Of a stretch of 49,297 bases of DNA, positions 1-49,297 are shown one piece after another; position 1 is the first letter of the stretch; every line of letters starts with the position of its first letter. The notes below the pieces were generated by a model, which saw only the letters and a program-made list of their open reading frames with translations, was not told the origin of the DNA and did no database searches. Source of the DNA: a virus. The translations under genes and the position numbers were made by a program. The DNA is taken from IMG/VR virus record IMGVR_UViG_3300046454_000397, positions 1 through 49,297 of that record; one strand, written 5' to 3'.

Positions 1-43
1 GTCGTACGGCGTGCGCTGGCTGGCCGGCGACATGACCGGGAAG
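1..43. repeat. Left copy of the 43-bp terminal overlap
   Basis: This stretch recurs at the right end of the window with 42 of 43 bases identical; the only difference is T at 21 against G at 49275. The helicase reading frame passes through both copies in the same phase, so the two copies look like the same locus read twice at the ends of a circular or circularly permuted molecule. A true terminal repeat of this length is less likely but not excluded. Confidence 0.85.
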
Positions 44-334
44 GCCCGCGCCGACGCCGTATTCGACTTCCAGCAGGACGGCGGCCCGCGCGTGATCGTG
101 TGCAACATCGTCGCCGGCGGCACGGGCGTAACCCTGACCGCCGCTTCAGAGGCCGTGTTCGTCGAGCTGTCATGGGTGCCGGGCGAGAACGCGCAGGCGG
201 CCGACCGCATCCACCGCATCGGCCAGGGCCGGAAGACGCGCGTGCGGTTCCTGGCGCTGGCCGGGACGTGCGACGAGGCCATTACGGCGACGCTGCGAAC
301 CAAGACGAAGATGATTAGCGAGGTGCTGCAGTGA
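1..334 (+). CDS. SNF2-family helicase, C-terminal part (gene continues from the right end)
   Basis: This is the end of a superfamily 2 DNA helicase/translocase; its N-terminal part starts at 48275. Joined across the overlap the protein is 437 residues. The part seen here holds helicase motif V (AGGTGVTL, about residues 365-372) and motif VI (QAADRIHRIGQ, about 392-402), which includes the arginine finger typical of SNF2/Swi2 enzymes. The family uses ATP to translocate on duplex DNA; in phages it is usually placed in replication or recombination. The frame enters open from base 2, so no local start codon is needed. The stop overlaps the GTG of the next gene by 4 nt. At 437 residues the protein is a minimal SNF2 core without accessory domains. 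Confidence 0.9.
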   Translation, partial: SYGVRWLAGDMTGKARADAVFDFQQDGGPRVIVCNIVAGGTGVTLTAASEAVFVELSWVPGENAQAADRIHRIGQGRKTRVRFLALAGTCDEAITATLRTKTKMISEVLQ

Positions 335-768
335 CCGGGATCAACGAGGTTCTGCGCTTGCTGAGCGAGAAGGACCGGGCCGCGATCGCAGTAATAGAGC
401 GCGACAGGCTTCCGGCCACCGACTGCCTCACAATTTACGGGTGGTGGACGCTGCGGCATATGCTGTGGACCTTGTCGGCCGTCGACAGCCGCGGCGTCGG
501 GATAACCCAGCAGTTGCGCACATCCCTGGGCCACGCAGTGCGCAAAGTCTGGCGCCGGCGCTTCGGAGGGGCAGCGCCTTTCAAAGTGCTAGCGCCTAAG
601 ATCCGCTCAAGGCGTAACGTTATAACCGCGGCAAAACACGCAGAGATGTTCGACGTCGCAATCCCGTCCGGCGGCACGAATACGCAGGCGATTTATCCCG
701 GCGAAATGTGGAGCGAATGCGTCGCAGTCGTCAAAGACCAGCTTACCCCAAACAGGAAAGACCGATGA
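331..768 (+). CDS. Hypothetical protein, 145 aa
   Basis: I do not recognise this protein. It starts with GTG inside the GTGA overlap with the helicase stop, so it is probably translationally coupled. The sequence is Arg-rich in the middle (HAVRKVWRRRF, about residues 70-80) with no clear membrane segment, metal site or nucleotide-binding motif. Local base use is a little less G+C biased than in its neighbours (more A/T at third positions), which may mean later arrival. It ends in an ATGA overlap with the next gene. A DNA-associated role is only a guess from its position among replication genes. Confidence 0.7.
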   Translation: MTGINEVLRLLSEKDRAAIAVIERDRLPATDCLTIYGWWTLRHMLWTLSAVDSRGVGITQQLRTSLGHAVRKVWRRRFGGAAPFKVLAPKIRSRRNVITAAKHAEMFDVAIPSGGTNTQAIYPGEMWSECVAVVKDQLTPNRKDR

Positions 769-1238
769 ACGTCACCGTCACTCTCTCGTACGATCCCGAT
801 AGCACCGAGGAGCGTAAGGCGCTCGCCGGAGTCCTCGGCATGCTCGGCGCCATGCCGCCGCTGTCGACCCACCTGCCGAGCCCGAAGCAGCCAGCGCCAG
901 ACATCGTCGGTGCGCGCCCTGCAGACATGGAGACTTCCAACAGGTCGCAGGAAGTCGCCGCGCTCAAGGCCGATGTCGTCAGCAAGCGCAAGGCCAAGGA
1001 GCCGAAGCCCGCGCCGGCCGTTACCAAGGACGACCTGAAGCTGCAGCTCCGCGTGCTCGGGCAGATGCCCGACGGCTTCGACGCCTCGCGCAAGGTCCTG
1101 CAGTCCTTCAAGGCCGTCACGCTCGACGACCTCAAGCCGGCCGACTACGCCGCGGTGCTCGACGCGCTGAAGGCCGCGGCGGCCGCCAGCGACGCCGACG
1201 ACGTGGACGTCGACGCGGACGAAGGCGTCGAGGCGTGA
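765..1238 (+). CDS. Hypothetical protein, 157 aa, acidic C-terminus
   Basis: The ATG at 765 is preferred over an in-frame start further upstream because it forms an ATGA overlap with the preceding stop. Residues about 1-25 (NVTVTLSYDPDSTEERKALA) look like a short folded N-terminal element, followed by a Lys/Pro/Ala linker. A helical segment around residues 85-135 contains LKLQLRVLGQMPDGFDASRK, and the tail is Asp/Glu rich (DADDVDVDADEG). Phage replication operons often carry such small acidic proteins next to DUF2800, but I cannot assign a function. It ends in a GTGA overlap with the DUF2800 gene. Confidence 0.7.
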   Translation: MNVTVTLSYDPDSTEERKALAGVLGMLGAMPPLSTHLPSPKQPAPDIVGARPADMETSNRSQEVAALKADVVSKRKAKEPKPAPAVTKDDLKLQLRVLGQMPDGFDASRKVLQSFKAVTLDDLKPADYAAVLDALKAAAAASDADDVDVDADEGVEA

Positions 1239-2404
1239 GCACGCACGCCAAGCTTGCGCCCAGCGCAGCGCACCGTTGGATGCCTTGCCCGGGGTCCGTC
1301 GCGCTCTGCGCCGGCCTGCCGGACGAGTCCAGCGAGTACGCCGACGAGGGCACCTTCGCCCACTCGCTCGCCGCCCGGTGCCTGACGACCGACAGCGCGG
1401 CGAAGTCGGTCCTCGGCACCGTCAGCGTCGACGGCCGCTTCCGCTGCGGCGACGAGATGGCGCGCGCGATCCAGTGCTACCTGGACGTCGTGCGCCAGCA
1501 GGAGCTGGTCGACGGCGCCAGCGCGTCGTTCGTCGAGCAGCGCGTGCACGTCAGCAAGGAAGTGCACGGCACGGCCGACAAGATGACGCTGTCGGCCGAC
1601 GGCCGCACGCTGCACATCTTCGACTTCAAGTACGGCGCCGGCGTGTTCGTCGACGTCGAGCGCAACGAGCAGATGATGCTCTACGGGCTCGGCGCGCTGC
1701 TGACGCACGCCGCATTGTGCCGCAAGGTGGAGACCGTCGAGCTGCACGTCGTGCAGCCGCGCTACTTCGGCGACTCGCCGCCGTGGCGGTCGTGGAGCGT
1801 GTCCGCCACCGAGCTGCGCACGAAGTTCGGCGCCGAGGTCGTCGCCGCGGTGAAGGCGACGCAGCAGCCGCGGCCGACGTTGGCCAGCGGCTCGCACTGC
1901 CGCTTCTGCAAGGCGAAGGCGGTCTGCCCGCAGATCAAGAAGGACGCGCTCGCCTCGGCGCAGCACGTCTTCGCGGTGCCGGCGAAGGTCGCGCCGGAGC
2001 CGAAGACGCTCGACGCCGCCGAAGTCGCGCGGCTGCTGCCGCTGTTCTCGCGCGCCGAAGAGTGGATCAGCGCCGTGCGTGCGCACGCCTACGAGCTGGC
2101 CAACCGCGGCGAGCCGATCGCCGGCTACAAGCTGGTGCAGAAGGTCGGCAACCGGAAGTGGATCGATGAAGAGGCCGTCGTCGTGACGAAGCTCGGCGAG
2201 GCCGGCATCGACCCGTGGAAGCCGCGCGAACCGATCTCCCCCGCCGAGGCCGAGCGCCGGCTCGGCAAGAAGAAGGCAGGTCTCGTTGACCCGCTGACAG
2301 TCCGCCCCGCGACCGGCACCGTGCTGGTCGAGGAAGGTGACAAGCGCCCCGCGATCAGCGCGGGCGCCGTGTTCGACAAGGTAGAATCCCCAACAACGGA
2401 GTAG
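1235..2404 (+). CDS. DUF2800 family protein (PD-(D/E)XK/Cas4-like nuclease fold)
   Basis: The protein is 389 aa with a GTG start overlapping the previous stop. The N-terminus reads SAAHRWMPCPGSVALCAGLPD followed by EGTFAHSLAARCL, the signature of phage DUF2800 proteins, which are related to RecB/Cas4-type nucleases. A likely PD-(D/E)XK core is visible: VHGTADKM near residue 112 and LHIFDFKYGAGVFV near residues 127-140 (D-x-K), followed by NEQMMLYGLGAL. A Cys cluster at about 219-231 (HCRFCKAKAVC) could complete an iron-sulfur or zinc site, as in Cas4-like enzymes. It probably trims or processes DNA ends during replication or recombination together with the downstream ssDNA-binding protein. 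Confidence 0.85.
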   Translation: MSTHAKLAPSAAHRWMPCPGSVALCAGLPDESSEYADEGTFAHSLAARCLTTDSAAKSVLGTVSVDGRFRCGDEMARAIQCYLDVVRQQELVDGASASFVEQRVHVSKEVHGTADKMTLSADGRTLHIFDFKYGAGVFVDVERNEQMMLYGLGALLTHAALCRKVETVELHVVQPRYFGDSPPWRSWSVSATELRTKFGAEVVAAVKATQQPRPTLASGSHCRFCKAKAVCPQIKKDALASAQHVFAVPAKVAPEPKTLDAAEVARLLPLFSRAEEWISAVRAHAYELANRGEPIAGYKLVQKVGNRKWIDEEAVVVTKLGEAGIDPWKPREPISPAEAERRLGKKKAGLVDPLTVRPATGTVLVEEGDKRPAISAGAVFDKVESPTTE

Positions 2405-2408
2405 AAGC

Positions 2409-3047
2409 ATGAAGCCGCAACCGCAAGAGAAGACCGCGCCCGACAACGGCTCGGTGACGACCCACGAGGTCCGCCTCGCGTTCCACCAGGGCCTGTTCGT
2501 CAAGCGCAAGTACGACGAGAACGCCCGCGAGCAGTACGAGTGCGTGCTGCTGTTCCCGCCCGACTACGACCTGGAGCCGATCAAGAAGATGATCGCCGAC
2601 TGCGCCGCCGAGAACCACGGCAACGACAAGCGCGGCACGCCGATCAAGCAGCCGCTCAAGCCGTGCCACGGCGAGTACGATGGCTTCGACGAGGGTTGGC
2701 ACAAGATGCGCGTCACCAACGGCTACCCGCCGCAGGTCGTCGACCAGAACGTGCAACCGATCCTGGACCCGGACGGCACGGTGATCTACTCGGGTTGCTA
2801 CGTGCGCGCCAACCTGAGCACCTACGCCTGGACGAACAAGAAGGGCGGCCGCGGCGTCAGCGTCAACGTGAACGCCGTGCAGCTCCTGCGCCGCGGCGAG
2901 TCCCTGACCGGCCGCAAGGACGCCGACGAGCTGTTCGAGCCCGTGGCCGGCGCGGTGGACGACGACGAGCCGGAGGGCGCGGAGCCCGCGCCGGCGAAGA
3001 AGGGCAAGGCCGGCAAGTCGGTCGACGACCTGTTCGGCGAGGACTAG
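2409..3047 (+). CDS. DUF2815 family, ssDNA-binding-like protein
   Basis: This 212-aa protein follows DUF2800 by 4 nt and has a GGAG ribosome site before its ATG. DUF2815 proteins nearly always sit between DUF2800 and a family A polymerase in phages and are predicted T7 gp2.5-like single-strand DNA-binding proteins. The body (residues about 15-155) contains LLFPPDYDLEPIKKMI and SGCYVRANLSTYAWTNKKGG, consistent with an OB-fold. It then passes into a Pro/Ala/Asp linker and an acidic tail with a terminal aromatic (VDDLFGED), the type of C-terminus SSB proteins use to contact partner enzymes. DNA binding is inferred from family and context. Confidence 0.8.
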   Translation: MKPQPQEKTAPDNGSVTTHEVRLAFHQGLFVKRKYDENAREQYECVLLFPPDYDLEPIKKMIADCAAENHGNDKRGTPIKQPLKPCHGEYDGFDEGWHKMRVTNGYPPQVVDQNVQPILDPDGTVIYSGCYVRANLSTYAWTNKKGGRGVSVNVNAVQLLRRGESLTGRKDADELFEPVAGAVDDDEPEGAEPAPAKKGKAGKSVDDLFGED

Positions 3048-3054
3048 CACACCT

Positions 3055-3112
3055 GCCGGCGACGCGCCCGCTGCTGCTTTTGTGAGACGGCGGAACGGCG
3101 GGCGTCGCCGGC
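3055..3112 (+). other. Strong stem-loop downstream of the ssDNA-binding gene
   Basis: The 89-bp gap between the DUF2815 gene and the next gene is mostly one inverted repeat. Arm 3055-3064 (GCCGGCGACG) is perfectly complementary to 3103-3112. After a 2-nt bulge, 3067-3071 pairs with 3098-3102. The loop is about 26 nt. No T-run follows, so it is not a typical intrinsic terminator; it may cap the upstream mRNA 3' end or attenuate. Confidence 0.6.
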
Positions 3113-3136
3113 TTCCTTCAAGCGTGGAGACGACCG

Positions 3137-3337
3137 ATGATGATTGGAAACAATGACATACTGCTGAACGAGGCGACGATGCAGGCGGCCGTGCAGCACT
3201 GGTTCGAGACTGTTATGTTCGCGGCTGACCGAGCGCCGAAAGTAACCGGCGTAACGCGGGAAACGTCCAACTACGAGTCGGCCTTCCGTATCAAGGTAAC
3301 GGACCGCGAGCCGAAGAAGGCCGAGAAGCCGTGCTAG
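3137..3337 (+). CDS. Small hypothetical protein, 66 aa
   Basis: The gene begins with tandem ATG codons after a GGAGACG ribosome-binding stretch, just beyond the stem-loop. The protein is soluble-looking, with a helical N-terminal half (NEATMQAAVQHWFETVMF, about residues 11-28) and a strand-like segment (NYESAFRIKVTD). I recognise no family. It ends in a short overlap with the following GTG start. Its placement directly before the polymerase suggests a replication accessory, but nothing in the sequence proves this. Confidence 0.6.
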   Translation: MMIGNNDILLNEATMQAAVQHWFETVMFAADRAPKVTGVTRETSNYESAFRIKVTDREPKKAEKPC

Positions 3338-3570
3338 AGTTCGACGACGAGACGCCGATGCCGTTCGGCAAGCACCGCGGCGAGCCGCTAGGCCGCGTGC
3401 CGGCGAGCTACCTGTCCTGGCTCGGCGAGAATCTTGAGGGCGACAGCCCGGTGCGCGCGGCCCTGCTGGCCTACATCGCCGAGAACGCCGCGGCGATCGA
3501 GCTGGAGCTGCGCGAGGACGCGGAGTCCCACCGGCCGCACGGCCGCGGCGGCAGCAGGCCATGGCGCTGA
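3331..3570 (+). CDS. DUF3820-like small protein
   Basis: This 79-aa protein has a GTG start overlapping the previous gene. Residues 9-31 (MPFGKHRGEPLGRVPASYLS and following) match the core of DUF3820, a family labelled putative quorum-sensing-regulated virulence factor and often found fused to or beside exonucleases and polymerases. The motif FGKxxGxxL...P..YL.W is intact. The C-terminus is Arg/Gly rich and overlaps the polymerase start by 10 nt, so the two are probably coupled. It is best viewed as a nuclease-associated accessory domain. Confidence 0.75.
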   Translation: MLEFDDETPMPFGKHRGEPLGRVPASYLSWLGENLEGDSPVRAALLAYIAENAAAIELELREDAESHRPHGRGGSRPWR

Positions 3571-6554
3571 CCTTCGACGCGCACGCCGGGGTCCTGTCGC
3601 TCGACGTGGAGACGTGCAGCGCCCACGACATCACCTACGGCGCCTGGGCCTACTCGCAGCACCCGTCGACGCGCGTGCACTGCGCCGTCTTCGGCTACGC
3701 CACCGGCCCGCGCGCGCCGCGCACCTACGTCCGGTGGTTCCCCGGGCGCAGGTTGCCGGCTGCGATCCTGGACTACCTCGCCGCCGGCGGCGTGCTGATC
3801 GCGCACAACGCGGCCTTCGAGAAGTCGATTTGCGCGAACATCCTTACGCCGCGGCACGGCTGGCCAATCGTGCCGACTGAGCAGTGGCGCGACACGCAGG
3901 CCATGGCGCAGGCGGTGAACCTGCCGCGGTCGCTGGCGGGGCTCTGCAAGGCGCTGGGCGTGCCGCACCAGAAGGACGCCGAGGGCGCGGCGCTGATGAT
4001 GGAGCTGGCCGTCGCGACGCCGCAGCCCGGTGGCGGATGGGATTACCCCCCGGTGTCGCCGGCGCAGCTCCGCCGGCTGTCCGACTACTGCAAGGCCGAC
4101 GTCGCCGCGACGCTCGATGCCTACTTCGCGCTGCCGAAGCTGTCGGTGCAGGAGCACCTGACGTGGCTCGTCGACCAGCGCACCAACGAGCGCGGCGCGC
4201 TGCTCGACCAAGCGTTCGCCGGCAAGCTGCGGCGCATGGCCGAGGCGCGGCAGCAGGTGCTGGAGCGTGAAGTGCGGAAGGCTACGACGTCAGAAGTCAG
4301 CAGGTCCACCGCGGCGCCGGCGCTGATGTCTTGGCTCAAGTACCGCGGCGTCGTGCTGCCGAAGCGCACGCGCAAAAAGAAGAACGGCAGCTACCACAAG
4401 ACCGAGACGATCGACAAGTTGGCCGTCGTCGAGCTGCTGCGCGGTGAGCTGCCGGACGACGTGCGGCAGATGCTGCGCAACCGCGCCGAGGCCAGCAAGG
4501 CCGCGTCGCTGGCGAAGCTGAACCGCGTCGAGCCGATGGTCGGCACCGACGGGCGCCTGCGCTTCGCGCTGAACTACTGCGGCGCGCACACCGGCCGGTG
4601 GACCAGCGAGGGGCTGCAGCTCCACAACCTGCCGAAGAACCAGCTCACCGCCGCCGCCTCGGCGCTGGTGCGCGATCTCGTCGAGGCCGAGGACCCGCAG
4701 GGGCTGGAGATGGTCGAGGCCCGGCCGCTGGAAGCGCTGTCGCAAATGCTGCGCTCCGTGGTCGTGGCGCCACCGGGGCGCGAGCTGATCGGCGCCGACT
4801 TCTCGGCGATCGAGGCCCGGGTGTGCGCGTGGCTCGCCGGCCAGGACGACGTCACGGCCTTCTTCCACGAGTTCGACGCGCAACGGCGCGCCGGCGGCAA
4901 GCCGAAGGACTTCTACGTGTTCACGGCCGAGTCCATCGACAGCGACGAGCGGCAGCTCGGCAAGGTCGCGGCGCTGGCGCTGCAGTACGGCATGGGCGAC
5001 GTGACGTTCGCCGGCACCGCGGCGAAGTGGGGCGTGCCGCTGACGCTGCTGCGCGCGCGGCAGGTGAAGCTGTCCTGGCGCCTCGCGAACCGCTGCATCG
5101 CGCAGTGGTGGCGCGACCTTGAGGACGCCGCCTTCGCGGCCGTGCTGGAGCCCGGCAGCCGGCACCGGGCCGGGCGCGTGTCGTTCAGGTCCACCGGCAA
5201 GGTGCTGCTGATGCGCCTGCCGAGCGGCCGGTGCATCCGCTACTGGCAACCGTCCATCGTGCTGAAGACGCGCGTCTTCCAGCTCGTCGACGATGAGGGC
5301 AAGCAGGTGCAGAAGTCGGTGACGCGCGAGGAGCTGCAGTTCTGGAAGCCGGCGCGCGGGGCGATGGTCGCGGAGACGACCTATGGCGGCAAGCTGTGCG
5401 TGGCGGCGGGTACGAAGGTCTTCACCGGTCGCGGATGGGTGCCGATCCAGAACGTGCTATCCGACGACCTCGTGCACGACGGCGTCGAGTTCGTGCGTCA
5501 CGGTGGAAAGGTGTTCAATGGCGAAAAGCAATGCTGTAGCGTTGACGGGGTGTTGATGACCCGCGACCACGAGGTATTGACCGATGAAGGCTGGCAAGCT
5601 GCATCACAGGACCCGCGACCTATCCGGTTGCCGCTTTGGTTGCTTGACGGCGCTGAGACCGGATCGCAGCGACGGCAGAAAGCGTTTCTGGCTCTTTCGC
5701 TGCGACTGCGGAAAGCAGAGAGTCAAGGTAGGATCCGACGTGCTGCGGGAGTTGAAGCGCGGCGGAACGCCGAACTGCGGTTGCAAGACCGGAGCGCTGA
5801 TAGGAGCGGCGAACACCAAGCACGGCATGACCGCGCACCCGATCTACTGGGTGTGGCGCTCGATGCGCGACCGGTGCCGGCTCCCGACGCATCAGTCCTG
5901 GAAGAACTACGGCGGTCGGGGGATACGAGTCTGTCGCCGGTGGCGCGCCTTCGAGAGTTTCCTGGCGGATATGTGGCCGACCTATCGAGAGGGCTTGTCG
6001 ATCGAGCGCCGAGACAACAACCGCGGGTACAGCCGAGAGAACTGCACGTGGGTGACGCGGGACGTTCAAGCGTGCAACCGGCGAAACAACGTGTTCGTCC
6101 GATTGAAGGGAAGACGCCTTACCGTGGCGCAGACGGCCCGCGAAACGGGGATCGGCGTGACGACTCTGCTCTATCGGATCGCGCACGGCTGGCCAGCGAC
6201 GAAGCTGCTGATGCGTCCGGACCCGACGAACCGCGTCGCGTGTTCGACATCCAGAACTGCGGGCCGCGCCAACGCTTCGTAGTGCTGGGAGTCCGGGGAC
6301 CGTTCCTAGTGCACAACTGCGAGAACGCGGTGCAGGCGGTGGCGCGCGAGCTGCTGGCCGCGGGGCTCGTGCAGCTCGACGGAGTGGCGCCGTACGAGCT
6401 TGTAATCCACGTCCACGACTCCGCGGCTGCAGAAGTGCCGGAGGGGATGGGCGACCCGGTGGACTTCGCGGATCGGCTCGCGGCGGCACCGCCCTGGGTC
6501 GCGGGGTGCCCGGTGGCGGCGGAAGGCTGGCGCGACCGGAGGTTCCGAGGATGA
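3561..6554 (+). CDS. polA: DNA polymerase I, family A, interrupted by an intein
   Basis: The 997-aa precursor is a family A replicative polymerase. The 3'-5' exonuclease domain shows Exo I (D15, E17), Exo II (LIAHNAAFE, 79-87) and Exo III (Y176, D180). Polymerase motif A is DFSAIEAR (D413 to R420), motif B runs from R464 through K468 to Y476-G477, and motif C is HD at 952-953. No 5'-3' exonuclease domain is present, as usual for phage enzymes. An intein occupies residues 613-919, inserted after TYGGKL and before CENAVQAVA, a highly conserved site between motifs B and C. Removing it leaves a 690-aa extein. The frame stays open throughout. The gene overlaps its upstream neighbour by 10 nt and the next gene by an ATGA. 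Confidence 0.95.
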   Translation: MALTFDAHAGVLSLDVETCSAHDITYGAWAYSQHPSTRVHCAVFGYATGPRAPRTYVRWFPGRRLPAAILDYLAAGGVLIAHNAAFEKSICANILTPRHGWPIVPTEQWRDTQAMAQAVNLPRSLAGLCKALGVPHQKDAEGAALMMELAVATPQPGGGWDYPPVSPAQLRRLSDYCKADVAATLDAYFALPKLSVQEHLTWLVDQRTNERGALLDQAFAGKLRRMAEARQQVLEREVRKATTSEVSRSTAAPALMSWLKYRGVVLPKRTRKKKNGSYHKTETIDKLAVVELLRGELPDDVRQMLRNRAEASKAASLAKLNRVEPMVGTDGRLRFALNYCGAHTGRWTSEGLQLHNLPKNQLTAAASALVRDLVEAEDPQGLEMVEARPLEALSQMLRSVVVAPPGRELIGADFSAIEARVCAWLAGQDDVTAFFHEFDAQRRAGGKPKDFYVFTAESIDSDERQLGKVAALALQYGMGDVTFAGTAAKWGVPLTLLRARQVKLSWRLANRCIAQWWRDLEDAAFAAVLEPGSRHRAGRVSFRSTGKVLLMRLPSGRCIRYWQPSIVLKTRVFQLVDDEGKQVQKSVTREELQFWKPARGAMVAETTYGGKLCVAAGTKVFTGRGWVPIQNVLSDDLVHDGVEFVRHGGKVFNGEKQCCSVDGVLMTRDHEVLTDEGWQAASQDPRPIRLPLWLLDGAETGSQRRQKAFLALSLRLRKAESQGRIRRAAGVEARRNAELRLQDRSADRSGEHQARHDRAPDLLGVALDARPVPAPDASVLEELRRSGDTSLSPVARLREFPGGYVADLSRGLVDRAPRQQPRVQPRELHVGDAGRSSVQPAKQRVRPIEGKTPYRGADGPRNGDRRDDSALSDRARLASDEAADASGPDEPRRVFDIQNCGPRQRFVVLGVRGPFLVHNCENAVQAVARELLAAGLVQLDGVAPYELVIHVHDSAAAEVPEGMGDPVDFADRLAAAPPWVAGCPVAAEGWRDRRFRG
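5397..6317 (+). mobile_element. Intein in DNA polymerase, with a homing endonuclease gene in another frame
   Basis: The intein is 307 residues. Splicing block A begins with Cys1 (CVAAGTKVFTGRGWVPI), block B carries the conserved Thr and His (TRDH, precursor T667 and H670), block F reads RVFDIQN...RQRFVVLG, and block G ends in FLVHN before Cys+1. All residues for standard Cys-type splicing are present. Residues about 675-905 in the polymerase frame are Arg/Ala/Asp rich and resemble no endonuclease domain. The DNA of that linker instead encodes an HNH-type homing endonuclease in the +1 frame, which starts within block B and stops within block F. Splicing from a single polypeptide seems possible because the frame is unbroken. 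Confidence 0.92.
5584..6282 (+). CDS. HNH-type homing endonuclease, out of frame inside the intein
   Basis: The 232-aa protein reads in the +1 frame relative to the polymerase. It has its own ATG with GAGG 9 nt upstream. Residues 13-70 form the small Cys-containing domain common in phage homing endonucleases (LSGCRFGCLTALRP, RCDCGKQRV, PNCGCKTG). Residues about 80-165 hold the core: HPIYWVWRSMRDRC, KNYGGRGIRVC.RW, FLADM, LSIERRDNNRGYSRENCTWV and QACNRRNN. The C-terminus (LTVAQTARETGIGVTTLLYR) is a DNA-binding helix-turn-helix of the type used for site recognition. No domain appears missing. It would cut intein-less polymerase alleles and so spread the intein. Confidence 0.9.
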   Translation: MKAGKLHHRTRDLSGCRFGCLTALRPDRSDGRKRFWLFRCDCGKQRVKVGSDVLRELKRGGTPNCGCKTGALIGAANTKHGMTAHPIYWVWRSMRDRCRLPTHQSWKNYGGRGIRVCRRWRAFESFLADMWPTYREGLSIERRDNNRGYSRENCTWVTRDVQACNRRNNVFVRLKGRRLTVAQTARETGIGVTTLLYRIAHGWPATKLLMRPDPTNRVACSTSRTAGRANAS

Positions 6555-6817
6555 AGTGCCTAAACTGCGGCGCGGTACTGGTCGAGGATCAGAAGTGGAT
6601 CTGCTCCAACGAATGTGGCGAAGCGTTGCGCAAGTCGCTGGAAGTTGCGAAGGACTACGGTGGCCTGGAGAATACCGAAGTTGCGTGCGACAAGTGCTGC
6701 GGTCACGGCGTTTACTGCTGGACGTGCGGCGAGATTGAGGCCGCCTGTCATTGCGACGACGGCGACGGTCTGCTCGGGCAGTGCGACAAGTGCGACGGCT
6801 CAGGAGTCACGGGTTGA
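6551..6817 (+). CDS. Small Cys-rich zinc-ribbon protein, 88 aa
   Basis: The ATG at 6551 is chosen because it forms an ATGA overlap with the polymerase stop. The protein has an N-terminal CLNCG motif (residues 3-7) followed by CSNECG. Further on come CDKCCGHGVYCWTCGEIEAAC and a final CDKCDGSG; the CxxCxGxG pattern resembles DnaJ-type zinc repeats. It probably binds two or more zinc ions. Small zinc proteins of this kind are common beside phage replication genes, but no specific role can be assigned. Confidence 0.75.
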   Translation: MKCLNCGAVLVEDQKWICSNECGEALRKSLEVAKDYGGLENTEVACDKCCGHGVYCWTCGEIEAACHCDDGDGLLGQCDKCDGSGVTG

Positions 6818-7047
6818 TGTGCCAGAAGCGCTGGCGGTTCGCGACGCAGTTCGAGGCCGAGGCGAAGGCCGGCGAGCTGGTGGCGCAGATCGGCTACCGG
6901 ATGGTCACCTACCGCTGCGACGACTGCCTGCTTTGGTGCCTGACGTCGAAGCGGGTCGGGGCTCGCTACTTTTCGCCCATCGACCCGTCTTCTTCCGAAA
7001 AGCCTTCCGCAAGGCGGGCAAGCGCTTCTCGGATAAGAAGACCGTGA
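6817..7047 (+). CDS. Small CxxC protein, 76 aa, overlapping an antisense gene
   Basis: The ATG lies in a TGATG overlap with the preceding stop. Residues 5-34 (RWRFATQFEAEAKAGELVAQ) and the following YRCDDCLLWCLTS resemble small phage proteins with a C-terminal zinc knuckle that ends in CxxCxxWHLTS. The last 26 residues are Ser/Arg rich and are read antisense to the 3' end of the DUF6378 gene. They may be an extension gained by loss of an earlier stop. Function unknown. Confidence 0.6.
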   Translation: MCQKRWRFATQFEAEAKAGELVAQIGYRMVTYRCDDCLLWCLTSKRVGARYFSPIDPSSSEKPSARRASASRIRRP

Positions 7048-7420
7048 AGCCGCGCTTCTTCTCGGTCTTGGTGAGAGGGCCGTCGGTGAAGGTTTGCATC
7101 GTTTTCACCGCGCCGAGCAGCTCGTCGCAGGCGCGCTTCACGTCGATGAGGCCGAGCGCGTCGTTGATCCGCTGCGCGTTCTCGGCGTAGCCGGCGACGT
7201 CGACGAGGTTGTCGCGCCCCGGGGAATGCCTGTCGCGGCTGAGCTTCTGCAGCACGTTCAGCATGCAGACGTCGCGGGCGCTGACCGCGGTGCCGAGGTA
7301 GGCGGACCACAGCGCCGCCGTGCGGCCGTGGTTCTCCGTTGGCGTGCCATAGGCCGCGGCGCGCGGTCCGCGGGTCAGTTCGGCGGCTTCTTCGAGAATC
7401 GACTTTTTTTGTTGTTCCAT
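6905..7420 (-). CDS. DUF6378 domain protein
   Basis: This gene runs leftward inside a rightward cluster. The ATG at 7420 is preferred to a TTG 18 nt upstream. The 171-aa protein carries LEEAAELTRGPRAAAYGTP (about residues 9-27), then NHGRTAALWSAYLG, DVCMLNVLQKLSRD and DNLVDVAGYAENAQRI. This matches the DUF6378 pattern found in many phages, sometimes compared with MazG-like all-alpha folds. The final 40 residues are Lys/Arg/Ser rich, overlap the opposite-strand gene by 143 nt and look poorly constrained. It shares a 38-bp divergent control region with the next rightward gene. Confidence 0.8.
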   Translation of the reverse strand: MEQQKKSILEEAAELTRGPRAAAYGTPTENHGRTAALWSAYLGTAVSARDVCMLNVLQKLSRDRHSPGRDNLVDVAGYAENAQRINDALGLIDVKRACDELLGAVKTMQTFTDGPLTKTEKKRGFTVFLSEKRLPALRKAFRKKTGRWAKSSEPRPASTSGTKAGSRRSGR

Positions 7421-7422
7421 GC

Positions 7423-7450
7423 TTGACAATCTAGGCAAATGTTTGAGAAT
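7423..7450 (+). promoter_or_regulatory. Candidate sigma70-type promoter, near-leaderless
   Basis: A perfect TTGACA (7423-7428) is followed after 16 bp by GAGAAT (7445-7450, four matches to TATAAT). The -10 ends only 8 nt before the ATG at 7459, so the transcript would have almost no leader. The spacer holds AAATGTTTGA, also present in the two promoters near 41320 and 42220. The interval lies between divergent genes and probably also controls the DUF6378 gene. Confidence 0.6.
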
Positions 7451-7458
7451 GCGCCACC

Positions 7459-7587
7459 ATGCAGACCAAGATTTTCCGCACGTCGGCGCTCCGCGACGCC
7501 GCGCTGTTCCTGCTGATCGCGGCGGCCGCGGTCGGTCTGGCGCTCGGCTGCGCCGACGACCTCGCGACCTGCGGATTCATCCGATGA
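7459..7587 (+). CDS. Tiny membrane or lipoprotein-like peptide, 42 aa
   Basis: This short gene lies 8 nt after a promoter-like -10 box. The peptide begins with basic residues (MQTKIFRTSALRD), followed by a hydrophobic stretch at about 14-30 (AALFLLIAAAAVGLALG) and a Cys at 31. That resembles a signal-anchor or a loose lipobox (LALGC). The stop forms an ATGA overlap with the HTH gene, so even without a folded product it could act as a leader for that gene. Support comes from the promoter position and coupling, not from homology. Confidence 0.55.
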   Translation: MQTKIFRTSALRDAALFLLIAAAAVGLALGCADDLATCGFIR

Positions 7588-7877
7588 GCAAGACCAGCAA
7601 GAGTCCGTTCCGCCAGCTTTGCGAGGCGGCGCGCCGCCGCGGGCGCAAGCGCACCGACCGGCCGCTGTCCATGGTGCAGCTCGCCAAGCGCGCCGGCGTG
7701 CCCGTGTTCACGCTCTACAAGGCGTGCAACGGCACCGCCAAGTTCGACCGCACGGAGTACCTCGTGGCCGGGATCGCGCTGGCCTTCGGCGTGCGGGAAG
7801 CGGAGGTCTGGCGTGCGATCGAGGGCACCTTCGGCCGGTCGTGGAAGCACGGCGGCACCGTGCTGGAGAAGGTGTGA
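7584..7877 (+). CDS. Small helix-turn-helix protein, 97 aa
   Basis: The ATG is within an ATGA overlap. Residues about 26-50 (LSMVQLAKRAGVPVFTLYKA) form a clear helix-turn-helix of the Cro/XRE kind, and the C-terminal part (LVAGIALAFGVREAEVWRAIEG) resembles the closing helices of that fold. It is the second gene after the divergent promoter region at 7421-7458, a usual place for a repressor or Cro-like autoregulator. It may control the DUF6378 promoter or its own, but no operator is proven. A C-terminal effector domain is absent. Confidence 0.75.
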   Translation: MSKTSKSPFRQLCEAARRRGRKRTDRPLSMVQLAKRAGVPVFTLYKACNGTAKFDRTEYLVAGIALAFGVREAEVWRAIEGTFGRSWKHGGTVLEKV

Positions 7878-8050
7878 ACGTGAGCACCGAAGAAGCAGTC
7901 GAGCACCTGCGCCTGACGCTGGTTGACCTCGCCAACATCGTGCGCCGGCTAATCATGGACACTGCGCCGAACAGCGCCGGATCGCACCACAACCTGCATG
8001 ACGAAGCGAATCGCGTCCTGAGAGACCTGGACCGACTGAGGAAACTGTGA
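7874..8050 (+). CDS. Small hypothetical helical protein, 58 aa
   Basis: The GTG at 7874 overlaps the previous stop (GTGA) and has GGAG 5 nt upstream; a second GTG two codons later is an alternative. The peptide is predicted helical with heptad-like Leu/Val/Ile spacing (EEAVEHLRLTLVDLANIVRR and a later ANRVLRDLDRLRKL), so a coiled-coil dimer is possible. No family is recognised. It ends in a GTGA overlap with the next gene. Confidence 0.6.
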   Translation: MNVSTEEAVEHLRLTLVDLANIVRRLIMDTAPNSAGSHHNLHDEANRVLRDLDRLRKL

Positions 8051-8325
8051 CAACGCGCAAGCATGAAGTCGAGGAAGGGATGCAGGACGACCGCGCGGCG
8101 TGCATGTTCTGCAACGAGCGCGAGCCGGATTCGATCTGCGACAAGTGCGCGCGCGTGATGTGCGTGGAGTGTGGCGTCACCGACTTCAAGGAAGGCGTTC
8201 TCTGCCCCTTGTGCGCGAACAAGCTGATGTGCACGCGCAAGGGGCACCAGTGGGGACGTCGCAAGACCTTCGGCGACCATCCGATTACTTTCACCGAATG
8301 CATGCGCTGCGGAGTCCGATCGTGA
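8047..8325 (+). CDS. Cys-rich zinc-finger-like protein, 92 aa
   Basis: The gene is GTG-started and overlaps its upstream neighbour by 4 nt. It has eleven cysteines in paired spacing: CMFC (about 19-22), CDKC (32-35), CVEC (40-43), CPLC (54-57) and a final CMRC. The arrangement CxxC...CxxCxxxxCxxC resembles B-box or RING-like cross-braced zinc folds. The motif CTRKGHQWGRR before the last pair recurs in form in a later gene of this cluster (CKHQWVATGELHDEC). Zinc binding is likely; the partner (DNA, RNA or protein) is unknown. Confidence 0.7.
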   Translation: MTTRKHEVEEGMQDDRAACMFCNEREPDSICDKCARVMCVECGVTDFKEGVLCPLCANKLMCTRKGHQWGRRKTFGDHPITFTECMRCGVRS

Positions 8326-8711
8326 GCGAAGCTATCAACCGTCTCGACCCGCTGGAGCTGCTGCGCCTTGAGAACCGCGAGCTGCGCGCCCTGCTGCACG
8401 CCAGCCAGGGCCGCATCCAGGAAATGCAGCAGGTCGCCGCGCAGCACGTCGTGCTGACCCACTTCGTCGCCGCGCTGGCCACCGCCGCCGGTGGCTCGAT
8501 GGTCATCACCTACGAGCAGGTGCAGGCCGCGCAGGAGCACAACGCCTTCCGGTTCATGGTGGACCGCGGCGAGCGCGAGGACGGCAAGGTCGACGCGCGC
8601 GTGACGGTCTACCCGCTGTCCGACGAAGAACGCGCGGCGCAGGTGAAGGCAGCGGCGGACGCTGCGGCCCTTCCCGTTGACAAAGCAAGTCGCCTGATCC
8701 TCCCGGAGTAA
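8322..8711 (+). CDS. Hypothetical protein with N-terminal coiled coil, 129 aa
   Basis: The GTG lies in a GTGA overlap. Residues 8-40 (PLELLRLENRELRALLHASQ onward) show a good heptad pattern and probably form a coiled coil. A compact middle follows (VLTHFVAALATAAGGSMVIT), then a charged strand-rich segment (GKVDARVTVYPLSDEERAA). No catalytic motif is visible. It is followed after 2 nt by the next gene of the same operon. Unknown function. Confidence 0.65.
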   Translation: MSEAINRLDPLELLRLENRELRALLHASQGRIQEMQQVAAQHVVLTHFVAALATAAGGSMVITYEQVQAAQEHNAFRFMVDRGEREDGKVDARVTVYPLSDEERAAQVKAAADAAALPVDKASRLILPE

Positions 8712-8713
8712 TC

Positions 8714-8899
8714 GTGACCCTTTCCGACGTGCTGTGGGCGCTGTTCGCCTTCTTCTGCTTGAACATGCTGTCCAACATCGGTCGCCAGATTCACTACCTG
8801 CGCCGCGACTTCAATTCGCGGATGCCGTGCAAGCACCAGTGGGTCGCGACGGGCGAGCTGCACGACGAGTGCACCGTGTGCGGCGCGAGGTCGTTGTAG
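8714..8899 (+). CDS. Small membrane protein with C-terminal zinc knuckle, 61 aa
   Basis: The GTG-started gene follows the previous stop by 2 nt. Residues 5-22 (DVLWALFAFFCLNMLSNI) form one hydrophobic segment, followed by basic residues (LRRDFNSR). The C-terminal part CKHQWVATGELHDECTVCG has Cys-His-Cys-Cys spacing for one zinc ion. The combination suggests an inner-membrane-anchored peptide with a cytoplasmic metal-binding tip. Such proteins occur among phage early genes that target host functions, but this is inference. Confidence 0.6.
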   Translation: MTLSDVLWALFAFFCLNMLSNIGRQIHYLRRDFNSRMPCKHQWVATGELHDECTVCGARSL

Positions 8900-8901
8900 C
8901 C

Positions 8902-9318
8902 GTGGCCTACGCCCGCGACGACAAGAAGAAGCTGCTCGCGCTCCTGCTGCACTGGCGCTGCTGCCGCTCGGAGTTCCACCGCATCAAGCGCGCACTCCGC
9001 GGCAGTGTCAACCTCTTCGCGGCCTTGGCCCTCGCGCGACAGGTCTACATAACGGGCGATCGCGGCATCCATGAGTCGATCTACACCACCAATGATTTTT
9101 GGTGGCTGCTGAAAAAGCTGGGACTGTACTCGAACTGCTCTGCAGGCTTGCTGAATACCCGCGTCGCGAACAGCCACGAGGCCTTTGTACGCGACATCCA
9201 GGGGCGGTGGTGGAGCCTTGACGCCATCTGCTCAAGCGTGGACCGCGAGTACCGCCGCCTGACGCCGCACCAGCGCCGGCGGTCCACCTACCCGAAGCGG
9301 CACCTGCGCAAGCCGTAG
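8902..9318 (+). CDS. Hypothetical protein, 138 aa, last rightward gene
   Basis: The likely start is the GTG 2 nt after the preceding stop. The product is basic, with segments DDKKKLLALLLHWRCCRSE (about 5-23), NDFWWLLKKLGLYSNCSAGL (65-84) and an Arg/Lys-rich end. The order of helices and the TTNDFWWLLKKL element could fit a winged-helix DNA-binding domain, but I cannot confirm it. Its stop is separated by one base from the converging leftward transcription unit, with no obvious terminator between. Confidence 0.65.
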   Translation: MAYARDDKKKLLALLLHWRCCRSEFHRIKRALRGSVNLFAALALARQVYITGDRGIHESIYTTNDFWWLLKKLGLYSNCSAGLLNTRVANSHEAFVRDIQGRWWSLDAICSSVDREYRRLTPHQRRRSTYPKRHLRKP

Positions 9319-9319
9319 G

Positions 9320-9529
9320 CTACGACGTCGGCAGCATCGCGCGCACCGCGCAGTCCTTCGCTTCGAGCAGTTTGTGCAGCGCGTGCTCCGTCTGCGCGAT
9401 CGAGGATGGATGGTTGCTGGCGCGGTTCGCGGTCTTCAGCGCAAGCGTGTGGAAGTCGCGGCTGACGTCCTGCAGGTGCTGCGGCAGGTGCGCGAACTCG
9501 AAGAACTTCAGGATGGGGAAGGAGTTCAC
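9320..9529 (-). CDS. Acb2-like (Acb2/Tad1 hairpin domain) anti-CBASS protein
   Basis: The GTG at 9529 makes a GTGA overlap with the upstream gene. The 69-aa product starts with ILKFFEFAHLPQHLQDVS (residues 6-23), then FHTLAL, and ends with HALHKLLEAKDCAVRAML (49-66). The pattern FF.F.HLP..L..VS..F followed by LLEAKDxAVRA is that of Acb2, the phage protein that binds cyclic oligonucleotides and so blocks CBASS effectors (also used as the Tad1 hairpin domain). The middle, usually ENLP.NPERT-like, diverges here (ANRASNHPSSIAQTE). It is the last gene of the leftward unit. Confidence 0.75.
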   Translation of the reverse strand: MNSFPILKFFEFAHLPQHLQDVSRDFHTLALKTANRASNHPSSIAQTEHALHKLLEAKDCAVRAMLPTS

Positions 9530-9759
9530 CGGAGCGGCACGACGTTCGGGCGCGCGGCGATCAGCACCTTCGAGCCGTCGGTGCCGACCTGCTCGGAGCT
9601 GAGCGCGCTGACGAGCGCGCAGCGGTGCTTCGCCAGCGACGCGTCGATCTCCAGGCCGCACGTCCGGGCGCGAGCCATGGCGTCGGCTTCCGGCGTCGGG
9701 CCGGCGAGGATCGGGCTGTCGGGCGTGTCAGTCACGGGAACGGGTTCGGAGTCGGTCAT
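9526..9759 (-). CDS. Hypothetical protein upstream of the Acb2-like gene, 77 aa
   Basis: The ATG at 9759 has AAGGACG 5-8 nt upstream and is preferred over an in-frame start 93 nt further up. The first 30 residues are Pro/Asp/Thr rich and probably disordered. The rest (GLEIDASLAKHRCALVSALS, then SKVLIAARPNVVPL) suggests a helix followed by strands. Small proteins with an EIxxxLxKxxCxL core of this type sit near virion or counter-defence genes in many phages, but I know no function. It is coupled to the Acb2-like gene through a GTGA overlap. Confidence 0.65.
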   Translation of the reverse strand: MTDSEPVPVTDTPDSPILAGPTPEADAMARARTCGLEIDASLAKHRCALVSALSSEQVGTDGSKVLIAARPNVVPLR

Positions 9760-9779
9760 CGGGTCGTCCTTGTAGAAAT

Positions 9780-9809
9780 GCCGGCCGCGCCTCGCACAGC
9801 GCGGTCGGC
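9780..9809 (-). terminator. GC-rich hairpin, possible attenuator
   Basis: Arms 9780-9790 and 9799-9809 pair over 11 bp with one mismatch around an 8-nt loop. On the leftward strand the hairpin is followed by ATTTCTAC, a weak U-tract, and lies between the lipoprotein gene and the 77-aa gene. A second small hairpin (9830-9835 with 9841-9846) precedes it. The pair could reduce transcription into the last two genes. Confidence 0.45.
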
Positions 9810-9886
9810 CCCTTGTCTCTCGGAGTCGCGTTCCGTGGAGCGGAACCACCATGCAGCCCGGAACGCTACCGCTTCGTAGCTGCGGG

Positions 9887-10315
9887 TCAAGGCGTCGGCG
9901 CGACGACCGGCGCAGCCGGCGCGCCGGCGCGCACGGCGTTCACCGCCTGCTGGACGATCGCCTCGGCGGCGTCGGGGTGCAGAGTGTCCGCCTGCGCGGA
10001 AGTAGTCGTGCCCATGCGGCGGACGGCTCCGATGCTGATCGGCACGCCGAGCACCAAGGCGCTGCCGACCTCGATCGCGAGCGACGCCCAGTTGAACAAC
10101 TTGTCGCCGAGCTGGCCGCCGGTGGCGGCGTCCACCGCGCCGTCGATGGTCGTCTCCTCGGCAGGCGTGATCTTGCCGGCGAGCATGTCCTGGTGCGCCT
10201 GGGCCTTGATCGCGTCGGCCTTGCCTTGAGACAGGTGCGCGGTGCAGCCGACGAGAGGAAAGCACAGAACAACGCAGCACAGCCACAGCGTCGTGATGGT
10301 CCGGAGTGTCTTCAT
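9887..10315 (-). CDS. Predicted lipoprotein, 142 aa (possible lysis accessory)
   Basis: The N-terminus has basic residues, a hydrophobic core (LWLCCVVLCFPLVGC, about 10-24) and a lipobox LVGC with Cys24, so the mature protein should be lipidated. A second hydrophobic stretch occurs near 75-97 (WASLAIEVGSALVLGVPISI). Between them is a charged helix (SQGKADAIKAQAHQDMLAG). The tail is Ala/Pro/Val rich. Together with two preceding small membrane proteins it could belong to a lysis cassette as a spanin-like component, but the second membrane segment is unlike a standard outer-membrane spanin. Confidence 0.7.
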   Translation of the reverse strand: MKTLRTITTLWLCCVVLCFPLVGCTAHLSQGKADAIKAQAHQDMLAGKITPAEETTIDGAVDAATGGQLGDKLFNWASLAIEVGSALVLGVPISIGAVRRMGTTTSAQADTLHPDAAEAIVQQAVNAVRAGAPAAPVVAPTP

Positions 10316-10578
10316 GGGTTCAGGATCTTTGCTAGTGTTGCGGATTGCGAACAGGTGACTTGGAGTGTCACCGCGTTCTCGGGAATGCTGAAGCTACGAC
10401 TCTGCCCGCCCGCGGTGAAGAGTGGGAGACCGAGACCGCTGATTTCGGCGCCGTTGCCGTCCATGAAGACGACGTCCGCGCCTAGCGGGAACGTTGCGCC
10501 ATTGGCGTTGGCCAACGTGATCGTCGCCGTGGTGCCGGCGGCCGGTGGATCGGGAAAGATGGTGAAGCGTTGTGGCAT
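10312..10578 (-). CDS. Hypothetical beta-rich protein, 88 aa
   Basis: The ATG overlaps the previous stop (ATGA). The sequence is strand-rich and Gly/Thr/Ala rich: FTIFPDPPAAGTTATITLAN, GADVVFMDGNGAEISG and SFSIPENAVTLQVTC. It looks like a small Ig-like or decoration-type domain. It lies between membrane proteins at the end of the virion gene block, so it may be a minor virion component. No family assigned. Confidence 0.65.
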   Translation of the reverse strand: MPQRFTIFPDPPAAGTTATITLANANGATFPLGADVVFMDGNGAEISGLGLPLFTAGGQSRSFSIPENAVTLQVTCSQSATLAKILNP

Positions 10579-10874
10579 CAGCGTCTGGCTCCGTTTTCGA
10601 TCAGGTAGAGGGCGCGCTTCGCGGTGCGCCCGGCGATCGAGTCCTGTTCCGCTACGCGCCGAAGCGCAGCCTCGGCTTGCAGCACTTCGTTGAGCACGTA
10701 GCCGATGGCGTACTCCGGGTTCACCGGGCGCCGCATCTGCTCGCACATCGCGTCGAACGTGAGTGGCTGTGCGCCGTTCCAGACGTAGGAGCCGACCGCG
10801 CCGCACAGCAGCCCGAACAGGCTGACGGCAATCCACAAGTTGACGCAGGCGCGGCGGATCTTCGGGAACTTCAC
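10578..10874 (-). CDS. Small single-pass membrane protein, 98 aa
   Basis: The gene starts with GTG in a GTGA overlap. Residues 12-32 (LWIAVSLFGLLCGAVGSYVW) form a transmembrane segment after a basic N-terminus (KFPKIRRA), predicting cytoplasmic N and periplasmic C ends. The remainder is helical (NEVLQAEAALRRVAEQDS). Such topology occurs in inner-membrane spanins and in some holin-associated proteins. Assignment to lysis rests on gene order only. Confidence 0.65.
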   Translation of the reverse strand: MKFPKIRRACVNLWIAVSLFGLLCGAVGSYVWNGAQPLTFDAMCEQMRRPVNPEYAIGYVLNEVLQAEAALRRVAEQDSIAGRTAKRALYLIENGARR

Positions 10875-11281
10875 GGCTTCAACCTCTCGTTCAGGACGCG
10901 AACGTCCGCGTGCACGGCCTGCACGCCGTCCTTGATCTCACTGATGCCTTCCTGCAACCAGTCGCGGCTGCCCCAGGCTTTCATCTGCGCGGCGGAGTCG
11001 TTGGAGCTGGAGTTGATCTGCGTCAACAGCAGGGTCTGCGTCGCGCTGCTCTCCGCGATCCGCTCCGTCGCCGTCGCTGTCCGGTCCAGGTAGTTCTGGA
11101 ATGCGTCGTTCTGCGACGACTGCAGCTTCAGGGTGCCGGCGTCGCGCCGCTTCAGCATCGAGACGACGAGGCCGCCGAAACCGAAGGCGAGGATGGCGAG
11201 GGCGACGATCAGGACCGTGCTAGGCTGCCCCGGTCCAATCGCCTTCGAGACGTCACTGATCGCTTCTGGAACTTGGGTCAT
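10871..11281 (-). CDS. Membrane protein with coiled coil, holin-like candidate, 136 aa
   Basis: One transmembrane segment lies at residues 22-43 (TVLIVALAILAFGFGGLVVS), followed by basic residues (KRRD) and a long polar helix rich in Gln/Ser/Thr (about 50-130) with heptad spacing. It starts with ATG overlapping the fibre-protein stop. Its place directly after the last large virion gene is where many phages keep holin genes, but a single-pass protein with a long soluble tail could also be a tail or superinfection protein. No endolysin is adjacent. Confidence 0.6.
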   Translation of the reverse strand: MTQVPEAISDVSKAIGPGQPSTVLIVALAILAFGFGGLVVSMLKRRDAGTLKLQSSQNDAFQNYLDRTATATERIAESSATQTLLLTQINSSSNDSAAQMKAWGSRDWLQEGISEIKDGVQAVHADVRVLNERLKP

Positions 11282-14200
11282 GGGGCCACCGAAAGTAGTT
11301 CAACAAGGATCTGCCGCTGCGTCACCGACCAACTGGCGGTGGCGTTGCCCATCGTCTCGCGAATGCCGATCGTCAAGGTTCCCGTCAGGTCGAAGGTCTG
11401 CGTGCCGGTGTTGCCCATCGCTTCGACGACGCCGGCGGTGCCGGCGATGCCCGTGGCGGTGCCCATCCAGCAGGTGCCCTGCACGTCAACGGTACCCGTC
11501 GCACCAGTGGTGAAGACGAGGATCTCGGCGACGAGGCGCCAGCCGAGCGTCAGGGACTTGCCGACCGTCACCGCGCCGGTCGCGGCGACCGCCGTGCTGC
11601 CGATCATCAGCTCGAACTTCTGCGTGGAGCTGCCGGCCTGCGTGACCATCACGCCACTGGCGGTGACGCGGATGACCGTCCCGGCGTTGTTCGCGAGCGC
11701 GGCGGCGATCGTCTTCGTCGTGGCGAAGATCGTCGCCGCTGCGGAGTTCGTGATCGTGTCGCCGCCGGCGACGCTGGTGTTGCTGGCGTATAGTGGATTC
11801 GCGCTGAACCACCGCGGGTCGTTGCCGGCGCCGCGCGTTTGCAGGTATTGCCCGTTCGAGCCGACGCCCAGCGCTACCCAGGCCGAGCCGTTGTAGTAGA
11901 GGATCTCGCCCCGCGTCGTGCTGAGCAAGGCGAGCAGCGCCGACGCACCGATGTTGCACGAGATGCTGCTACTGCTGACTTGCCACGAAGCATTGAGCGC
12001 CCCGGCCGGCGCAGCCGGCGTCGTGCCGTTCCAGTTCGCCGTCGGCGTGACCGCGCCGCCGTTGACCTGGATCGCGACGCCACCACTCGACGTCGTCCAC
12101 GTAGGATCGGCGCCGGCGCCCTGCGTCGTCAGGAACTGGCCTGCCGTGCCCGGAGTCAGCGGCGCCCATCCGCCAGCCGCGCGATAGAGCACGGAACCGC
12201 GCGTCGATCCGAGCACGTCGAGCAGACCCGACGCCGAGATGGAGCAGGAGATGTTCGCGCCGCTGTTCGCATAGACGGCGTTCAGAGCGCCAGCCGGCGC
12301 CGCCGGCGTGGTGCCGTTCCAGTTCGCTGTCGGGCTGACGCCGCCACCGTTGACCTGGATCGTCGTGCCGCCACCGCCGCCCGAACTGAGGGTCACCCAG
12401 GCCGCGGACACGGTGTCGTAGAACTCGACGACGTGGTTCGCGCCGCTGGTGTTGATGCGCACCAGTCCGGAGGCGACGGCCGGCCGCTGCGCCGTCGTGC
12501 CGGTCGGGATGCGGATCGCGCCGTGCCCGCCCTGGCCCAGCTCGACGACGACGTCGGTGCCGTTGTTGTAGCCGCGCAGGATCTCCGTCGAGTCGTGCTT
12601 GATGAGCAGCGCCTGCGACGCGACGGAGTAGTCCTGCGCGATCGTCACCGCCTTCGACAGCAGCGTGCCGTCGGCCCGCGGCAGGCCGAGCGCGAAGGCG
12701 ACGCCCGGCGCCGCGAGCACGTACGACGTCGTGGCGTTCACGCCGGTCGTCGTCGTGACCGACTGCGTGGAGTTGACGCCGTAGTAGTCCTCCATCTCGA
12801 ACCGCGGCGGCATGAACATCACGCCGCCGTTCGCGGTGCCGCCGCGCGCGCGGCTGGTCGTCGGAGTCTGGACGTAGGTGTAGTCGCCGGTCGCGAGGCT
12901 CTGACCGCCCCACGCGCGCATGGCGAGCACCTGCGGGCGCACCAGCTCGTCGCGCTGCACCAGCACGGCCAGAATCTGCGGGTTCGTCTCGAAGCGCGGC
13001 GAGTTGTTCAGCCACAGCTGCGGCCGGAAGGCGATGACGGCGAACGCCTCGTGGAACGGGTGCAGGATCGAGTAGAGGCCGGTCGCCGTCGAGTCGATGC
13101 TGCCGACGCGCTCGACGAGTCCGGGAACGCGCGCCGGTTGACCCGACCACGGGTCCGCGCCGGCGGTCTGACCGAGTGCGATCTGCGTGTTGCGGCGCGT
13201 GCCGCCGCTGACGGCACCGCTGCCGAGGCGCATGGAGCCGGTCGGCGTGCCGCCCAGGTTCTTTTGGTCGTACGGGTTGTTCGGGTCGACGAAGCTGCCG
13301 CCGCGCGCCTGCCCGGTGCGCTGCGCGGGATCGCTGCCGCCGCCGGCCGGCTGGCCGGGCATCGTCGGGTCGAGAAGTGAGCCGCCACCGCCGCGGTAGT
13401 CCGGCACGTCGCCGGCGCCGGGGTCAGGCCGCGGGCCGCCGTTCGGGGTCGTGGGGCCACCGGGGATCCTGCCGCCGCCCGGGGGCGGCGGACCGCCCCA
13501 CGTCGGAGGACCCGCCCACGGGGTGACAGGGGGCGGCAGGCCGCCCGGCGGCGGCGGGCCGCCTGGAGCCCCTGGGCCGGGCGTAGAGGGGCCGCCAGGG
13601 CCGGGAGGGCCGCCGGTAGCTGGGCCGCCAGGACCGCCCGGCGGCGGGGGCGGGATGACCGGGCCACCGGGGCCGGGCGTGGTCGGACCTCCCGGCCCGG
13701 GCGGCCCTTCCCGCGGCCAGTCAACCGTGGGCGGCGGGGGTGGACCGCCACCGGGCGGGCTCGACGGCGAGAAGTACGGGACCTCCGCCCACCACATCCA
13801 CAAGCCGTCGCGGGGACCTTTGGCGAAGGCGTGCTGCGCGATCGGGTTCCACGTCAGGTGGACCTTCGACATCAGCGGGTAGCTCGGCGGGAACGGGTAG
13901 TCCCCCTCGAAGAACAGCGGCCCGTCGTACTTCTGGTCGCGGAAGAAGTAGGCGCCGGTGCTGACGTGCGCGGAGTTGACCGGGTGCCCGTCGCCGTCGA
14001 CGCCGTGGTTGTGCTTGTCGACCTGATGCCCGGCGTGGATCGGTCCGTAGCCGCGCATCGCGGCCATCAGGGCGACGGCGTGCCCGCCGGTGCGCGTCGG
14101 CGAGAAGGTGCCGAAGCTGTTGGGCGCCTGCTCGCCGTTGCCGTTGCCGTCGGTCGACAGGCCGGCGCCGTACGTGCCGGCGTTGCTGCCGCCGCCCGTG

Positions 14201-15063
14201 CTGACTCGCGCGTTCAGGGACCCGCCGTTCGGCGTCGTCGGGCCGCCAGTCGGCGTGGTCGGCGGCGGCGGACCGTTGGGCGTCACCGGCCCGCTGCCCC
14301 CTCCGCCGGTGGCGACGCCGCCGACGACCTGCGCGAAGATGGCACCGAGGCCGGCGATCGAGTCTTGCACGGACAGCGAGTAGTTGAGCGCCAGGACGTT
14401 GCGGTCGAACACGGCCGAGTTGCCGCCGGTGATGACGCGCACGAGCGACTGCAGCCGCGCGTGCCGGCCGCCGACGCCCGGCTGCGTGCTGCCGCCCATG
14501 CAGATTTCGCCGGTCGGCTGCAGGTCGACGACCAGCGTGCCGCACTCGCCCGGGCCGTTGGCGCTCGGCGCGATCAGTCGCGGGTCGGCCCACATCGCCA
14601 GCGAGTGCTGCGCGCTCTCCTCGGTGCCGCCGATGCCGAGCAGCAGGGCGCCGCGCGGGCGCGACTGGAAGCCGACGGGCCAGGACAACGCTTTCCGCAC
14701 GAAGCGCGAGTCGTTGTTGAATAGCCGGTCGCGGATCGGCTGCGAGACGCCGGCGTAGCGGTCGGCGGTCGACAACTGCACCGTGCCGAAGACCTGCGAC
14801 CATGCGCCGTTGCCGCGCACCGATCGGTCGCGCGTCTGCCAGAAGAACCACGGGTGCACGTCGCCGATCGTGCCCATGCCGTTCTCTTGGCCGACTTCCA
14901 CCCACAGCGAGTCGCTGCTCTGCGTGCGCGTCGGGTTGTTCAGCGTGACGATGCGTGCGCCGGCGATCGACTGCCGCACCGACACCGGGACCATGTTCTG
15001 CGCCGCGGAGAAGTCCTGCAGCGGGAAGTAGCCAAGGTCTGCCCTGTCGGATATGCGCGTCAT
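11278..15063 (-). CDS. Large virion protein with Pro/Gly collagen-like region (tail fibre type), 1261 aa
   Basis: The protein has three parts. Residues 1-440 are a folded region with Gly/Pro linkers, beginning MTRISDRADLGYFPLQDF. Residues about 442-565 are an extreme Pro/Gly stretch with GPPGPGGP-type units resembling an irregular collagen repeat. The rest is fibre-like: residues about 902-990 and 996-1085 are two similar modules, each starting with IQVNGGGV/IQVNGGAV and TANWNGTTPAAPAGALN and ending in G..GQ.L.T.GAG.DP.W. The C-terminal 130 residues are beta-rich. It probably forms a trimeric tail or side fibre. ATGA overlap with the upstream baseplate-type gene indicates one operon. Confidence 0.75.
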   Translation of the reverse strand: MTRISDRADLGYFPLQDFSAAQNMVPVSVRQSIAGARIVTLNNPTRTQSSDSLWVEVGQENGMGTIGDVHPWFFWQTRDRSVRGNGAWSQVFGTVQLSTADRYAGVSQPIRDRLFNNDSRFVRKALSWPVGFQSRPRGALLLGIGGTEESAQHSLAMWADPRLIAPSANGPGECGTLVVDLQPTGEICMGGSTQPGVGGRHARLQSLVRVITGGNSAVFDRNVLALNYSLSVQDSIAGLGAIFAQVVGGVATGGGGSGPVTPNGPPPPTTPTGGPTTPNGGSLNARVSTGGGSNAGTYGAGLSTDGNGNGEQAPNSFGTFSPTRTGGHAVALMAAMRGYGPIHAGHQVDKHNHGVDGDGHPVNSAHVSTGAYFFRDQKYDGPLFFEGDYPFPPSYPLMSKVHLTWNPIAQHAFAKGPRDGLWMWWAEVPYFSPSSPPGGGPPPPPTVDWPREGPPGPGGPTTPGPGGPVIPPPPPGGPGGPATGGPPGPGGPSTPGPGAPGGPPPPGGLPPPVTPWAGPPTWGGPPPPGGGRIPGGPTTPNGGPRPDPGAGDVPDYRGGGGSLLDPTMPGQPAGGGSDPAQRTGQARGGSFVDPNNPYDQKNLGGTPTGSMRLGSGAVSGGTRRNTQIALGQTAGADPWSGQPARVPGLVERVGSIDSTATGLYSILHPFHEAFAVIAFRPQLWLNNSPRFETNPQILAVLVQRDELVRPQVLAMRAWGGQSLATGDYTYVQTPTTSRARGGTANGGVMFMPPRFEMEDYYGVNSTQSVTTTTGVNATTSYVLAAPGVAFALGLPRADGTLLSKAVTIAQDYSVASQALLIKHDSTEILRGYNNGTDVVVELGQGGHGAIRIPTGTTAQRPAVASGLVRINTSGANHVVEFYDTVSAAWVTLSSGGGGGTTIQVNGGGVSPTANWNGTTPAAPAGALNAVYANSGANISCSISASGLLDVLGSTRGSVLYRAAGGWAPLTPGTAGQFLTTQGAGADPTWTTSSGGVAIQVNGGAVTPTANWNGTTPAAPAGALNASWQVSSSSISCNIGASALLALLSTTRGEILYYNGSAWVALGVGSNGQYLQTRGAGNDPRWFSANPLYASNTSVAGGDTITNSAAATIFATTKTIAAALANNAGTVIRVTASGVMVTQAGSSTQKFELMIGSTAVAATGAVTVGKSLTLGWRLVAEILVFTTGATGTVDVQGTCWMGTATGIAGTAGVVEAMGNTGTQTFDLTGTLTIGIRETMGNATASWSVTQRQILVELLSVAP
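11990..12365 (-). repeat. Internal tandem duplication within the fibre gene
   Basis: Bases around 12000-12080 and 12290-12370 are clearly alike over about 75 bp, both encoding the NWNGTTPAAPAGALN module and the preceding IQVNGG strand. The two modules are about 285 bp apart. Third-position differences show the duplication is not recent. Such modules often vary in number among related phages. Confidence 0.7.
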
Positions 15064-17315
15064 CGTTCGAGAACCTTCAGCACGATGGAGCGGACAGAGT
15101 CGGGCATCAACGAGAATCGCGAGATGGGCCGCTGCCGACCCGGGAACGACAGCACGACGTCAACCTTGCCGCTCGGCGCGGACTCGACTCGGATGGCCGC
15201 CGCGTCCATGTTGCCGACGAGCTTCAGGCCGCCGGACTGCCGCGGCAACACAGTTGCGATGTCGCCCTGGAGACTGTCAGCGAAGTGGGCGTAGAGTTCC
15301 GCGGCGAGCGCCTGCGCGTGCGCCGTCAGATGCCGCGTCTTGTTGCCCTCGTTGCCCTCGTTCACCAGCAGGAAGCCGGGCAGCGTCGGCTGCGCGCCGA
15401 GCAGCACGTCGTCCTGGTTGTCGGTCAGGCCGAGCAGCTTCTGCAGCGTGGTCGATGCCTGCACGTCGTCCTGCCAAGCGAAGCGCGCGGTCATCTCCGT
15501 CGGCGCTACGAACACTTCGAGTTCGGGACCCTCGCCGTCCTGGATGGTGAAGTTCTGCGTGCTGAACAGCGGGCGCACGTCCTTGGCGGTGACCTCGACG
15601 CGGTGGAACTGCAGCGTGCCGTTCGGGGCTGCCGGTACGATCGTGAGCATGATCTTGCTCTTCATCGTGTTCGACAGGTTGACGCCGGTCGGCGTGCTGG
15701 TCACGCGGAAGCCGAAGCCCGTCGGCTTGACGTCTTGCTGAGCCAAGTCGCGGGTAACGCCGGTCATCGTGTTGGCGTCGTCTACGATCAGGCACGGGAA
15801 CGTTGCCCCGGTGGTGCCGAAGGGCGACTGGATCGTCTCGACGTGCAGGATCCCCAGCTCGTCGTCCAGGATCTCGACACTCTGCGGCCCCGGCGTCGTG
15901 TCGATGATCCGCTTGCCGGTCGCCACCGACTCGTTCAGGTAATCGACGTTGCGTGTCACGGTGTAGCCAGCCGCGTCGACGCCGGCCGGTGCCGCCATCT
16001 GCTGGCCCTTCTGCGACGGCGCGATGCAGAGCTGTCCCCACACCGCCGCGGGCGCGCGGGCACCGGTCACCGGATCGAGCAGCGCCGCGCGCACCGGGTA
16101 GATCGCGCGGATGCGCTCCATGTAGCGCCGGGTGATGCGGAACGTCCGGCGCAGGTGCTCATAGACCGCCTGCACCCGTTGCGCAGCATTGGACGTCTCA
16201 AGCTGGTCGATGTTGCCCTGGTTGCCGTGCACGCCGAGCACGCCTTCGAGTCCGCCCAGCATGAAGTAGTGCCGGATATTCTCGAAGGTCCACGGCCCGG
16301 AGTTGCTCGCCCTGGTGGAGTCGGCCCACGCCAACCACTTGTCGACGCGCACCCAGTTTCCAGGCGCGAGCGTCTTCGGCACGACGCGGTCTTGCTGCGG
16401 GTCGTACTCACTGATCTGCGTGGCGATGTCCACCGTCGGCAGCACGTTCTCCAGGAACGGCTCGTTACGGTTCGGCGTCGCCTGCGTCGGGCCATAGTCG
16501 TCGCTATAGGTGAAGAGGCACTCCAGCTCGCGCACGTAGTTGACGATGATCTTGCTCGGGCGGATCTGCTTCCGGTCGACGAAGGCGTCGCGCTCGCCGG
16601 CGTAGGTCGACTGGTACTGATCGCGGTACGCCTGCGCCGCCTGCAGGTCGGTGCCGTTGAAGATGACCGCGGTGCCGTCGACGTCGATGTATACCTCGGC
16701 GCCGGGCACGTAGGACATGATCCGCGCCAGCGCCGCGTCGCCCTGGTCGCGCAGCGAGACGCCTTGGATCGTGAGCTGCCCGACGCTGGAACTGCTGCCG
16801 CCGGTCGGGAAACTGTCGACGCGGTAGCCACCGGTGCCGCGGTCCTCCAGGATCCTCAGCACTTCTTCGATGGCCTGCTGCGCCGACCACCGGCCGCCGT
16901 CGTCGGTCAGGCTGTAGGCGAGGTAGTCGAACGAGTCGGCGTTGACCTGGAGTTCCGGGAGCGACCCGTGCGAGACGGTCTTGGTGCCGGTCTTGCGCGG
17001 CATGTTGAAGTCGCGCGCGACGAGGTTGTAGGCCCACAGCCACCGCTTGTCGGCGACCACGAAGGCGATGCGGGTCGGCGAGCTGCTCGGCGCTTCGTGC
17101 AGGATGTAGACCTTCTTCACCGTCGTCGTCGCGCCACGGCTGTCGGTGATCGACAGCGTCAGCGGTTTGCCCTTCTTCGCCCGGAGCTGGTCCCAGTCGC
17201 TGCGGTGCACGGACATGACCGTCGTGTAGGGGTGCACGCCGGTCGTCAGTTGCCAGACGATCCCCTCGTTGCCGGCGAGCACGACGCCGTCGAGCGTGAT
17301 CTCGGCCTTATCCAT
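15060..17315 (-). CDS. Large tail or baseplate protein, 751 aa
   Basis: The start ATG at 17315 (MDKAEITLDGVVLAG) is preferred over one 10 codons upstream, because it overlaps the preceding stop by only 8 nt and opens a strand-rich N-terminus. The protein is long and mixed alpha/beta with VDIDGTAVIF-like strands, an ILHEAPSSSPTRIAFVVADK segment and a helical part near 390-430 (HLRRTFRITRRYMERIRAIY). No enzymatic motif is visible. Size and position between two other virion proteins suggest a baseplate hub or wedge-like component, but I cannot name a family. Confidence 0.65.
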   Translation of the reverse strand: MDKAEITLDGVVLAGNEGIVWQLTTGVHPYTTVMSVHRSDWDQLRAKKGKPLTLSITDSRGATTTVKKVYILHEAPSSSPTRIAFVVADKRWLWAYNLVARDFNMPRKTGTKTVSHGSLPELQVNADSFDYLAYSLTDDGGRWSAQQAIEEVLRILEDRGTGGYRVDSFPTGGSSSSVGQLTIQGVSLRDQGDAALARIMSYVPGAEVYIDVDGTAVIFNGTDLQAAQAYRDQYQSTYAGERDAFVDRKQIRPSKIIVNYVRELECLFTYSDDYGPTQATPNRNEPFLENVLPTVDIATQISEYDPQQDRVVPKTLAPGNWVRVDKWLAWADSTRASNSGPWTFENIRHYFMLGGLEGVLGVHGNQGNIDQLETSNAAQRVQAVYEHLRRTFRITRRYMERIRAIYPVRAALLDPVTGARAPAAVWGQLCIAPSQKGQQMAAPAGVDAAGYTVTRNVDYLNESVATGKRIIDTTPGPQSVEILDDELGILHVETIQSPFGTTGATFPCLIVDDANTMTGVTRDLAQQDVKPTGFGFRVTSTPTGVNLSNTMKSKIMLTIVPAAPNGTLQFHRVEVTAKDVRPLFSTQNFTIQDGEGPELEVFVAPTEMTARFAWQDDVQASTTLQKLLGLTDNQDDVLLGAQPTLPGFLLVNEGNEGNKTRHLTAHAQALAAELYAHFADSLQGDIATVLPRQSGGLKLVGNMDAAAIRVESAPSGKVDVVLSFPGRQRPISRFSLMPDSVRSIVLKVLER

Positions 17316-18783
17316 TGGGCGTGATCGCGCCGCGCCTGCCGCCACCGCTCTGCGTGATCGTGCGCTGCGGGTTGCGGTGGAAGCGCTCGACGACGGTCTC
17401 CGTCAGGGTGCACATTGCTAGCTGCGTGCCGTTCGACGGGTCACCGACGAAGGACGGCACCGCCTCGCTGGACGACGAGACCATGTTCCAGCCGCTGAGG
17501 TTGACGCGCGTCCCCGGCCGGTTGTCCGGCCCCGGCTCGTCGGTGACGGTGTCCGTGAACAGCCCGGCATCGTTGGCGAACGGGTCCTCGGACAGCCGCA
17601 GCTTCGGCGCCTCGAAGCCGAGCACGGTGACGCGGCGGGTAAAGACGCGCTCCAGCACCAGCCAGCCGACGTCGGCGTAGGCGCTCAGCTCGTCGGCTTG
17701 GTGCGTGTAGGTATAGTTGATCTGACGCGACTCGCGGTAGGCCACCGAGTAGCTGGCCTCGACCGTCCGCGCGCCGCGCGCGGCTTGGTAGAGGAAGGTG
17801 AACGACGCCGCGATGCGCTTCGTGGTCTCGCTGTAGGCGGTCTGCAGGTCGGTGATGCAGAACACCCTCGGCGAGAAGTCGGCCTGAAACAGCGCGATGA
17901 TCGTGGCGCGGATCTTGTTCAGGTAGACGGCCTGCAGGTTCGTCGTCTGCAGCGTGTCGACCGCGCAGTCGAACCGGCCGTTGACGACCCTGAGGCGCTC
18001 CAGGGAGCGGATGGCGTCACCGTTGGCGTAGTGGACGTCCTCGACGTACTGGATGTTGTGGTCCTTGATCTCCGGGTCGTTGAAGTTGGCGCCGAGGAAC
18101 GTGTTCTGCGGCGCCAGCAGCTCGACGTACTGCCGGCTGAAGTTGCAGACGTGCGTGTACGGCGTCGTGCCGCCGGTGCGCTCGCGGTCGCGCGAGTGCT
18201 CCTCCTTCACCAGCTCGAAGATGGACGCCGGCGCGATCTTCAGGAGGTAGCGCGCGAGGTCGGCGTCGCTCTGCGCGAAGTAGTTCGAGACGGCGTCGCC
18301 GGCAGTCGACGCGGTGTAGGTGCCGCGGAACGTGACGGTAGTCTGGCTGCTCGGCGAGTTGTCGACGTGGACTTCCAGGTTGCGCAGGCCGGCGTCGTTG
18401 ACGTTGTCCGCCGGCAGCTCGCCCTGGATCGTGACCGTGTAGAGGCGCGAGAACGACTTGTCGCTGGCCGGGTCGCCGCTCTTGACGCAGCTCGACGTGA
18501 CGTGCAGCAGCGTCTGCCCTACCAAGTAGGTCCAAGCGTTGCCGTTCAGGTTGATGGAAAGCGTGTCGCCGAACGTCAGGCGCCGGCGGAAAGTCGACTC
18601 CAGGAAGTCGCTGCGCGATTGCAGCGTGGCGTGGTCCGGCGCCGTGATGACCACCGCGAAGACCACCCGGAACGCCTCGTAGCTCTTCTCGATCGTGTAG
18701 GGGTTGTGGAGCTGGTAGTCGGTCGACGAGCCGCCGATCGTCACCCCGCCGAACGTGATCGAGAAGATGTTGAGGGCGGACAT
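17308..18783 (-). CDS. Tail or baseplate structural protein, 491 aa
   Basis: Starts MSALNIFSITFGGVTIGGSS, a strand-rich N-terminus typical of tail-tip proteins, followed by about 470 residues of mixed structure with many aromatic and polar residues (YTIEKSYEAFRVVFAVVITA, FRRRLTFGDTLSINLNG). No signal peptide or membrane segment. The C-terminus is basic and Gly rich (SGGGRRGAITPNG). It is likely part of the tail-tip complex with the 751-aa protein. The start is 2 nt from the stop of the preceding gene. Confidence 0.6.
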   Translation of the reverse strand: MSALNIFSITFGGVTIGGSSTDYQLHNPYTIEKSYEAFRVVFAVVITAPDHATLQSRSDFLESTFRRRLTFGDTLSINLNGNAWTYLVGQTLLHVTSSCVKSGDPASDKSFSRLYTVTIQGELPADNVNDAGLRNLEVHVDNSPSSQTTVTFRGTYTASTAGDAVSNYFAQSDADLARYLLKIAPASIFELVKEEHSRDRERTGGTTPYTHVCNFSRQYVELLAPQNTFLGANFNDPEIKDHNIQYVEDVHYANGDAIRSLERLRVVNGRFDCAVDTLQTTNLQAVYLNKIRATIIALFQADFSPRVFCITDLQTAYSETTKRIAASFTFLYQAARGARTVEASYSVAYRESRQINYTYTHQADELSAYADVGWLVLERVFTRRVTVLGFEAPKLRLSEDPFANDAGLFTDTVTDEPGPDNRPGTRVNLSGWNMVSSSSEAVPSFVGDPSNGTQLAMCTLTETVVERFHRNPQRTITQSGGGRRGAITPNG

Positions 18784-18785
18784 GG

Positions 18786-19382
18786 TCAGTGGTGGTTCTT
18801 GACCGCGGAGACGATCTTGTCGCCGAGGTGGTCGAAGCCCTCGGCGATCTTGCCCAGGATCTTCTCGACGAAGCCGGCGACGTCGACGGCGTCCTTGCGA
18901 AACTGCGGGTCAGCCTCGATCTGCTGGATGCCCTTCTCCTTGAGGAAGTTCCTGGCGAACTGCGCGTCGTAGCTCGCCTTGGCCTGCGCGGGGAGACCGC
19001 TGCGCCCCGTCTGGTAGGCGAAGGTATCCTCGACGGACTTGCGCGCCTGCATCGACGCACGCGCCTCCGCCGGCATGTTACCGAAGGCGGCCATCTCCAA
19101 CTGCGTGCCTGTCGCCCCGAACTTCTCGCCGATGATGTCGCCGAAGCCGCTGACACTCGGACCGAGCAGCGGGCGCGATAGCCCGATGGCCGCGGCGATG
19201 CCCGCGATCTTACCGAGCCCGAAGCCCCCGATTCCGCCGCCTCCCCCTCCGCCACCGGCCGGCGCTGTGGACCCGGTCGACGTCGAGCCGCCGCCCTGCC
19301 CGGAGCCGAGGCCGAGCGAGTTGAGCGCGGTCTGCGCGTCCTTGGTATCCAGCACCACGCGGATCTTGACGTCGTCGCTCAC
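18786..19382 (-). CDS. Short Gly-rich tail protein, 198 aa, paralogue-like to the preceding gene
   Basis: GTG start in a GTGA overlap. The N-terminus MSDDVKIRVVLDTKDAQTAL resembles that of the preceding gene (MSRDDATIRVVFDG), and also the N-terminal strands of many tape measure proteins. A Gly-rich segment (about 26-60) leads to a hydrophobic stretch (GFGLGKIAGIAAAIGLSRPL), followed by a helical C-terminal half. At 198 residues it is far shorter than a normal tape measure, so it may be one part of a split or reduced version, or a chaperone-like product. Confidence 0.55.
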   Translation of the reverse strand: MSDDVKIRVVLDTKDAQTALNSLGLGSGQGGGSTSTGSTAPAGGGGGGGGIGGFGLGKIAGIAAAIGLSRPLLGPSVSGFGDIIGEKFGATGTQLEMAAFGNMPAEARASMQARKSVEDTFAYQTGRSGLPAQAKASYDAQFARNFLKEKGIQQIEADPQFRKDAVDVAGFVEKILGKIAEGFDHLGDKIVSAVKNHH

Positions 19383-20026
19383 CGCGCGCTCCCGAAGGCC
19401 GACTCGGCCTCCTGCATGCCGCGAACAAAGCGGTCGATCGCCGGTTTCAGGATGGAGTTCCAGGCACCCTTCGCGGCTTCGGCCGCTCGCTCGGCGATCA
19501 TGTCGATCGCGCCGTTCACGGGGAACGCCTGCCGGAGCTTGGACAAGCCACGCTCCTTGGTCAGCTCGCGCTGGTAGTAGTTTAGACCGATGTTGGCAAT
19601 GTCGTCGGGCACCGAGCCCCGGCGGCCGACGGCGAGCATCACGTCCTCGTGCGACTCCAGGTACTCGCGCGTGTGGCGCTTGGCGCGGGCCTTGTCGTCC
19701 TCGTCGCCGAAGATCATCTGATTCAGTTCCTCGCCGGTGCCGGCCAGCGGCTTGCCGGTCGCCAGTCTGGTAACGGCCAGAGCTGCGAAGGTGGCGACAG
19801 CCACCGGCGATGTCGCGGCGGTGGCAAGGACGCCGAACGCCTCGCCGAGAATGCCGCCACCGGCGGCCGTCTGTGCGGCGCCGCGGCCGACGCGCATGGC
19901 TCGGCGACGCGCGCCGGTGACGAACTGCTGCCGCACCGTCGCGGCGCGGACGATCGGCGCCGTCGGGGGCTTCGAGCGTTCCTCGCCGTCGAAGACGACG
20001 CGGATAGTGGCGTCGTCGCGGCTCAT
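19379..20026 (-). CDS. Tail-region protein with hydrophobic segment, 215 aa
   Basis: The ATG overlaps the preceding stop. Residues 7-13 (TIRVVFD) repeat the N-terminal strand of the next gene. An Arg/Ala-rich region leads to a hydrophobic segment at about 63-86 (FGVLATAATSPVAVATFAAL), then helices such as AKRHTREYLESHEDVMLAVG and NGAIDMIAERAAEAAKGAWN. The combination of basic helices and membrane-like segments is what tape measure proteins show, but on a small scale. It is likely an inner tail or injection component. Confidence 0.55.
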   Translation of the reverse strand: MSRDDATIRVVFDGEERSKPPTAPIVRAATVRQQFVTGARRRAMRVGRGAAQTAAGGGILGEAFGVLATAATSPVAVATFAALAVTRLATGKPLAGTGEELNQMIFGDEDDKARAKRHTREYLESHEDVMLAVGRRGSVPDDIANIGLNYYQRELTKERGLSKLRQAFPVNGAIDMIAERAAEAAKGAWNSILKPAIDRFVRGMQEAESAFGSAR

Positions 20027-20805
20027 GTCGTGAAGAAGCAGCCGACCGCGCTAGGGTCGCTGCTCGCCTCCGGGGTCGTCAGGCCGCGCGGGTGGTAGTC
20101 CGCGACGACCGAGTAGGTTCGGCCCGGCTGCGTAACGACGGGGCTGAACGGCACCGTGCCGGTGTAGGCGACGCCCTCGAAGTCCGCCGCGTCCGTCGCT
20201 GGCGTCGTGCCGGTGACGTAGCCGATGCGGAACTGCAGGAAGTCGAAGCGAGCCGAGCACTGCTCGCCGAACCAAGAGAAGGTGTCGCCGACCAGCCTGA
20301 AGAGCTGCGGCGGCTGGTGGTTCTTCTGCGACGTGCAGAGCGCGGTGACGGTGAACTGCTCGGCGACGACGTGCCGACCGTTCGCCAGCGTATAGGGCGC
20401 GGCGGTCGCGGAGCCGGAGACGATCAGCGGCGCACCATCTACCCCGGTCAGCCGCTGCACGGCGACGCGCACGCGCTCCGCGACTTCAGCCGAGCCTGCT
20501 CCGCCGCTGGCCGCGGCGTCGACGCGCGAGGCGCCGATGATCGCCTGCTCGCCGAGCGGGTCGCCGGCGACGTTGACGACCGTCACCACGGAGAAGTCTT
20601 GCAGGATCAGGTCCGGGTCGTCGGAGTCAGCCTTGCCGTCGTTGATCGTGACGAAGGCGAAGGGGAAGCGCCCCGGCAAAGCTTTCTCGTCAGGCTGCGT
20701 GCCGGCGTAGACGAAGACCGAATGGCCGAAGACGACGGAGCCACCGGGCCAAGTGACCTTCTGTAGCAGGCTCTTGAGCTGCTGGGCCATCTGCCACGGG
20801 TTCAC
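20023..20805 (-). CDS. Virion protein, possibly tail terminator or minor tail, 260 aa
   Basis: GTG start overlapping the preceding stop. Residues 1-165 resemble the layout of tail terminator-type proteins: an N-terminal helix (WQMAQQLKSLLQKV), strands with FPFAFVTINDG and LILQDFSVVTVVNVAGD, a helix with AEVAERVRVAVQRLTG, and VAEQFTVTALC. About 95 further residues (PPQLFRLVGDTFSWFGEQCS onward) form a second, beta-rich part. The match is by shape, not by strong motifs, so the call is tentative. Confidence 0.5.
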   Translation of the reverse strand: MNPWQMAQQLKSLLQKVTWPGGSVVFGHSVFVYAGTQPDEKALPGRFPFAFVTINDGKADSDDPDLILQDFSVVTVVNVAGDPLGEQAIIGASRVDAAASGGAGSAEVAERVRVAVQRLTGVDGAPLIVSGSATAAPYTLANGRHVVAEQFTVTALCTSQKNHQPPQLFRLVGDTFSWFGEQCSARFDFLQFRIGYVTGTTPATDAADFEGVAYTGTVPFSPVVTQPGRTYSVVADYHPRGLTTPEASSDPSAVGCFFTT

Positions 20806-21155
20806 TGCGGACCCCCGCGTGCCCCGATGCCGGCCATCGTCGGTCGCTTCTCAGCAGGCTTGCCGCTCGCGAGCTTGGCCAGGAGCCCGTCGACCACCGC
20901 GGTTGTCAGAGCGACGTCGTCGCCACCGTGCGCAGCGATGCCTGCCTGCGCGGCGCCAGGGTTCGCCAGCGCGTGGCCGAACATGACGGCCATGTCCAGC
21001 AAGTAGGCGTCGCCGATCGATGCGAGGTGCTCGCGCTCGACGTCCGAAAGCGCGAAGAACGGCGCCCACGGCGGCCGGTGCGCGCGCAACCATTGGCCGA
21101 ACGACGTCGCGTTGACCTCGGTTTCCTGCGCCTGCTTCTTGCGGAAAGGCCACAT
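20802..21155 (-). CDS. Hypothetical protein, 117 aa
   Basis: The ATG at 21155 overlaps the upstream stop (ATGA). The N-terminus is basic with MWPFRKKQAQETEV, followed by SFGQWLRAHRPPWAPFFALS, an all-helical middle (DVEREHLASIGDAYLLDMAV) and an Ala/Gly-rich end. No family recognised. It lies among head-tail connection genes and could be a small assembly factor. Confidence 0.6.
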   Translation of the reverse strand: MWPFRKKQAQETEVNATSFGQWLRAHRPPWAPFFALSDVEREHLASIGDAYLLDMAVMFGHALANPGAAQAGIAAHGGDDVALTTAVVDGLLAKLASGKPAEKRPTMAGIGARGGPQ

Positions 21156-21709
21156 CAGAGCGTCAGGTCGGCGAGCCGGCCCAGCTTGAGGATACGCGCC
21201 TGCTCGTCGCGCAGGCACTCGATTGCGACCGGCAGCCCGAACTCGTCGCTGCGCCGGAACGCCAGCTCGACGCCGTCGGCCCAGTCGGCGATGCCTGCAT
21301 AGATCAAGACGGCCGGGTGGTCGACGACGTTGTCGGGCACGTAGAGCAGCACCTTCCTGCGCGCGTAGCCGGAATAGCCAGGACCCTGGCCGGCCGGGAC
21401 CTCCAACATCGCATGCCCCGAGACCGCGCCCTTGCTGAAGCTGTAGGGGAACAGCTGCTCCACGGCGTCGTCGTCCATGCCCCGCAGGATGCAGCCGAAA
21501 ACGTAGTGCTGGTCGTCCTCCAGCACGTCCGTCGACTCGCCGAGCCCCTCGGCGTAGACACGGAACCTGGAGCTGAGCGACTTCAGCACGACGTCGCGCG
21601 ACTTGCCGAGCGCCTTGCCACCGAAGGGGAAGTCGAGCGTCAGGTTCGTCGGTGAGACGACGAGCCGCCCGGGCGCGCGGATCACATGGTTGACGTTGCC
21701 GGCGCTCAC
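21155..21709 (-). CDS. Hypothetical virion protein, 184 aa
   Basis: The GTG at 21709 forms a GTGA overlap with the gpG-like gene; further upstream codons in this frame are antisense to nothing useful and code poorly. Beta-rich sequence with RAPGRLVVSPTNLTLDFPFG near the start, then SRDVVLKSLSSRFRVYAEG, YVFGCILRGMDDDAVEQLFP, and YARRKVLLYVPDNVVDHPAV. No catalytic motif. Position after a tail completion protein suggests a tail or connector component. Confidence 0.6.
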   Translation of the reverse strand: MSAGNVNHVIRAPGRLVVSPTNLTLDFPFGGKALGKSRDVVLKSLSSRFRVYAEGLGESTDVLEDDQHYVFGCILRGMDDDAVEQLFPYSFSKGAVSGHAMLEVPAGQGPGYSGYARRKVLLYVPDNVVDHPAVLIYAGIADWADGVELAFRRSDEFGLPVAIECLRDEQARILKLGRLADLTL

Positions 21710-22296
21710 GGCTTCGGCTCCCGGACTTCGATCCCGACTGTGTAGCGGATCGCCTTGCGCGAGTCCTCGGTGATGCCGAGGAACGGCCGCGCCGGCACGT
21801 CGTGCGACAGCGTCTTGTTCAGGTAGCGCCGGTTCAGCAGCCAGCCGAGCTGGCGCTTCAGCAGCGTCGACTGCTTCGACAGCCAGTCCCACAGCGAGGA
21901 CCGCACCTGCGGCGTGATCTTGGCACTCTCCACCTTGCCGCCCTTCTGGTGCACCGCCGCGTACTCGACGTTGGTGCCGACCTCGACGGCGTTCTTGCCG
22001 ATGACGCGGAAGGCGATCGACTGCGCGAGGCGCCCGGTGTCGCGCAGCGCCGGGCGCGGCTCGAAGCGGCGCGCCGGCGGGGCGGCCTTGCCGGCGGCGA
22101 AGTCCGCGAGGATGCCGAAGACGTTCGGCACCGAGCGTGCAGGCCACGGCTTGCCGTCGAAGCCCTGCGACTTGAACGCCTTCTGGCTGTCAGCGACGAG
22201 TATGGCGCCGATCTGCTTCAGCGCGCGCTCGGGAGCCGCGAGCACCTTGGCGATGCGGTCCAGCTTCGCACCGCGGTCGAAGACGAGTCGGACCAC
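21706..22296 (-). CDS. Phage virion morphogenesis protein (Mu gpG-like tail completion)
   Basis: The 196-aa GTG-started protein fits the phage virion morphogenesis / tail completion family. It has an N-terminal helix, then PALRDTGRLAQSIAFRVI (about 84-101), VEVGTNVEYAAVHQKGG (105-121) and a C-terminal PARPFLGITEDSRKAI (168-183). The sequence LRDTGxL..SI......VEVGTNxxYAxxHQxG...xPARPFLG is the family hallmark. These proteins complete the head-tail or tail end. It is consistent with the Mu-like head genes further upstream. Confidence 0.85.
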   Translation of the reverse strand: MVRLVFDRGAKLDRIAKVLAAPERALKQIGAILVADSQKAFKSQGFDGKPWPARSVPNVFGILADFAAGKAAPPARRFEPRPALRDTGRLAQSIAFRVIGKNAVEVGTNVEYAAVHQKGGKVESAKITPQVRSSLWDWLSKQSTLLKRQLGWLLNRRYLNKTLSHDVPARPFLGITEDSRKAIRYTVGIEVREPKP

Positions 22297-22299
22297 GGG

Positions 22300-24549
22300 T
22301 CAGCCCTCCACATCGTCGAAGGGCACCGCCATCGGCGGGAAGTTGACTGGCAGGCTACCGGGGTCGGCCCACGGCTGGATCGGCTGGCCGGACAGCGTGC
22401 CCTCGCGCTTGCTCTTGGTGTTGCCGCTGATCGCCGGCACGGCGTGCGCCCGCGGGCCGGTCTTCCGGATCTTGCCGAGCAGGCCGTCGTCACCGAAGAC
22501 GGTGTCCCACTTCACCTGCTCGATCTGCGTCGATGACCCGCCGCGGCGCCACAGCACGGCGATGACAGCCTGCATGCCGGCGGCGACGTGCGCCGAGCTG
22601 AGGATGTCGAAGGCGACCTGCGCGTGCATCAGCCACAGGTCGATGACGTGCTGCGCCGCGGAGACGCCGACCGCGTCGTTGGTCGTGGTCGCCGACGGCG
22701 TGCGCACGTTCGTCAGCTCGACGAGGCCCTGCTCGTCGTAGCCGCTGGTCGTTGCCTGCCACAGCAACTCGGCGTCCGACAGCGCGCCGCCGACCAGCGT
22801 ACCGTTGACCCGGATGCTGTAGGCGAAGTCGTTCTGGTCGACGTAGTGGTTCCAGTTGTCCGCGACGACCGCGACGCCGCCGACCGTGAACGCGTTGACG
22901 TTGACGTCGTGCGGCGTGTTGACCGCGTCGAGACCGAGGATGCTCGACCGCTTGCCCTGCGTACCGGTGACGGTGATCGACAGCAGGTTGATGTTCAGCG
23001 CCTGCCCGCGGCTCGCGCCGACACCGGGACCGCCCGGAGGCGAGTTCGGCCACGGATACGGGCCGTTCTTGATCTGAAAGACCTCGCAGAGCGTGTTGCC
23101 CTCGACGATGAGGTTCGAGACGGTGCGATTTGCGATCGTCCAGGTTTCCTGGCCGACGTCGCCGGCGAGCAGTATGCCAATGATCGGGTTCGTCGCGACC
23201 GGGTTGTAGTAGGACTGGTCGAGCAGCGCGATCGTTATAGCCCAGCAGCCATCAGCGATGTGGAAGGAGCTGGTCGGGAACGGCGGCGTCTGGTTCGGCC
23301 GGTATCCGAAGCGGAGGCAGGACTGCGTGAGGTGCACGAACGCGATGTTCGTAACCGTGATGTTGCCGCCGTTGGCGGCCGCCTGCCAGTGGTCGTCGGC
23401 GTTGACCGAGATGCACCGCGCCCAGGTCGCCGCCCCCGTATGGTAGTCGGGGACCAGCGCGACGCCGCCCATGCCGCCGTACCAGTCGGCGAGCAGCATC
23501 GCGTCTGTCAGCGTGCTCAGGCCGCCCAGGTTGAAGTAGTAGCACGGGTCGACGATCGTGACGCCGGTAATGCTGTTCCCGAAGACCGTCAGCTCAGACG
23601 CCGGGCCGCCGCCGGGCGTGGCGCCGAGGAACATGGAGAACATCGCGCCTTGCGTGAACGGCAGGCCTTGCGTCACCGAGCCGCCGCCACCGACGCCCTC
23701 GCCAGACCAGCTCCCATAGCCGACGCCGATCGAGACGCCCGACTTGCTGCGCCCGTCGAACGTGCCGATGACGTAGGCCCCCGGCTTCATGTAGGCCGTC
23801 GAATTGGCGCCGATCGCGACGCGGTTGTTCGCGCCGGGCAGCGTGTGCACGCCCGGCTCGAAGACTAGCGTCGTTCCGTCGGCGATCGACGTCTGCGAGC
23901 CGTTGTAGGTGATCGAGCCGCCGGCAGGCGCGAGCCCGGACGGGCCGACCGCGAGGTTGACGCGGTTCTTCCAGTCGCCGTTGATGACGGCGACGATCTG
24001 CCCGTAGACCGGCATCAGGAGCGTCAGGTTGCCGCCGTTGATCGCCGCGACGAGGTTGAGCGTCGCCGGGAACAGTTGGAAGTTCGTCACCGGCCCGCTG
24101 GACAGGTGGACGTTCCAGATGACAGCGCTGTCGGCGCCGACCTTGCACCAGTGCTCGGCGACCGTGTCGCCCTGGTTCCACTTCTGCGTCTTTAGCTGCG
24201 ACGGCGCGCCGTGCCCGAAGACGACGGCGCCGTTCGGGCCGCCGCCGATGTCGACGGTCGTCGTGTAGAGAGGGCTCGACTTGCTGGTCGGCTTCACGAC
24301 GAAGGTGTCGCCGGCCGACGGCGCGACGGAGAAGCCGGCGCCGGTCATCGTCTGCGCGGCCGTCGTACCCGACGCGACGACGGCCGACTGGTTGCGCAGC
24401 GCCACCGTGGCCGTGCCCGCGTCGAACGTGATCGTCGCGCCGACCCAGCAGTTCGGCGACGTGCCGACCGTCGTGACGAGGTTCGTCTGCGTGTTGGCCC
24501 CGGCCCCGATCGTGCCGGCCTGCCCGTTCCATGCTTCGAGAACGGTCAT
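22300..24549 (-). CDS. Beta-helix virion protein, possible polysaccharide depolymerase, 749 aa
   Basis: Residues about 215-500 show the repeating short strands of a right-handed parallel beta-helix. Segments include ADGTTLVFEPGVHTLPGANN, then MKPGAYVIGTFDG and GNSITGVTIVDPCYYF. The pattern of pseudo-repeats resembles dextranase/pectate-lyase-like folds used as tailspike depolymerases. The catalytic residues cannot be fixed by eye. The C-terminal 120 residues are helical and differ in character (SAAQHVIDLWLMHAQVAFDI). It is unusual for such a protein to lie directly between head and tail-completion genes. Confidence 0.65.
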   Translation of the reverse strand: MTVLEAWNGQAGTIGAGANTQTNLVTTVGTSPNCWVGATITFDAGTATVALRNQSAVVASGTTAAQTMTGAGFSVAPSAGDTFVVKPTSKSSPLYTTTVDIGGGPNGAVVFGHGAPSQLKTQKWNQGDTVAEHWCKVGADSAVIWNVHLSSGPVTNFQLFPATLNLVAAINGGNLTLLMPVYGQIVAVINGDWKNRVNLAVGPSGLAPAGGSITYNGSQTSIADGTTLVFEPGVHTLPGANNRVAIGANSTAYMKPGAYVIGTFDGRSKSGVSIGVGYGSWSGEGVGGGGSVTQGLPFTQGAMFSMFLGATPGGGPASELTVFGNSITGVTIVDPCYYFNLGGLSTLTDAMLLADWYGGMGGVALVPDYHTGAATWARCISVNADDHWQAAANGGNITVTNIAFVHLTQSCLRFGYRPNQTPPFPTSSFHIADGCWAITIALLDQSYYNPVATNPIIGILLAGDVGQETWTIANRTVSNLIVEGNTLCEVFQIKNGPYPWPNSPPGGPGVGASRGQALNINLLSITVTGTQGKRSSILGLDAVNTPHDVNVNAFTVGGVAVVADNWNHYVDQNDFAYSIRVNGTLVGGALSDAELLWQATTSGYDEQGLVELTNVRTPSATTTNDAVGVSAAQHVIDLWLMHAQVAFDILSSAHVAAGMQAVIAVLWRRGGSSTQIEQVKWDTVFGDDGLLGKIRKTGPRAHAVPAISGNTKSKREGTLSGQPIQPWADPGSLPVNFPPMAVPFDDVEG

Positions 24550-24552
24550 GGT

Positions 24553-25944
24553 CTACGGGTCGGCGTAGGTTGGGGACCCCGTGGTGCTCGGCAGGTAGCC
24601 GAAGCCGGCGACGAACAGCCAGTACTGCAGCTTGCCGGCGGTCTGCGGCCCGGCCGCGGTGTCGAGGAAGACGAGCGTGTCGTCGAGCTTCCAGGCGACC
24701 GGCGACGTCGCGGCCTTCTGGCGCAGGATCCAGAAGGTGCCGTCGATCTGTTGCCACGGCGTGAGGATGCAGTCGTCCACCAGCAGGTAGCCGGACGTAG
24801 TGGTGTTCCACTCGATCTCGATCGTCAGCGCGTTGGTGTCGAAGTTCTTCGGCCAGTGGTTCTGGCCGATCGGGACGATGATCTCGGCCCAGTTCGCGCC
24901 AAGCGACGCGATCGACGTCGTAACCGTCTGCGAGCCGAAGCGCACGACGACGTTGCCGCCGAGGGCGGAGCCGATCGTCTTGTTGACCATCACGCGCAGG
25001 AAGTACGGCGTGCTCGGGTCGAACTGCTGGATCTGCATCGACGTCAGCGGCTGCGAGACCTTGACGGTCGAGCCGCCGGAGCTGAGCTTAAGTGAGCCGC
25101 TCACCTGCGAGCCGGGGTAGTCGCGGTAGAAGTTGACCGTGTCCTGGCTGATCTGCGCCGGCGTGGTCTCCGCCCAGCCGTTGAACTTCGGCGAGGCCGA
25201 GCCGTTGTAGTCACTGAAGGAACTGTTGCGCAGCAGCGAGCCGCCGAGCCCGGTCCCCGCGTGCGAGCTGATGAGCTGCACGTTCGCGCCCTGGCCGCTG
25301 CCGTGCCCGTTGCTGAAGCGTAGCAGCGAGTCGAACGACGCCGCGGCGCCGACCATCTCGAAGACCTCGGCCTCCTTCTGCGCGCCGGTGTTCTGGTCCT
25401 GCCGGCACCGGAAGGTCTTCTTCTCCGTGTTGCAGGCTTCGAGCGAGAAGTTGTTCTGGTCGACGGTCAGCCGGCTCATGGCGCCGGTGCCGACGATCGT
25501 GCCGGCGCCGCCGACGGTGTTCGAGTTGCCGAACGTGCCCGTCGTGTCGAAGGTGATGTTGCGCGACTTGACCGTGAAGCTCTTCTGCACGTACCACTCG
25601 TAGAGCGCGCGGAACGCCTGCGCCGCGGAGCGGTAGCCGGACCCGGTGCCCATGCCGGCCGTGGCGTCGGCGGCGAGGATGCGCATGTACTCGAAGACGA
25701 CGGGGGTCACGACCTCCGCTGCCTTCTGCTGCGTCAGCATGGCCGACAGCGACGCGCGCATGCTGTCGGTGAATCCCGACAGCGCCACCGGCAGGAAGTC
25801 ACCCTTCAGGATGGTCTCGACGGCGTTGAACTTGCCTGCCGCCGCGGCCATGGTGCCGTCGGCGAAGTTGCGCGCGGTCTCAAGAACGTCGACCGCGGCC
25901 TTCCACTGGTTGACGATCTCGGCTTCGGTCGGGGTTCCGGCCAT
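24553..25944 (-). CDS. Virion protein with C-terminal jelly-roll-like region, 463 aa
   Basis: The N-terminal 125 residues are helical (NQWKAAVDVLETARNFADG, YRSAAQAFRALYEWYVQK). From about 225 onward the protein is strand-rich with SLLRNSSFSDYNGSASPKFN, PYFLRVMVNKTIGSALGG and ALTIEIEWNTTTSGYLLVDD, a layout like carbohydrate-binding jelly-roll modules. No enzyme motif. It is 3 nt from the beta-helix gene and may act with it in receptor contact. The C-terminus resembles a short capping domain. Confidence 0.6.
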   Translation of the reverse strand: MAGTPTEAEIVNQWKAAVDVLETARNFADGTMAAAAGKFNAVETILKGDFLPVALSGFTDSMRASLSAMLTQQKAAEVVTPVVFEYMRILAADATAGMGTGSGYRSAAQAFRALYEWYVQKSFTVKSRNITFDTTGTFGNSNTVGGAGTIVGTGAMSRLTVDQNNFSLEACNTEKKTFRCRQDQNTGAQKEAEVFEMVGAAASFDSLLRFSNGHGSGQGANVQLISSHAGTGLGGSLLRNSSFSDYNGSASPKFNGWAETTPAQISQDTVNFYRDYPGSQVSGSLKLSSGGSTVKVSQPLTSMQIQQFDPSTPYFLRVMVNKTIGSALGGNVVVRFGSQTVTTSIASLGANWAEIIVPIGQNHWPKNFDTNALTIEIEWNTTTSGYLLVDDCILTPWQQIDGTFWILRQKAATSPVAWKLDDTLVFLDTAAGPQTAGKLQYWLFVAGFGYLPSTTGSPTYADP

Positions 25945-25979
25945 CGGTCAGGTGTCCTGCCGGCGCGAGGCCGGTCGCG

Positions 25980-26582
25980 TCAGTTGCCGAGCAGTTCTTC
26001 GATGCTCGCGGGCTCCGGCCACACGATGCCAGTCTTGTTCACCGTCTCCGGGACCCGGTAGCCCTGCTCGCCGCTCTCCTGGTCCGCGCAGAGCTGCATG
26101 AACATGAACTCCGCGGCGGGCCGGTCGCCCTCGCGGTAGACGTACTCGTTCGTCGGACCGTTCGACGCGCGGGCCGTCGCGACCTCGGCGGCCGTGGGGA
26201 TCTCCACCAGCTCGCCGTAGCGGGTCTCCACCGGCGCGTCGCCGGTCGGCTTGCCGGGCGTGAACGACCCGCTGCCGAGGTGTTTCCGGAAGCGGATGAC
26301 GAGGCGCGGCAGCTTCTCCTGGATCAAGTGCAGGCGCGCCGCGTCGATCTGCGTGATGGCGCCGACGCGGGAGACGCGCTGCGTGCGCGACTCGCCCTCC
26401 TTCTGGATCAAGTCCTCGTTCGTCTTCGGGAACGACACGCCGCAACTGATGTCGCCGAGCGGGCACTCCTTCGTCAGACCGACCCAGTAGCGGTACGCCT
26501 TCGCCGAGCCGACGGTGTTCCTGCGCAGGTCGCCGACGAGGGTCGAGCCGGGAATGTGGGTGACGTTTTCGAGGGCAGTCAA
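25980..26582 (-). CDS. Hypothetical virion-region protein, 200 aa
   Basis: The best start in frame is a TTG at 26582 (TALENVTHIPGSTLV); a GGAG lies about 11 nt upstream. The protein is mixed alpha/beta with CPLGDISCGVSFPKTNEDLI and TQIDAARLHLIQEKLPRLVI, and an acidic C-terminus. No family recognised. It follows the major capsid gene after a GC-rich hairpin and begins a new block of genes. Confidence 0.6.
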   Translation of the reverse strand: MTALENVTHIPGSTLVGDLRRNTVGSAKAYRYWVGLTKECPLGDISCGVSFPKTNEDLIQKEGESRTQRVSRVGAITQIDAARLHLIQEKLPRLVIRFRKHLGSGSFTPGKPTGDAPVETRYGELVEIPTAAEVATARASNGPTNEYVYREGDRPAAEFMFMQLCADQESGEQGYRVPETVNKTGIVWPEPASIEELLGN

Positions 26583-26627
26583 GGGATCCAGTCTCCAGGT
26601 TGCGGGCTTCGCGCGGCTGGCAGAAAC

Positions 26628-26658
26628 GGGGCGCCCCCACCGCGCGGGAGGACGCCCC
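26628..26658 (-). terminator. GC-rich hairpin after the major capsid gene
   Basis: Six-base arms GGGGCG (26628-26633) and CGCCCC (26653-26658) flank a 19-nt loop, and on the leftward strand the stem is followed by GTTTCT. It sits in the 82-bp gap after the capsid stop. A weak terminator or attenuator here would let capsid mRNA exceed that of the genes downstream. Confidence 0.45.
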
Positions 26659-26664
26659 AGCCGG

Positions 26665-27675
26665 TCAGGCGATCTTGATGGCGGAGAACGGCAGGGCGAT
26701 GCCGGCGCCGGCGCGCTTGTCCCACTGGACGTATTCCTGTCCGGTGTTGCGCGTGGTGTCGCTGTTGTTGTCGCCGATCAGCGAGCTGAACTCCATCAGC
26801 GGCTGGCGGTCGAGCATGAAGAGCGGCTTCTTCGGCGCGCCCTTGAGGATGACGAACCAAGTCGTCGCGGTAGCGATGCGCTGCGTGCCCCACAGAGTGC
26901 AGTCGCGGCTCGCGTCCTGCACGATGTTCGTCGGCGTGACGCCGAGGGCCAGCGTGCCGGTCATCGCGCCACCGGTGGTGAGGCCGAGGCCCTGGCGCCG
27001 CTGCAGGAACGCCTGCTCGAACTGCAGGGTCGCGGCGGCCGGGTAGATGACGACGAAGCCCTGCTGGATGACCTCGTCCGACCACAGGGGCTGGCCCTTG
27101 CCGTCCTGCATCAGCCGGAACTGCGCCACGGCGGCGTAGAAGTCGGTGAGGATCGCCGACACCGAGGACGTGCCCGACGTGGCGAGCAGGTTGCCGTTGG
27201 TGACGCCGAAGCGCGCGGCGCCGCCGGCGGTCGTCGCGAACATCGCGGCGCCGTCCGGGGCGTTCTGCGTCGCCGGCAGCGTCGCGGTCGTCGCGAGCAG
27301 CAGGTCGAAGGCGAACCGCTCCGGCAGCAGCGCGGCCGACATGCCGGTCTGCCGCGCCGAGTCGTAGAGCGACGACGTCTGGTCGTCCGCCCGGTCGTCG
27401 CGGTGCCACGAGATGCGGCGGCCGAAGTTGTAGATCGGCACCGTGAACGTCACCGAGCGGTTCGCGTCCTCGGGGATCGGGTCACCGCGGCGCCAGAAGG
27501 CGACGTGCGGCGCGGCCTCGAAGTACGCGAACTCGTGCTGGCGGTTCCAGGCCGTCAACCCGTCCATGATGAGTGAGAGGCGACTGTCTGCCTGCCGGTT
27601 CTGGACGGCAAGGTAGGTGTCGGCGAACTCGGTCCGCAGACCGTTCGCGAGGACTGCACTGGCAACAACGTCCAT
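26665..27675 (-). CDS. Major capsid protein, Mu gpT-like
   Basis: The 336-aa protein lies where a major head subunit is expected, after decoration protein and protease/scaffold. It has the helical N-terminal arm (ANGLRTEFADTYLAVQNRQA), the IYNFGRRISWHRDDRADDQT motif (about 81-100) typical of Mu gpT-family head proteins, and an HK97-like mix of long helix and strands (FYAAVAQFRLMQDGKGQPLW, FVVIYPAAATLQFEQAF). The RxxxWxRxxxxDD element is the most telling. It assembles the icosahedral shell, with the gpI-like product as protease and scaffold. Confidence 0.85.
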   Translation of the reverse strand: MDVVASAVLANGLRTEFADTYLAVQNRQADSRLSLIMDGLTAWNRQHEFAYFEAAPHVAFWRRGDPIPEDANRSVTFTVPIYNFGRRISWHRDDRADDQTSSLYDSARQTGMSAALLPERFAFDLLLATTATLPATQNAPDGAAMFATTAGGAARFGVTNGNLLATSGTSSVSAILTDFYAAVAQFRLMQDGKGQPLWSDEVIQQGFVVIYPAAATLQFEQAFLQRRQGLGLTTGGAMTGTLALGVTPTNIVQDASRDCTLWGTQRIATATTWFVILKGAPKKPLFMLDRQPLMEFSSLIGDNNSDTTRNTGQEYVQWDKRAGAGIALPFSAIKIA

Positions 27676-27729
27676 GGTCGTTTCTCGTTCTGTTCAGGAA
27701 AGGCGGTCGGCGAAGGTGTCAGGCCAGGG

Positions 27730-28182
27730 CTACTGGCCCAGGTACTCGCTCGGGGTGAAGAGTTCCACGTCGAACGACGTCGAGCTGTTGAAGCTCTTGA
27801 TCCAGCCGATGGCCTTGACGTTGGTGTTCGGCGTCACGGTCAGGTCGGCCGACGCGTTGCTCGTCGTGCTGTAGACGAGGTCGTTCACGTTGGCGATGGT
27901 CGAGGCACCGGCCACCGGGACGCCGAGCAGGGTCCGCCCCGAGACGTCCACGCGAGCCCGCACCTGCGGGGACGCGCCGGTGTTGCCGAGCACGTCGAAC
28001 TCGACGACGCCGACGAACTTGCTGGTGGCGACGTCGCCGCCCGGCCACAGGTCCAGGGTGCCGGCCGCGAGCGTGCCGACGAGCATGCCGGCGTAGAGCT
28101 GCAGCGCGTTCGTGACGACGTAGGTGTTGTAGACCCCGCGCGGGGAGGTCTGCAGGATGATGTTCGCAGTCTGCGTGGCCAT
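27730..28182 (-). CDS. Head decoration (cement) protein candidate, 150 aa
   Basis: Small beta-rich protein between protease/scaffold and major capsid genes, the standard place for a DUF2190-type or similar decoration protein. Segments include TANIILQTSPRGVYNTYVVT, ALQLYAGMLVGTLAAGTLDL and ARVDVSGRTLLGVPVAGAST, which fit a trimeric beta-tulip or beta-barrel cement fold. It has its own untranslated gaps on both sides (54 and 77 nt), suggesting separate expression control. Confidence 0.7.
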   Translation of the reverse strand: MATQTANIILQTSPRGVYNTYVVTNALQLYAGMLVGTLAAGTLDLWPGGDVATSKFVGVVEFDVLGNTGASPQVRARVDVSGRTLLGVPVAGASTIANVNDLVYSTTSNASADLTVTPNTNVKAIGWIKSFNSSTSFDVELFTPSEYLGQ

Positions 28183-28221
28183 GTTTCTGTTCTCGGGTTC
28201 CGGTCAGTCTGGATTCGGTTC

Positions 28222-28238
28222 GCCGCCCATCGGGCGGC
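28222..28238 (-). other. Perfect 7-bp hairpin between protease/scaffold and decoration genes
   Basis: GCCGCCC (28222-28228) pairs perfectly with GGGCGGC (28232-28238) around a 3-nt loop in the 77-bp gap. No T-run follows on either strand, so a terminator is unlikely. It may be an mRNA processing or stability element in the head operon. Confidence 0.4.
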
Positions 28239-28259
28239 ACGATGTCTTCGGGAGCGGGA

Positions 28260-28811
28260 TCAGCCGGCGACGGCTTGCTTCTTCTTGATGATGAAGCGCT
28301 TGTCGAGGGTCGCCATGTTGATCGCGACGTAGCGCTCCTCGCTCGTGCGCGTGTAGCCGCGCTCGTTCTGGATCTGCCACTCGCGCGCGAAGTTCGCGGC
28401 CTTCTCGACGGCCTCGGTGCCGAACTCGGTGTACTCCAGCGCGGCCGGGCTGGCGTTCGCCGGCGAGCTGCCGGAGAACCGCGCGGCGTCGCCGGTCATG
28501 TCGCGGGGCACCGCGGCGAAGGTCGTCACCATGCCGTCGACGTACGCCTTGAAGGCGGCGGCGCCGTGGTCGGCGTGGAACTTGGTCAGCATCTTCTCGG
28601 GCTCGGCGCCGAGCGGCCGGCCTTCGAGGCGCTTCAGCGCGTCGGCGACGTCGTCCTTGCGCTGCTGCAGCTTGTCGCGCTCGGTCGCCTGGGCCTTGAG
28701 TGCCGTGACCTCGCCTTGCAGCGCGGCCATCTGCACCACGACGCCGGCGTCGTCCTTCTTCTCGACGGGGGAGGGAACTTCGGTCTTCTTGTTGGGATCC
28801 ATGGCACTCAT
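28260..28811 (-). CDS. Probable internal-start scaffold protein (nested in the protease gene)
   Basis: At 28811 an in-frame ATG (MSAMDPNKKTEVPSPVEKKD) is preceded by GGAGAGAGC, an excellent Shine-Dalgarno at about 4-5 nt. Starting there gives a 183-aa protein consisting of the coiled-coil and C-terminal region without the protease domain. Mu (gpI/gpZ) and lambda (C/Nu3) make their scaffolds in just this nested way. The site coincides with the end of the low-complexity linker, which further supports a real start. Confidence 0.65.
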   Translation of the reverse strand: MSAMDPNKKTEVPSPVEKKDDAGVVVQMAALQGEVTALKAQATERDKLQQRKDDVADALKRLEGRPLGAEPEKMLTKFHADHGAAAFKAYVDGMVTTFAAVPRDMTGDAARFSGSSPANASPAALEYTEFGTEAVEKAANFAREWQIQNERGYTRTSEERYVAINMATLDKRFIIKKKQAVAG

Positions 28812-29729
28812 GCTCTCTCCGCCGGGGACGGCGGCCTTCGCCGGTCCGGACAGGGAATCGGGGTTTGCGGAAGTGGCGGCCTTGCGGCGGATCGCGTCGA
28901 TTGCCGCCGTGATCGCCGCGAGGTCGGCGATCGTCAGCGTGCCGTCTTCGATCATCTGCACGACCGTCGCGGCGGGGCCGCTGGTCGCGTCCATCGGTTG
29001 CTCGTCCTTGCCCTCGCCGGGCGCGGGCACGCCGGCGCCTGAGCCGGTGTCGCCACCTTCCTTGTCAGGCGGGGCGGTCTTCTTCGGCGGCGCGTCGGCG
29101 GCCTTCTCGTCTTTCGCGTCGTCCTTCTTGTCGGCCTTCGCGTCGTCGGCGAACAGGACGGTCCCGCCCTTGCCGCGCTGGAAGAACACCGGCTCTGCAA
29201 GCATCGGGTTCGACGGCCAGTCGTGCTGCTCGCTCTTGAACGTCGCCACCTGCGAGTTGTCGAGCACGCTGCCGATGACCAGCATGGGCAGCTCCAGATA
29301 CGGCGCCTCGTGGTCGAGCAGCGCGAGCGAGTTGAGCTGCGGCTTCTCGGCGTCGAAGATTTCCACCGAGCGATAGGGCAGGCGCTTCTGCAGGACGTCG
29401 ACGCCGACGCTCGGGTCGGTGATGACAAGGTCTGCCATCACGGCGACCTTCGGCTCACCCTTGAATGTGATGCGTCGCGTGCCTGTGATGCGGAAGTAGC
29501 CGGCCGCGCGCACCGGGTCCGTCAGCGCGCCTCCGCCGTGGTGCTTGACGTGCAGCGGCGGGTAGTAGCCTTCCAATTCGGCCTGCATCGCCTGCGACAC
29601 CGCGGACTTGATCCACGTCACGTCGAAGTCGTGGTCGCCGCGCTGGCACTCGACGAAGATCGGCACGTCGCGGATCGTCAGCGTCCCGTCGGCGGCGCGC
29701 ACTGCTCGGTAGCCTACGATTGGATCCAT
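28260..29729 (-). CDS. Head maturation protease and scaffold, Mu gpI-like, 489 aa
   Basis: The N-terminal domain (about 1-165) matches the Mu gpI protease family: VPIFVECQRGDHDFDVTWIK, HVKHHGGGA, VAVMADLVITDP, RLPYRSVEIFD and LNSLALLDHEAPYLELP. The His in the HVKHHG element and the conserved RSVEI and LALLxxxAPYxxLP segments are present. Residues about 190-300 are a charged Asp/Lys/Ala/Pro linker. The C-terminal part (335-420) is a long coiled coil (QGEVTALKAQATERDKLQQR), as expected for scaffold. An in-frame internal ATG at residue 307 with its own ribosome site may yield the scaffold alone. Confidence 0.85.
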   Translation of the reverse strand: MDPIVGYRAVRAADGTLTIRDVPIFVECQRGDHDFDVTWIKSAVSQAMQAELEGYYPPLHVKHHGGGALTDPVRAAGYFRITGTRRITFKGEPKVAVMADLVITDPSVGVDVLQKRLPYRSVEIFDAEKPQLNSLALLDHEAPYLELPMLVIGSVLDNSQVATFKSEQHDWPSNPMLAEPVFFQRGKGGTVLFADDAKADKKDDAKDEKAADAPPKKTAPPDKEGGDTGSGAGVPAPGEGKDEQPMDATSGPAATVVQMIEDGTLTIADLAAITAAIDAIRRKAATSANPDSLSGPAKAAVPGGESMSAMDPNKKTEVPSPVEKKDDAGVVVQMAALQGEVTALKAQATERDKLQQRKDDVADALKRLEGRPLGAEPEKMLTKFHADHGAAAFKAYVDGMVTTFAAVPRDMTGDAARFSGSSPANASPAALEYTEFGTEAVEKAANFAREWQIQNERGYTRTSEERYVAINMATLDKRFIIKKKQAVAG

Positions 29730-29733
29730 AGGG

Positions 29734-30264
29734 TCAGGTCGCCGCGAAGGCGCTCCGGTCGATGCCGAGACGGATACCGATCTGCAGGCCGCTGCCGAGC
29801 GCGATCGCGGTGCGCGCGATCAGCAGCCCGTAGAGCGAGCCGTAGTAGACCATCGGTGAGTACGCGGCGAGCGAGCTGTCCATGCCGCGGTAGATGTCGA
29901 GCACGCCGACCGTCGACTTGTTCGCGGTCTTGAAGTTGAACATGCCGATCAACTTCTGCATGTCGGCGGCGACGAGGCCCGCCGCGACGTTGTCGGCGAC
30001 CGCCGTCGGCGCCGCGTCGAACAGCAGCAGGTCGTAGTCCGCGGCGACCGACGCGCCGGTCATCAGGATCGCGTCCATGACCTGCCCGCCGCACGTCTGC
30101 CCCTCGGTGAACTGCAGCCAGTTGCTCGCGCCGGTCGTGTCGCTGATCTGGTCGCCGATCGCGTAGGCGACGGCGTCCGCCGGCCGCAGGAACTGCACCA
30201 TCGCCGAGCTGTAGCCGTTCGGCCAGTTCGTCTTCAGCGTGTTCGTGTTGACAGTGGCTGGCAT
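29734..30264 (-). CDS. Hypothetical head-region protein, 176 aa
   Basis: Located between the minor head gene and protease/scaffold. Strand-rich first half (LRPADAVAYAIGDQISDTTG, ASNWLQFTEGQTCGGQVMDA) and a second half rich in small hydrophobics (YGSLYGLLIARTAIALGSGL). The form resembles small head-decoration or fibre-tip proteins. No family motif. Separated by only 4 nt from the protease gene on one side and from a tiny membrane-peptide gene on the other. Confidence 0.6.
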   Translation of the reverse strand: MPATVNTNTLKTNWPNGYSSAMVQFLRPADAVAYAIGDQISDTTGASNWLQFTEGQTCGGQVMDAILMTGASVAADYDLLLFDAAPTAVADNVAAGLVAADMQKLIGMFNFKTANKSTVGVLDIYRGMDSSLAAYSPMVYYGSLYGLLIARTAIALGSGLQIGIRLGIDRSAFAAT

Positions 30265-30267
30265 CGG

Positions 30268-30384
30268 TCAGGTGCGCGGGATGCTACAGAAGCCTGTCGC
30301 AACAACAATCCCCTGCACGACAATCGTGGCAACGAAGGCTGCACCAACAAAGGTCGCAAGTGCGATATTCGTTGCAACAGGCAT
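30268..30384 (-). CDS. Tiny hydrophobic peptide, 38 aa
   Basis: The frame from ATG at 30384 gives one almost entirely hydrophobic segment (IALATFVGAAFVATIVVQGI), flanked by a short polar start and ending SIPRT. It fits exactly between the gpF-like and the 176-aa gene, with 3-nt spacings on each side. The local DNA is much less G+C rich than its surroundings and favours A/T in third positions (gtt, gca, att). It could be a small membrane peptide or a recent arrival. Confidence 0.5.
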   Translation of the reverse strand: MPVATNIALATFVGAAFVATIVVQGIVVATGFCSIPRT

Positions 30385-30387
30385 CGG

Positions 30388-31308
30388 CTACCTGAAGCCC
30401 GGGTCGGGGTAGGCGCCGGCCGGCACCGGGCTGTTGACCACGGCGCCGTTTCGCAGCCGGCCGGCCTGCTCCAGCTCGTAAGCCGTGACGTGCGAGACTT
30501 GGCACCGGCAGTTGTAACCCAAGGGCGGCGCCAGCTTCAGCCACGCCGGGTGCCCGGCTGCCAAGGTCATCCCGTCAGCGGCCATGTGGTTGTGCCGGGT
30601 GTCGGAGTCGCCCACGGCGTCGAAGCGAAAAGCCGGCACCGCCTCTTGGATGTCTTGGTCTTGGGCTTGCCGGAAGCGGCCGGCGGTGACGGCAGTGTTG
30701 ACGTTGGTTCGGAACGCCATGCGCGCGTAGGACTCGGACCACGCCGACGTGCGCGCGGCGACGACGTTCACGCTCAAGGCGAGCTGGCGCGCCGCCTCGT
30801 TCTCGCCGAGCCCCTCGCGGAAGGCGCGCGCGATGTAGTTCTGGGCCTCTTCCGCCACCGTCTGCTCGGCGGCGCGCACGAACGCCATGACATGGCCCTC
30901 GGCATAGGCTTTCGCTATCGCCTGCGCGGTGCGCTCGGCGGCCGGCCGCACGACGATCGGCACGCGCGTCACGATGTCTTCGAGCGCCTCGGCGAAGGTG
31001 ACGCGCGGCACGATGGTCTGCACCGGCGCCGCGGCGAAGGCCAGCAGCTCTCCGACCTGCTGCTCGAAGCGGCCGTGCACCGGCTCGGCCATCTCCTGCG
31101 CCGCGGCGCGCAGCGTCATCGCCGCGCCCATCATCGTGGACAGGCCCATCGTCTCGGACATCGTGCGCGCTAGCGCCGCGCGCGCGTCGGCCGCGGCGGG
31201 GCGGTTGCCGGTGACGAGCGCAACGTAGAGGTCGTGCACCGCGTAGAAGTACGGCTTCGCGTAGCGCCCGGTGACGTCCTCCAGGAACTTCGTGACGTCA
31301 AGGTTCAT
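30388..31308 (-). CDS. Minor head protein, Mu gpF-like
   Basis: 306 aa. The C-terminal third carries the gpF family signature: ARMAFRTNVNTAVTAGRFRQ (about 194-213), then FRFDAVGDSDTRHNHMAADG (228-247), and APPLGYNCRCQVSHV (259-273) with the conserved CRC. The N-terminal part is helical (FEQQVGELLAFAAAPVQTIV). The family is a minor head protein near the portal, needed for head morphogenesis. It is directly downstream of the DUF6527 and portal genes in one ATGA-coupled string. Confidence 0.9.
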   Translation of the reverse strand: MNLDVTKFLEDVTGRYAKPYFYAVHDLYVALVTGNRPAAADARAALARTMSETMGLSTMMGAAMTLRAAAQEMAEPVHGRFEQQVGELLAFAAAPVQTIVPRVTFAEALEDIVTRVPIVVRPAAERTAQAIAKAYAEGHVMAFVRAAEQTVAEEAQNYIARAFREGLGENEAARQLALSVNVVAARTSAWSESYARMAFRTNVNTAVTAGRFRQAQDQDIQEAVPAFRFDAVGDSDTRHNHMAADGMTLAAGHPAWLKLAPPLGYNCRCQVSHVTAYELEQAGRLRNGAVVNSPVPAGAYPDPGFR

Positions 31309-31703
31309 CGCATCCAGTCAGGAATCTGCGGTAGGTCGACCGTCTGGCCCGCAAGAGCGTGTTGGCAGTCGTTGAGGAATTGGATCTTCCCGGCCTGCAC
31401 GAAGGAGTGGCAGGTTCTCTGTCCTCGGCAGAGTAGCGACGGTGAGAAGGTCGGAGTCTCGTAGTTGCCGTCGAAGGACCATCCTGGATTGCTCCCGCTA
31501 TTGCCATCGGGGTAGACGTCGATTTTGTGCGCCCCGTCGCAACCTGGACACCAGAACCAAAAGGAATAGCAACCCGTCGGCTCGACCGGGTCAGTGGAGC
31601 TGGGAGGCTGGTCGGCCGGAATACTCGGTAGCCGACGCACTCCCTGTTTGATGCTGAAGCGCCCGCCGGCGATGACCCCGAGGTGTTCGCGCGGATGACT
31701 CAT
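31305..31703 (-). CDS. DUF6527 family protein
   Basis: The ATG at 31703 overlaps the portal stop (ATGA). The 132-aa protein has FWFWCPGCDGAHKIDVY (about 50-66), PGWSFDGNYETPTFSPSLLC (75-94), then CHSFVQAGKIQFLNDCQHAL and a final AGQTVDLPQIPDW. This pattern of CxxC, GNxExPTFSPSLL, CHSFVxxGxIQFLxDCxHxLAGQ is that of DUF6527, a common phage protein of unknown role. Its place between portal and minor head protein is notable because most relatives lie among nonstructural small genes. Confidence 0.85.
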   Translation of the reverse strand: MSHPREHLGVIAGGRFSIKQGVRRLPSIPADQPPSSTDPVEPTGCYSFWFWCPGCDGAHKIDVYPDGNSGSNPGWSFDGNYETPTFSPSLLCRGQRTCHSFVQAGKIQFLNDCQHALAGQTVDLPQIPDWMR

Positions 31704-33046
31704 CGACGGAACGGGAACAGGCTGCCTCCGCCCGCGCCGGCGCCTTCGAGCCCAGGCGCCGGAGCGACCGTGCCGGCGATGACGTCCTCGCCCTCCTCGG
31801 GCATCCTGAACCCCGTCTGATCGAGCACGTCGACCCGCGACAGGTCGACGCCCATCTCGTGCAGGCCCTTCGCGACTTCCATGCGCACTTTCGGGTCCTG
31901 CACCGACTCCTGCTGCAGCGAGAACTTCGGCTGCTCGTCGGCGATGGCCAGCTCGCCGATGTTGATCCAGTTGTAGTGCCACAGGCACCCGATCAGCGAC
32001 CGCGTCAGCGTCTCTTCGAGCGCCTCGCGGTCGCTCTTGATGAGCGATTCCGTGCTGTCGGCCTGCGTGGCGCCCAGCGAGCCGTTCAGGCCGCCGCCTT
32101 CCGTCGCCTGCGTCGGCAGGTTCGCGGCCAGGATCAGCGTCGCGATCGTGGCGCGCAGCTCGTCGCGCATCGTCTTCAGGAGCTGCCAGCCCTCGCCGTT
32201 CATATTGATGACTTCGACTTGGTCGCTGCTGTCGTAGACGAGCACGTTCCGCGCGCGCAGGTCGGTCAGCACGTCGCGCCACGCGGTGATGAGTTCCGTA
32301 TTCGGCTTGCCGTCGCCGTCGCGGATGCCGTCCACCTTCGCCGTCAGGATGCCCTGCGCGAAGCGCTCGACGGCCTGCAGCGACTCCTGGAATACGTGCT
32401 CCTTCGCGTACCACCACCAGCCCAGCGCCTCGCGGAGACCGCGGCCGTGGCCGAGCGAGCCCTGGTCGTCCTGGTAGACGTGCCGGATCGTGCGCAGCGC
32501 GTCCTGCGCCGACTCGACCTCGAACACCTGCTTGCCGAGGTCCCAGCGCTCCCAGTGCGCCTCGATCTTGTTCAGGCGCTGGTCGAACTTCGGGACGATG
32601 CGGAAGTACCGCTTGTCCATGTCCTCCAGCCGGACCGGGACCAGCCAAGTGCGCGGCTTGCCGTCGCCGAGCTTGAGCACCTTCGGTTCCAGGTGGATGC
32701 GCGCGAAGCGCGAGCCGCTGAAGAAGGCCCGCGCGAGGTTGACGCGCGCGTCGAAGAAGCGCTCGATGTTCTCCAGCAGCTCGTGCGCCACCGCGACCGC
32801 GACCGGTGCCCGCGGCGACTTCTCGACCTTCGGCAGCACTGACCACTGCTGCCCGGCGATCATCATGCGCCGCTTCGATACGGCCGCGGCGATGTCGGCG
32901 TCCCGCAGCATCTTCTCTTCGAGTTCGGGGTCGCGCAGCAGCCAGATCGACGGGTCGTAGATCTGTACGCCGTTGCGCCACGCGGTCGACAGCGCCCTGA
33001 CGTAGAGCTGCTGCGACTGGTTGCGTGCCCGTAGCTCGGTCGTCAT
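31700..33046 (-). CDS. Portal protein, DUF935 (Mu gp29-like)
   Basis: 448 aa. The N-terminus reads WRNGVQIYDPSIWLLRDPEL and IAAAVSKRRMMIAGQQWSV, followed by FFSGSRFARIHLEPK and WWWYAKEHVFQESLQAVERF. These are DUF935 features: a helical stem-like region, a clip region and a C-terminal tail with Pro/Gly. It forms the dodecameric portal ring through which DNA passes. The gene is the first of the Mu-like head block and overlaps DUF6527 by 4 nt, but is separated from terminase by about 9 kb of other genes. Confidence 0.9.
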   Translation of the reverse strand: MTTELRARNQSQQLYVRALSTAWRNGVQIYDPSIWLLRDPELEEKMLRDADIAAAVSKRRMMIAGQQWSVLPKVEKSPRAPVAVAVAHELLENIERFFDARVNLARAFFSGSRFARIHLEPKVLKLGDGKPRTWLVPVRLEDMDKRYFRIVPKFDQRLNKIEAHWERWDLGKQVFEVESAQDALRTIRHVYQDDQGSLGHGRGLREALGWWWYAKEHVFQESLQAVERFAQGILTAKVDGIRDGDGKPNTELITAWRDVLTDLRARNVLVYDSSDQVEVINMNGEGWQLLKTMRDELRATIATLILAANLPTQATEGGGLNGSLGATQADSTESLIKSDREALEETLTRSLIGCLWHYNWINIGELAIADEQPKFSLQQESVQDPKVRMEVAKGLHEMGVDLSRVDVLDQTGFRMPEEGEDVIAGTVAPAPGLEGAGAGGGSLFPFRR

Positions 33047-33061
33047 GGCGGGAAAGCTACC

Positions 33062-36000
33062 TCAGATTGCGATCTTTGTCAGCGACGCGACGAGCCGCTG
33101 CCCGTCCTCGACGCTCGCGTCCGGCGTCTCGTTGAGGCCGTCGGCGGTGTTGCGCTCGAAGTCGTCGGCGTCCATCAGGAAGAACTGCGAGTCGGCCGCG
33201 CGCAGCTTCTGCAGGGCCGTGCGCACGGCCGCCGCCTCGGCGAACAGCGCGGAGACGGTCGCGAGCTGCGGCTGCCGGAAGATGACCGGTACCGGCGTCC
33301 CGCTGGTGCGCGTCGAGAAGTCGGCGCGAAGGTCGGCGACGAACTGCGCGAGCTGCGCGGCGAAGACCTCGCCGCCGCCGGTCACTGCTTGGTCCGTCGT
33401 GCCGAGGTCGACGAGGATCCCCTTCAGGTCGACCTGCTTGCCGAGCGTCAGGTTCGCCCATCGGCAGAACGCGCGCCACTGCGCCTGCAGCGCGGGGTAG
33501 TTCTCGGCGTACGCCTTCGACCAGCGGCCGCCGGCGGCGGGCGTGCCGGGGTAGGCGTCCGCGGTGTAGGCGACGACCGACGAGGCGAGCCCGCTGCTGT
33601 CGACCGCGCGCTTGACGAGGTAGCACCCGGTCGACGGGTGCAGGTTCATCAGCAGCGGCAGCATCGCGCACTCGGGGCCGGCGGTGTTGCTGAACGTGCC
33701 GCTGGTGTTCGCGTCGGCCGCGCTGACGTCGTAGGGGACGCCCTCGCCGCTGCGCGCGTCCCAGATCCCCTGCCGGCCGTCTCGGGCCGTGCCGGTGAGC
33801 GTCGGCGACTCCAGCTCGGTCAGGTAGGCCGGCGTGATAGGCCCGCGGAAGATCGAGTCGCCGAGCATCAGGTAGGTCGGCACCGCGCCGTTGATCGTCG
33901 GCGGCGCCGTGCCGGCGATCAGCAGGTCGTATGCTTGCCGCACCGCCTTCGCCATCGGGCCCCAGTAGACGTCGGCTTGGTAAAAGTTCTTGTTCTCGCT
34001 CGGCGCGAAGCCGGCGGTGCTGTCGAGGCAGAGCGGCTGCCCCTCCATCGACACGCAGCGCGAGAGACCGACCGCGTCGGCCGCGGCGACGTTCCGGTGG
34101 ATCGAGTTCGCATAGGACGTCCCGCTCGGCACCGCCACGTTGTTGATCTCGGCGGCGTGGTTGACGATCACCACCTTCAGGTTCGGGTTGCCGAGCGCCG
34201 TGCGGAAGTATGCGACGGTCTCCGTGAGCTTCTGCTGGTAGCTCGCTTGGTGCGCCGGGTTCGCGATCCAGTCGTTGACGTCGCGCTGGCTGTTGTCGAG
34301 CACGAGCAGGTCCCAGGCGAGCGCGTTGCCGTTCGCGAGCGCGGACCACGCCGTGTTCATCGCGGCGAGGTGCGCCGCGAAGGCGACCTTCGAGCTGCCG
34401 GTCGCGAGGTCGAACGCCGAGTAGGTCGGCGCGACCTGGAAGAACTTCGACAACTGGAAGTAGGGCGCCTGCGTGTAGGTGTTCTCCAGCAGCTCGCGGA
34501 CGAGACCGGCGTCGAGGCCGATGCCGGCGCCGAAGTTGCCCCACGAAGAACCGCCGCGCTTGCTGAGCGTGACCGCAGCCAGTTCCGTCACCGTGAGCCA
34601 GCCGGCGATCGCGTGGTAGTCGGTCCAGGCACCCTTCGCCGCGGTGCCGGTGTTGCCACCGATGAAGACCGGGTTGTTGGCCGTCGGGTTCGACGACCAC
34701 GCGCTGCCGACTTGCAGCGTGTCGGAGGTGTTGCCGATGACCACCTTGCGGTCCTGGAAGCCGAGGCTGTAGCCGGGCACGAAGCTGTTGCCGACCGTGA
34801 CCGTGTAGCCGATCCACTGGCCGGCGGACCAGCCGGGCGAGCCCGTGACCTGGACATGCGTCGAGTCGGTGCCGGCCGGGTTCACGGTGAACAGCACCGT
34901 GCCGTTCAAACCGTCGAACCACGGGAACCACGCCAGCGCCGCGGCGGTCGGCGCGCCGGTGCTCGGGTTGTCCGGGCAGACGCGCATGATCTTGTCGGGG
35001 TAGATCGACCGCAGCTCGGAGACGCCGGCCGACGTCACCTTCGCGTCGAGGCAGTTGACGCCCTTGCTCTGCCCGCCGTTGACCATGTAGTCGCCGACGA
35101 TCAGGACCGACGGCACCTGCAGGTTCGGCGGCGGCGGCGTGATGATGACCGACGTCTGGCCGGTGGTGACTCCAGACCAGTCGCTGTTGCCGGCCGCGTT
35201 GTGGCCGCGGACCTTGAAGTAATAGACGGTGTTCGCGTTCAGCCCGACGACCGTCGCGGACACGCCGTCGACGCCGGCGACGTTGGAGACGATCGTGTAG
35301 CTGACGCCGTTGGTGCTGTAGCCGATGTCGAAGCCGGTCTCGTTGTACGAGCCGGCTGCGGTCCAGGAGACGTCGATCGAGGCGTTCGTCGGGTTCGCGG
35401 TCGCGCCGATCGTCGGCACGTCCGGCGGCACGAGCGCGGTGGCGAACGCGGCGACCGCGTTGATCGCGCCGTTGCGCATCCAGTCGGCCACGTACTTGGC
35501 CTGCCAGATCGGGTTCCAATTCGTGACCCACTGCGCCTCGGCCTGCGCCTCGTAGGCCGCGCGCGTCGCGCTGATCCCGCGGAAGGTGCAGTAGTCGGTC
35601 AGTCGGCGCTTGACCGTCGGCGCTAGCGGGCTGCCCGGGTAGGTCGAGCCGCTATCGCCCGACTTCGTGTTCCACGATGCGTTCGACTGGTCAGCGTTGT
35701 TGTAGCGGAAGTTGTGCCCGTCGCCGTTCGCGCCGAAGACGTTGTTCGCGCCGACGCTCTGTCCCGCGCCCGGCACCCAGTCCTCGCCGTTGCGCGTCTG
35801 AATCGCGTAGGCACCGTGCCCCGTCGAGAACAGGTTGAGCACGTTGCGCCGGAACGTGATGAGGCCCGTGTAGCTCGCCGGCCGGTCGAACGCCATGAAG
35901 CCGTTCGTGTGCTGGACGTAGTTGTCGACGATCGTCGCGCCGGCGGCCGTGAAGGTGTTCGTCAGCCGCAACTGCACCTGCCCGCCGGCGAAGCCCGACA

Positions 36001-37879
36001 TCGGCTCGGAGCTGATCGCGTCGCTGTAGATCAGGTTGCGCTGGTAGGTGAAGAAGCCGTTGTTGTGGCCGCCGCCCTGGCCATCGTTGCTGTCCCAACT
36101 GAAGTAGCCGAGCTGGCCGCCGCTGAATCGGTCGATGATCTCGCGGAAGCCGTCGAAGGCGTTGTCCTGCACGGTCATCGCCTGCGTCGACAGCACCGCG
36201 TTGGACACGGCGTCGCGCTGCACGCCCTCCATCGAGATGCCGATCGACATCATGGCGAACACGCAGTTCTGAATCGTCCCGCCCGACCGCATCATGCAGT
36301 CGGCTTCACTGAAGTAGCAGTTGTCGATGGTGACGTTCGTGCAGCTCCGCTGCCCGTAGAGGCAGTGCCGGAAGATCGACGGCGTGGACCAGCAGACGCG
36401 GTAGAGTGTGCCGTTCGACGGCTGCGCGCCATAGTCGCCGTTGGCCCAGCCCTCGATCAGCGTCAGGTGCGTCAGATCCGGGACCGACGAGACGAGCCGC
36501 TGCAACCCGCCGACGTCGACCATGCGGCCAGCCGGGCTGAGGTTGCATGTGAAGGTGTCGCCGTTGATCGCGGTGCCGATCGCGCCGGACCATGTGATGC
36601 TGCTCGCGGTGTTCGCGGTGATCCGCTTCGACAAGCCGTTGTTCACGCCGCTCGTGAAGGTGATCGTCCCGCTGAGCATCGTGTTAACGCCGGGTAGCGT
36701 GTTGGCTGCGACGTTGACCGACGTCGTCGTGCCAGACGTGACGGTGATCGACGGGCCGATGACGAACGCCGCGGCGGAGTCGATCAGCGACGACGCGCCG
36801 TAGGTGACGGTGCCCCCGCTGTTCGTCGAGATGGTGTCGGCCGCGCTGCTGAAGCCGTTGCGCGGGAACCAGCACTCGGTGATCGACAGGTTGTCGATGG
36901 CGTGCAGCAGCAGGCCGGACGGGTTCTGCGGGCCGGCGTTACCGTTCGCACCGCTGATCCCGTAGTCGTAGCTGTCACCGATCCAGCAGCGGTGCAGCGT
37001 GACGCCGGTCAGCCGCGCCTGCTCGTTGCTGGCGCCGTTGTTGCCGGTGCAGATCAGGCCGAAGGAACCGTAGCGGAGGTGTAGGCCCTCGAAGATCCAG
37101 TCGATGCCGCCGCCAGTGCCCGCGCTGTAGGCCGCCTGGAAGGCGACGCAGTGCATCTGCCCGGTCGTGTTGTTGTTGAAGAAGTAGTTGCGGCGCGCGG
37201 TGATGCTCTGCGTCACGTCCCAGTGCTGGAGCATGATCCGCGGACGGTTGTCCGTGTTGCCCAGGTTGAACGGGATGCTGCTGTCACTGGCGGCGGTGCA
37301 CTTCGGGCGGCCGAGCGTGAAGTCGCCATAGCACGAGATGTTCGATTCGTCGGCGTTGATCGCGCCGGCACCGTTCGGGTGCCAGTCGAACTGCCGCGTG
37401 GTGAAGGTGTCGCCACACTTCCCGAGCAGCACGTCGCCAGACTGGAACAGCGTGTTCGTCCCGGGGTTCGCGTTGCTGTCCCACTGGAGCTTCGGCGAAG
37501 CGAGCGTCAACCCCGTGCCGGCATTCGTCGCGGTCGAGCTGACCCAGATCGACTTGTGCCCCGTGCTTTGCAGGACCGGCACGCGCCAGCCGCTGAGATC
37601 GGTGAAACGCGCCGCCGCCGCATAGGCTGGACGCACGACCTGCACCCAGATCGAGTCGTTGTGGTCCTTGACCCAGAAGTAGCGCGCGTGCGTGCTGTCG
37701 TTGGTGAAGTTGAAGCGCGCGAAGTCCTGACTGCCGGTGATCGTGCCGAGCGACGTGAAGCCGGTCGCGCCCGCCGCGTCGTCCGAGCACCGCGCGTCCC
37801 AGTCCGTCGCGCCGCCGCGCAGCAGGTGCAACTCGGTGAACCCACTACCGGAGACGGCGAACGGTGCGGAGACGGCCAT
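33062..37879 (-). CDS. Giant tailspike-like protein: beta-helix, FnIII, two SGNH-like domains (1605 aa)
   Basis: Residues about 90-780 form a long right-handed beta-helix region with many short strands (GLHLRYGSFGLICTGNNGAS, TVTYGASSLIDSAAAFVIG). Residues about 817-912 are a fibronectin type III domain (ASIDVSWTAAGSYNETGFDI, VYYFKVRGHNAAGNSDWSGV). Two SGNH/SASA-type hydrolase-like domains follow: one near 924-1330 (VLIVGDYMVNGG, LLVLDNSQRDVN) and one near 1336-1605 (LMLGDSIFRG, GILVDLGTTD, DADDFERNTADGLNE). Catalytic Ser is visible only in the second, and the expected His of the last block is replaced. It is likely a receptor-binding spike. Confidence 0.75.
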   Translation of the reverse strand: MAVSAPFAVSGSGFTELHLLRGGATDWDARCSDDAAGATGFTSLGTITGSQDFARFNFTNDSTHARYFWVKDHNDSIWVQVVRPAYAAAARFTDLSGWRVPVLQSTGHKSIWVSSTATNAGTGLTLASPKLQWDSNANPGTNTLFQSGDVLLGKCGDTFTTRQFDWHPNGAGAINADESNISCYGDFTLGRPKCTAASDSSIPFNLGNTDNRPRIMLQHWDVTQSITARRNYFFNNNTTGQMHCVAFQAAYSAGTGGGIDWIFEGLHLRYGSFGLICTGNNGASNEQARLTGVTLHRCWIGDSYDYGISGANGNAGPQNPSGLLLHAIDNLSITECWFPRNGFSSAADTISTNSGGTVTYGASSLIDSAAAFVIGPSITVTSGTTTSVNVAANTLPGVNTMLSGTITFTSGVNNGLSKRITANTASSITWSGAIGTAINGDTFTCNLSPAGRMVDVGGLQRLVSSVPDLTHLTLIEGWANGDYGAQPSNGTLYRVCWSTPSIFRHCLYGQRSCTNVTIDNCYFSEADCMMRSGGTIQNCVFAMMSIGISMEGVQRDAVSNAVLSTQAMTVQDNAFDGFREIIDRFSGGQLGYFSWDSNDGQGGGHNNGFFTYQRNLIYSDAISSEPMSGFAGGQVQLRLTNTFTAAGATIVDNYVQHTNGFMAFDRPASYTGLITFRRNVLNLFSTGHGAYAIQTRNGEDWVPGAGQSVGANNVFGANGDGHNFRYNNADQSNASWNTKSGDSGSTYPGSPLAPTVKRRLTDYCTFRGISATRAAYEAQAEAQWVTNWNPIWQAKYVADWMRNGAINAVAAFATALVPPDVPTIGATANPTNASIDVSWTAAGSYNETGFDIGYSTNGVSYTIVSNVAGVDGVSATVVGLNANTVYYFKVRGHNAAGNSDWSGVTTGQTSVIITPPPPNLQVPSVLIVGDYMVNGGQSKGVNCLDAKVTSAGVSELRSIYPDKIMRVCPDNPSTGAPTAAALAWFPWFDGLNGTVLFTVNPAGTDSTHVQVTGSPGWSAGQWIGYTVTVGNSFVPGYSLGFQDRKVVIGNTSDTLQVGSAWSSNPTANNPVFIGGNTGTAAKGAWTDYHAIAGWLTVTELAAVTLSKRGGSSWGNFGAGIGLDAGLVRELLENTYTQAPYFQLSKFFQVAPTYSAFDLATGSSKVAFAAHLAAMNTAWSALANGNALAWDLLVLDNSQRDVNDWIANPAHQASYQQKLTETVAYFRTALGNPNLKVVIVNHAAEINNVAVPSGTSYANSIHRNVAAADAVGLSRCVSMEGQPLCLDSTAGFAPSENKNFYQADVYWGPMAKAVRQAYDLLIAGTAPPTINGAVPTYLMLGDSIFRGPITPAYLTELESPTLTGTARDGRQGIWDARSGEGVPYDVSAADANTSGTFSNTAGPECAMLPLLMNLHPSTGCYLVKRAVDSSGLASSVVAYTADAYPGTPAAGGRWSKAYAENYPALQAQWRAFCRWANLTLGKQVDLKGILVDLGTTDQAVTGGGEVFAAQLAQFVADLRADFSTRTSGTPVPVIFRQPQLATVSALFAEAAAVRTALQKLRAADSQFFLMDADDFERNTADGLNETPDASVEDGQRLVASLTKIAI

Positions 37880-38323
37880 TTACTTCTTCGCTCCATCAGA
37901 GAGTTCGTGCAACTGCGCGGTCAGCTGGTGGACTTCTCGCTGGAGCGCGTCCTGCGCCCGCAACTCCTCGGCGATGAGTTCCTGGTGGTAGCTGCGCGGG
38001 ACGACCTCGCCGCGGCCCACTTCCTCGCGGTGCTTCTGCTGCGCCTTCTCGAACGCCTTCTTGCGCTTCCGGAGTTGCGTCTTCTCAAGCTCGACGCCAT
38101 GGCGCAGGCGCGCGGTCGTCTCCGCGTCTTGCAGCACCGCGCTATAGATCCACAGCAGCCACTTCTGCTCCTCGGCAGTCAGCGTGTCCGGACGTCCAGC
38201 CGCCATTGACGGCGGCGGGTCCGGCATCGGAGTCGGCGAGGCCGGGTGCAGGAACAGCAGGGCGCGAAGCTTCTCGACGCCGTGCAGGCCGCCCAACTTC
38301 GGCATGAGGTCTTCGCCGAGCAT
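37880..38323 (-). CDS. Hypothetical coiled-coil protein, 147 aa
   Basis: The stop codon abuts the ATG of the giant spike gene. Residues about 1-60 include a Pro-rich linker (PASPTPMPDPPPS), followed by EEQKWLLWIYSAVLQDAETT and a long heptad-rich helix (LEKTQLRKRKKAFEKAQQKH, EELRAQDALQREVHQLTAQL). Immediate position before the spike suggests a chaperone or trimerisation partner for it, but this is inference from location and the coiled coil. Confidence 0.55.
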   Translation of the reverse strand: MLGEDLMPKLGGLHGVEKLRALLFLHPASPTPMPDPPPSMAAGRPDTLTAEEQKWLLWIYSAVLQDAETTARLRHGVELEKTQLRKRKKAFEKAQQKHREEVGRGEVVPRSYHQELIAEELRAQDALQREVHQLTAQLHELSDGAKK

Positions 38324-38365
38324 GGCCGGGAACGCTACCGGCAGATGCTCGTTGCCACAAGGATC

Positions 38366-40255
38366 TCAGTGCAAGACCAACTCCGGCGGGAACCACTTGT
38401 TGCCGCCGGCCGCGTCGACCTGGAGCTGCCGCCAGATCGCGAGCGCCTTCGCGTCCGTCGGATCGGCGAGCAGAACCGTGGCCACCGACATCGGCATACC
38501 GAAGAGGTTGAACGACTCGTCGGCCGTGCCGCGCGTCCCGTCGACCGACTCCTGCGCGCGCGAGGTCCAGCGCGTGCCGTTCAGCAGCCACGCATCCGAG
38601 ACGACGCGGCGCGCAGCGCGTAGTGCAAGTGCGCGAGCATCAGCACGACCAAAAGTCCGGCCGCCAAGGTCCATGCCGTAGGCGCCGACAGACGCCTGCC
38701 ACGGAATCCACCACGCGCCAGTGCCAAGCCTCGGGTCGTCGAGGCGCACGTCCCAGATGTCGTTCGCCTTGACCGACAACTGCGGCAGCAGGATGGCGTC
38801 AAGCCGAGCGAGCCACCTGTCCCGAACTTGCGCAGCAAGCACACGGTCGCGCAGTGTCCACCAGCAGTCGCAGACGAGCAAGGCTTCCCAACCAATCGCG
38901 CGGCCGGCGTAGACCTGCGACGTCGAGAGGCCCGGCTTCACGGTCCACTGCAGCAGGTAGACGCGCGCGACGCATTCGAGGTCGAACTGCAGCGCATCGC
39001 TGCCGGTCAGCCGCGCGGAGACGGTCAACGTGTCGTTGAAGGCGTGTTCGACGTCCGGACCCCACCAACCATGCGTGTCGAGCGTCGTCAGCCCGCGCGA
39101 CTTGCCGAGTTGGTCCGGCGAGACGGACAGCGACCAGTGCGGGCGCCCGTCCCAGAAGACGAGGTTCGGGTGGTTCGCGAGGATCAGCGGGCCGCCGTTC
39201 GCTTCGAGATGGTGGCACGGGCGCGCGGCCTGCCGCAGCGCGGTCAGGTAGCGGACCGTCGCGGCACCGGGAACGCCGGCGGCGCACTCGGCGCCGACGA
39301 AGACCTCGTCCTCCTGCGCGCCGGTGTCGTTGCTCGATGCGTTCACGCCGAGCGGTCCCGACGTCCAGGCGTGGAGCTGCCCGAACGCCGAGCCGAAGTT
39401 CGAGCGCGTCCAGGTGAGCGCAGGCGTCCCCGAAGTGGGGTTGCCGAGCGGCCAGACGTTTGCGCACCCTTGCACGGCGATGGCCTGCGCGACTGCCGCG
39501 CCCGCCGACGTCCACTCCGTCGCGGCGTGCAAACGCGCCGGCCAGACGATCGTCAAGGGCATGCTGCGAGACTGTCCGTCGCCGAGCTGCTCGCCGGCGG
39601 CGACGAGCACGTTGCCCGACGTGCCGGCGACCACGACCGAAGCGTTGCCCCACGTCAGCGCGACGCCGGCCGGCACGGTCGCGACGACGTCAGGCACCGA
39701 CGGGTTGCTTGCGGTGACGACGACCTCGCCGCTGCACCAGCCCGGCTGGTCCGGATACCACTGCGCCCACAGCTCGGCGACGAGCATCGGCCCGATGCGC
39801 GAGCGGAAGTGCGCCGCGTAGGCCGCGCCGTCGGCTTCGACGGTGAGCAGTTGCAGGACCGTGCCGTTGACGACTGGCACGCCGCCGAAGAACGCTAGCG
39901 GGTCGGCCGGCAGCGGCGCGAGCGTCCACGCGGTCGAGGCTAGGGGCGTGAGCGTCACCGAGCGCGCGGTGTTCGGGTCCAGGTGCAGGCGCACGTCGAG
40001 GACGTGCAAGCCGACGCCGAAGGCGTGCCCGACGACCCAGGTGCTGCCGTCCGACGCAGTGCCCTTCAGCGCCGGCGGCTCGACGTCAGTCGTCGTCCGC
40101 CGCCAGCCGTCGAACGCCGCGCCAGAGTAATTCGCGACGGCGATCGTCTGCGCCGAGGCAGCGGTCGCGATGGCGGCTATGCCGGCAAGCGCGCACAGCA
40201 GCGGCAACCAGACGGCGCGCAAGTCGGCGAAGAACGCGGAGCGGTGAGTTCGCAT
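38366..40255 (-). CDS. Signal-peptide-bearing protein of unknown function, 629 aa
   Basis: The ATG at 40255 opens a classical Sec signal peptide: basic start (MRTHRSAFFADLR), hydrophobic core (VWLPLLCALAGIAAIATAA) and an ASA|Q cleavage site near residue 36. The mature protein is large and strand-rich at first (TTDVEPPALKGTASDGSTWV), then has helical segments such as GWEALLVCDCWWTLRDRVLA and LAARRVVSDAWLLNG, hinting at an alpha/alpha-toroid as in some glycosidases. No family recognised. Export to the periplasm or outer surface is unusual for a phage gene in this position. Confidence 0.7.
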   Translation of the reverse strand: MRTHRSAFFADLRAVWLPLLCALAGIAAIATAASAQTIAVANYSGAAFDGWRRTTTDVEPPALKGTASDGSTWVVGHAFGVGLHVLDVRLHLDPNTARSVTLTPLASTAWTLAPLPADPLAFFGGVPVVNGTVLQLLTVEADGAAYAAHFRSRIGPMLVAELWAQWYPDQPGWCSGEVVVTASNPSVPDVVATVPAGVALTWGNASVVVAGTSGNVLVAAGEQLGDGQSRSMPLTIVWPARLHAATEWTSAGAAVAQAIAVQGCANVWPLGNPTSGTPALTWTRSNFGSAFGQLHAWTSGPLGVNASSNDTGAQEDEVFVGAECAAGVPGAATVRYLTALRQAARPCHHLEANGGPLILANHPNLVFWDGRPHWSLSVSPDQLGKSRGLTTLDTHGWWGPDVEHAFNDTLTVSARLTGSDALQFDLECVARVYLLQWTVKPGLSTSQVYAGRAIGWEALLVCDCWWTLRDRVLAAQVRDRWLARLDAILLPQLSVKANDIWDVRLDDPRLGTGAWWIPWQASVGAYGMDLGGRTFGRADARALALRAARRVVSDAWLLNGTRWTSRAQESVDGTRGTADESFNLFGMPMSVATVLLADPTDAKALAIWRQLQVDAAGGNKWFPPELVLH

Positions 40256-40266
40256 GGCGCAGCATC

Positions 40267-40653
40267 CTACTGTGGAACGGGCTGACGCAAAGGACCGCGG
40301 CACATCTCGACGAGGATGTCGTCGCACACCCGCCGCAGCATCTCGGGAGAAGCCGCCTCGGTGTGCACCAGCTTCGACAGGCGGAACTCGCCGCACTCGT
40401 CGGGGTGCCATACGCGGCGACCGTCGGTCGTCTTGCGCAGCACGACGGCGCGGACGTCGCAGCGCAGCTCTATTGTGTTGTCGAAGTAGAGGCGCTCGGG
40501 GTTCTCGACGCGCGCCAGCTTGATCTGCGTCGCGCGGCCGATCTCCTTGCCGCGCTCGTACAGCAAGGCGCTCATGCGGTCGCGCTCCTTCGTCACGCGC
40601 TTCAGTTGCGCCAGCACGCGAGCGAGACGGTTACGGTTCTTGACAGCGCTCAT
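40267..40653 (-). CDS. Hypothetical protein, 128 aa
   Basis: ATG start within an ATGA overlap. The N-terminal third is a basic helix with heptads (RLARVLAQLKRVTKERDRMS), then strands with NTIELRCDVRAVVLRKTTDG and a helical C-terminal part (SPEMLRRVCDDILVEMCRG). It resembles phage early proteins of unknown role. Member of a string of four small genes driven from the promoter at 41289-41317. Confidence 0.6.
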   Translation of the reverse strand: MSAVKNRNRLARVLAQLKRVTKERDRMSALLYERGKEIGRATQIKLARVENPERLYFDNTIELRCDVRAVVLRKTTDGRRVWHPDECGEFRLSKLVHTEAASPEMLRRVCDDILVEMCRGPLRQPVPQ

Positions 40654-40928
40654 TGGTCGGCGCACCAGTCGCAAGGACCAACGCACGGCTGCGGGCCGCC
40701 GTGCTCCATCGCTTCGGCGATGCGCTCGAACAGCGCCAGCAACGCGTCGGCACGAGCCCCGGGCTGGACAGACCCGCATACCCAGTACGGGGAGACGAAT
40801 TCATGCACGTCGCCGTCCCACCGCGTGCGCGGCGGAGCGACGGCGGTATATGCTTCCGTGGTGTCGGTCAGCTCGGCGCCGACGGGAAGAAGCTTGGTCA
40901 GCTTCCTGCGAAGTTGCGTGGTGTTCAC
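40650..40928 (-). CDS. Small Cys-containing protein, 92 aa
   Basis: The GTG at 40928 overlaps the upstream stop. Residues 2-20 form a short helix (NTTQLRRKLTKLLPVGAEL), followed by a middle with WDGDVHEFVSPYWVCG and a helix (ARADALLALFERIAEAMEHG). It ends QPCVGPCDWCADQ, a Cys cluster that could bind zinc. Unknown function. Confidence 0.6.
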   Translation of the reverse strand: MNTTQLRRKLTKLLPVGAELTDTTEAYTAVAPPRTRWDGDVHEFVSPYWVCGSVQPGARADALLALFERIAEAMEHGGPQPCVGPCDWCADQ

Positions 40929-41281
40929 AGTGCCACCGCCTTGAACCAAGCGTCGAACTCATCGAGGAACTTGTCGACAGTCGCCTGGAAGTGCCCGCCG
41001 TCGGCGCCGTAGTCGCTCAGGATGTCCTCGCCGTTACCAAGGACGAACAGCACCCAGTGACGAGTACTACCGTCCGCGCCGTCCTTGAACCTGACCGTGG
41101 CGTCGTCGGCGTATTCAAAGATCGCGTCTACCGTTTCGTCGACGCTCGCCAAGAACATCTCGTCTTCCCCACCCGAAGAGACGGAGACGGGAAGGAAGCC
41201 TGCGCTACGCAGGCGGGTCAGAACCTCGCGCACGATGGCCTTCTCTACTCGTGCGAGGATGCTTCGGTTGTTGGTTTCCAT
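40925..41281 (-). CDS. Small acidic protein with leaderless promoter, 118 aa
   Basis: The ATG is 7 nt from a -10 box, so the mRNA is predicted leaderless. Sequence begins METNNRSILARVEKAIVREV; the middle (EDEMFLASVDETVDAIFEYA, ATVRFKDGADGSTRHWVLFV) is acidic and strand-rich. Only the first four codons match those of the gene starting at 42179, so the upstream region and start, not the proteins, were duplicated. Likely an early protein interacting with host or phage factors. Confidence 0.65.
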   Translation of the reverse strand: METNNRSILARVEKAIVREVLTRLRSAGFLPVSVSSGGEDEMFLASVDETVDAIFEYADDATVRFKDGADGSTRHWVLFVLGNGEDILSDYGADGGHFQATVDKFLDEFDAWFKAVAL

Positions 41282-41335
41282 GGCGTGAAGTAGACCATTC
41301 GGGCCGCAGACTGTCAAACACTTTCAAACATTTTC
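41273..41335 (-). repeat. Promoter-bearing direct repeat, copy A
   Basis: About 63 bp that recur at 42171-42233 with only two mismatches. The unit spans the first codons of the downstream gene, the -10, the -35 and the TGTTTGA-rich upstream element. The proteins diverge right after the repeat. This points to a duplicated transcription and translation start module inserted in front of two unrelated genes. Confidence 0.85.
41289..41317 (-). promoter_or_regulatory. Promoter with consensus -35, leaderless start (copy A)
   Basis: On the leftward strand a perfect TTGACA (41317-41312) is followed by a 17-bp spacer and TCTACT (41294-41289). The start codon is 7 nt beyond, right where transcription should begin. 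The upstream DNA has two TGTTTGA units 10 bp apart and overlaps the end of the preceding gene. Confidence 0.75.
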
Positions 41336-41671
41336 CCGCACGAACTCCAAGAACGGGCTGTCGCGCAGGACGATCGCCCCGCCACCCTTCCGGCGCAGGA
41401 CGTGCATGCACAGCATGGCGATTTTCCAGGACTTCGCCCGGGCGACGAGCCGCCAGTGCACCGGCTTCCGGTCGCGCATGACCGGCTTGTCGAGGCCCTG
41501 GCAGACGAGGAACTGCTTCGAGTCGTCGGGCTCGGCGGTGCAGAGAACGCGTACGGCCTGCCGGCTGAGTACTTTGCCGGGCTTGGCGCACTTCGCGCAC
41601 TTCGCGCAGTGCTTCTCGCTACGGTCCTGGCGGAAGGCCAGGGGCGCCTTGCAGCCCTTGCAGCGGTTCAC
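41324..41671 (-). CDS. Zinc-ribbon-containing protein, 115 aa
   Basis: GTG-started. The N-terminus has CKGCKAPLAFRQDRSEKHC followed by AKCAKCAKPG, a clear two-site zinc ribbon with a short AKCAKC duplication. The rest is mixed and basic (SRQAVRVLCTAEPDDSKQFL, VHWRLVARAKSWKIAMLCMH). The gene's last codons overlap the promoter element of the gene downstream, so its stop TGA is part of the TGTTTGA motif. Role unknown. Confidence 0.65.
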   Translation of the reverse strand: MNRCKGCKAPLAFRQDRSEKHCAKCAKCAKPGKVLSRQAVRVLCTAEPDDSKQFLVCQGLDKPVMRDRKPVHWRLVARAKSWKIAMLCMHVLRRKGGGAIVLRDSPFLEFVRENV

Positions 41672-41862
41672 AGCTTGCCTCCCTTCGCGCGGATCTCAGC
41701 AGCCCTCCGTTCGGCCGCTTCCGCATTACGAACGTGGATGAAGATGGACTCGACCGGTGCGGTGCGGCGGCTCTTTGCTTCCGCCGCGAATGCCCGCTCA
41801 TTGCGAGCGTAGGCTTCCCAATACTCAGCGGTCTCAGTTGGGTGCGGTCGTGGCGCGTTCAC
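41668..41862 (-). CDS. Small hypothetical protein, 64 aa
   Basis: GTG at 41862 overlaps the upstream stop; more distant in-frame codons on this strand read antisense-like and are discounted. The peptide is highly charged and helical (TETAEYWEAYARNERAFAAE and NAEAAERRAAEIRAKGGKL). No family recognised. It is the middle gene of a three-gene run served by the promoter at 42187-42215. Confidence 0.55.
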   Translation of the reverse strand: MNAPRPHPTETAEYWEAYARNERAFAAEAKSRRTAPVESIFIHVRNAEAAERRAAEIRAKGGKL

Positions 41863-42179
41863 AGCTTCACCACGCGCGGGTCGTTGGCGTCGTCGCGCAG
41901 GATCGAGTAGATGCCGCACGTCGGCACGACGTAGATCGAACCGTTCCGCGTGCCGAGCGACAGCACTTCCAGGTCGAGGCCGCCACCCGAAACCGTGACC
42001 GTCACGCGCACGCCGTCGCGGTAGCGCACTTCGAGGAAGCGGTCGGCGAGGTCCCGCAACCGCGCGCGGCCGGCGTCGTCGACGGCCAAGGGAACCGCCG
42101 CCTTCCACTCGGTCAGCAGGCGCGCAGCCTCGTGGTTCCGGTCGGCGAGGGCGGGGAGGTTCTTTGCGTTGGTTTCCAT
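41859..42179 (-). CDS. Small protein with leaderless promoter, 106 aa
   Basis: The ATG lies 7 nt after a -10 box. The protein starts METNAKNLPALADRNHEAAR, then has a helical segment (RLRDLADRFLEVRYRDGVRV) and strands (VTVTVSGGGLDLEVLSLGTR). Beyond the first four residues it does not resemble the gene starting at 41281. Early-type phage protein of unknown role. Confidence 0.65.
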   Translation of the reverse strand: METNAKNLPALADRNHEAARLLTEWKAAVPLAVDDAGRARLRDLADRFLEVRYRDGVRVTVTVSGGGLDLEVLSLGTRNGSIYVVPTCGIYSILRDDANDPRVVKL

Positions 42180-42233
42180 GGCGTGAAGTAGACCAGCCGG
42201 GCCGCAGACTGTCAAACACTTTCAAACATTTTC
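42171..42233 (-). repeat. Promoter-bearing direct repeat, copy B
   Basis: Second copy of the repeat at 41273-41335, with two substitutions inside the promoter spacer. It starts 1 nt after the large terminase stop codon, so it forms the whole intergenic region between terminase and the small-gene cluster. Confidence 0.85.
42187..42215 (-). promoter_or_regulatory. Promoter with consensus -35, leaderless start (copy B)
   Basis: TTGACA (42215-42210), 17-bp spacer and TCTACT (42192-42187) on the leftward strand, again 7 nt from the ATG. Same layout as copy A. It would start a new transcript just after terminase. Confidence 0.75.
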
Positions 42234-43853
42234 CTACGGCCGCCAGCGGCCCGCCGAGTCCCGGTCGCCGGCCATCGCGTCACCCCCGTCGGGCCGGTCG
42301 TCGGGATGCGTGTCGGGGCCGTCCGGCTTCACCGTCGCCTGGGCGGCCGCTGGGGGCTCCCTGCGCCCGAAGGCGTGCGCTTCGAGCCAAGCCCAGGCCC
42401 CGCTGGTTGCGTCGACCTGATCGCACAGCGCGGCCTCGGGGAAGCCTTCCAGCTCGTCGACGTAACCCTGCGTCCACGGCCCGGCGAACAGGCGCAGGCC
42501 ATCCCGCTGCGTCAGCGGCGGCAAGTCCTTGTCGGCGCCCCACCACTTGCCGCCGGTGTTGCCGCACTCGCCCCGGCGCTGGTAGCCGCGCTCCAGGCAC
42601 GACGCCACCGGGTCGGCGCGACGCTGCTTGGCGTCGAGCCCGACCGAGTTCCTGGCCATGGCGCTGTTCTCCTTCCAGGTGAGCTGCCGCGCCTCCTGCG
42701 GCCGAGCGCCGACGACGCGGAAACCCTCGGCCTTCAGGCGCGTCTGCAGCGCGTCGAACTGCGCGATGCCGCCTGAGCCGCCCTCGATCTCGATGCCGAC
42801 GACGACGTGCCGGCCATCGATGTGCGCCTGCTGCACGATCTTGTCGTCGCGCTTGCCGGGCGTCGCCTTGAACGCCGTCGCGTGCTCGACGAAGCGACAG
42901 CCCGCGCGCACGCGCGCCATCAGCACGCCGGCAGTGCGCGCGGCGTCCTGCTTCTCACTGGCGGCGAGGTCCCACCAGCGCACGCGGACCGTCTCGGAGG
43001 TCGGCAGGACACTCTCGGCCGGGTCGAGCATCGGCCCGAACCACTCGACGCGGAAGTAGTCGCCCGGGTCGCGCGCCGACCAGTCGCCGTCGAGCAGCTG
43101 CCGGCGCCGCGTCGGGTGCATGTCGCGCAGCGTCTCCTTGTAGGGCTCGCGGTCGAGCGACGGGTTGTCGTCGATGCGCGACGGGATGTAGCTGCCCACC
43201 GCGGCGACGACCTGCTGCGTCGCCGGGTCGACGCCACCCATGAAGCGCCGCTTCACCCAGTCGTGCCCCGGGCCGCCCGGGTTGCTCGTCGCGATCATGC
43301 GCAGCGGGATCGGGTCGTCGATGTTCTTGCGGCATCGACTGCGCAGCAGCTCGTAGGTCGACTCCAGCGGCCAGTGCGTCAGCTCGTCGAAGCCGATCAG
43401 GTGCCAGTCGCTGCCGTAGAACTGCAGGTCGTCGCGCGTCGTGCCGTCGTGGTAGCCCATCACGACGCGCGCGCCGCTCGGGAACTCGAAGGCGCTGTCG
43501 TCGCCGAGCCACTTCACGCCGGCGGGTAGCCACAGCCGCTTGGCCTTGTCGATCAGGTTGCCGGGCAGCTTCGCCTCAGTGCGCGAGCGGCGCAGCAGCA
43601 CGGCGCGGAACTGCGGGTAGTGCCACGCGTACTGCGCCGCGGCGATCAGCAGGCCGTAGCTTTTGCCGCCACCGGCCGCGCCGCCGAACAGGATCTCGAA
43701 CACGGGCTTCTCGCAGCCGACGTGCGCGCCGAGCAGCTTCCGTTGCTTCGGATGCGGCAGCGACAGCGGCCCCATGTAGGGGTTGCCGAGCGTCTGCGGG
43801 CACATCCGCTCGAACTGCAGCACGGCCTTGTCGCCGAGGTCGATCGTCGTCAC
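42234..43853 (-). CDS. terL: Terminase large subunit
   Basis: 539 aa from the GTG at 43853, which overlaps the preceding stop by GTGA; longer in-frame starts are rejected. The ATPase domain has Walker A GGAAGGGKSYG (K64), Walker B HLIGFDE (D156, E157) and a coupling-type motif MIATSNPGG (187-194). The nuclease domain has RWWDLAAS (D295), GIEIEGGSGG (E355, E357) and a late DQVDATSGAW with conserved Asp. The enzyme packages DNA into the procapsid and cuts it; the sequence is of the type found with Mu-like and other headful or cos systems. The C-terminus is Asp/Pro/Gly rich. Confidence 0.95.
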   Translation of the reverse strand: MTTIDLGDKAVLQFERMCPQTLGNPYMGPLSLPHPKQRKLLGAHVGCEKPVFEILFGGAAGGGKSYGLLIAAAQYAWHYPQFRAVLLRRSRTEAKLPGNLIDKAKRLWLPAGVKWLGDDSAFEFPSGARVVMGYHDGTTRDDLQFYGSDWHLIGFDELTHWPLESTYELLRSRCRKNIDDPIPLRMIATSNPGGPGHDWVKRRFMGGVDPATQQVVAAVGSYIPSRIDDNPSLDREPYKETLRDMHPTRRRQLLDGDWSARDPGDYFRVEWFGPMLDPAESVLPTSETVRVRWWDLAASEKQDAARTAGVLMARVRAGCRFVEHATAFKATPGKRDDKIVQQAHIDGRHVVVGIEIEGGSGGIAQFDALQTRLKAEGFRVVGARPQEARQLTWKENSAMARNSVGLDAKQRRADPVASCLERGYQRRGECGNTGGKWWGADKDLPPLTQRDGLRLFAGPWTQGYVDELEGFPEAALCDQVDATSGAWAWLEAHAFGRREPPAAAQATVKPDGPDTHPDDRPDGGDAMAGDRDSAGRWRP

Positions 43854-44281
43854 ATCAAGTCCTCGATCGTCTTCGGCTCCGGTCGCACGAGCCGGATCGT
43901 CGGCCGCTCGCGCCGGAGCTGGTCGGTGAAGTCGTGCAAGTCCTCGATCGCGTCGGCGAGTTCGCCGGCGTCGGGCAGCATCGGGACGCCGTTGCTGCTC
44001 GACGCGGTCGTCGCCGCCGGCGCGGGCATCTGCACGATGTGGGGCGTGTCGAGGCGCGCGAACAGCTTGATGAGTTCGCGCGCGGCCGGCACGTCGCCCT
44101 GGATCGCGGCGTTGCTCAGGCCCTTCACCACGTTCCACATCATCTTCTCAAGCGTCGTGTTCTCCTCGCGCGCGTAGCGGTCGCAGACCGCGATCAGGTC
44201 GAGGCGCCGGCCGCGGCCGCGGATGACGTGCACGACGGCGCGCTCGGCGCTCGGATCGACGGGCAGCTCGTTGGTGGTCAT
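43850..44281 (-). CDS. Probable terminase small subunit, 143 aa
   Basis: Position directly before the large subunit with GTGA coupling. Residues 26-70 are helical with RRLDLIAVCDRYAREENTTL and MMWNVVKGLSNAAIQGDVPA, followed by ARELIKLFARLDTP. The element GLxxAAxxGDxxAARxLxxxx.R.D is seen in small terminase-like phage proteins. The C-terminal part is acidic then basic. It would recognise the packaging site, but no site can be named. Confidence 0.65.
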   Translation of the reverse strand: MTTNELPVDPSAERAVVHVIRGRGRRLDLIAVCDRYAREENTTLEKMMWNVVKGLSNAAIQGDVPAARELIKLFARLDTPHIVQMPAPAATTASSSNGVPMLPDAGELADAIEDLHDFTDQLRRERPTIRLVRPEPKTIEDLM

Positions 44282-44688
44282 CCGATCAAGTCCTCGATGC
44301 TGGCCGGCTGGCCGCTGCGCTTGGCCCGCTCGCCGGTCATCGCTTCCCAGCGCTGCACGACGACGTCGCAGTACGCCGGGTCCATTTCCATCGCGAAGCA
44401 TTGGCGCTCGGCCTGCTCGCAGGCGAGCAGCGTCGAGCCGCTGCCGGCGAACGGGTCGTAGACCGTCGTCGCGAACGGCGTATTGCCGAGCAGCTCGACG
44501 AGCAGGCCGACCGGCTTCTCGGTGGTGTGGTGCTCGTTGCCCGTGCGCTGCGCGCCGATGACGTTGCCCGCGCCACTCGCGTGCTTGTCGATGGGCGGCG
44601 TGTCCTTGCAGGCCCATAGCACCAGCTCGTGCTGCGCGCGACCCTCTCCGCACGCCGCGGCGATCGGTGGCGGTAGCCGCAGAAACAC
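44278..44688 (-). pseudogene. Truncated DNA methyltransferase (C-terminal part only)
   Basis: The 136-aa frame contains the end of a beta-class N4/N6 DNA methyltransferase: HHTTEKPVGLLVELLGNTPF, the SAM-binding motif DPFAGSGSTLLACEQAE and MEMDPAYCDVVVQRWEAM. The N-terminal half with the catalytic DPPY-type motif is absent, and the earliest possible start is a GTG near the break. Upstream in another frame a 4-nt ATGA link from the HTH gene leads into a short unrelated reading. It is probably a remnant that can bind SAM at best, perhaps left after a deletion. Confidence 0.75.
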
Positions 44689-44713
44689 AACGTGCCGTCG
44701 AAGACGTGCTTGG

Positions 44714-45037
44714 TCATCGCTGTCGCTCCCAGAACTGCACCAACGCGCCGACCTGCTCAGGCTTGAGCATGCCGCGCTCGGCGCGGTTGATCCACGACGT
44801 GCCGAGGCCGGTCATCTCGCTGAGCTGGCCGAGCGTGAAGCCGGCGCGCTCGCGGCGCACGAGGCACCACTCGTGCGGTTCGAGCTGCGTTGACCGCGGG
44901 TCGCCCGGATCGGTCTCCCAGCGTCGCAGCGTCTGCGTGCTGACGCCGCACATCGCCGCGGCCTCGGCGACCTTCATCTTTGAGCGCCGTCGGCAGAGCC
45001 GCGTGCATTCACCAACGGTGATGTCGAGCGTCTTCAC
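44714..45037 (-). CDS. Helix-turn-helix protein, 107 aa
   Basis: GTG at 45037 overlaps the upstream stop; an ATG 20 codons later is an alternative. Two DNA-binding-like motifs are seen: MKVAEAAAMCGVSTQTLRRW (MerR-type helix-turn-helix, about 20-39) and a Cro/XRE-type GFTLGQLSEMTGLGTSWINR (about 68-87). Likely a transcription regulator, placed before the packaging genes, so it may time their expression. Confidence 0.75.
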   Translation of the reverse strand: MKTLDITVGECTRLCRRRSKMKVAEAAAMCGVSTQTLRRWETDPGDPRSTQLEPHEWCLVRRERAGFTLGQLSEMTGLGTSWINRAERGMLKPEQVGALVQFWERQR

Positions 45038-45273
45038 TGATCTTGCTTCTTCGCTGCGCGATGCAACGCACGCACAGCTTCTGGGGTGGTGATGATCTTG
45101 GAAGTCAGCATCTTCGGCAGCACTTTGTCGTGGTAGCAAGAGTCGCAGCACCGCCCAAGGCTGGCGTCGGAAAAATCCGGTTCGCGATTGAAGACGTCGC
45201 GGTACTCCTCGGAAGCTCCCGGGAAAGTCTGCGGATCAAGCTGCCGCCCACATAGATCGCAAGAAGAAGTCAT
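45034..45273 (-). CDS. Small Cys-rich protein, 79 aa
   Basis: ATG in an ATGA overlap with the resolvase gene. It has CDLCGRQLDP near the start and CCDSCYHDKVLPKMLT in the middle, giving a CxxC...CxxC site for one zinc. The C-terminus is helical and basic. Small zinc proteins of this kind accompany RusA genes in many phages; role unknown. Confidence 0.65.
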   Translation of the reverse strand: MTSSCDLCGRQLDPQTFPGASEEYRDVFNREPDFSDASLGRCCDSCYHDKVLPKMLTSKIITTPEAVRALHRAAKKQDQ

Positions 45274-45785
45274 TGCGGATACCACCATACACGAACGCGC
45301 GCGCCGACGGTCGGGACTCGCAGCCAGTACTTGTGCGACTGCACCCACACCACCTGCGCATCGTCGAACCACAGCAGCGGCGGCAGGTCGTTCCACGCGC
45401 CGAGCGCGTCGAGCACCATCTTCGCGAGGTTGTCGACGTCGGGCCGCTTCAGCATCGACACCGGCGCCGTGTCCCTGAGCAGTCGAGGCACTTGGTACGC
45501 CTTGTTCTTGTAGTGCGTCTGCGGTCGCAGGAAGCCGAAGCCGATCGCGACGTGGAACGCGCCGTCGCGCGGCCACATGCTCTCAGGGTTCGCGGTCGTC
45601 AGCGCCGTCGGGAACTCTCGGGTGATGCGCTCGATCGCACTAGCACGCACTTGGTGCCCCCAGGGGTCGGCGCTGCGGTTCGGGTAGACGTGCCCGTGCT
45701 TCGACTTCACCGGCCGGGGCCACGCGGCGGGCTGACCGGGCACGAAGAACTCGACGGTCGGAGGGGCCTTCTTGTTGGACTTCAC
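45270..45785 (-). CDS. rusA: RusA-type Holliday junction resolvase
   Basis: 171 aa from a GTG with GGAG about 10 nt upstream; an ATG 18 codons further up lacks a ribosome site. The motifs FFVPGQPAAWPRP (13-25), KRPDVDNLAKMVLDALG (113-129) and WFDDAQVVWVQSHKYW (139-154) hold the conserved acidic residues D116, D118, D126, D141, D142 and the Lys of the RusA active site. The enzyme resolves four-way junctions formed in replication and recombination before packaging. It lies next to the presumed origin. Confidence 0.9.
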   Translation of the reverse strand: MKSNKKAPPTVEFFVPGQPAAWPRPVKSKHGHVYPNRSADPWGHQVRASAIERITREFPTALTTANPESMWPRDGAFHVAIGFGFLRPQTHYKNKAYQVPRLLRDTAPVSMLKRPDVDNLAKMVLDALGAWNDLPPLLWFDDAQVVWVQSHKYWLRVPTVGARVRVWWYPQ

Positions 45786-45820
45786 CGGGTTTCTGCTCCT
45801 TGGTATAAAACACCAAAGGA

Positions 45821-46104
45821 GTGGTTCTGCCCAGGACATCCTGCGCCGCGGACTCTCTTAAGAGAGAGTCCCGCGCGCGGATCGTGTCTTTTTTCGTTGT
45901 GGTTCTGCTGGTTCTGAATGGTTCCGGTCGCCATAACTACTTGTCCTGTAAGGGCCACACCGCCGAGCTGGTTCTGCTGGTTTCCTGCTGGTTCAACGGA
46001 CGTAAACTAGCAGATGTTTGATAATAGCAAATCATTCTGGTCCGGCGCACGTAAGTCCTTTCTCTGTAAGCTCCAGAAATGCGCACTGGTTCAGGCTGGT
46101 TCCG
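45821..46104. other. Iteron-like GGTTC repeats, putative replication origin
   Basis: Within and just beside the 246-bp gap between RusA and the RepA-like gene, the core GGTTC (or one-base variants) occurs at about 45823, 45901, 45910, 45920, 45970, 45979, 45990, 46039, 46088 and 46098. Neighbours in a cluster are 9-11 bp apart and clusters about 50 bp apart, so they face the same side of the helix. The gap also has the A+T-rich stretch 46002-46034 inside an otherwise G+C-rich genome. A helicase loader or initiator bound here is plausible. Apart from a hairpin and the repeats, I see no gene in this gap. Confidence 0.5.
45850..45871. other. Perfect 8-bp inverted repeat in the putative origin
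   Basis: GGACTCTC (45850-45857) and GAGAGTCC (45864-45871) form a perfect 8-bp stem with the loop TTAAGA. A run of six T follows only 16 nt later on the plus strand, so it is not a standard terminator. It may be an operator or a DNA cruciform element beside the origin. Confidence 0.5.
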
Positions 46105-47612
46105 GCCGTATTCTTTTTCGCGCCTAGGTATGTGTTTTTTATCAAGCCCAAAACGTGCAGCCGATCCAGGCCCTCGTCGACGACCTTTCCACGCTTCAGA
46201 CCTGCCAGCGCGATCGTCTCCCGGCGCGAGAAGCGCGTCTTCACGTTGCCCAGGTTCGCCGCCGCCTTCCACAGCGCGCCGAGCACCGGGTCGACCAGCA
46301 GGTCGGTCAGGTCGTCCGCCGCGGCGTCGAAGTCCGCCGGGGTGGTGCGCAGCACGACCGTCGTGACGTCGCGCCCCTTCTCGTCCTGCCCCACGGTGAC
46401 GACCTGCAGCTCGCCGCGCAGGGGCTCCGGCTCTGCCCAGTCCTTCGCCTTGGCGCTGAAGGCGTGCGCGCCTAGCTTGCCGATCTTCTGCACCTGGAAG
46501 GCGAAGTCGCAGGCCGGCAGCATCACCGAGCTGCCGCGCATGCGCGTCTTGTCGCCGTGCCCCATGTGGTGCACCGGCACGCAGCAGCAGCGGAGCTGCC
46601 GCGACAGCGCCGTCAGGTGCTGCACGAAGCGGTTCATGTCGTCGGTGGCGGACTCGTTGCCGGGGCCGAAGTTCTGCGCCTGCGTGTCCACGACGAGTAG
46701 CGCGATGCCGTCCGGGAAGCGCTTCCGGATGGCTCGCAGCCACCGGGCCGCGTCTTCGGCGTCGCAGAGCTGCCCAGGCTGCCGCGTCACGACGAGCGGC
46801 GGCCGCTTGCCAAGCTCGATGCCGTGGTGCTGCAGCTCGGCGCGCAGGCGCTTCTTCAGGCCGTCGCGGCCCTCGCCGATCATGTAGACCACGGGGCCGT
46901 GCACGTCGACCTCGTGCCCGAACCAGTGCGTGAGCTGCTCGAAGGCGACGTGCAGCGCGAGCGATAGCACGAACGGCGTCTTGCCGGCGGCGCTGTCGCC
47001 GTAGAACTGTCCCAGGCCCGTGCGCGGGATCAGGTTGTGCACGAGGAACTCGTAGCCGCCGGCTTCGGCCAGGAACTCGTCGGCATCCTGGAGCAGCGAA
47101 TCGAAACCAGATTCTGAACTTTTTTCTGCCCCCGTGTCGGGTTTGAACCACTCGGCGGCCACCTGCTTGGCGGGCTGGCTGAAGGCTTGCGCAGCGCCGG
47201 GACGCTTGCTGGCGACGCGCGCGAGGTCGCGGCTGACCCAGTTGCGCCGTCCATAGCGCGCCGGTTCCTTGGAGTCGTCCACTTCGCCGCGGCCCCACGC
47301 GGTACGCGTCAGCAGGAAGCTGAGCGCCGCTTCGCCGTGCCCTCGCGCGGCGAGCAGCACCGAGCGCTCGACTTCCGCGAAGGCTTCGTTCGCGGACCAG
47401 CCAGGGTGCCCGATGACGTCGCGCAGGTGGTGCCAGTCGGCGTCGAGCATCGCCGCGTGGTGCGGCTCGACGGCCTCGAAGGTCGCGGCGATCTCGTCGG
47501 CGCTTGGCGGCGCGCCCTGGCCCTTCGGCAGCGCCACCACTCCGCCCGCGGCGCCGGTGTCTTCACCGATGCCGAAGCGTTCGCGCGCCCAGTCGAGGAA
47601 GCTAGACGTCAC
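46032..47612 (-). CDS. RepA-like hexameric replicative helicase (AAA ATPase)
   Basis: 526 aa from a GTG; the start overlaps the PrimPol stop by 11 nt. Residues 1-160 are a helical N-terminal region. The RecA-type core has Walker A YGDSAAGKT (204-212), Walker B IALLVVDTQ (303-311) and CVPVHHMGHGDKTRMRGSS (344-362), all features of RepA/AAA_25 replicative helicases. The C-terminal part is a winged-helix-like tail (LGLIKNTYLGAKKNTAG). With the upstream primase-polymerase it would form the primosome, encoded as two proteins rather than a fusion. Its 3' end overlaps the iteron-like repeats. Confidence 0.85.
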   Translation of the reverse strand: MTSSFLDWARERFGIGEDTGAAGGVVALPKGQGAPPSADEIAATFEAVEPHHAAMLDADWHHLRDVIGHPGWSANEAFAEVERSVLLAARGHGEAALSFLLTRTAWGRGEVDDSKEPARYGRRNWVSRDLARVASKRPGAAQAFSQPAKQVAAEWFKPDTGAEKSSESGFDSLLQDADEFLAEAGGYEFLVHNLIPRTGLGQFYGDSAAGKTPFVLSLALHVAFEQLTHWFGHEVDVHGPVVYMIGEGRDGLKKRLRAELQHHGIELGKRPPLVVTRQPGQLCDAEDAARWLRAIRKRFPDGIALLVVDTQAQNFGPGNESATDDMNRFVQHLTALSRQLRCCCVPVHHMGHGDKTRMRGSSVMLPACDFAFQVQKIGKLGAHAFSAKAKDWAEPEPLRGELQVVTVGQDEKGRDVTTVVLRTTPADFDAAADDLTDLLVDPVLGALWKAAANLGNVKTRFSRRETIALAGLKRGKVVDEGLDRLHVLGLIKNTYLGAKKNTAGTSLNQCAFLELTEKGLTCAGPE

Positions 47613-48168
47613 GGACTTGGAGCCCGCTGCCGAGGTAGTGGTCGCCGGTCATCGTCACGTAGCCGGCAGGGCCGGTGCCGAAGACCTGCCACTCGGGAAG
47701 CTTCTCGCAGTGGGGCGGCGGGGGCGCCTTCAGCGTCGTGCGCGTGCGCTGTCCCAGCTTGAAGAGGCCGTCGGCCGCGGCGATCCAAAGATGCAGCCCG
47801 TAGCCTGACGGGCTGACCTCGCAGTAGCTGCGGCCGGCGACGTTGAGCGTCTCTTCGGCCCAGTCCGACACGGCGCCAGTTTTCGGGTCGCGGCATGCGT
47901 CCATGTCGACGCAGAGCACCGGCGAGCGTTCCGGTTTCAGCAGGCCGCCGGTCATCACGAGTCCGATGCCGGTGGCGTCGTTGATCGGTCCTTCTTCTAG
48001 CACGTCGGCGAGTTCGCGCCACCTGGACGCATCGCGCGTGCTGCAGTCCGGGACCTTGGTGCGCCTGCCGCCGGCGTTTTCGCGCAGCGTCCACCGCAGC
48101 CATCTGCGGTGCTTGCTCCAGTCGGCGAAGAGGGGGAGAGACAGCAACCGCGCGAGCGCGTCAGACAT
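47602..48168 (-). CDS. Primase-polymerase (PrimPol-type) domain protein
   Basis: 188 aa with ATG start. Motifs of phage bifunctional primase/polymerase N-terminal domains: WLRWTLRENAGGRRTKVP (23-40), DATGIGLVM (64-72), LCVDMDAC with catalytic D88 and D90 (85-92), and the SPSGYGLHLWI motif with H126 (119-129). The domain synthesises primers de novo. It lacks a helicase part, which is supplied by the next gene. Divergent from the SNF2 gene by 106 bp, it begins the leftward replication unit. Confidence 0.9.
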   Translation of the reverse strand: MSDALARLLSLPLFADWSKHRRWLRWTLRENAGGRRTKVPDCSTRDASRWRELADVLEEGPINDATGIGLVMTGGLLKPERSPVLCVDMDACRDPKTGAVSDWAEETLNVAGRSYCEVSPSGYGLHLWIAAADGLFKLGQRTRTTLKAPPPPHCEKLPEWQVFGTGPAGYVTMTGDHYLGSGLQVRDV

Positions 48169-48221
48169 GATGGCGCGGAACCTACCACGGCACCGGCGCT
48201 GCGCAACAGAAAAGAAAATTG

Positions 48222-48262
48222 CGGGAAAGTCTTTGACAGCCCCGCGGCGCGGCTGGTAGTAA
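48222..48262 (+). promoter_or_regulatory. Promoter of the rightward arm
   Basis: GAAAGTCTTTGACAGCC repeats the core found in the two leaderless promoters (GAAAGTGTTTGACAGTC), giving a perfect TTGACA (48233-48238). A weak -10 such as TAGTAA (48257-48262, 18-bp spacer) lies 12 nt before the ATG at 48275. The 106-bp divergent interval must also hold the leftward promoter for PrimPol, but no clear box for it is visible. Confidence 0.6.
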
Positions 48263-48274
48263 TCAACGCCGTCG

Positions 48275-49297
48275 ATGCAGCTCTACGAGCACCAAGTTTC
48301 CGGCGCCGAGTTCCTGGCCGCGCGCGATCGCGCGATGCTGTGGGACGAGCAGGGCCTCGGGAAGACCGTGACGGCGATCGTCGCCGCCGACGCTGCGAAG
48401 TGCAACCGCGTACTGGTCTGCTGTCCGAGCGTGGTGCTGCTGAACTGGGCGCGCGAGTGGAGCGTCTGGTCTCCGAACCGGACGGTCCAGATCATCGACG
48501 CCGGCGACGTGCAGCTCGACGGCAGCGCGGTCGTACTCGTCACCCACGACCTGTTGCGGTCGCCGCGCGTCTGGGCACAACTGCGAGCGGCGAAGTTCGA
48601 GCTGCTGGTGGTCGACGAGGCGCACAACTTCCGGAACCGCACGGCCCAGCGCAGCAAGCGCTTGTGGGGCGTCAGGGCGAAGCCCGACGTGCCGCGGCTG
48701 GTCGCGCAGTTCCCGCGCGTCTGGCCGCTGACCGGCACGCCGATGCCCAACAACGCCGCCGAGTTGTGGGCGCCGCTGTGGGCGCTCTGGCCCGACGAGT
48801 TCGCCGGCTACACGATGTTCCGCGAGCGCTACTGCCAGCTCGCGCACAGCGACTACACGCCCGACCGTGTCAAGGTGGTCGGCAACAAGAATCTGGGCGA
48901 GCTGCGCGCCAAGCTGGCCGGCAAGTTCCTGCGCAGGCTGAAGTCGGAGTGCCTGTCGCTGCCTGAGCGGCGCTTCGAGCAGGTCGTGGTCGGCACCGGG
49001 CGGTTGCCGCCCGACCTGCAGCGGGCCAACGCCATGGTGCGGGCCGCCTGGGAGGGCGCCGTTGCGGAGGGCAACGGGTTGGCAGCGGCCAGCGAGTCGC
49101 TGGAGTTCGCGACGTGGCGGCGTCTCTGCGGCACCGCCAAAGCCGCCGCCGCGGCCGAGATGCTGGCCGCCGAGCTGGCCGACGGCGCGCTGGGCAAGGT
49201 CGTAGTGTTCGTGCACCACCGGGACGTCATGCGCGTGATCGCGGAGCGGCTGGTGTCGTACGGCGTGCGCTGGCGGGCCGGCGACATGACCGGGAAG
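48275..49297 (+). CDS. SNF2-family helicase, N-terminal part (gene continues at the left end)
   Basis: Start ATG at 48275 follows the promoter closely. Visible motifs are Walker A DEQGLGKT (24-31, K30), motif Ia region VLVCCPSVVLLNWAREW, motif II DEAH (114-117) and motif III LTGTP (152-156). The frame is open to the window end and continues at base 2 of the left end to the stop at 334. The family remodels protein-DNA complexes or drives branch migration. At the join, the codon differs between the two copies (CGG Arg here, CTG Leu at the left end), which is most easily read as population variation or an end-of-contig error. Confidence 0.9.
   Translation, partial: MQLYEHQVSGAEFLAARDRAMLWDEQGLGKTVTAIVAADAAKCNRVLVCCPSVVLLNWAREWSVWSPNRTVQIIDAGDVQLDGSAVVLVTHDLLRSPRVWAQLRAAKFELLVVDEAHNFRNRTAQRSKRLWGVRAKPDVPRLVAQFPRVWPLTGTPMPNNAAELWAPLWALWPDEFAGYTMFRERYCQLAHSDYTPDRVKVVGNKNLGELRAKLAGKFLRRLKSECLSLPERRFEQVVVGTGRLPPDLQRANAMVRAAWEGAVAEGNGLAAASESLEFATWRRLCGTAKAAAAAEMLAAELADGALGKVVVFVHHRDVMRVIAERLVSYGVRWRAGDMTGK
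49255..49297. repeat. Right copy of the 43-bp terminal overlap
   Basis: Matches bases 1-43 at 42 of 43 positions. The overlap keeps the helicase frame and implies a unit genome of about 49,254 bp. Confidence 0.85.

Follow-up and report, generated by a model that had tools for sequence, protein, structure and literature searches.

The alpha protein of bacteriophage P4 is an SF3 primase-helicase, and the ori and crr of this phage are separate sites. Alpha is a phage replication helicase whose winged-helix domain binds origin repeats (PMC4234260). The Rep helicase of SaPI and the Cch2 helicase of SCCmec use a C-terminal domain to read iterons located directly downstream of their own genes (PMC7581432). 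The pRN1 protein ORF904 combines a prim-pol with a helicase; its origin lies just 3' of the gene and includes a required stem-loop (PMC4234260). At the oriV of RSF1010, the iterons are read by a separate protein, RepC, and not by RepA (PMC4234260). In the PLE satellites of Vibrio cholerae, the DNA-binding domain of the RepA_N initiator is swapped together with the origin as one module. Replication requires a cognate pair, and selection by an origin-directed nuclease may drive diversification (PMC8263062).

Here, we describe an array of short repeats at the 3' end of a RepA-like helicase gene in the virus record IMGVR_UViG_3300046454_000397, whose entire 49,297 bp are referred to as the window. 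The array is very probably the replication origin of this phage; it appears to be read by the phage's own helicase through the C-terminal ~95 residues, and the helicase would be loaded there. Similarly to the SaPI Rep-ori system, the iterons are located directly 3' of the helicase gene; in related clades, co-variation and natural swaps point to C-terminal specificity, with which the window's own clade is only consistent. Published descriptions class the SaPI and SCC helicases as MCM-like or D5-family, whereas the helicase studied here matches only AAA_25 (PF13481, RecA-type, RepA-like) and belongs to a complete tailed phage that encodes a primase and PolA of its own. In contrast to P4, there is one contiguous array after the helicase gene, and the primase gene is separate. 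A large stem-loop 3' of the replication gene is a feature shared with pRN1, which has an SF3 helicase and, unlike the window, no iterons. The RepA helicase of RSF1010, which is AAA_25-like, also works at an origin with iterons. The description of that plasmid (PMC4234260) does not include an array at the 3' end of repA. The RepA_N initiator of PLE reads its origin via the N-terminal domain, in contrast to the helicase C-terminus proposed here. In the open-access literature searched, we found no account of AAA_25 phage helicase genes with an iteron origin at their 3' end. The logic of such systems is already known; the setting, the cassette exchange and the readable specificity helix appear to be new in the literature searched.

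Genomic context of the array

The ends of the record (1–43 and 49255–49297) overlap by 43 bp with one mismatch, hence the record is a circular map; it is cut inside a gene, and an SNF2-like helicase gene is split by these ends. The minus strand encodes, in this order, a primase-like protein, the AAA_25 helicase, and, after the gap, RusA, a small Cys-rich protein, a tandem-HTH protein, TerS and TerL. The helicase gene (46032–47612, minus strand) encodes a RepA-like protein of hexameric type (526 aa) that matches AAA_25 (Pfam E 8.8e-25) and PHROG primase/helicase families. A separate prim-pol-like primase gene is located upstream of it (47602–48168, minus strand; PHROG DNA primase families, E 7e-12). 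The gene downstream of the array encodes a RusA-like Holliday junction resolvase (45270–45785, minus strand; Pfam RusA E 9e-12, PHROG 8e-21) with a likely GTG start at 45785, chosen by comparison with the relative L008. The helicase stop is separated from this start by a gap at 45786–46031.

Two very long minus-strand ORFs, 33062–37879 (1605 aa) and 38366–40411 (681 aa), lie in the presumed structural region and have no PHROG match. In L008, the HTH gene and TerS are separated by a ParB-N-like/DNA methyltransferase gene (5890–7113), of which the window retains only approximately the last 120 residues at 44281–44640 (87.5% identity).

Structure of the iteron array

The array contains ten sites with the sequence GAACCA on the minus strand (TGGTTC on the plus strand), eight of them exact. 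Numbered along the minus strand, iterons 1 (46097–46102), 2 (46087–46092) and 3 (46038–46043; degenerate GGACCA, which is GAACCA in the relative L003) are within the helicase gene. Triplet I is formed by iterons 4 (45989–45994), 5 (45978–45983, AAACCA) and 6 (45969–45974), and triplet II by iterons 7 (45919–45924), 8 (45909–45914) and 9 (45900–45905); iteron 10 (45822–45827) is located beyond the hairpin described below. The first coordinate of each site is the first base of plus-strand TGGTTC, with GGTTT at 45978 and GGTCC at 46038, and the successive spacings from 45822 to 46097 are 78, 9, 10, 50, 9, 11, 49, 49 and 10 bp.

GGTTC occurs eight times in 315 bp; 2000 dinucleotide shuffles gave 0.57 copies on average and never more than four. 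The enrichment of GGTTC over the entire window is only mild (122 vs 92), and no other 300 bp of the window contain more than two copies of GAACCA. Phasing of the ten sites is strong at a period of 9.8–9.9 bp (vector length 0.92) and not strong at 10.5 bp (0.32). The array is real, far beyond chance, and unique in the genome. The first-pass annotation had listed ten near-identical GGTTC cores, mostly spaced by 9–11 bp in clusters and ~50 bp between them, phased more regularly than expected by chance, and flanked by helicase and Holliday resolvase genes; all of this holds, the flanking genes being confirmed by Pfam and PHROG. Its statement that the sites run into the helicase 3' end is also correct, with the right-most three inside the gene, and the boundaries of its noncoding gap are corrected to those given above.

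Clustered and phased short direct repeats are also like parC-type sites, and the array might be viewed as a partition centromere (parS/parC-like) of a plasmid-like prophage. The examined array-adjacent genes include no ParA/ParM-like partner, and the linkage is to the helicase, which makes such a function extremely improbable.

Distribution of arrays in other phages

A protein search identified 230 phage records with a related helicase domain (25–33% identity for the best matches). Twenty loci from these records were surveyed for arrays at a threshold of z above 3.5. An array immediately follows the helicase gene in nine phages (z 3.6–14.6): PB15 and XX1924 of Alteromonas, 1N2-2 of Idiomarinaceae, ct3Oc712, RHph_N65 and 16-3 of Rhizobium, EBPR siphovirus 5 (EBPR5), and CRP-406 and CRP-823 of Roseobacter; no array is present in their 5' helicase flanks. 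The array of Salicola phage CGphi29 is weaker (z 2.5). About half of the sampled AAA_25 phages have no clear array, including Gordonia, Mycobacterium, Nocardia, Caulobacter and some Vibrio phages; one of the loci counted as array-less, L025, reaches z 3.5, yet has no regular 9–12 bp spacing. The motif is phage-specific: GGCGGAGAT, GGCGGAAGT, GGTTCA, GGTACA, GGGACA, GCGTGACA or CTACAAA. The primase part is variable (Toprim or Prim-Pol; fused or separate), and the AAA_25 domain, the C-terminal domain and the array form the constant trio.

Scans of IMG/VR yielded two larger samples, group A with 76 relatives of the CRP-823 helicase (70 usable loci) and group B with 80 relatives of the PB15 helicase (74 usable loci). 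One scan confirmed 544 candidate AAA_25 phage helicases among its first 600 pattern matches. At least seven copies of one 6-mer are found at the helicase 3' end in 55 of the 70 group A loci and 39 of the 74 group B loci. The same criterion selects 4 of 1997 and 10 of 2596 other windows of those loci, respectively (14 of 4593 together). A single spacing pattern (10, 47, 9, 9–10, 12, 20, 9, 21 and 7–8 bp) is common to many motifs in group A. The spacers between clusters in prim-pol-fused phages contain a TAAGT(CATTG/GCTTG)AAATC-like word (L020 5140–5230, L201 5215–5310, L203 3315–3400), possibly a second binding site. Another word, TGTAAG...GAAAT, recurred in the linkers of a few arrays, failed across 85 regions and was dropped.

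The distribution of arrays bears on whether the repeats could be a packaging (cos/pac) site bound by the small terminase. A TerS homologue (43850–44281) and the large terminase are encoded 1.5–2 kb from the array, and TerS has strongly diverged between the window and its relative L004 (34%). However, the arrays of RHph_N65 and CRP-823 are several genes away from the terminase and still abut the helicase gene, and a packaging site would leave unexplained the DnaA boxes and the co-variation with the helicase described below. We rejected this very unlikely function since the array tracks the helicase and not the terminase.

A+T-rich stretch, hairpin and DnaA boxes

The most A+T-rich 100 bp of the window (45981–46080, 56%) lie between clusters and are a candidate unwinding region. 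A hairpin with a TTAA loop is located at 45838–45882 (DNA fold z −4.5). It is the counterpart of a CCTWWAGG palindrome that occupies the hairpin tip in other clades, in 20 of 26 and 25 of 47 arrays (~90- to 120-fold enriched). The corresponding DNA-fold z values are −4.3 in L004, −3.2 in CRP-823 and −4.9 in PB15, and both the window and L004 have a hairpin with a CTTAAG tip after the array. The palindrome at the hairpin tip, CCTTTAGG/CCTATAGG, is conserved in groups A and B while the surrounding iterons change (L033 4150–4205, L021 5225–5290); a terminator, a primase start and a cruciform are its candidate roles. An Rfam search of 45000–47000 detected no RNA family.

The A+T-rich stretch and the 8-bp palindrome of the first-pass annotation are both present, the former being the richest of the contig and the latter only the tip of the longer hairpin. 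Its expected cumulative GC-skew minimum at the array was not observed: skew reaches its minimum at 3877, and the array is 7.2 kb away. The array is likewise unmarked by GC skew in four other complete array-bearing phages, and since skew is blind to the array in all five phages, we regard this test as uninformative rather than refuting.

In group B, a perfect DnaA box (TTATCCACA) is found in the array region of 18 of 47 non-redundant arrays. The density of boxes is 2.2 per kb in arrays vs 0.055 per kb elsewhere in the same loci (40-fold; p 1e-36). The boxes of L115, L116, L121, L135, L139, L152 and L165 lie on both sides of the array at the near-fixed positions +6, +18 and +196 from the helicase stop. 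The placement of boxes in group B suggests that host DnaA aids initiation in that clade only. No DnaA box, even with one mismatch, is present near the window array, and a DnaA-driven origin in the window itself was rejected for this reason. A DnaA box is a common, not universal, feature of iteron origins. Their other features, namely helically phased repeats beyond chance, an A+T-rich region by the repeats and an adjoining gene for the putative cognate initiator, are found here; in the distant phages, as in the window, the array lies directly against the helicase gene.

Helicase C-terminus and motif specificity

The proposed iteron reader, the C-terminal ~95 residues of the helicase (46035–46319, minus strand), has no Pfam model and could be a winged-helix domain. 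An AlphaFold prediction of the helicase from a three-row alignment was unusable (pLDDT 36), and profiles of reader domains matched no solved structure in PDB. No match was obtained between the reader profiles of group A and group B, and we therefore do not propose that the two derive from one winged helix.

In group B, the partial correlation between the motif and the identity of the last 95 residues is 0.68 given the core (0 of 2000 permutations), and that between the motif and the core is −0.32 given the C-terminus, both computed with no phylogeny correction. In group A, also uncorrected, the motif correlates with the C-terminus given the core at 0.33 (0 of 2000 permutations) and with the core given the C-terminus at 0.31, so that this group alone cannot separate the tail from the core. 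Among the top 20 motif-tied alignment columns, 19 are C-terminal in group B and six in group A. The group B columns peak at residues 602–624 of PB15, a single predicted helix that is hypervariable while the rest of the domain is conserved. The helix E[TA]SAKQY[IL]K is paired with GGTAAC, EASAKVYIK with GGGAAC, E[SA]TAKNY[TM]K with GGTTCA or GGTACA, AERTVRNM[VI]N with GGGTCA, and KPRTIENDLS with AGGGGG. Such pairs, among them the first two (E-[TA]-SAK-Q-YIK and EASAK-V-YIK), suggest a residue-to-base recognition code readable from sequences.

Natural swaps are stronger evidence than the correlation statistics for the tail as a putative reader. The helicases of L121 and L140 have cores that are 97% identical, tails that are 51% identical, and different motifs, GGTAAC vs AGGGGG. 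CRP-823 and CRP-821 share ~95% identity in the helicase core and 88–97% in the next gene, and identity dips to 53–79% only across the last ~130 helicase residues and the array. Conversely, CRP-823 and CRP-811, as well as CRP-821 and CRP-831, have the tail and the motif in common, with cores that are less alike. At the level of sequence comparison, the motif thus appears to follow the last ~95 residues of the helicase and not its core, and the swaps appear to exchange only the tail and the array.

The latter observation is relevant to two other interpretations. The array could be an operator for a phage regulator controlling the operon from RusA to the terminase, with the hairpin as a terminator. 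A suitable regulator would be the tandem-HTH protein (44714–45037), which is encoded 0.8 kb downstream and folds confidently as two HTH units (pLDDT 94); from the window to L004, its N-terminal HTH changes along with the motif, and promoter or terminator roles could coexist with an origin. On the other hand, the HTH gene is confined, among the relatives found, to the window's small clade, whereas arrays follow the helicase in many phages with other genes downstream, and the downstream gene of the CRP pair stays 88–97% identical while the array and the helicase C-terminus are swapped. An operator was rejected on these grounds and is improbable. In the L004 HTH protein, the N-terminal unit has strongly diverged and the C-terminal unit is conserved.

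The other interpretation accepts an origin and assigns iteron reading to a separate small initiator. It has a precedent in RSF1010, where the related RepA helicase leaves this role to RepC (PMC4234260), and the fold of the window helicase C-terminus could not be modelled. The specificity-linked residues nevertheless sit in the helicase itself, and the exchanged tracts hold only the helicase C-terminus and the array. We find a separate initiator unlikely and favor reading by the helicase. A general Pfam/PHROG scan of the neighbouring proteins gave no RepC-like match.

Array and helicase in the window's clade

The window's clade has three independent members; no more were retrieved with helicase, RusA, HTH and terminase queries, and bacterial genomes gave no match to the clade in these queries. 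The helicase of the relative L004 (IMGVR_UViG_3300047471_000656) is 62% identical to that of the window, and the same gap carries a different repeat, GCGCCAAG. The six central sites of L004 are spaced by 11, 9, 49, 10 and 9 bp, compared with 11, 9, 50, 10 and 9 bp in the window. This agreement within 1 bp was reached by none of 20000 random placements; permutation of the window's own gaps reached it in 1054 of 20000 cases. As the repeat differs and the spacing is the same, the motif has been replaced at all sites with the architecture retained.

The window and L003 are 90% identical in the helicase core and 98% in the C-terminal tail, and have the same motif; the window and L004 are 67% identical in the core and 35% in the tail, and their motifs differ. 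Within the tail, the scaffold FS.R...ALA.L.R...LGLIK is kept in the clade and the intervening segment has changed. In L003, a 92% relative, the site bases show no extra conservation (4 changes in 70 positions in sites vs 18 in 295 elsewhere). With only three independent members, the clade agrees with the motif following the tail, which is consistent with a C-terminal reader and not a proof of it. The repeat conservation in relatives that was proposed as a check is thus observed for position and spacing, and the motif changes as a set.

Proposed mechanism and implications

The partner of the array is a replicative helicase, and DnaA boxes accompany the arrays of group B. These observations favor a replication origin, and nothing comparable supports an operator, a packaging site or a centromere. 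The iteron-type origin suggested in the first pass is supported by the conservation of position and spacing, by the group B DnaA boxes, and by co-inheritance of the array with the helicase C-terminal domain.

We propose that several helicase copies bind the phased iterons by their C-terminal ~95 residues, and that the phasing would set helicase hexamers on one face of the DNA, beside the A+T-rich stretch and the hairpin. The duplex would open there, the helicase would be loaded, and the separately encoded phage primase would then begin synthesis. The reader domain ends the gene and the iterons start at its end, hence the reader and the origin form one contiguous cassette. Exchange of this cassette by recombination could alter specificity in a single event and leave the helicase core in place.

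On balance, these arrays probably represent a class of phage origins that is widespread and unannotated. In this class, a replicative helicase of RecA type has its own origin-recognition domain, and the domain and the iterons form a portable cassette that determines specificity. Diversifying selection, perhaps exerted by origin-directed nucleases or origin-parasitising satellites, would change the recognition helix and the entire array together.

The origins of most uncultivated phages are unknown. Searching for phased repeats where an AAA_25 helicase gene ends is a simple rule that gives a candidate origin in most loci of both sampled groups. The matched natural swaps offer a test of how an initiator shifts its specificity without loss of function, as both the helix and the repeat are visible in sequences. 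The same information yields predictions as to whether given phages, satellites and plasmids are able to use each other's replication proteins.
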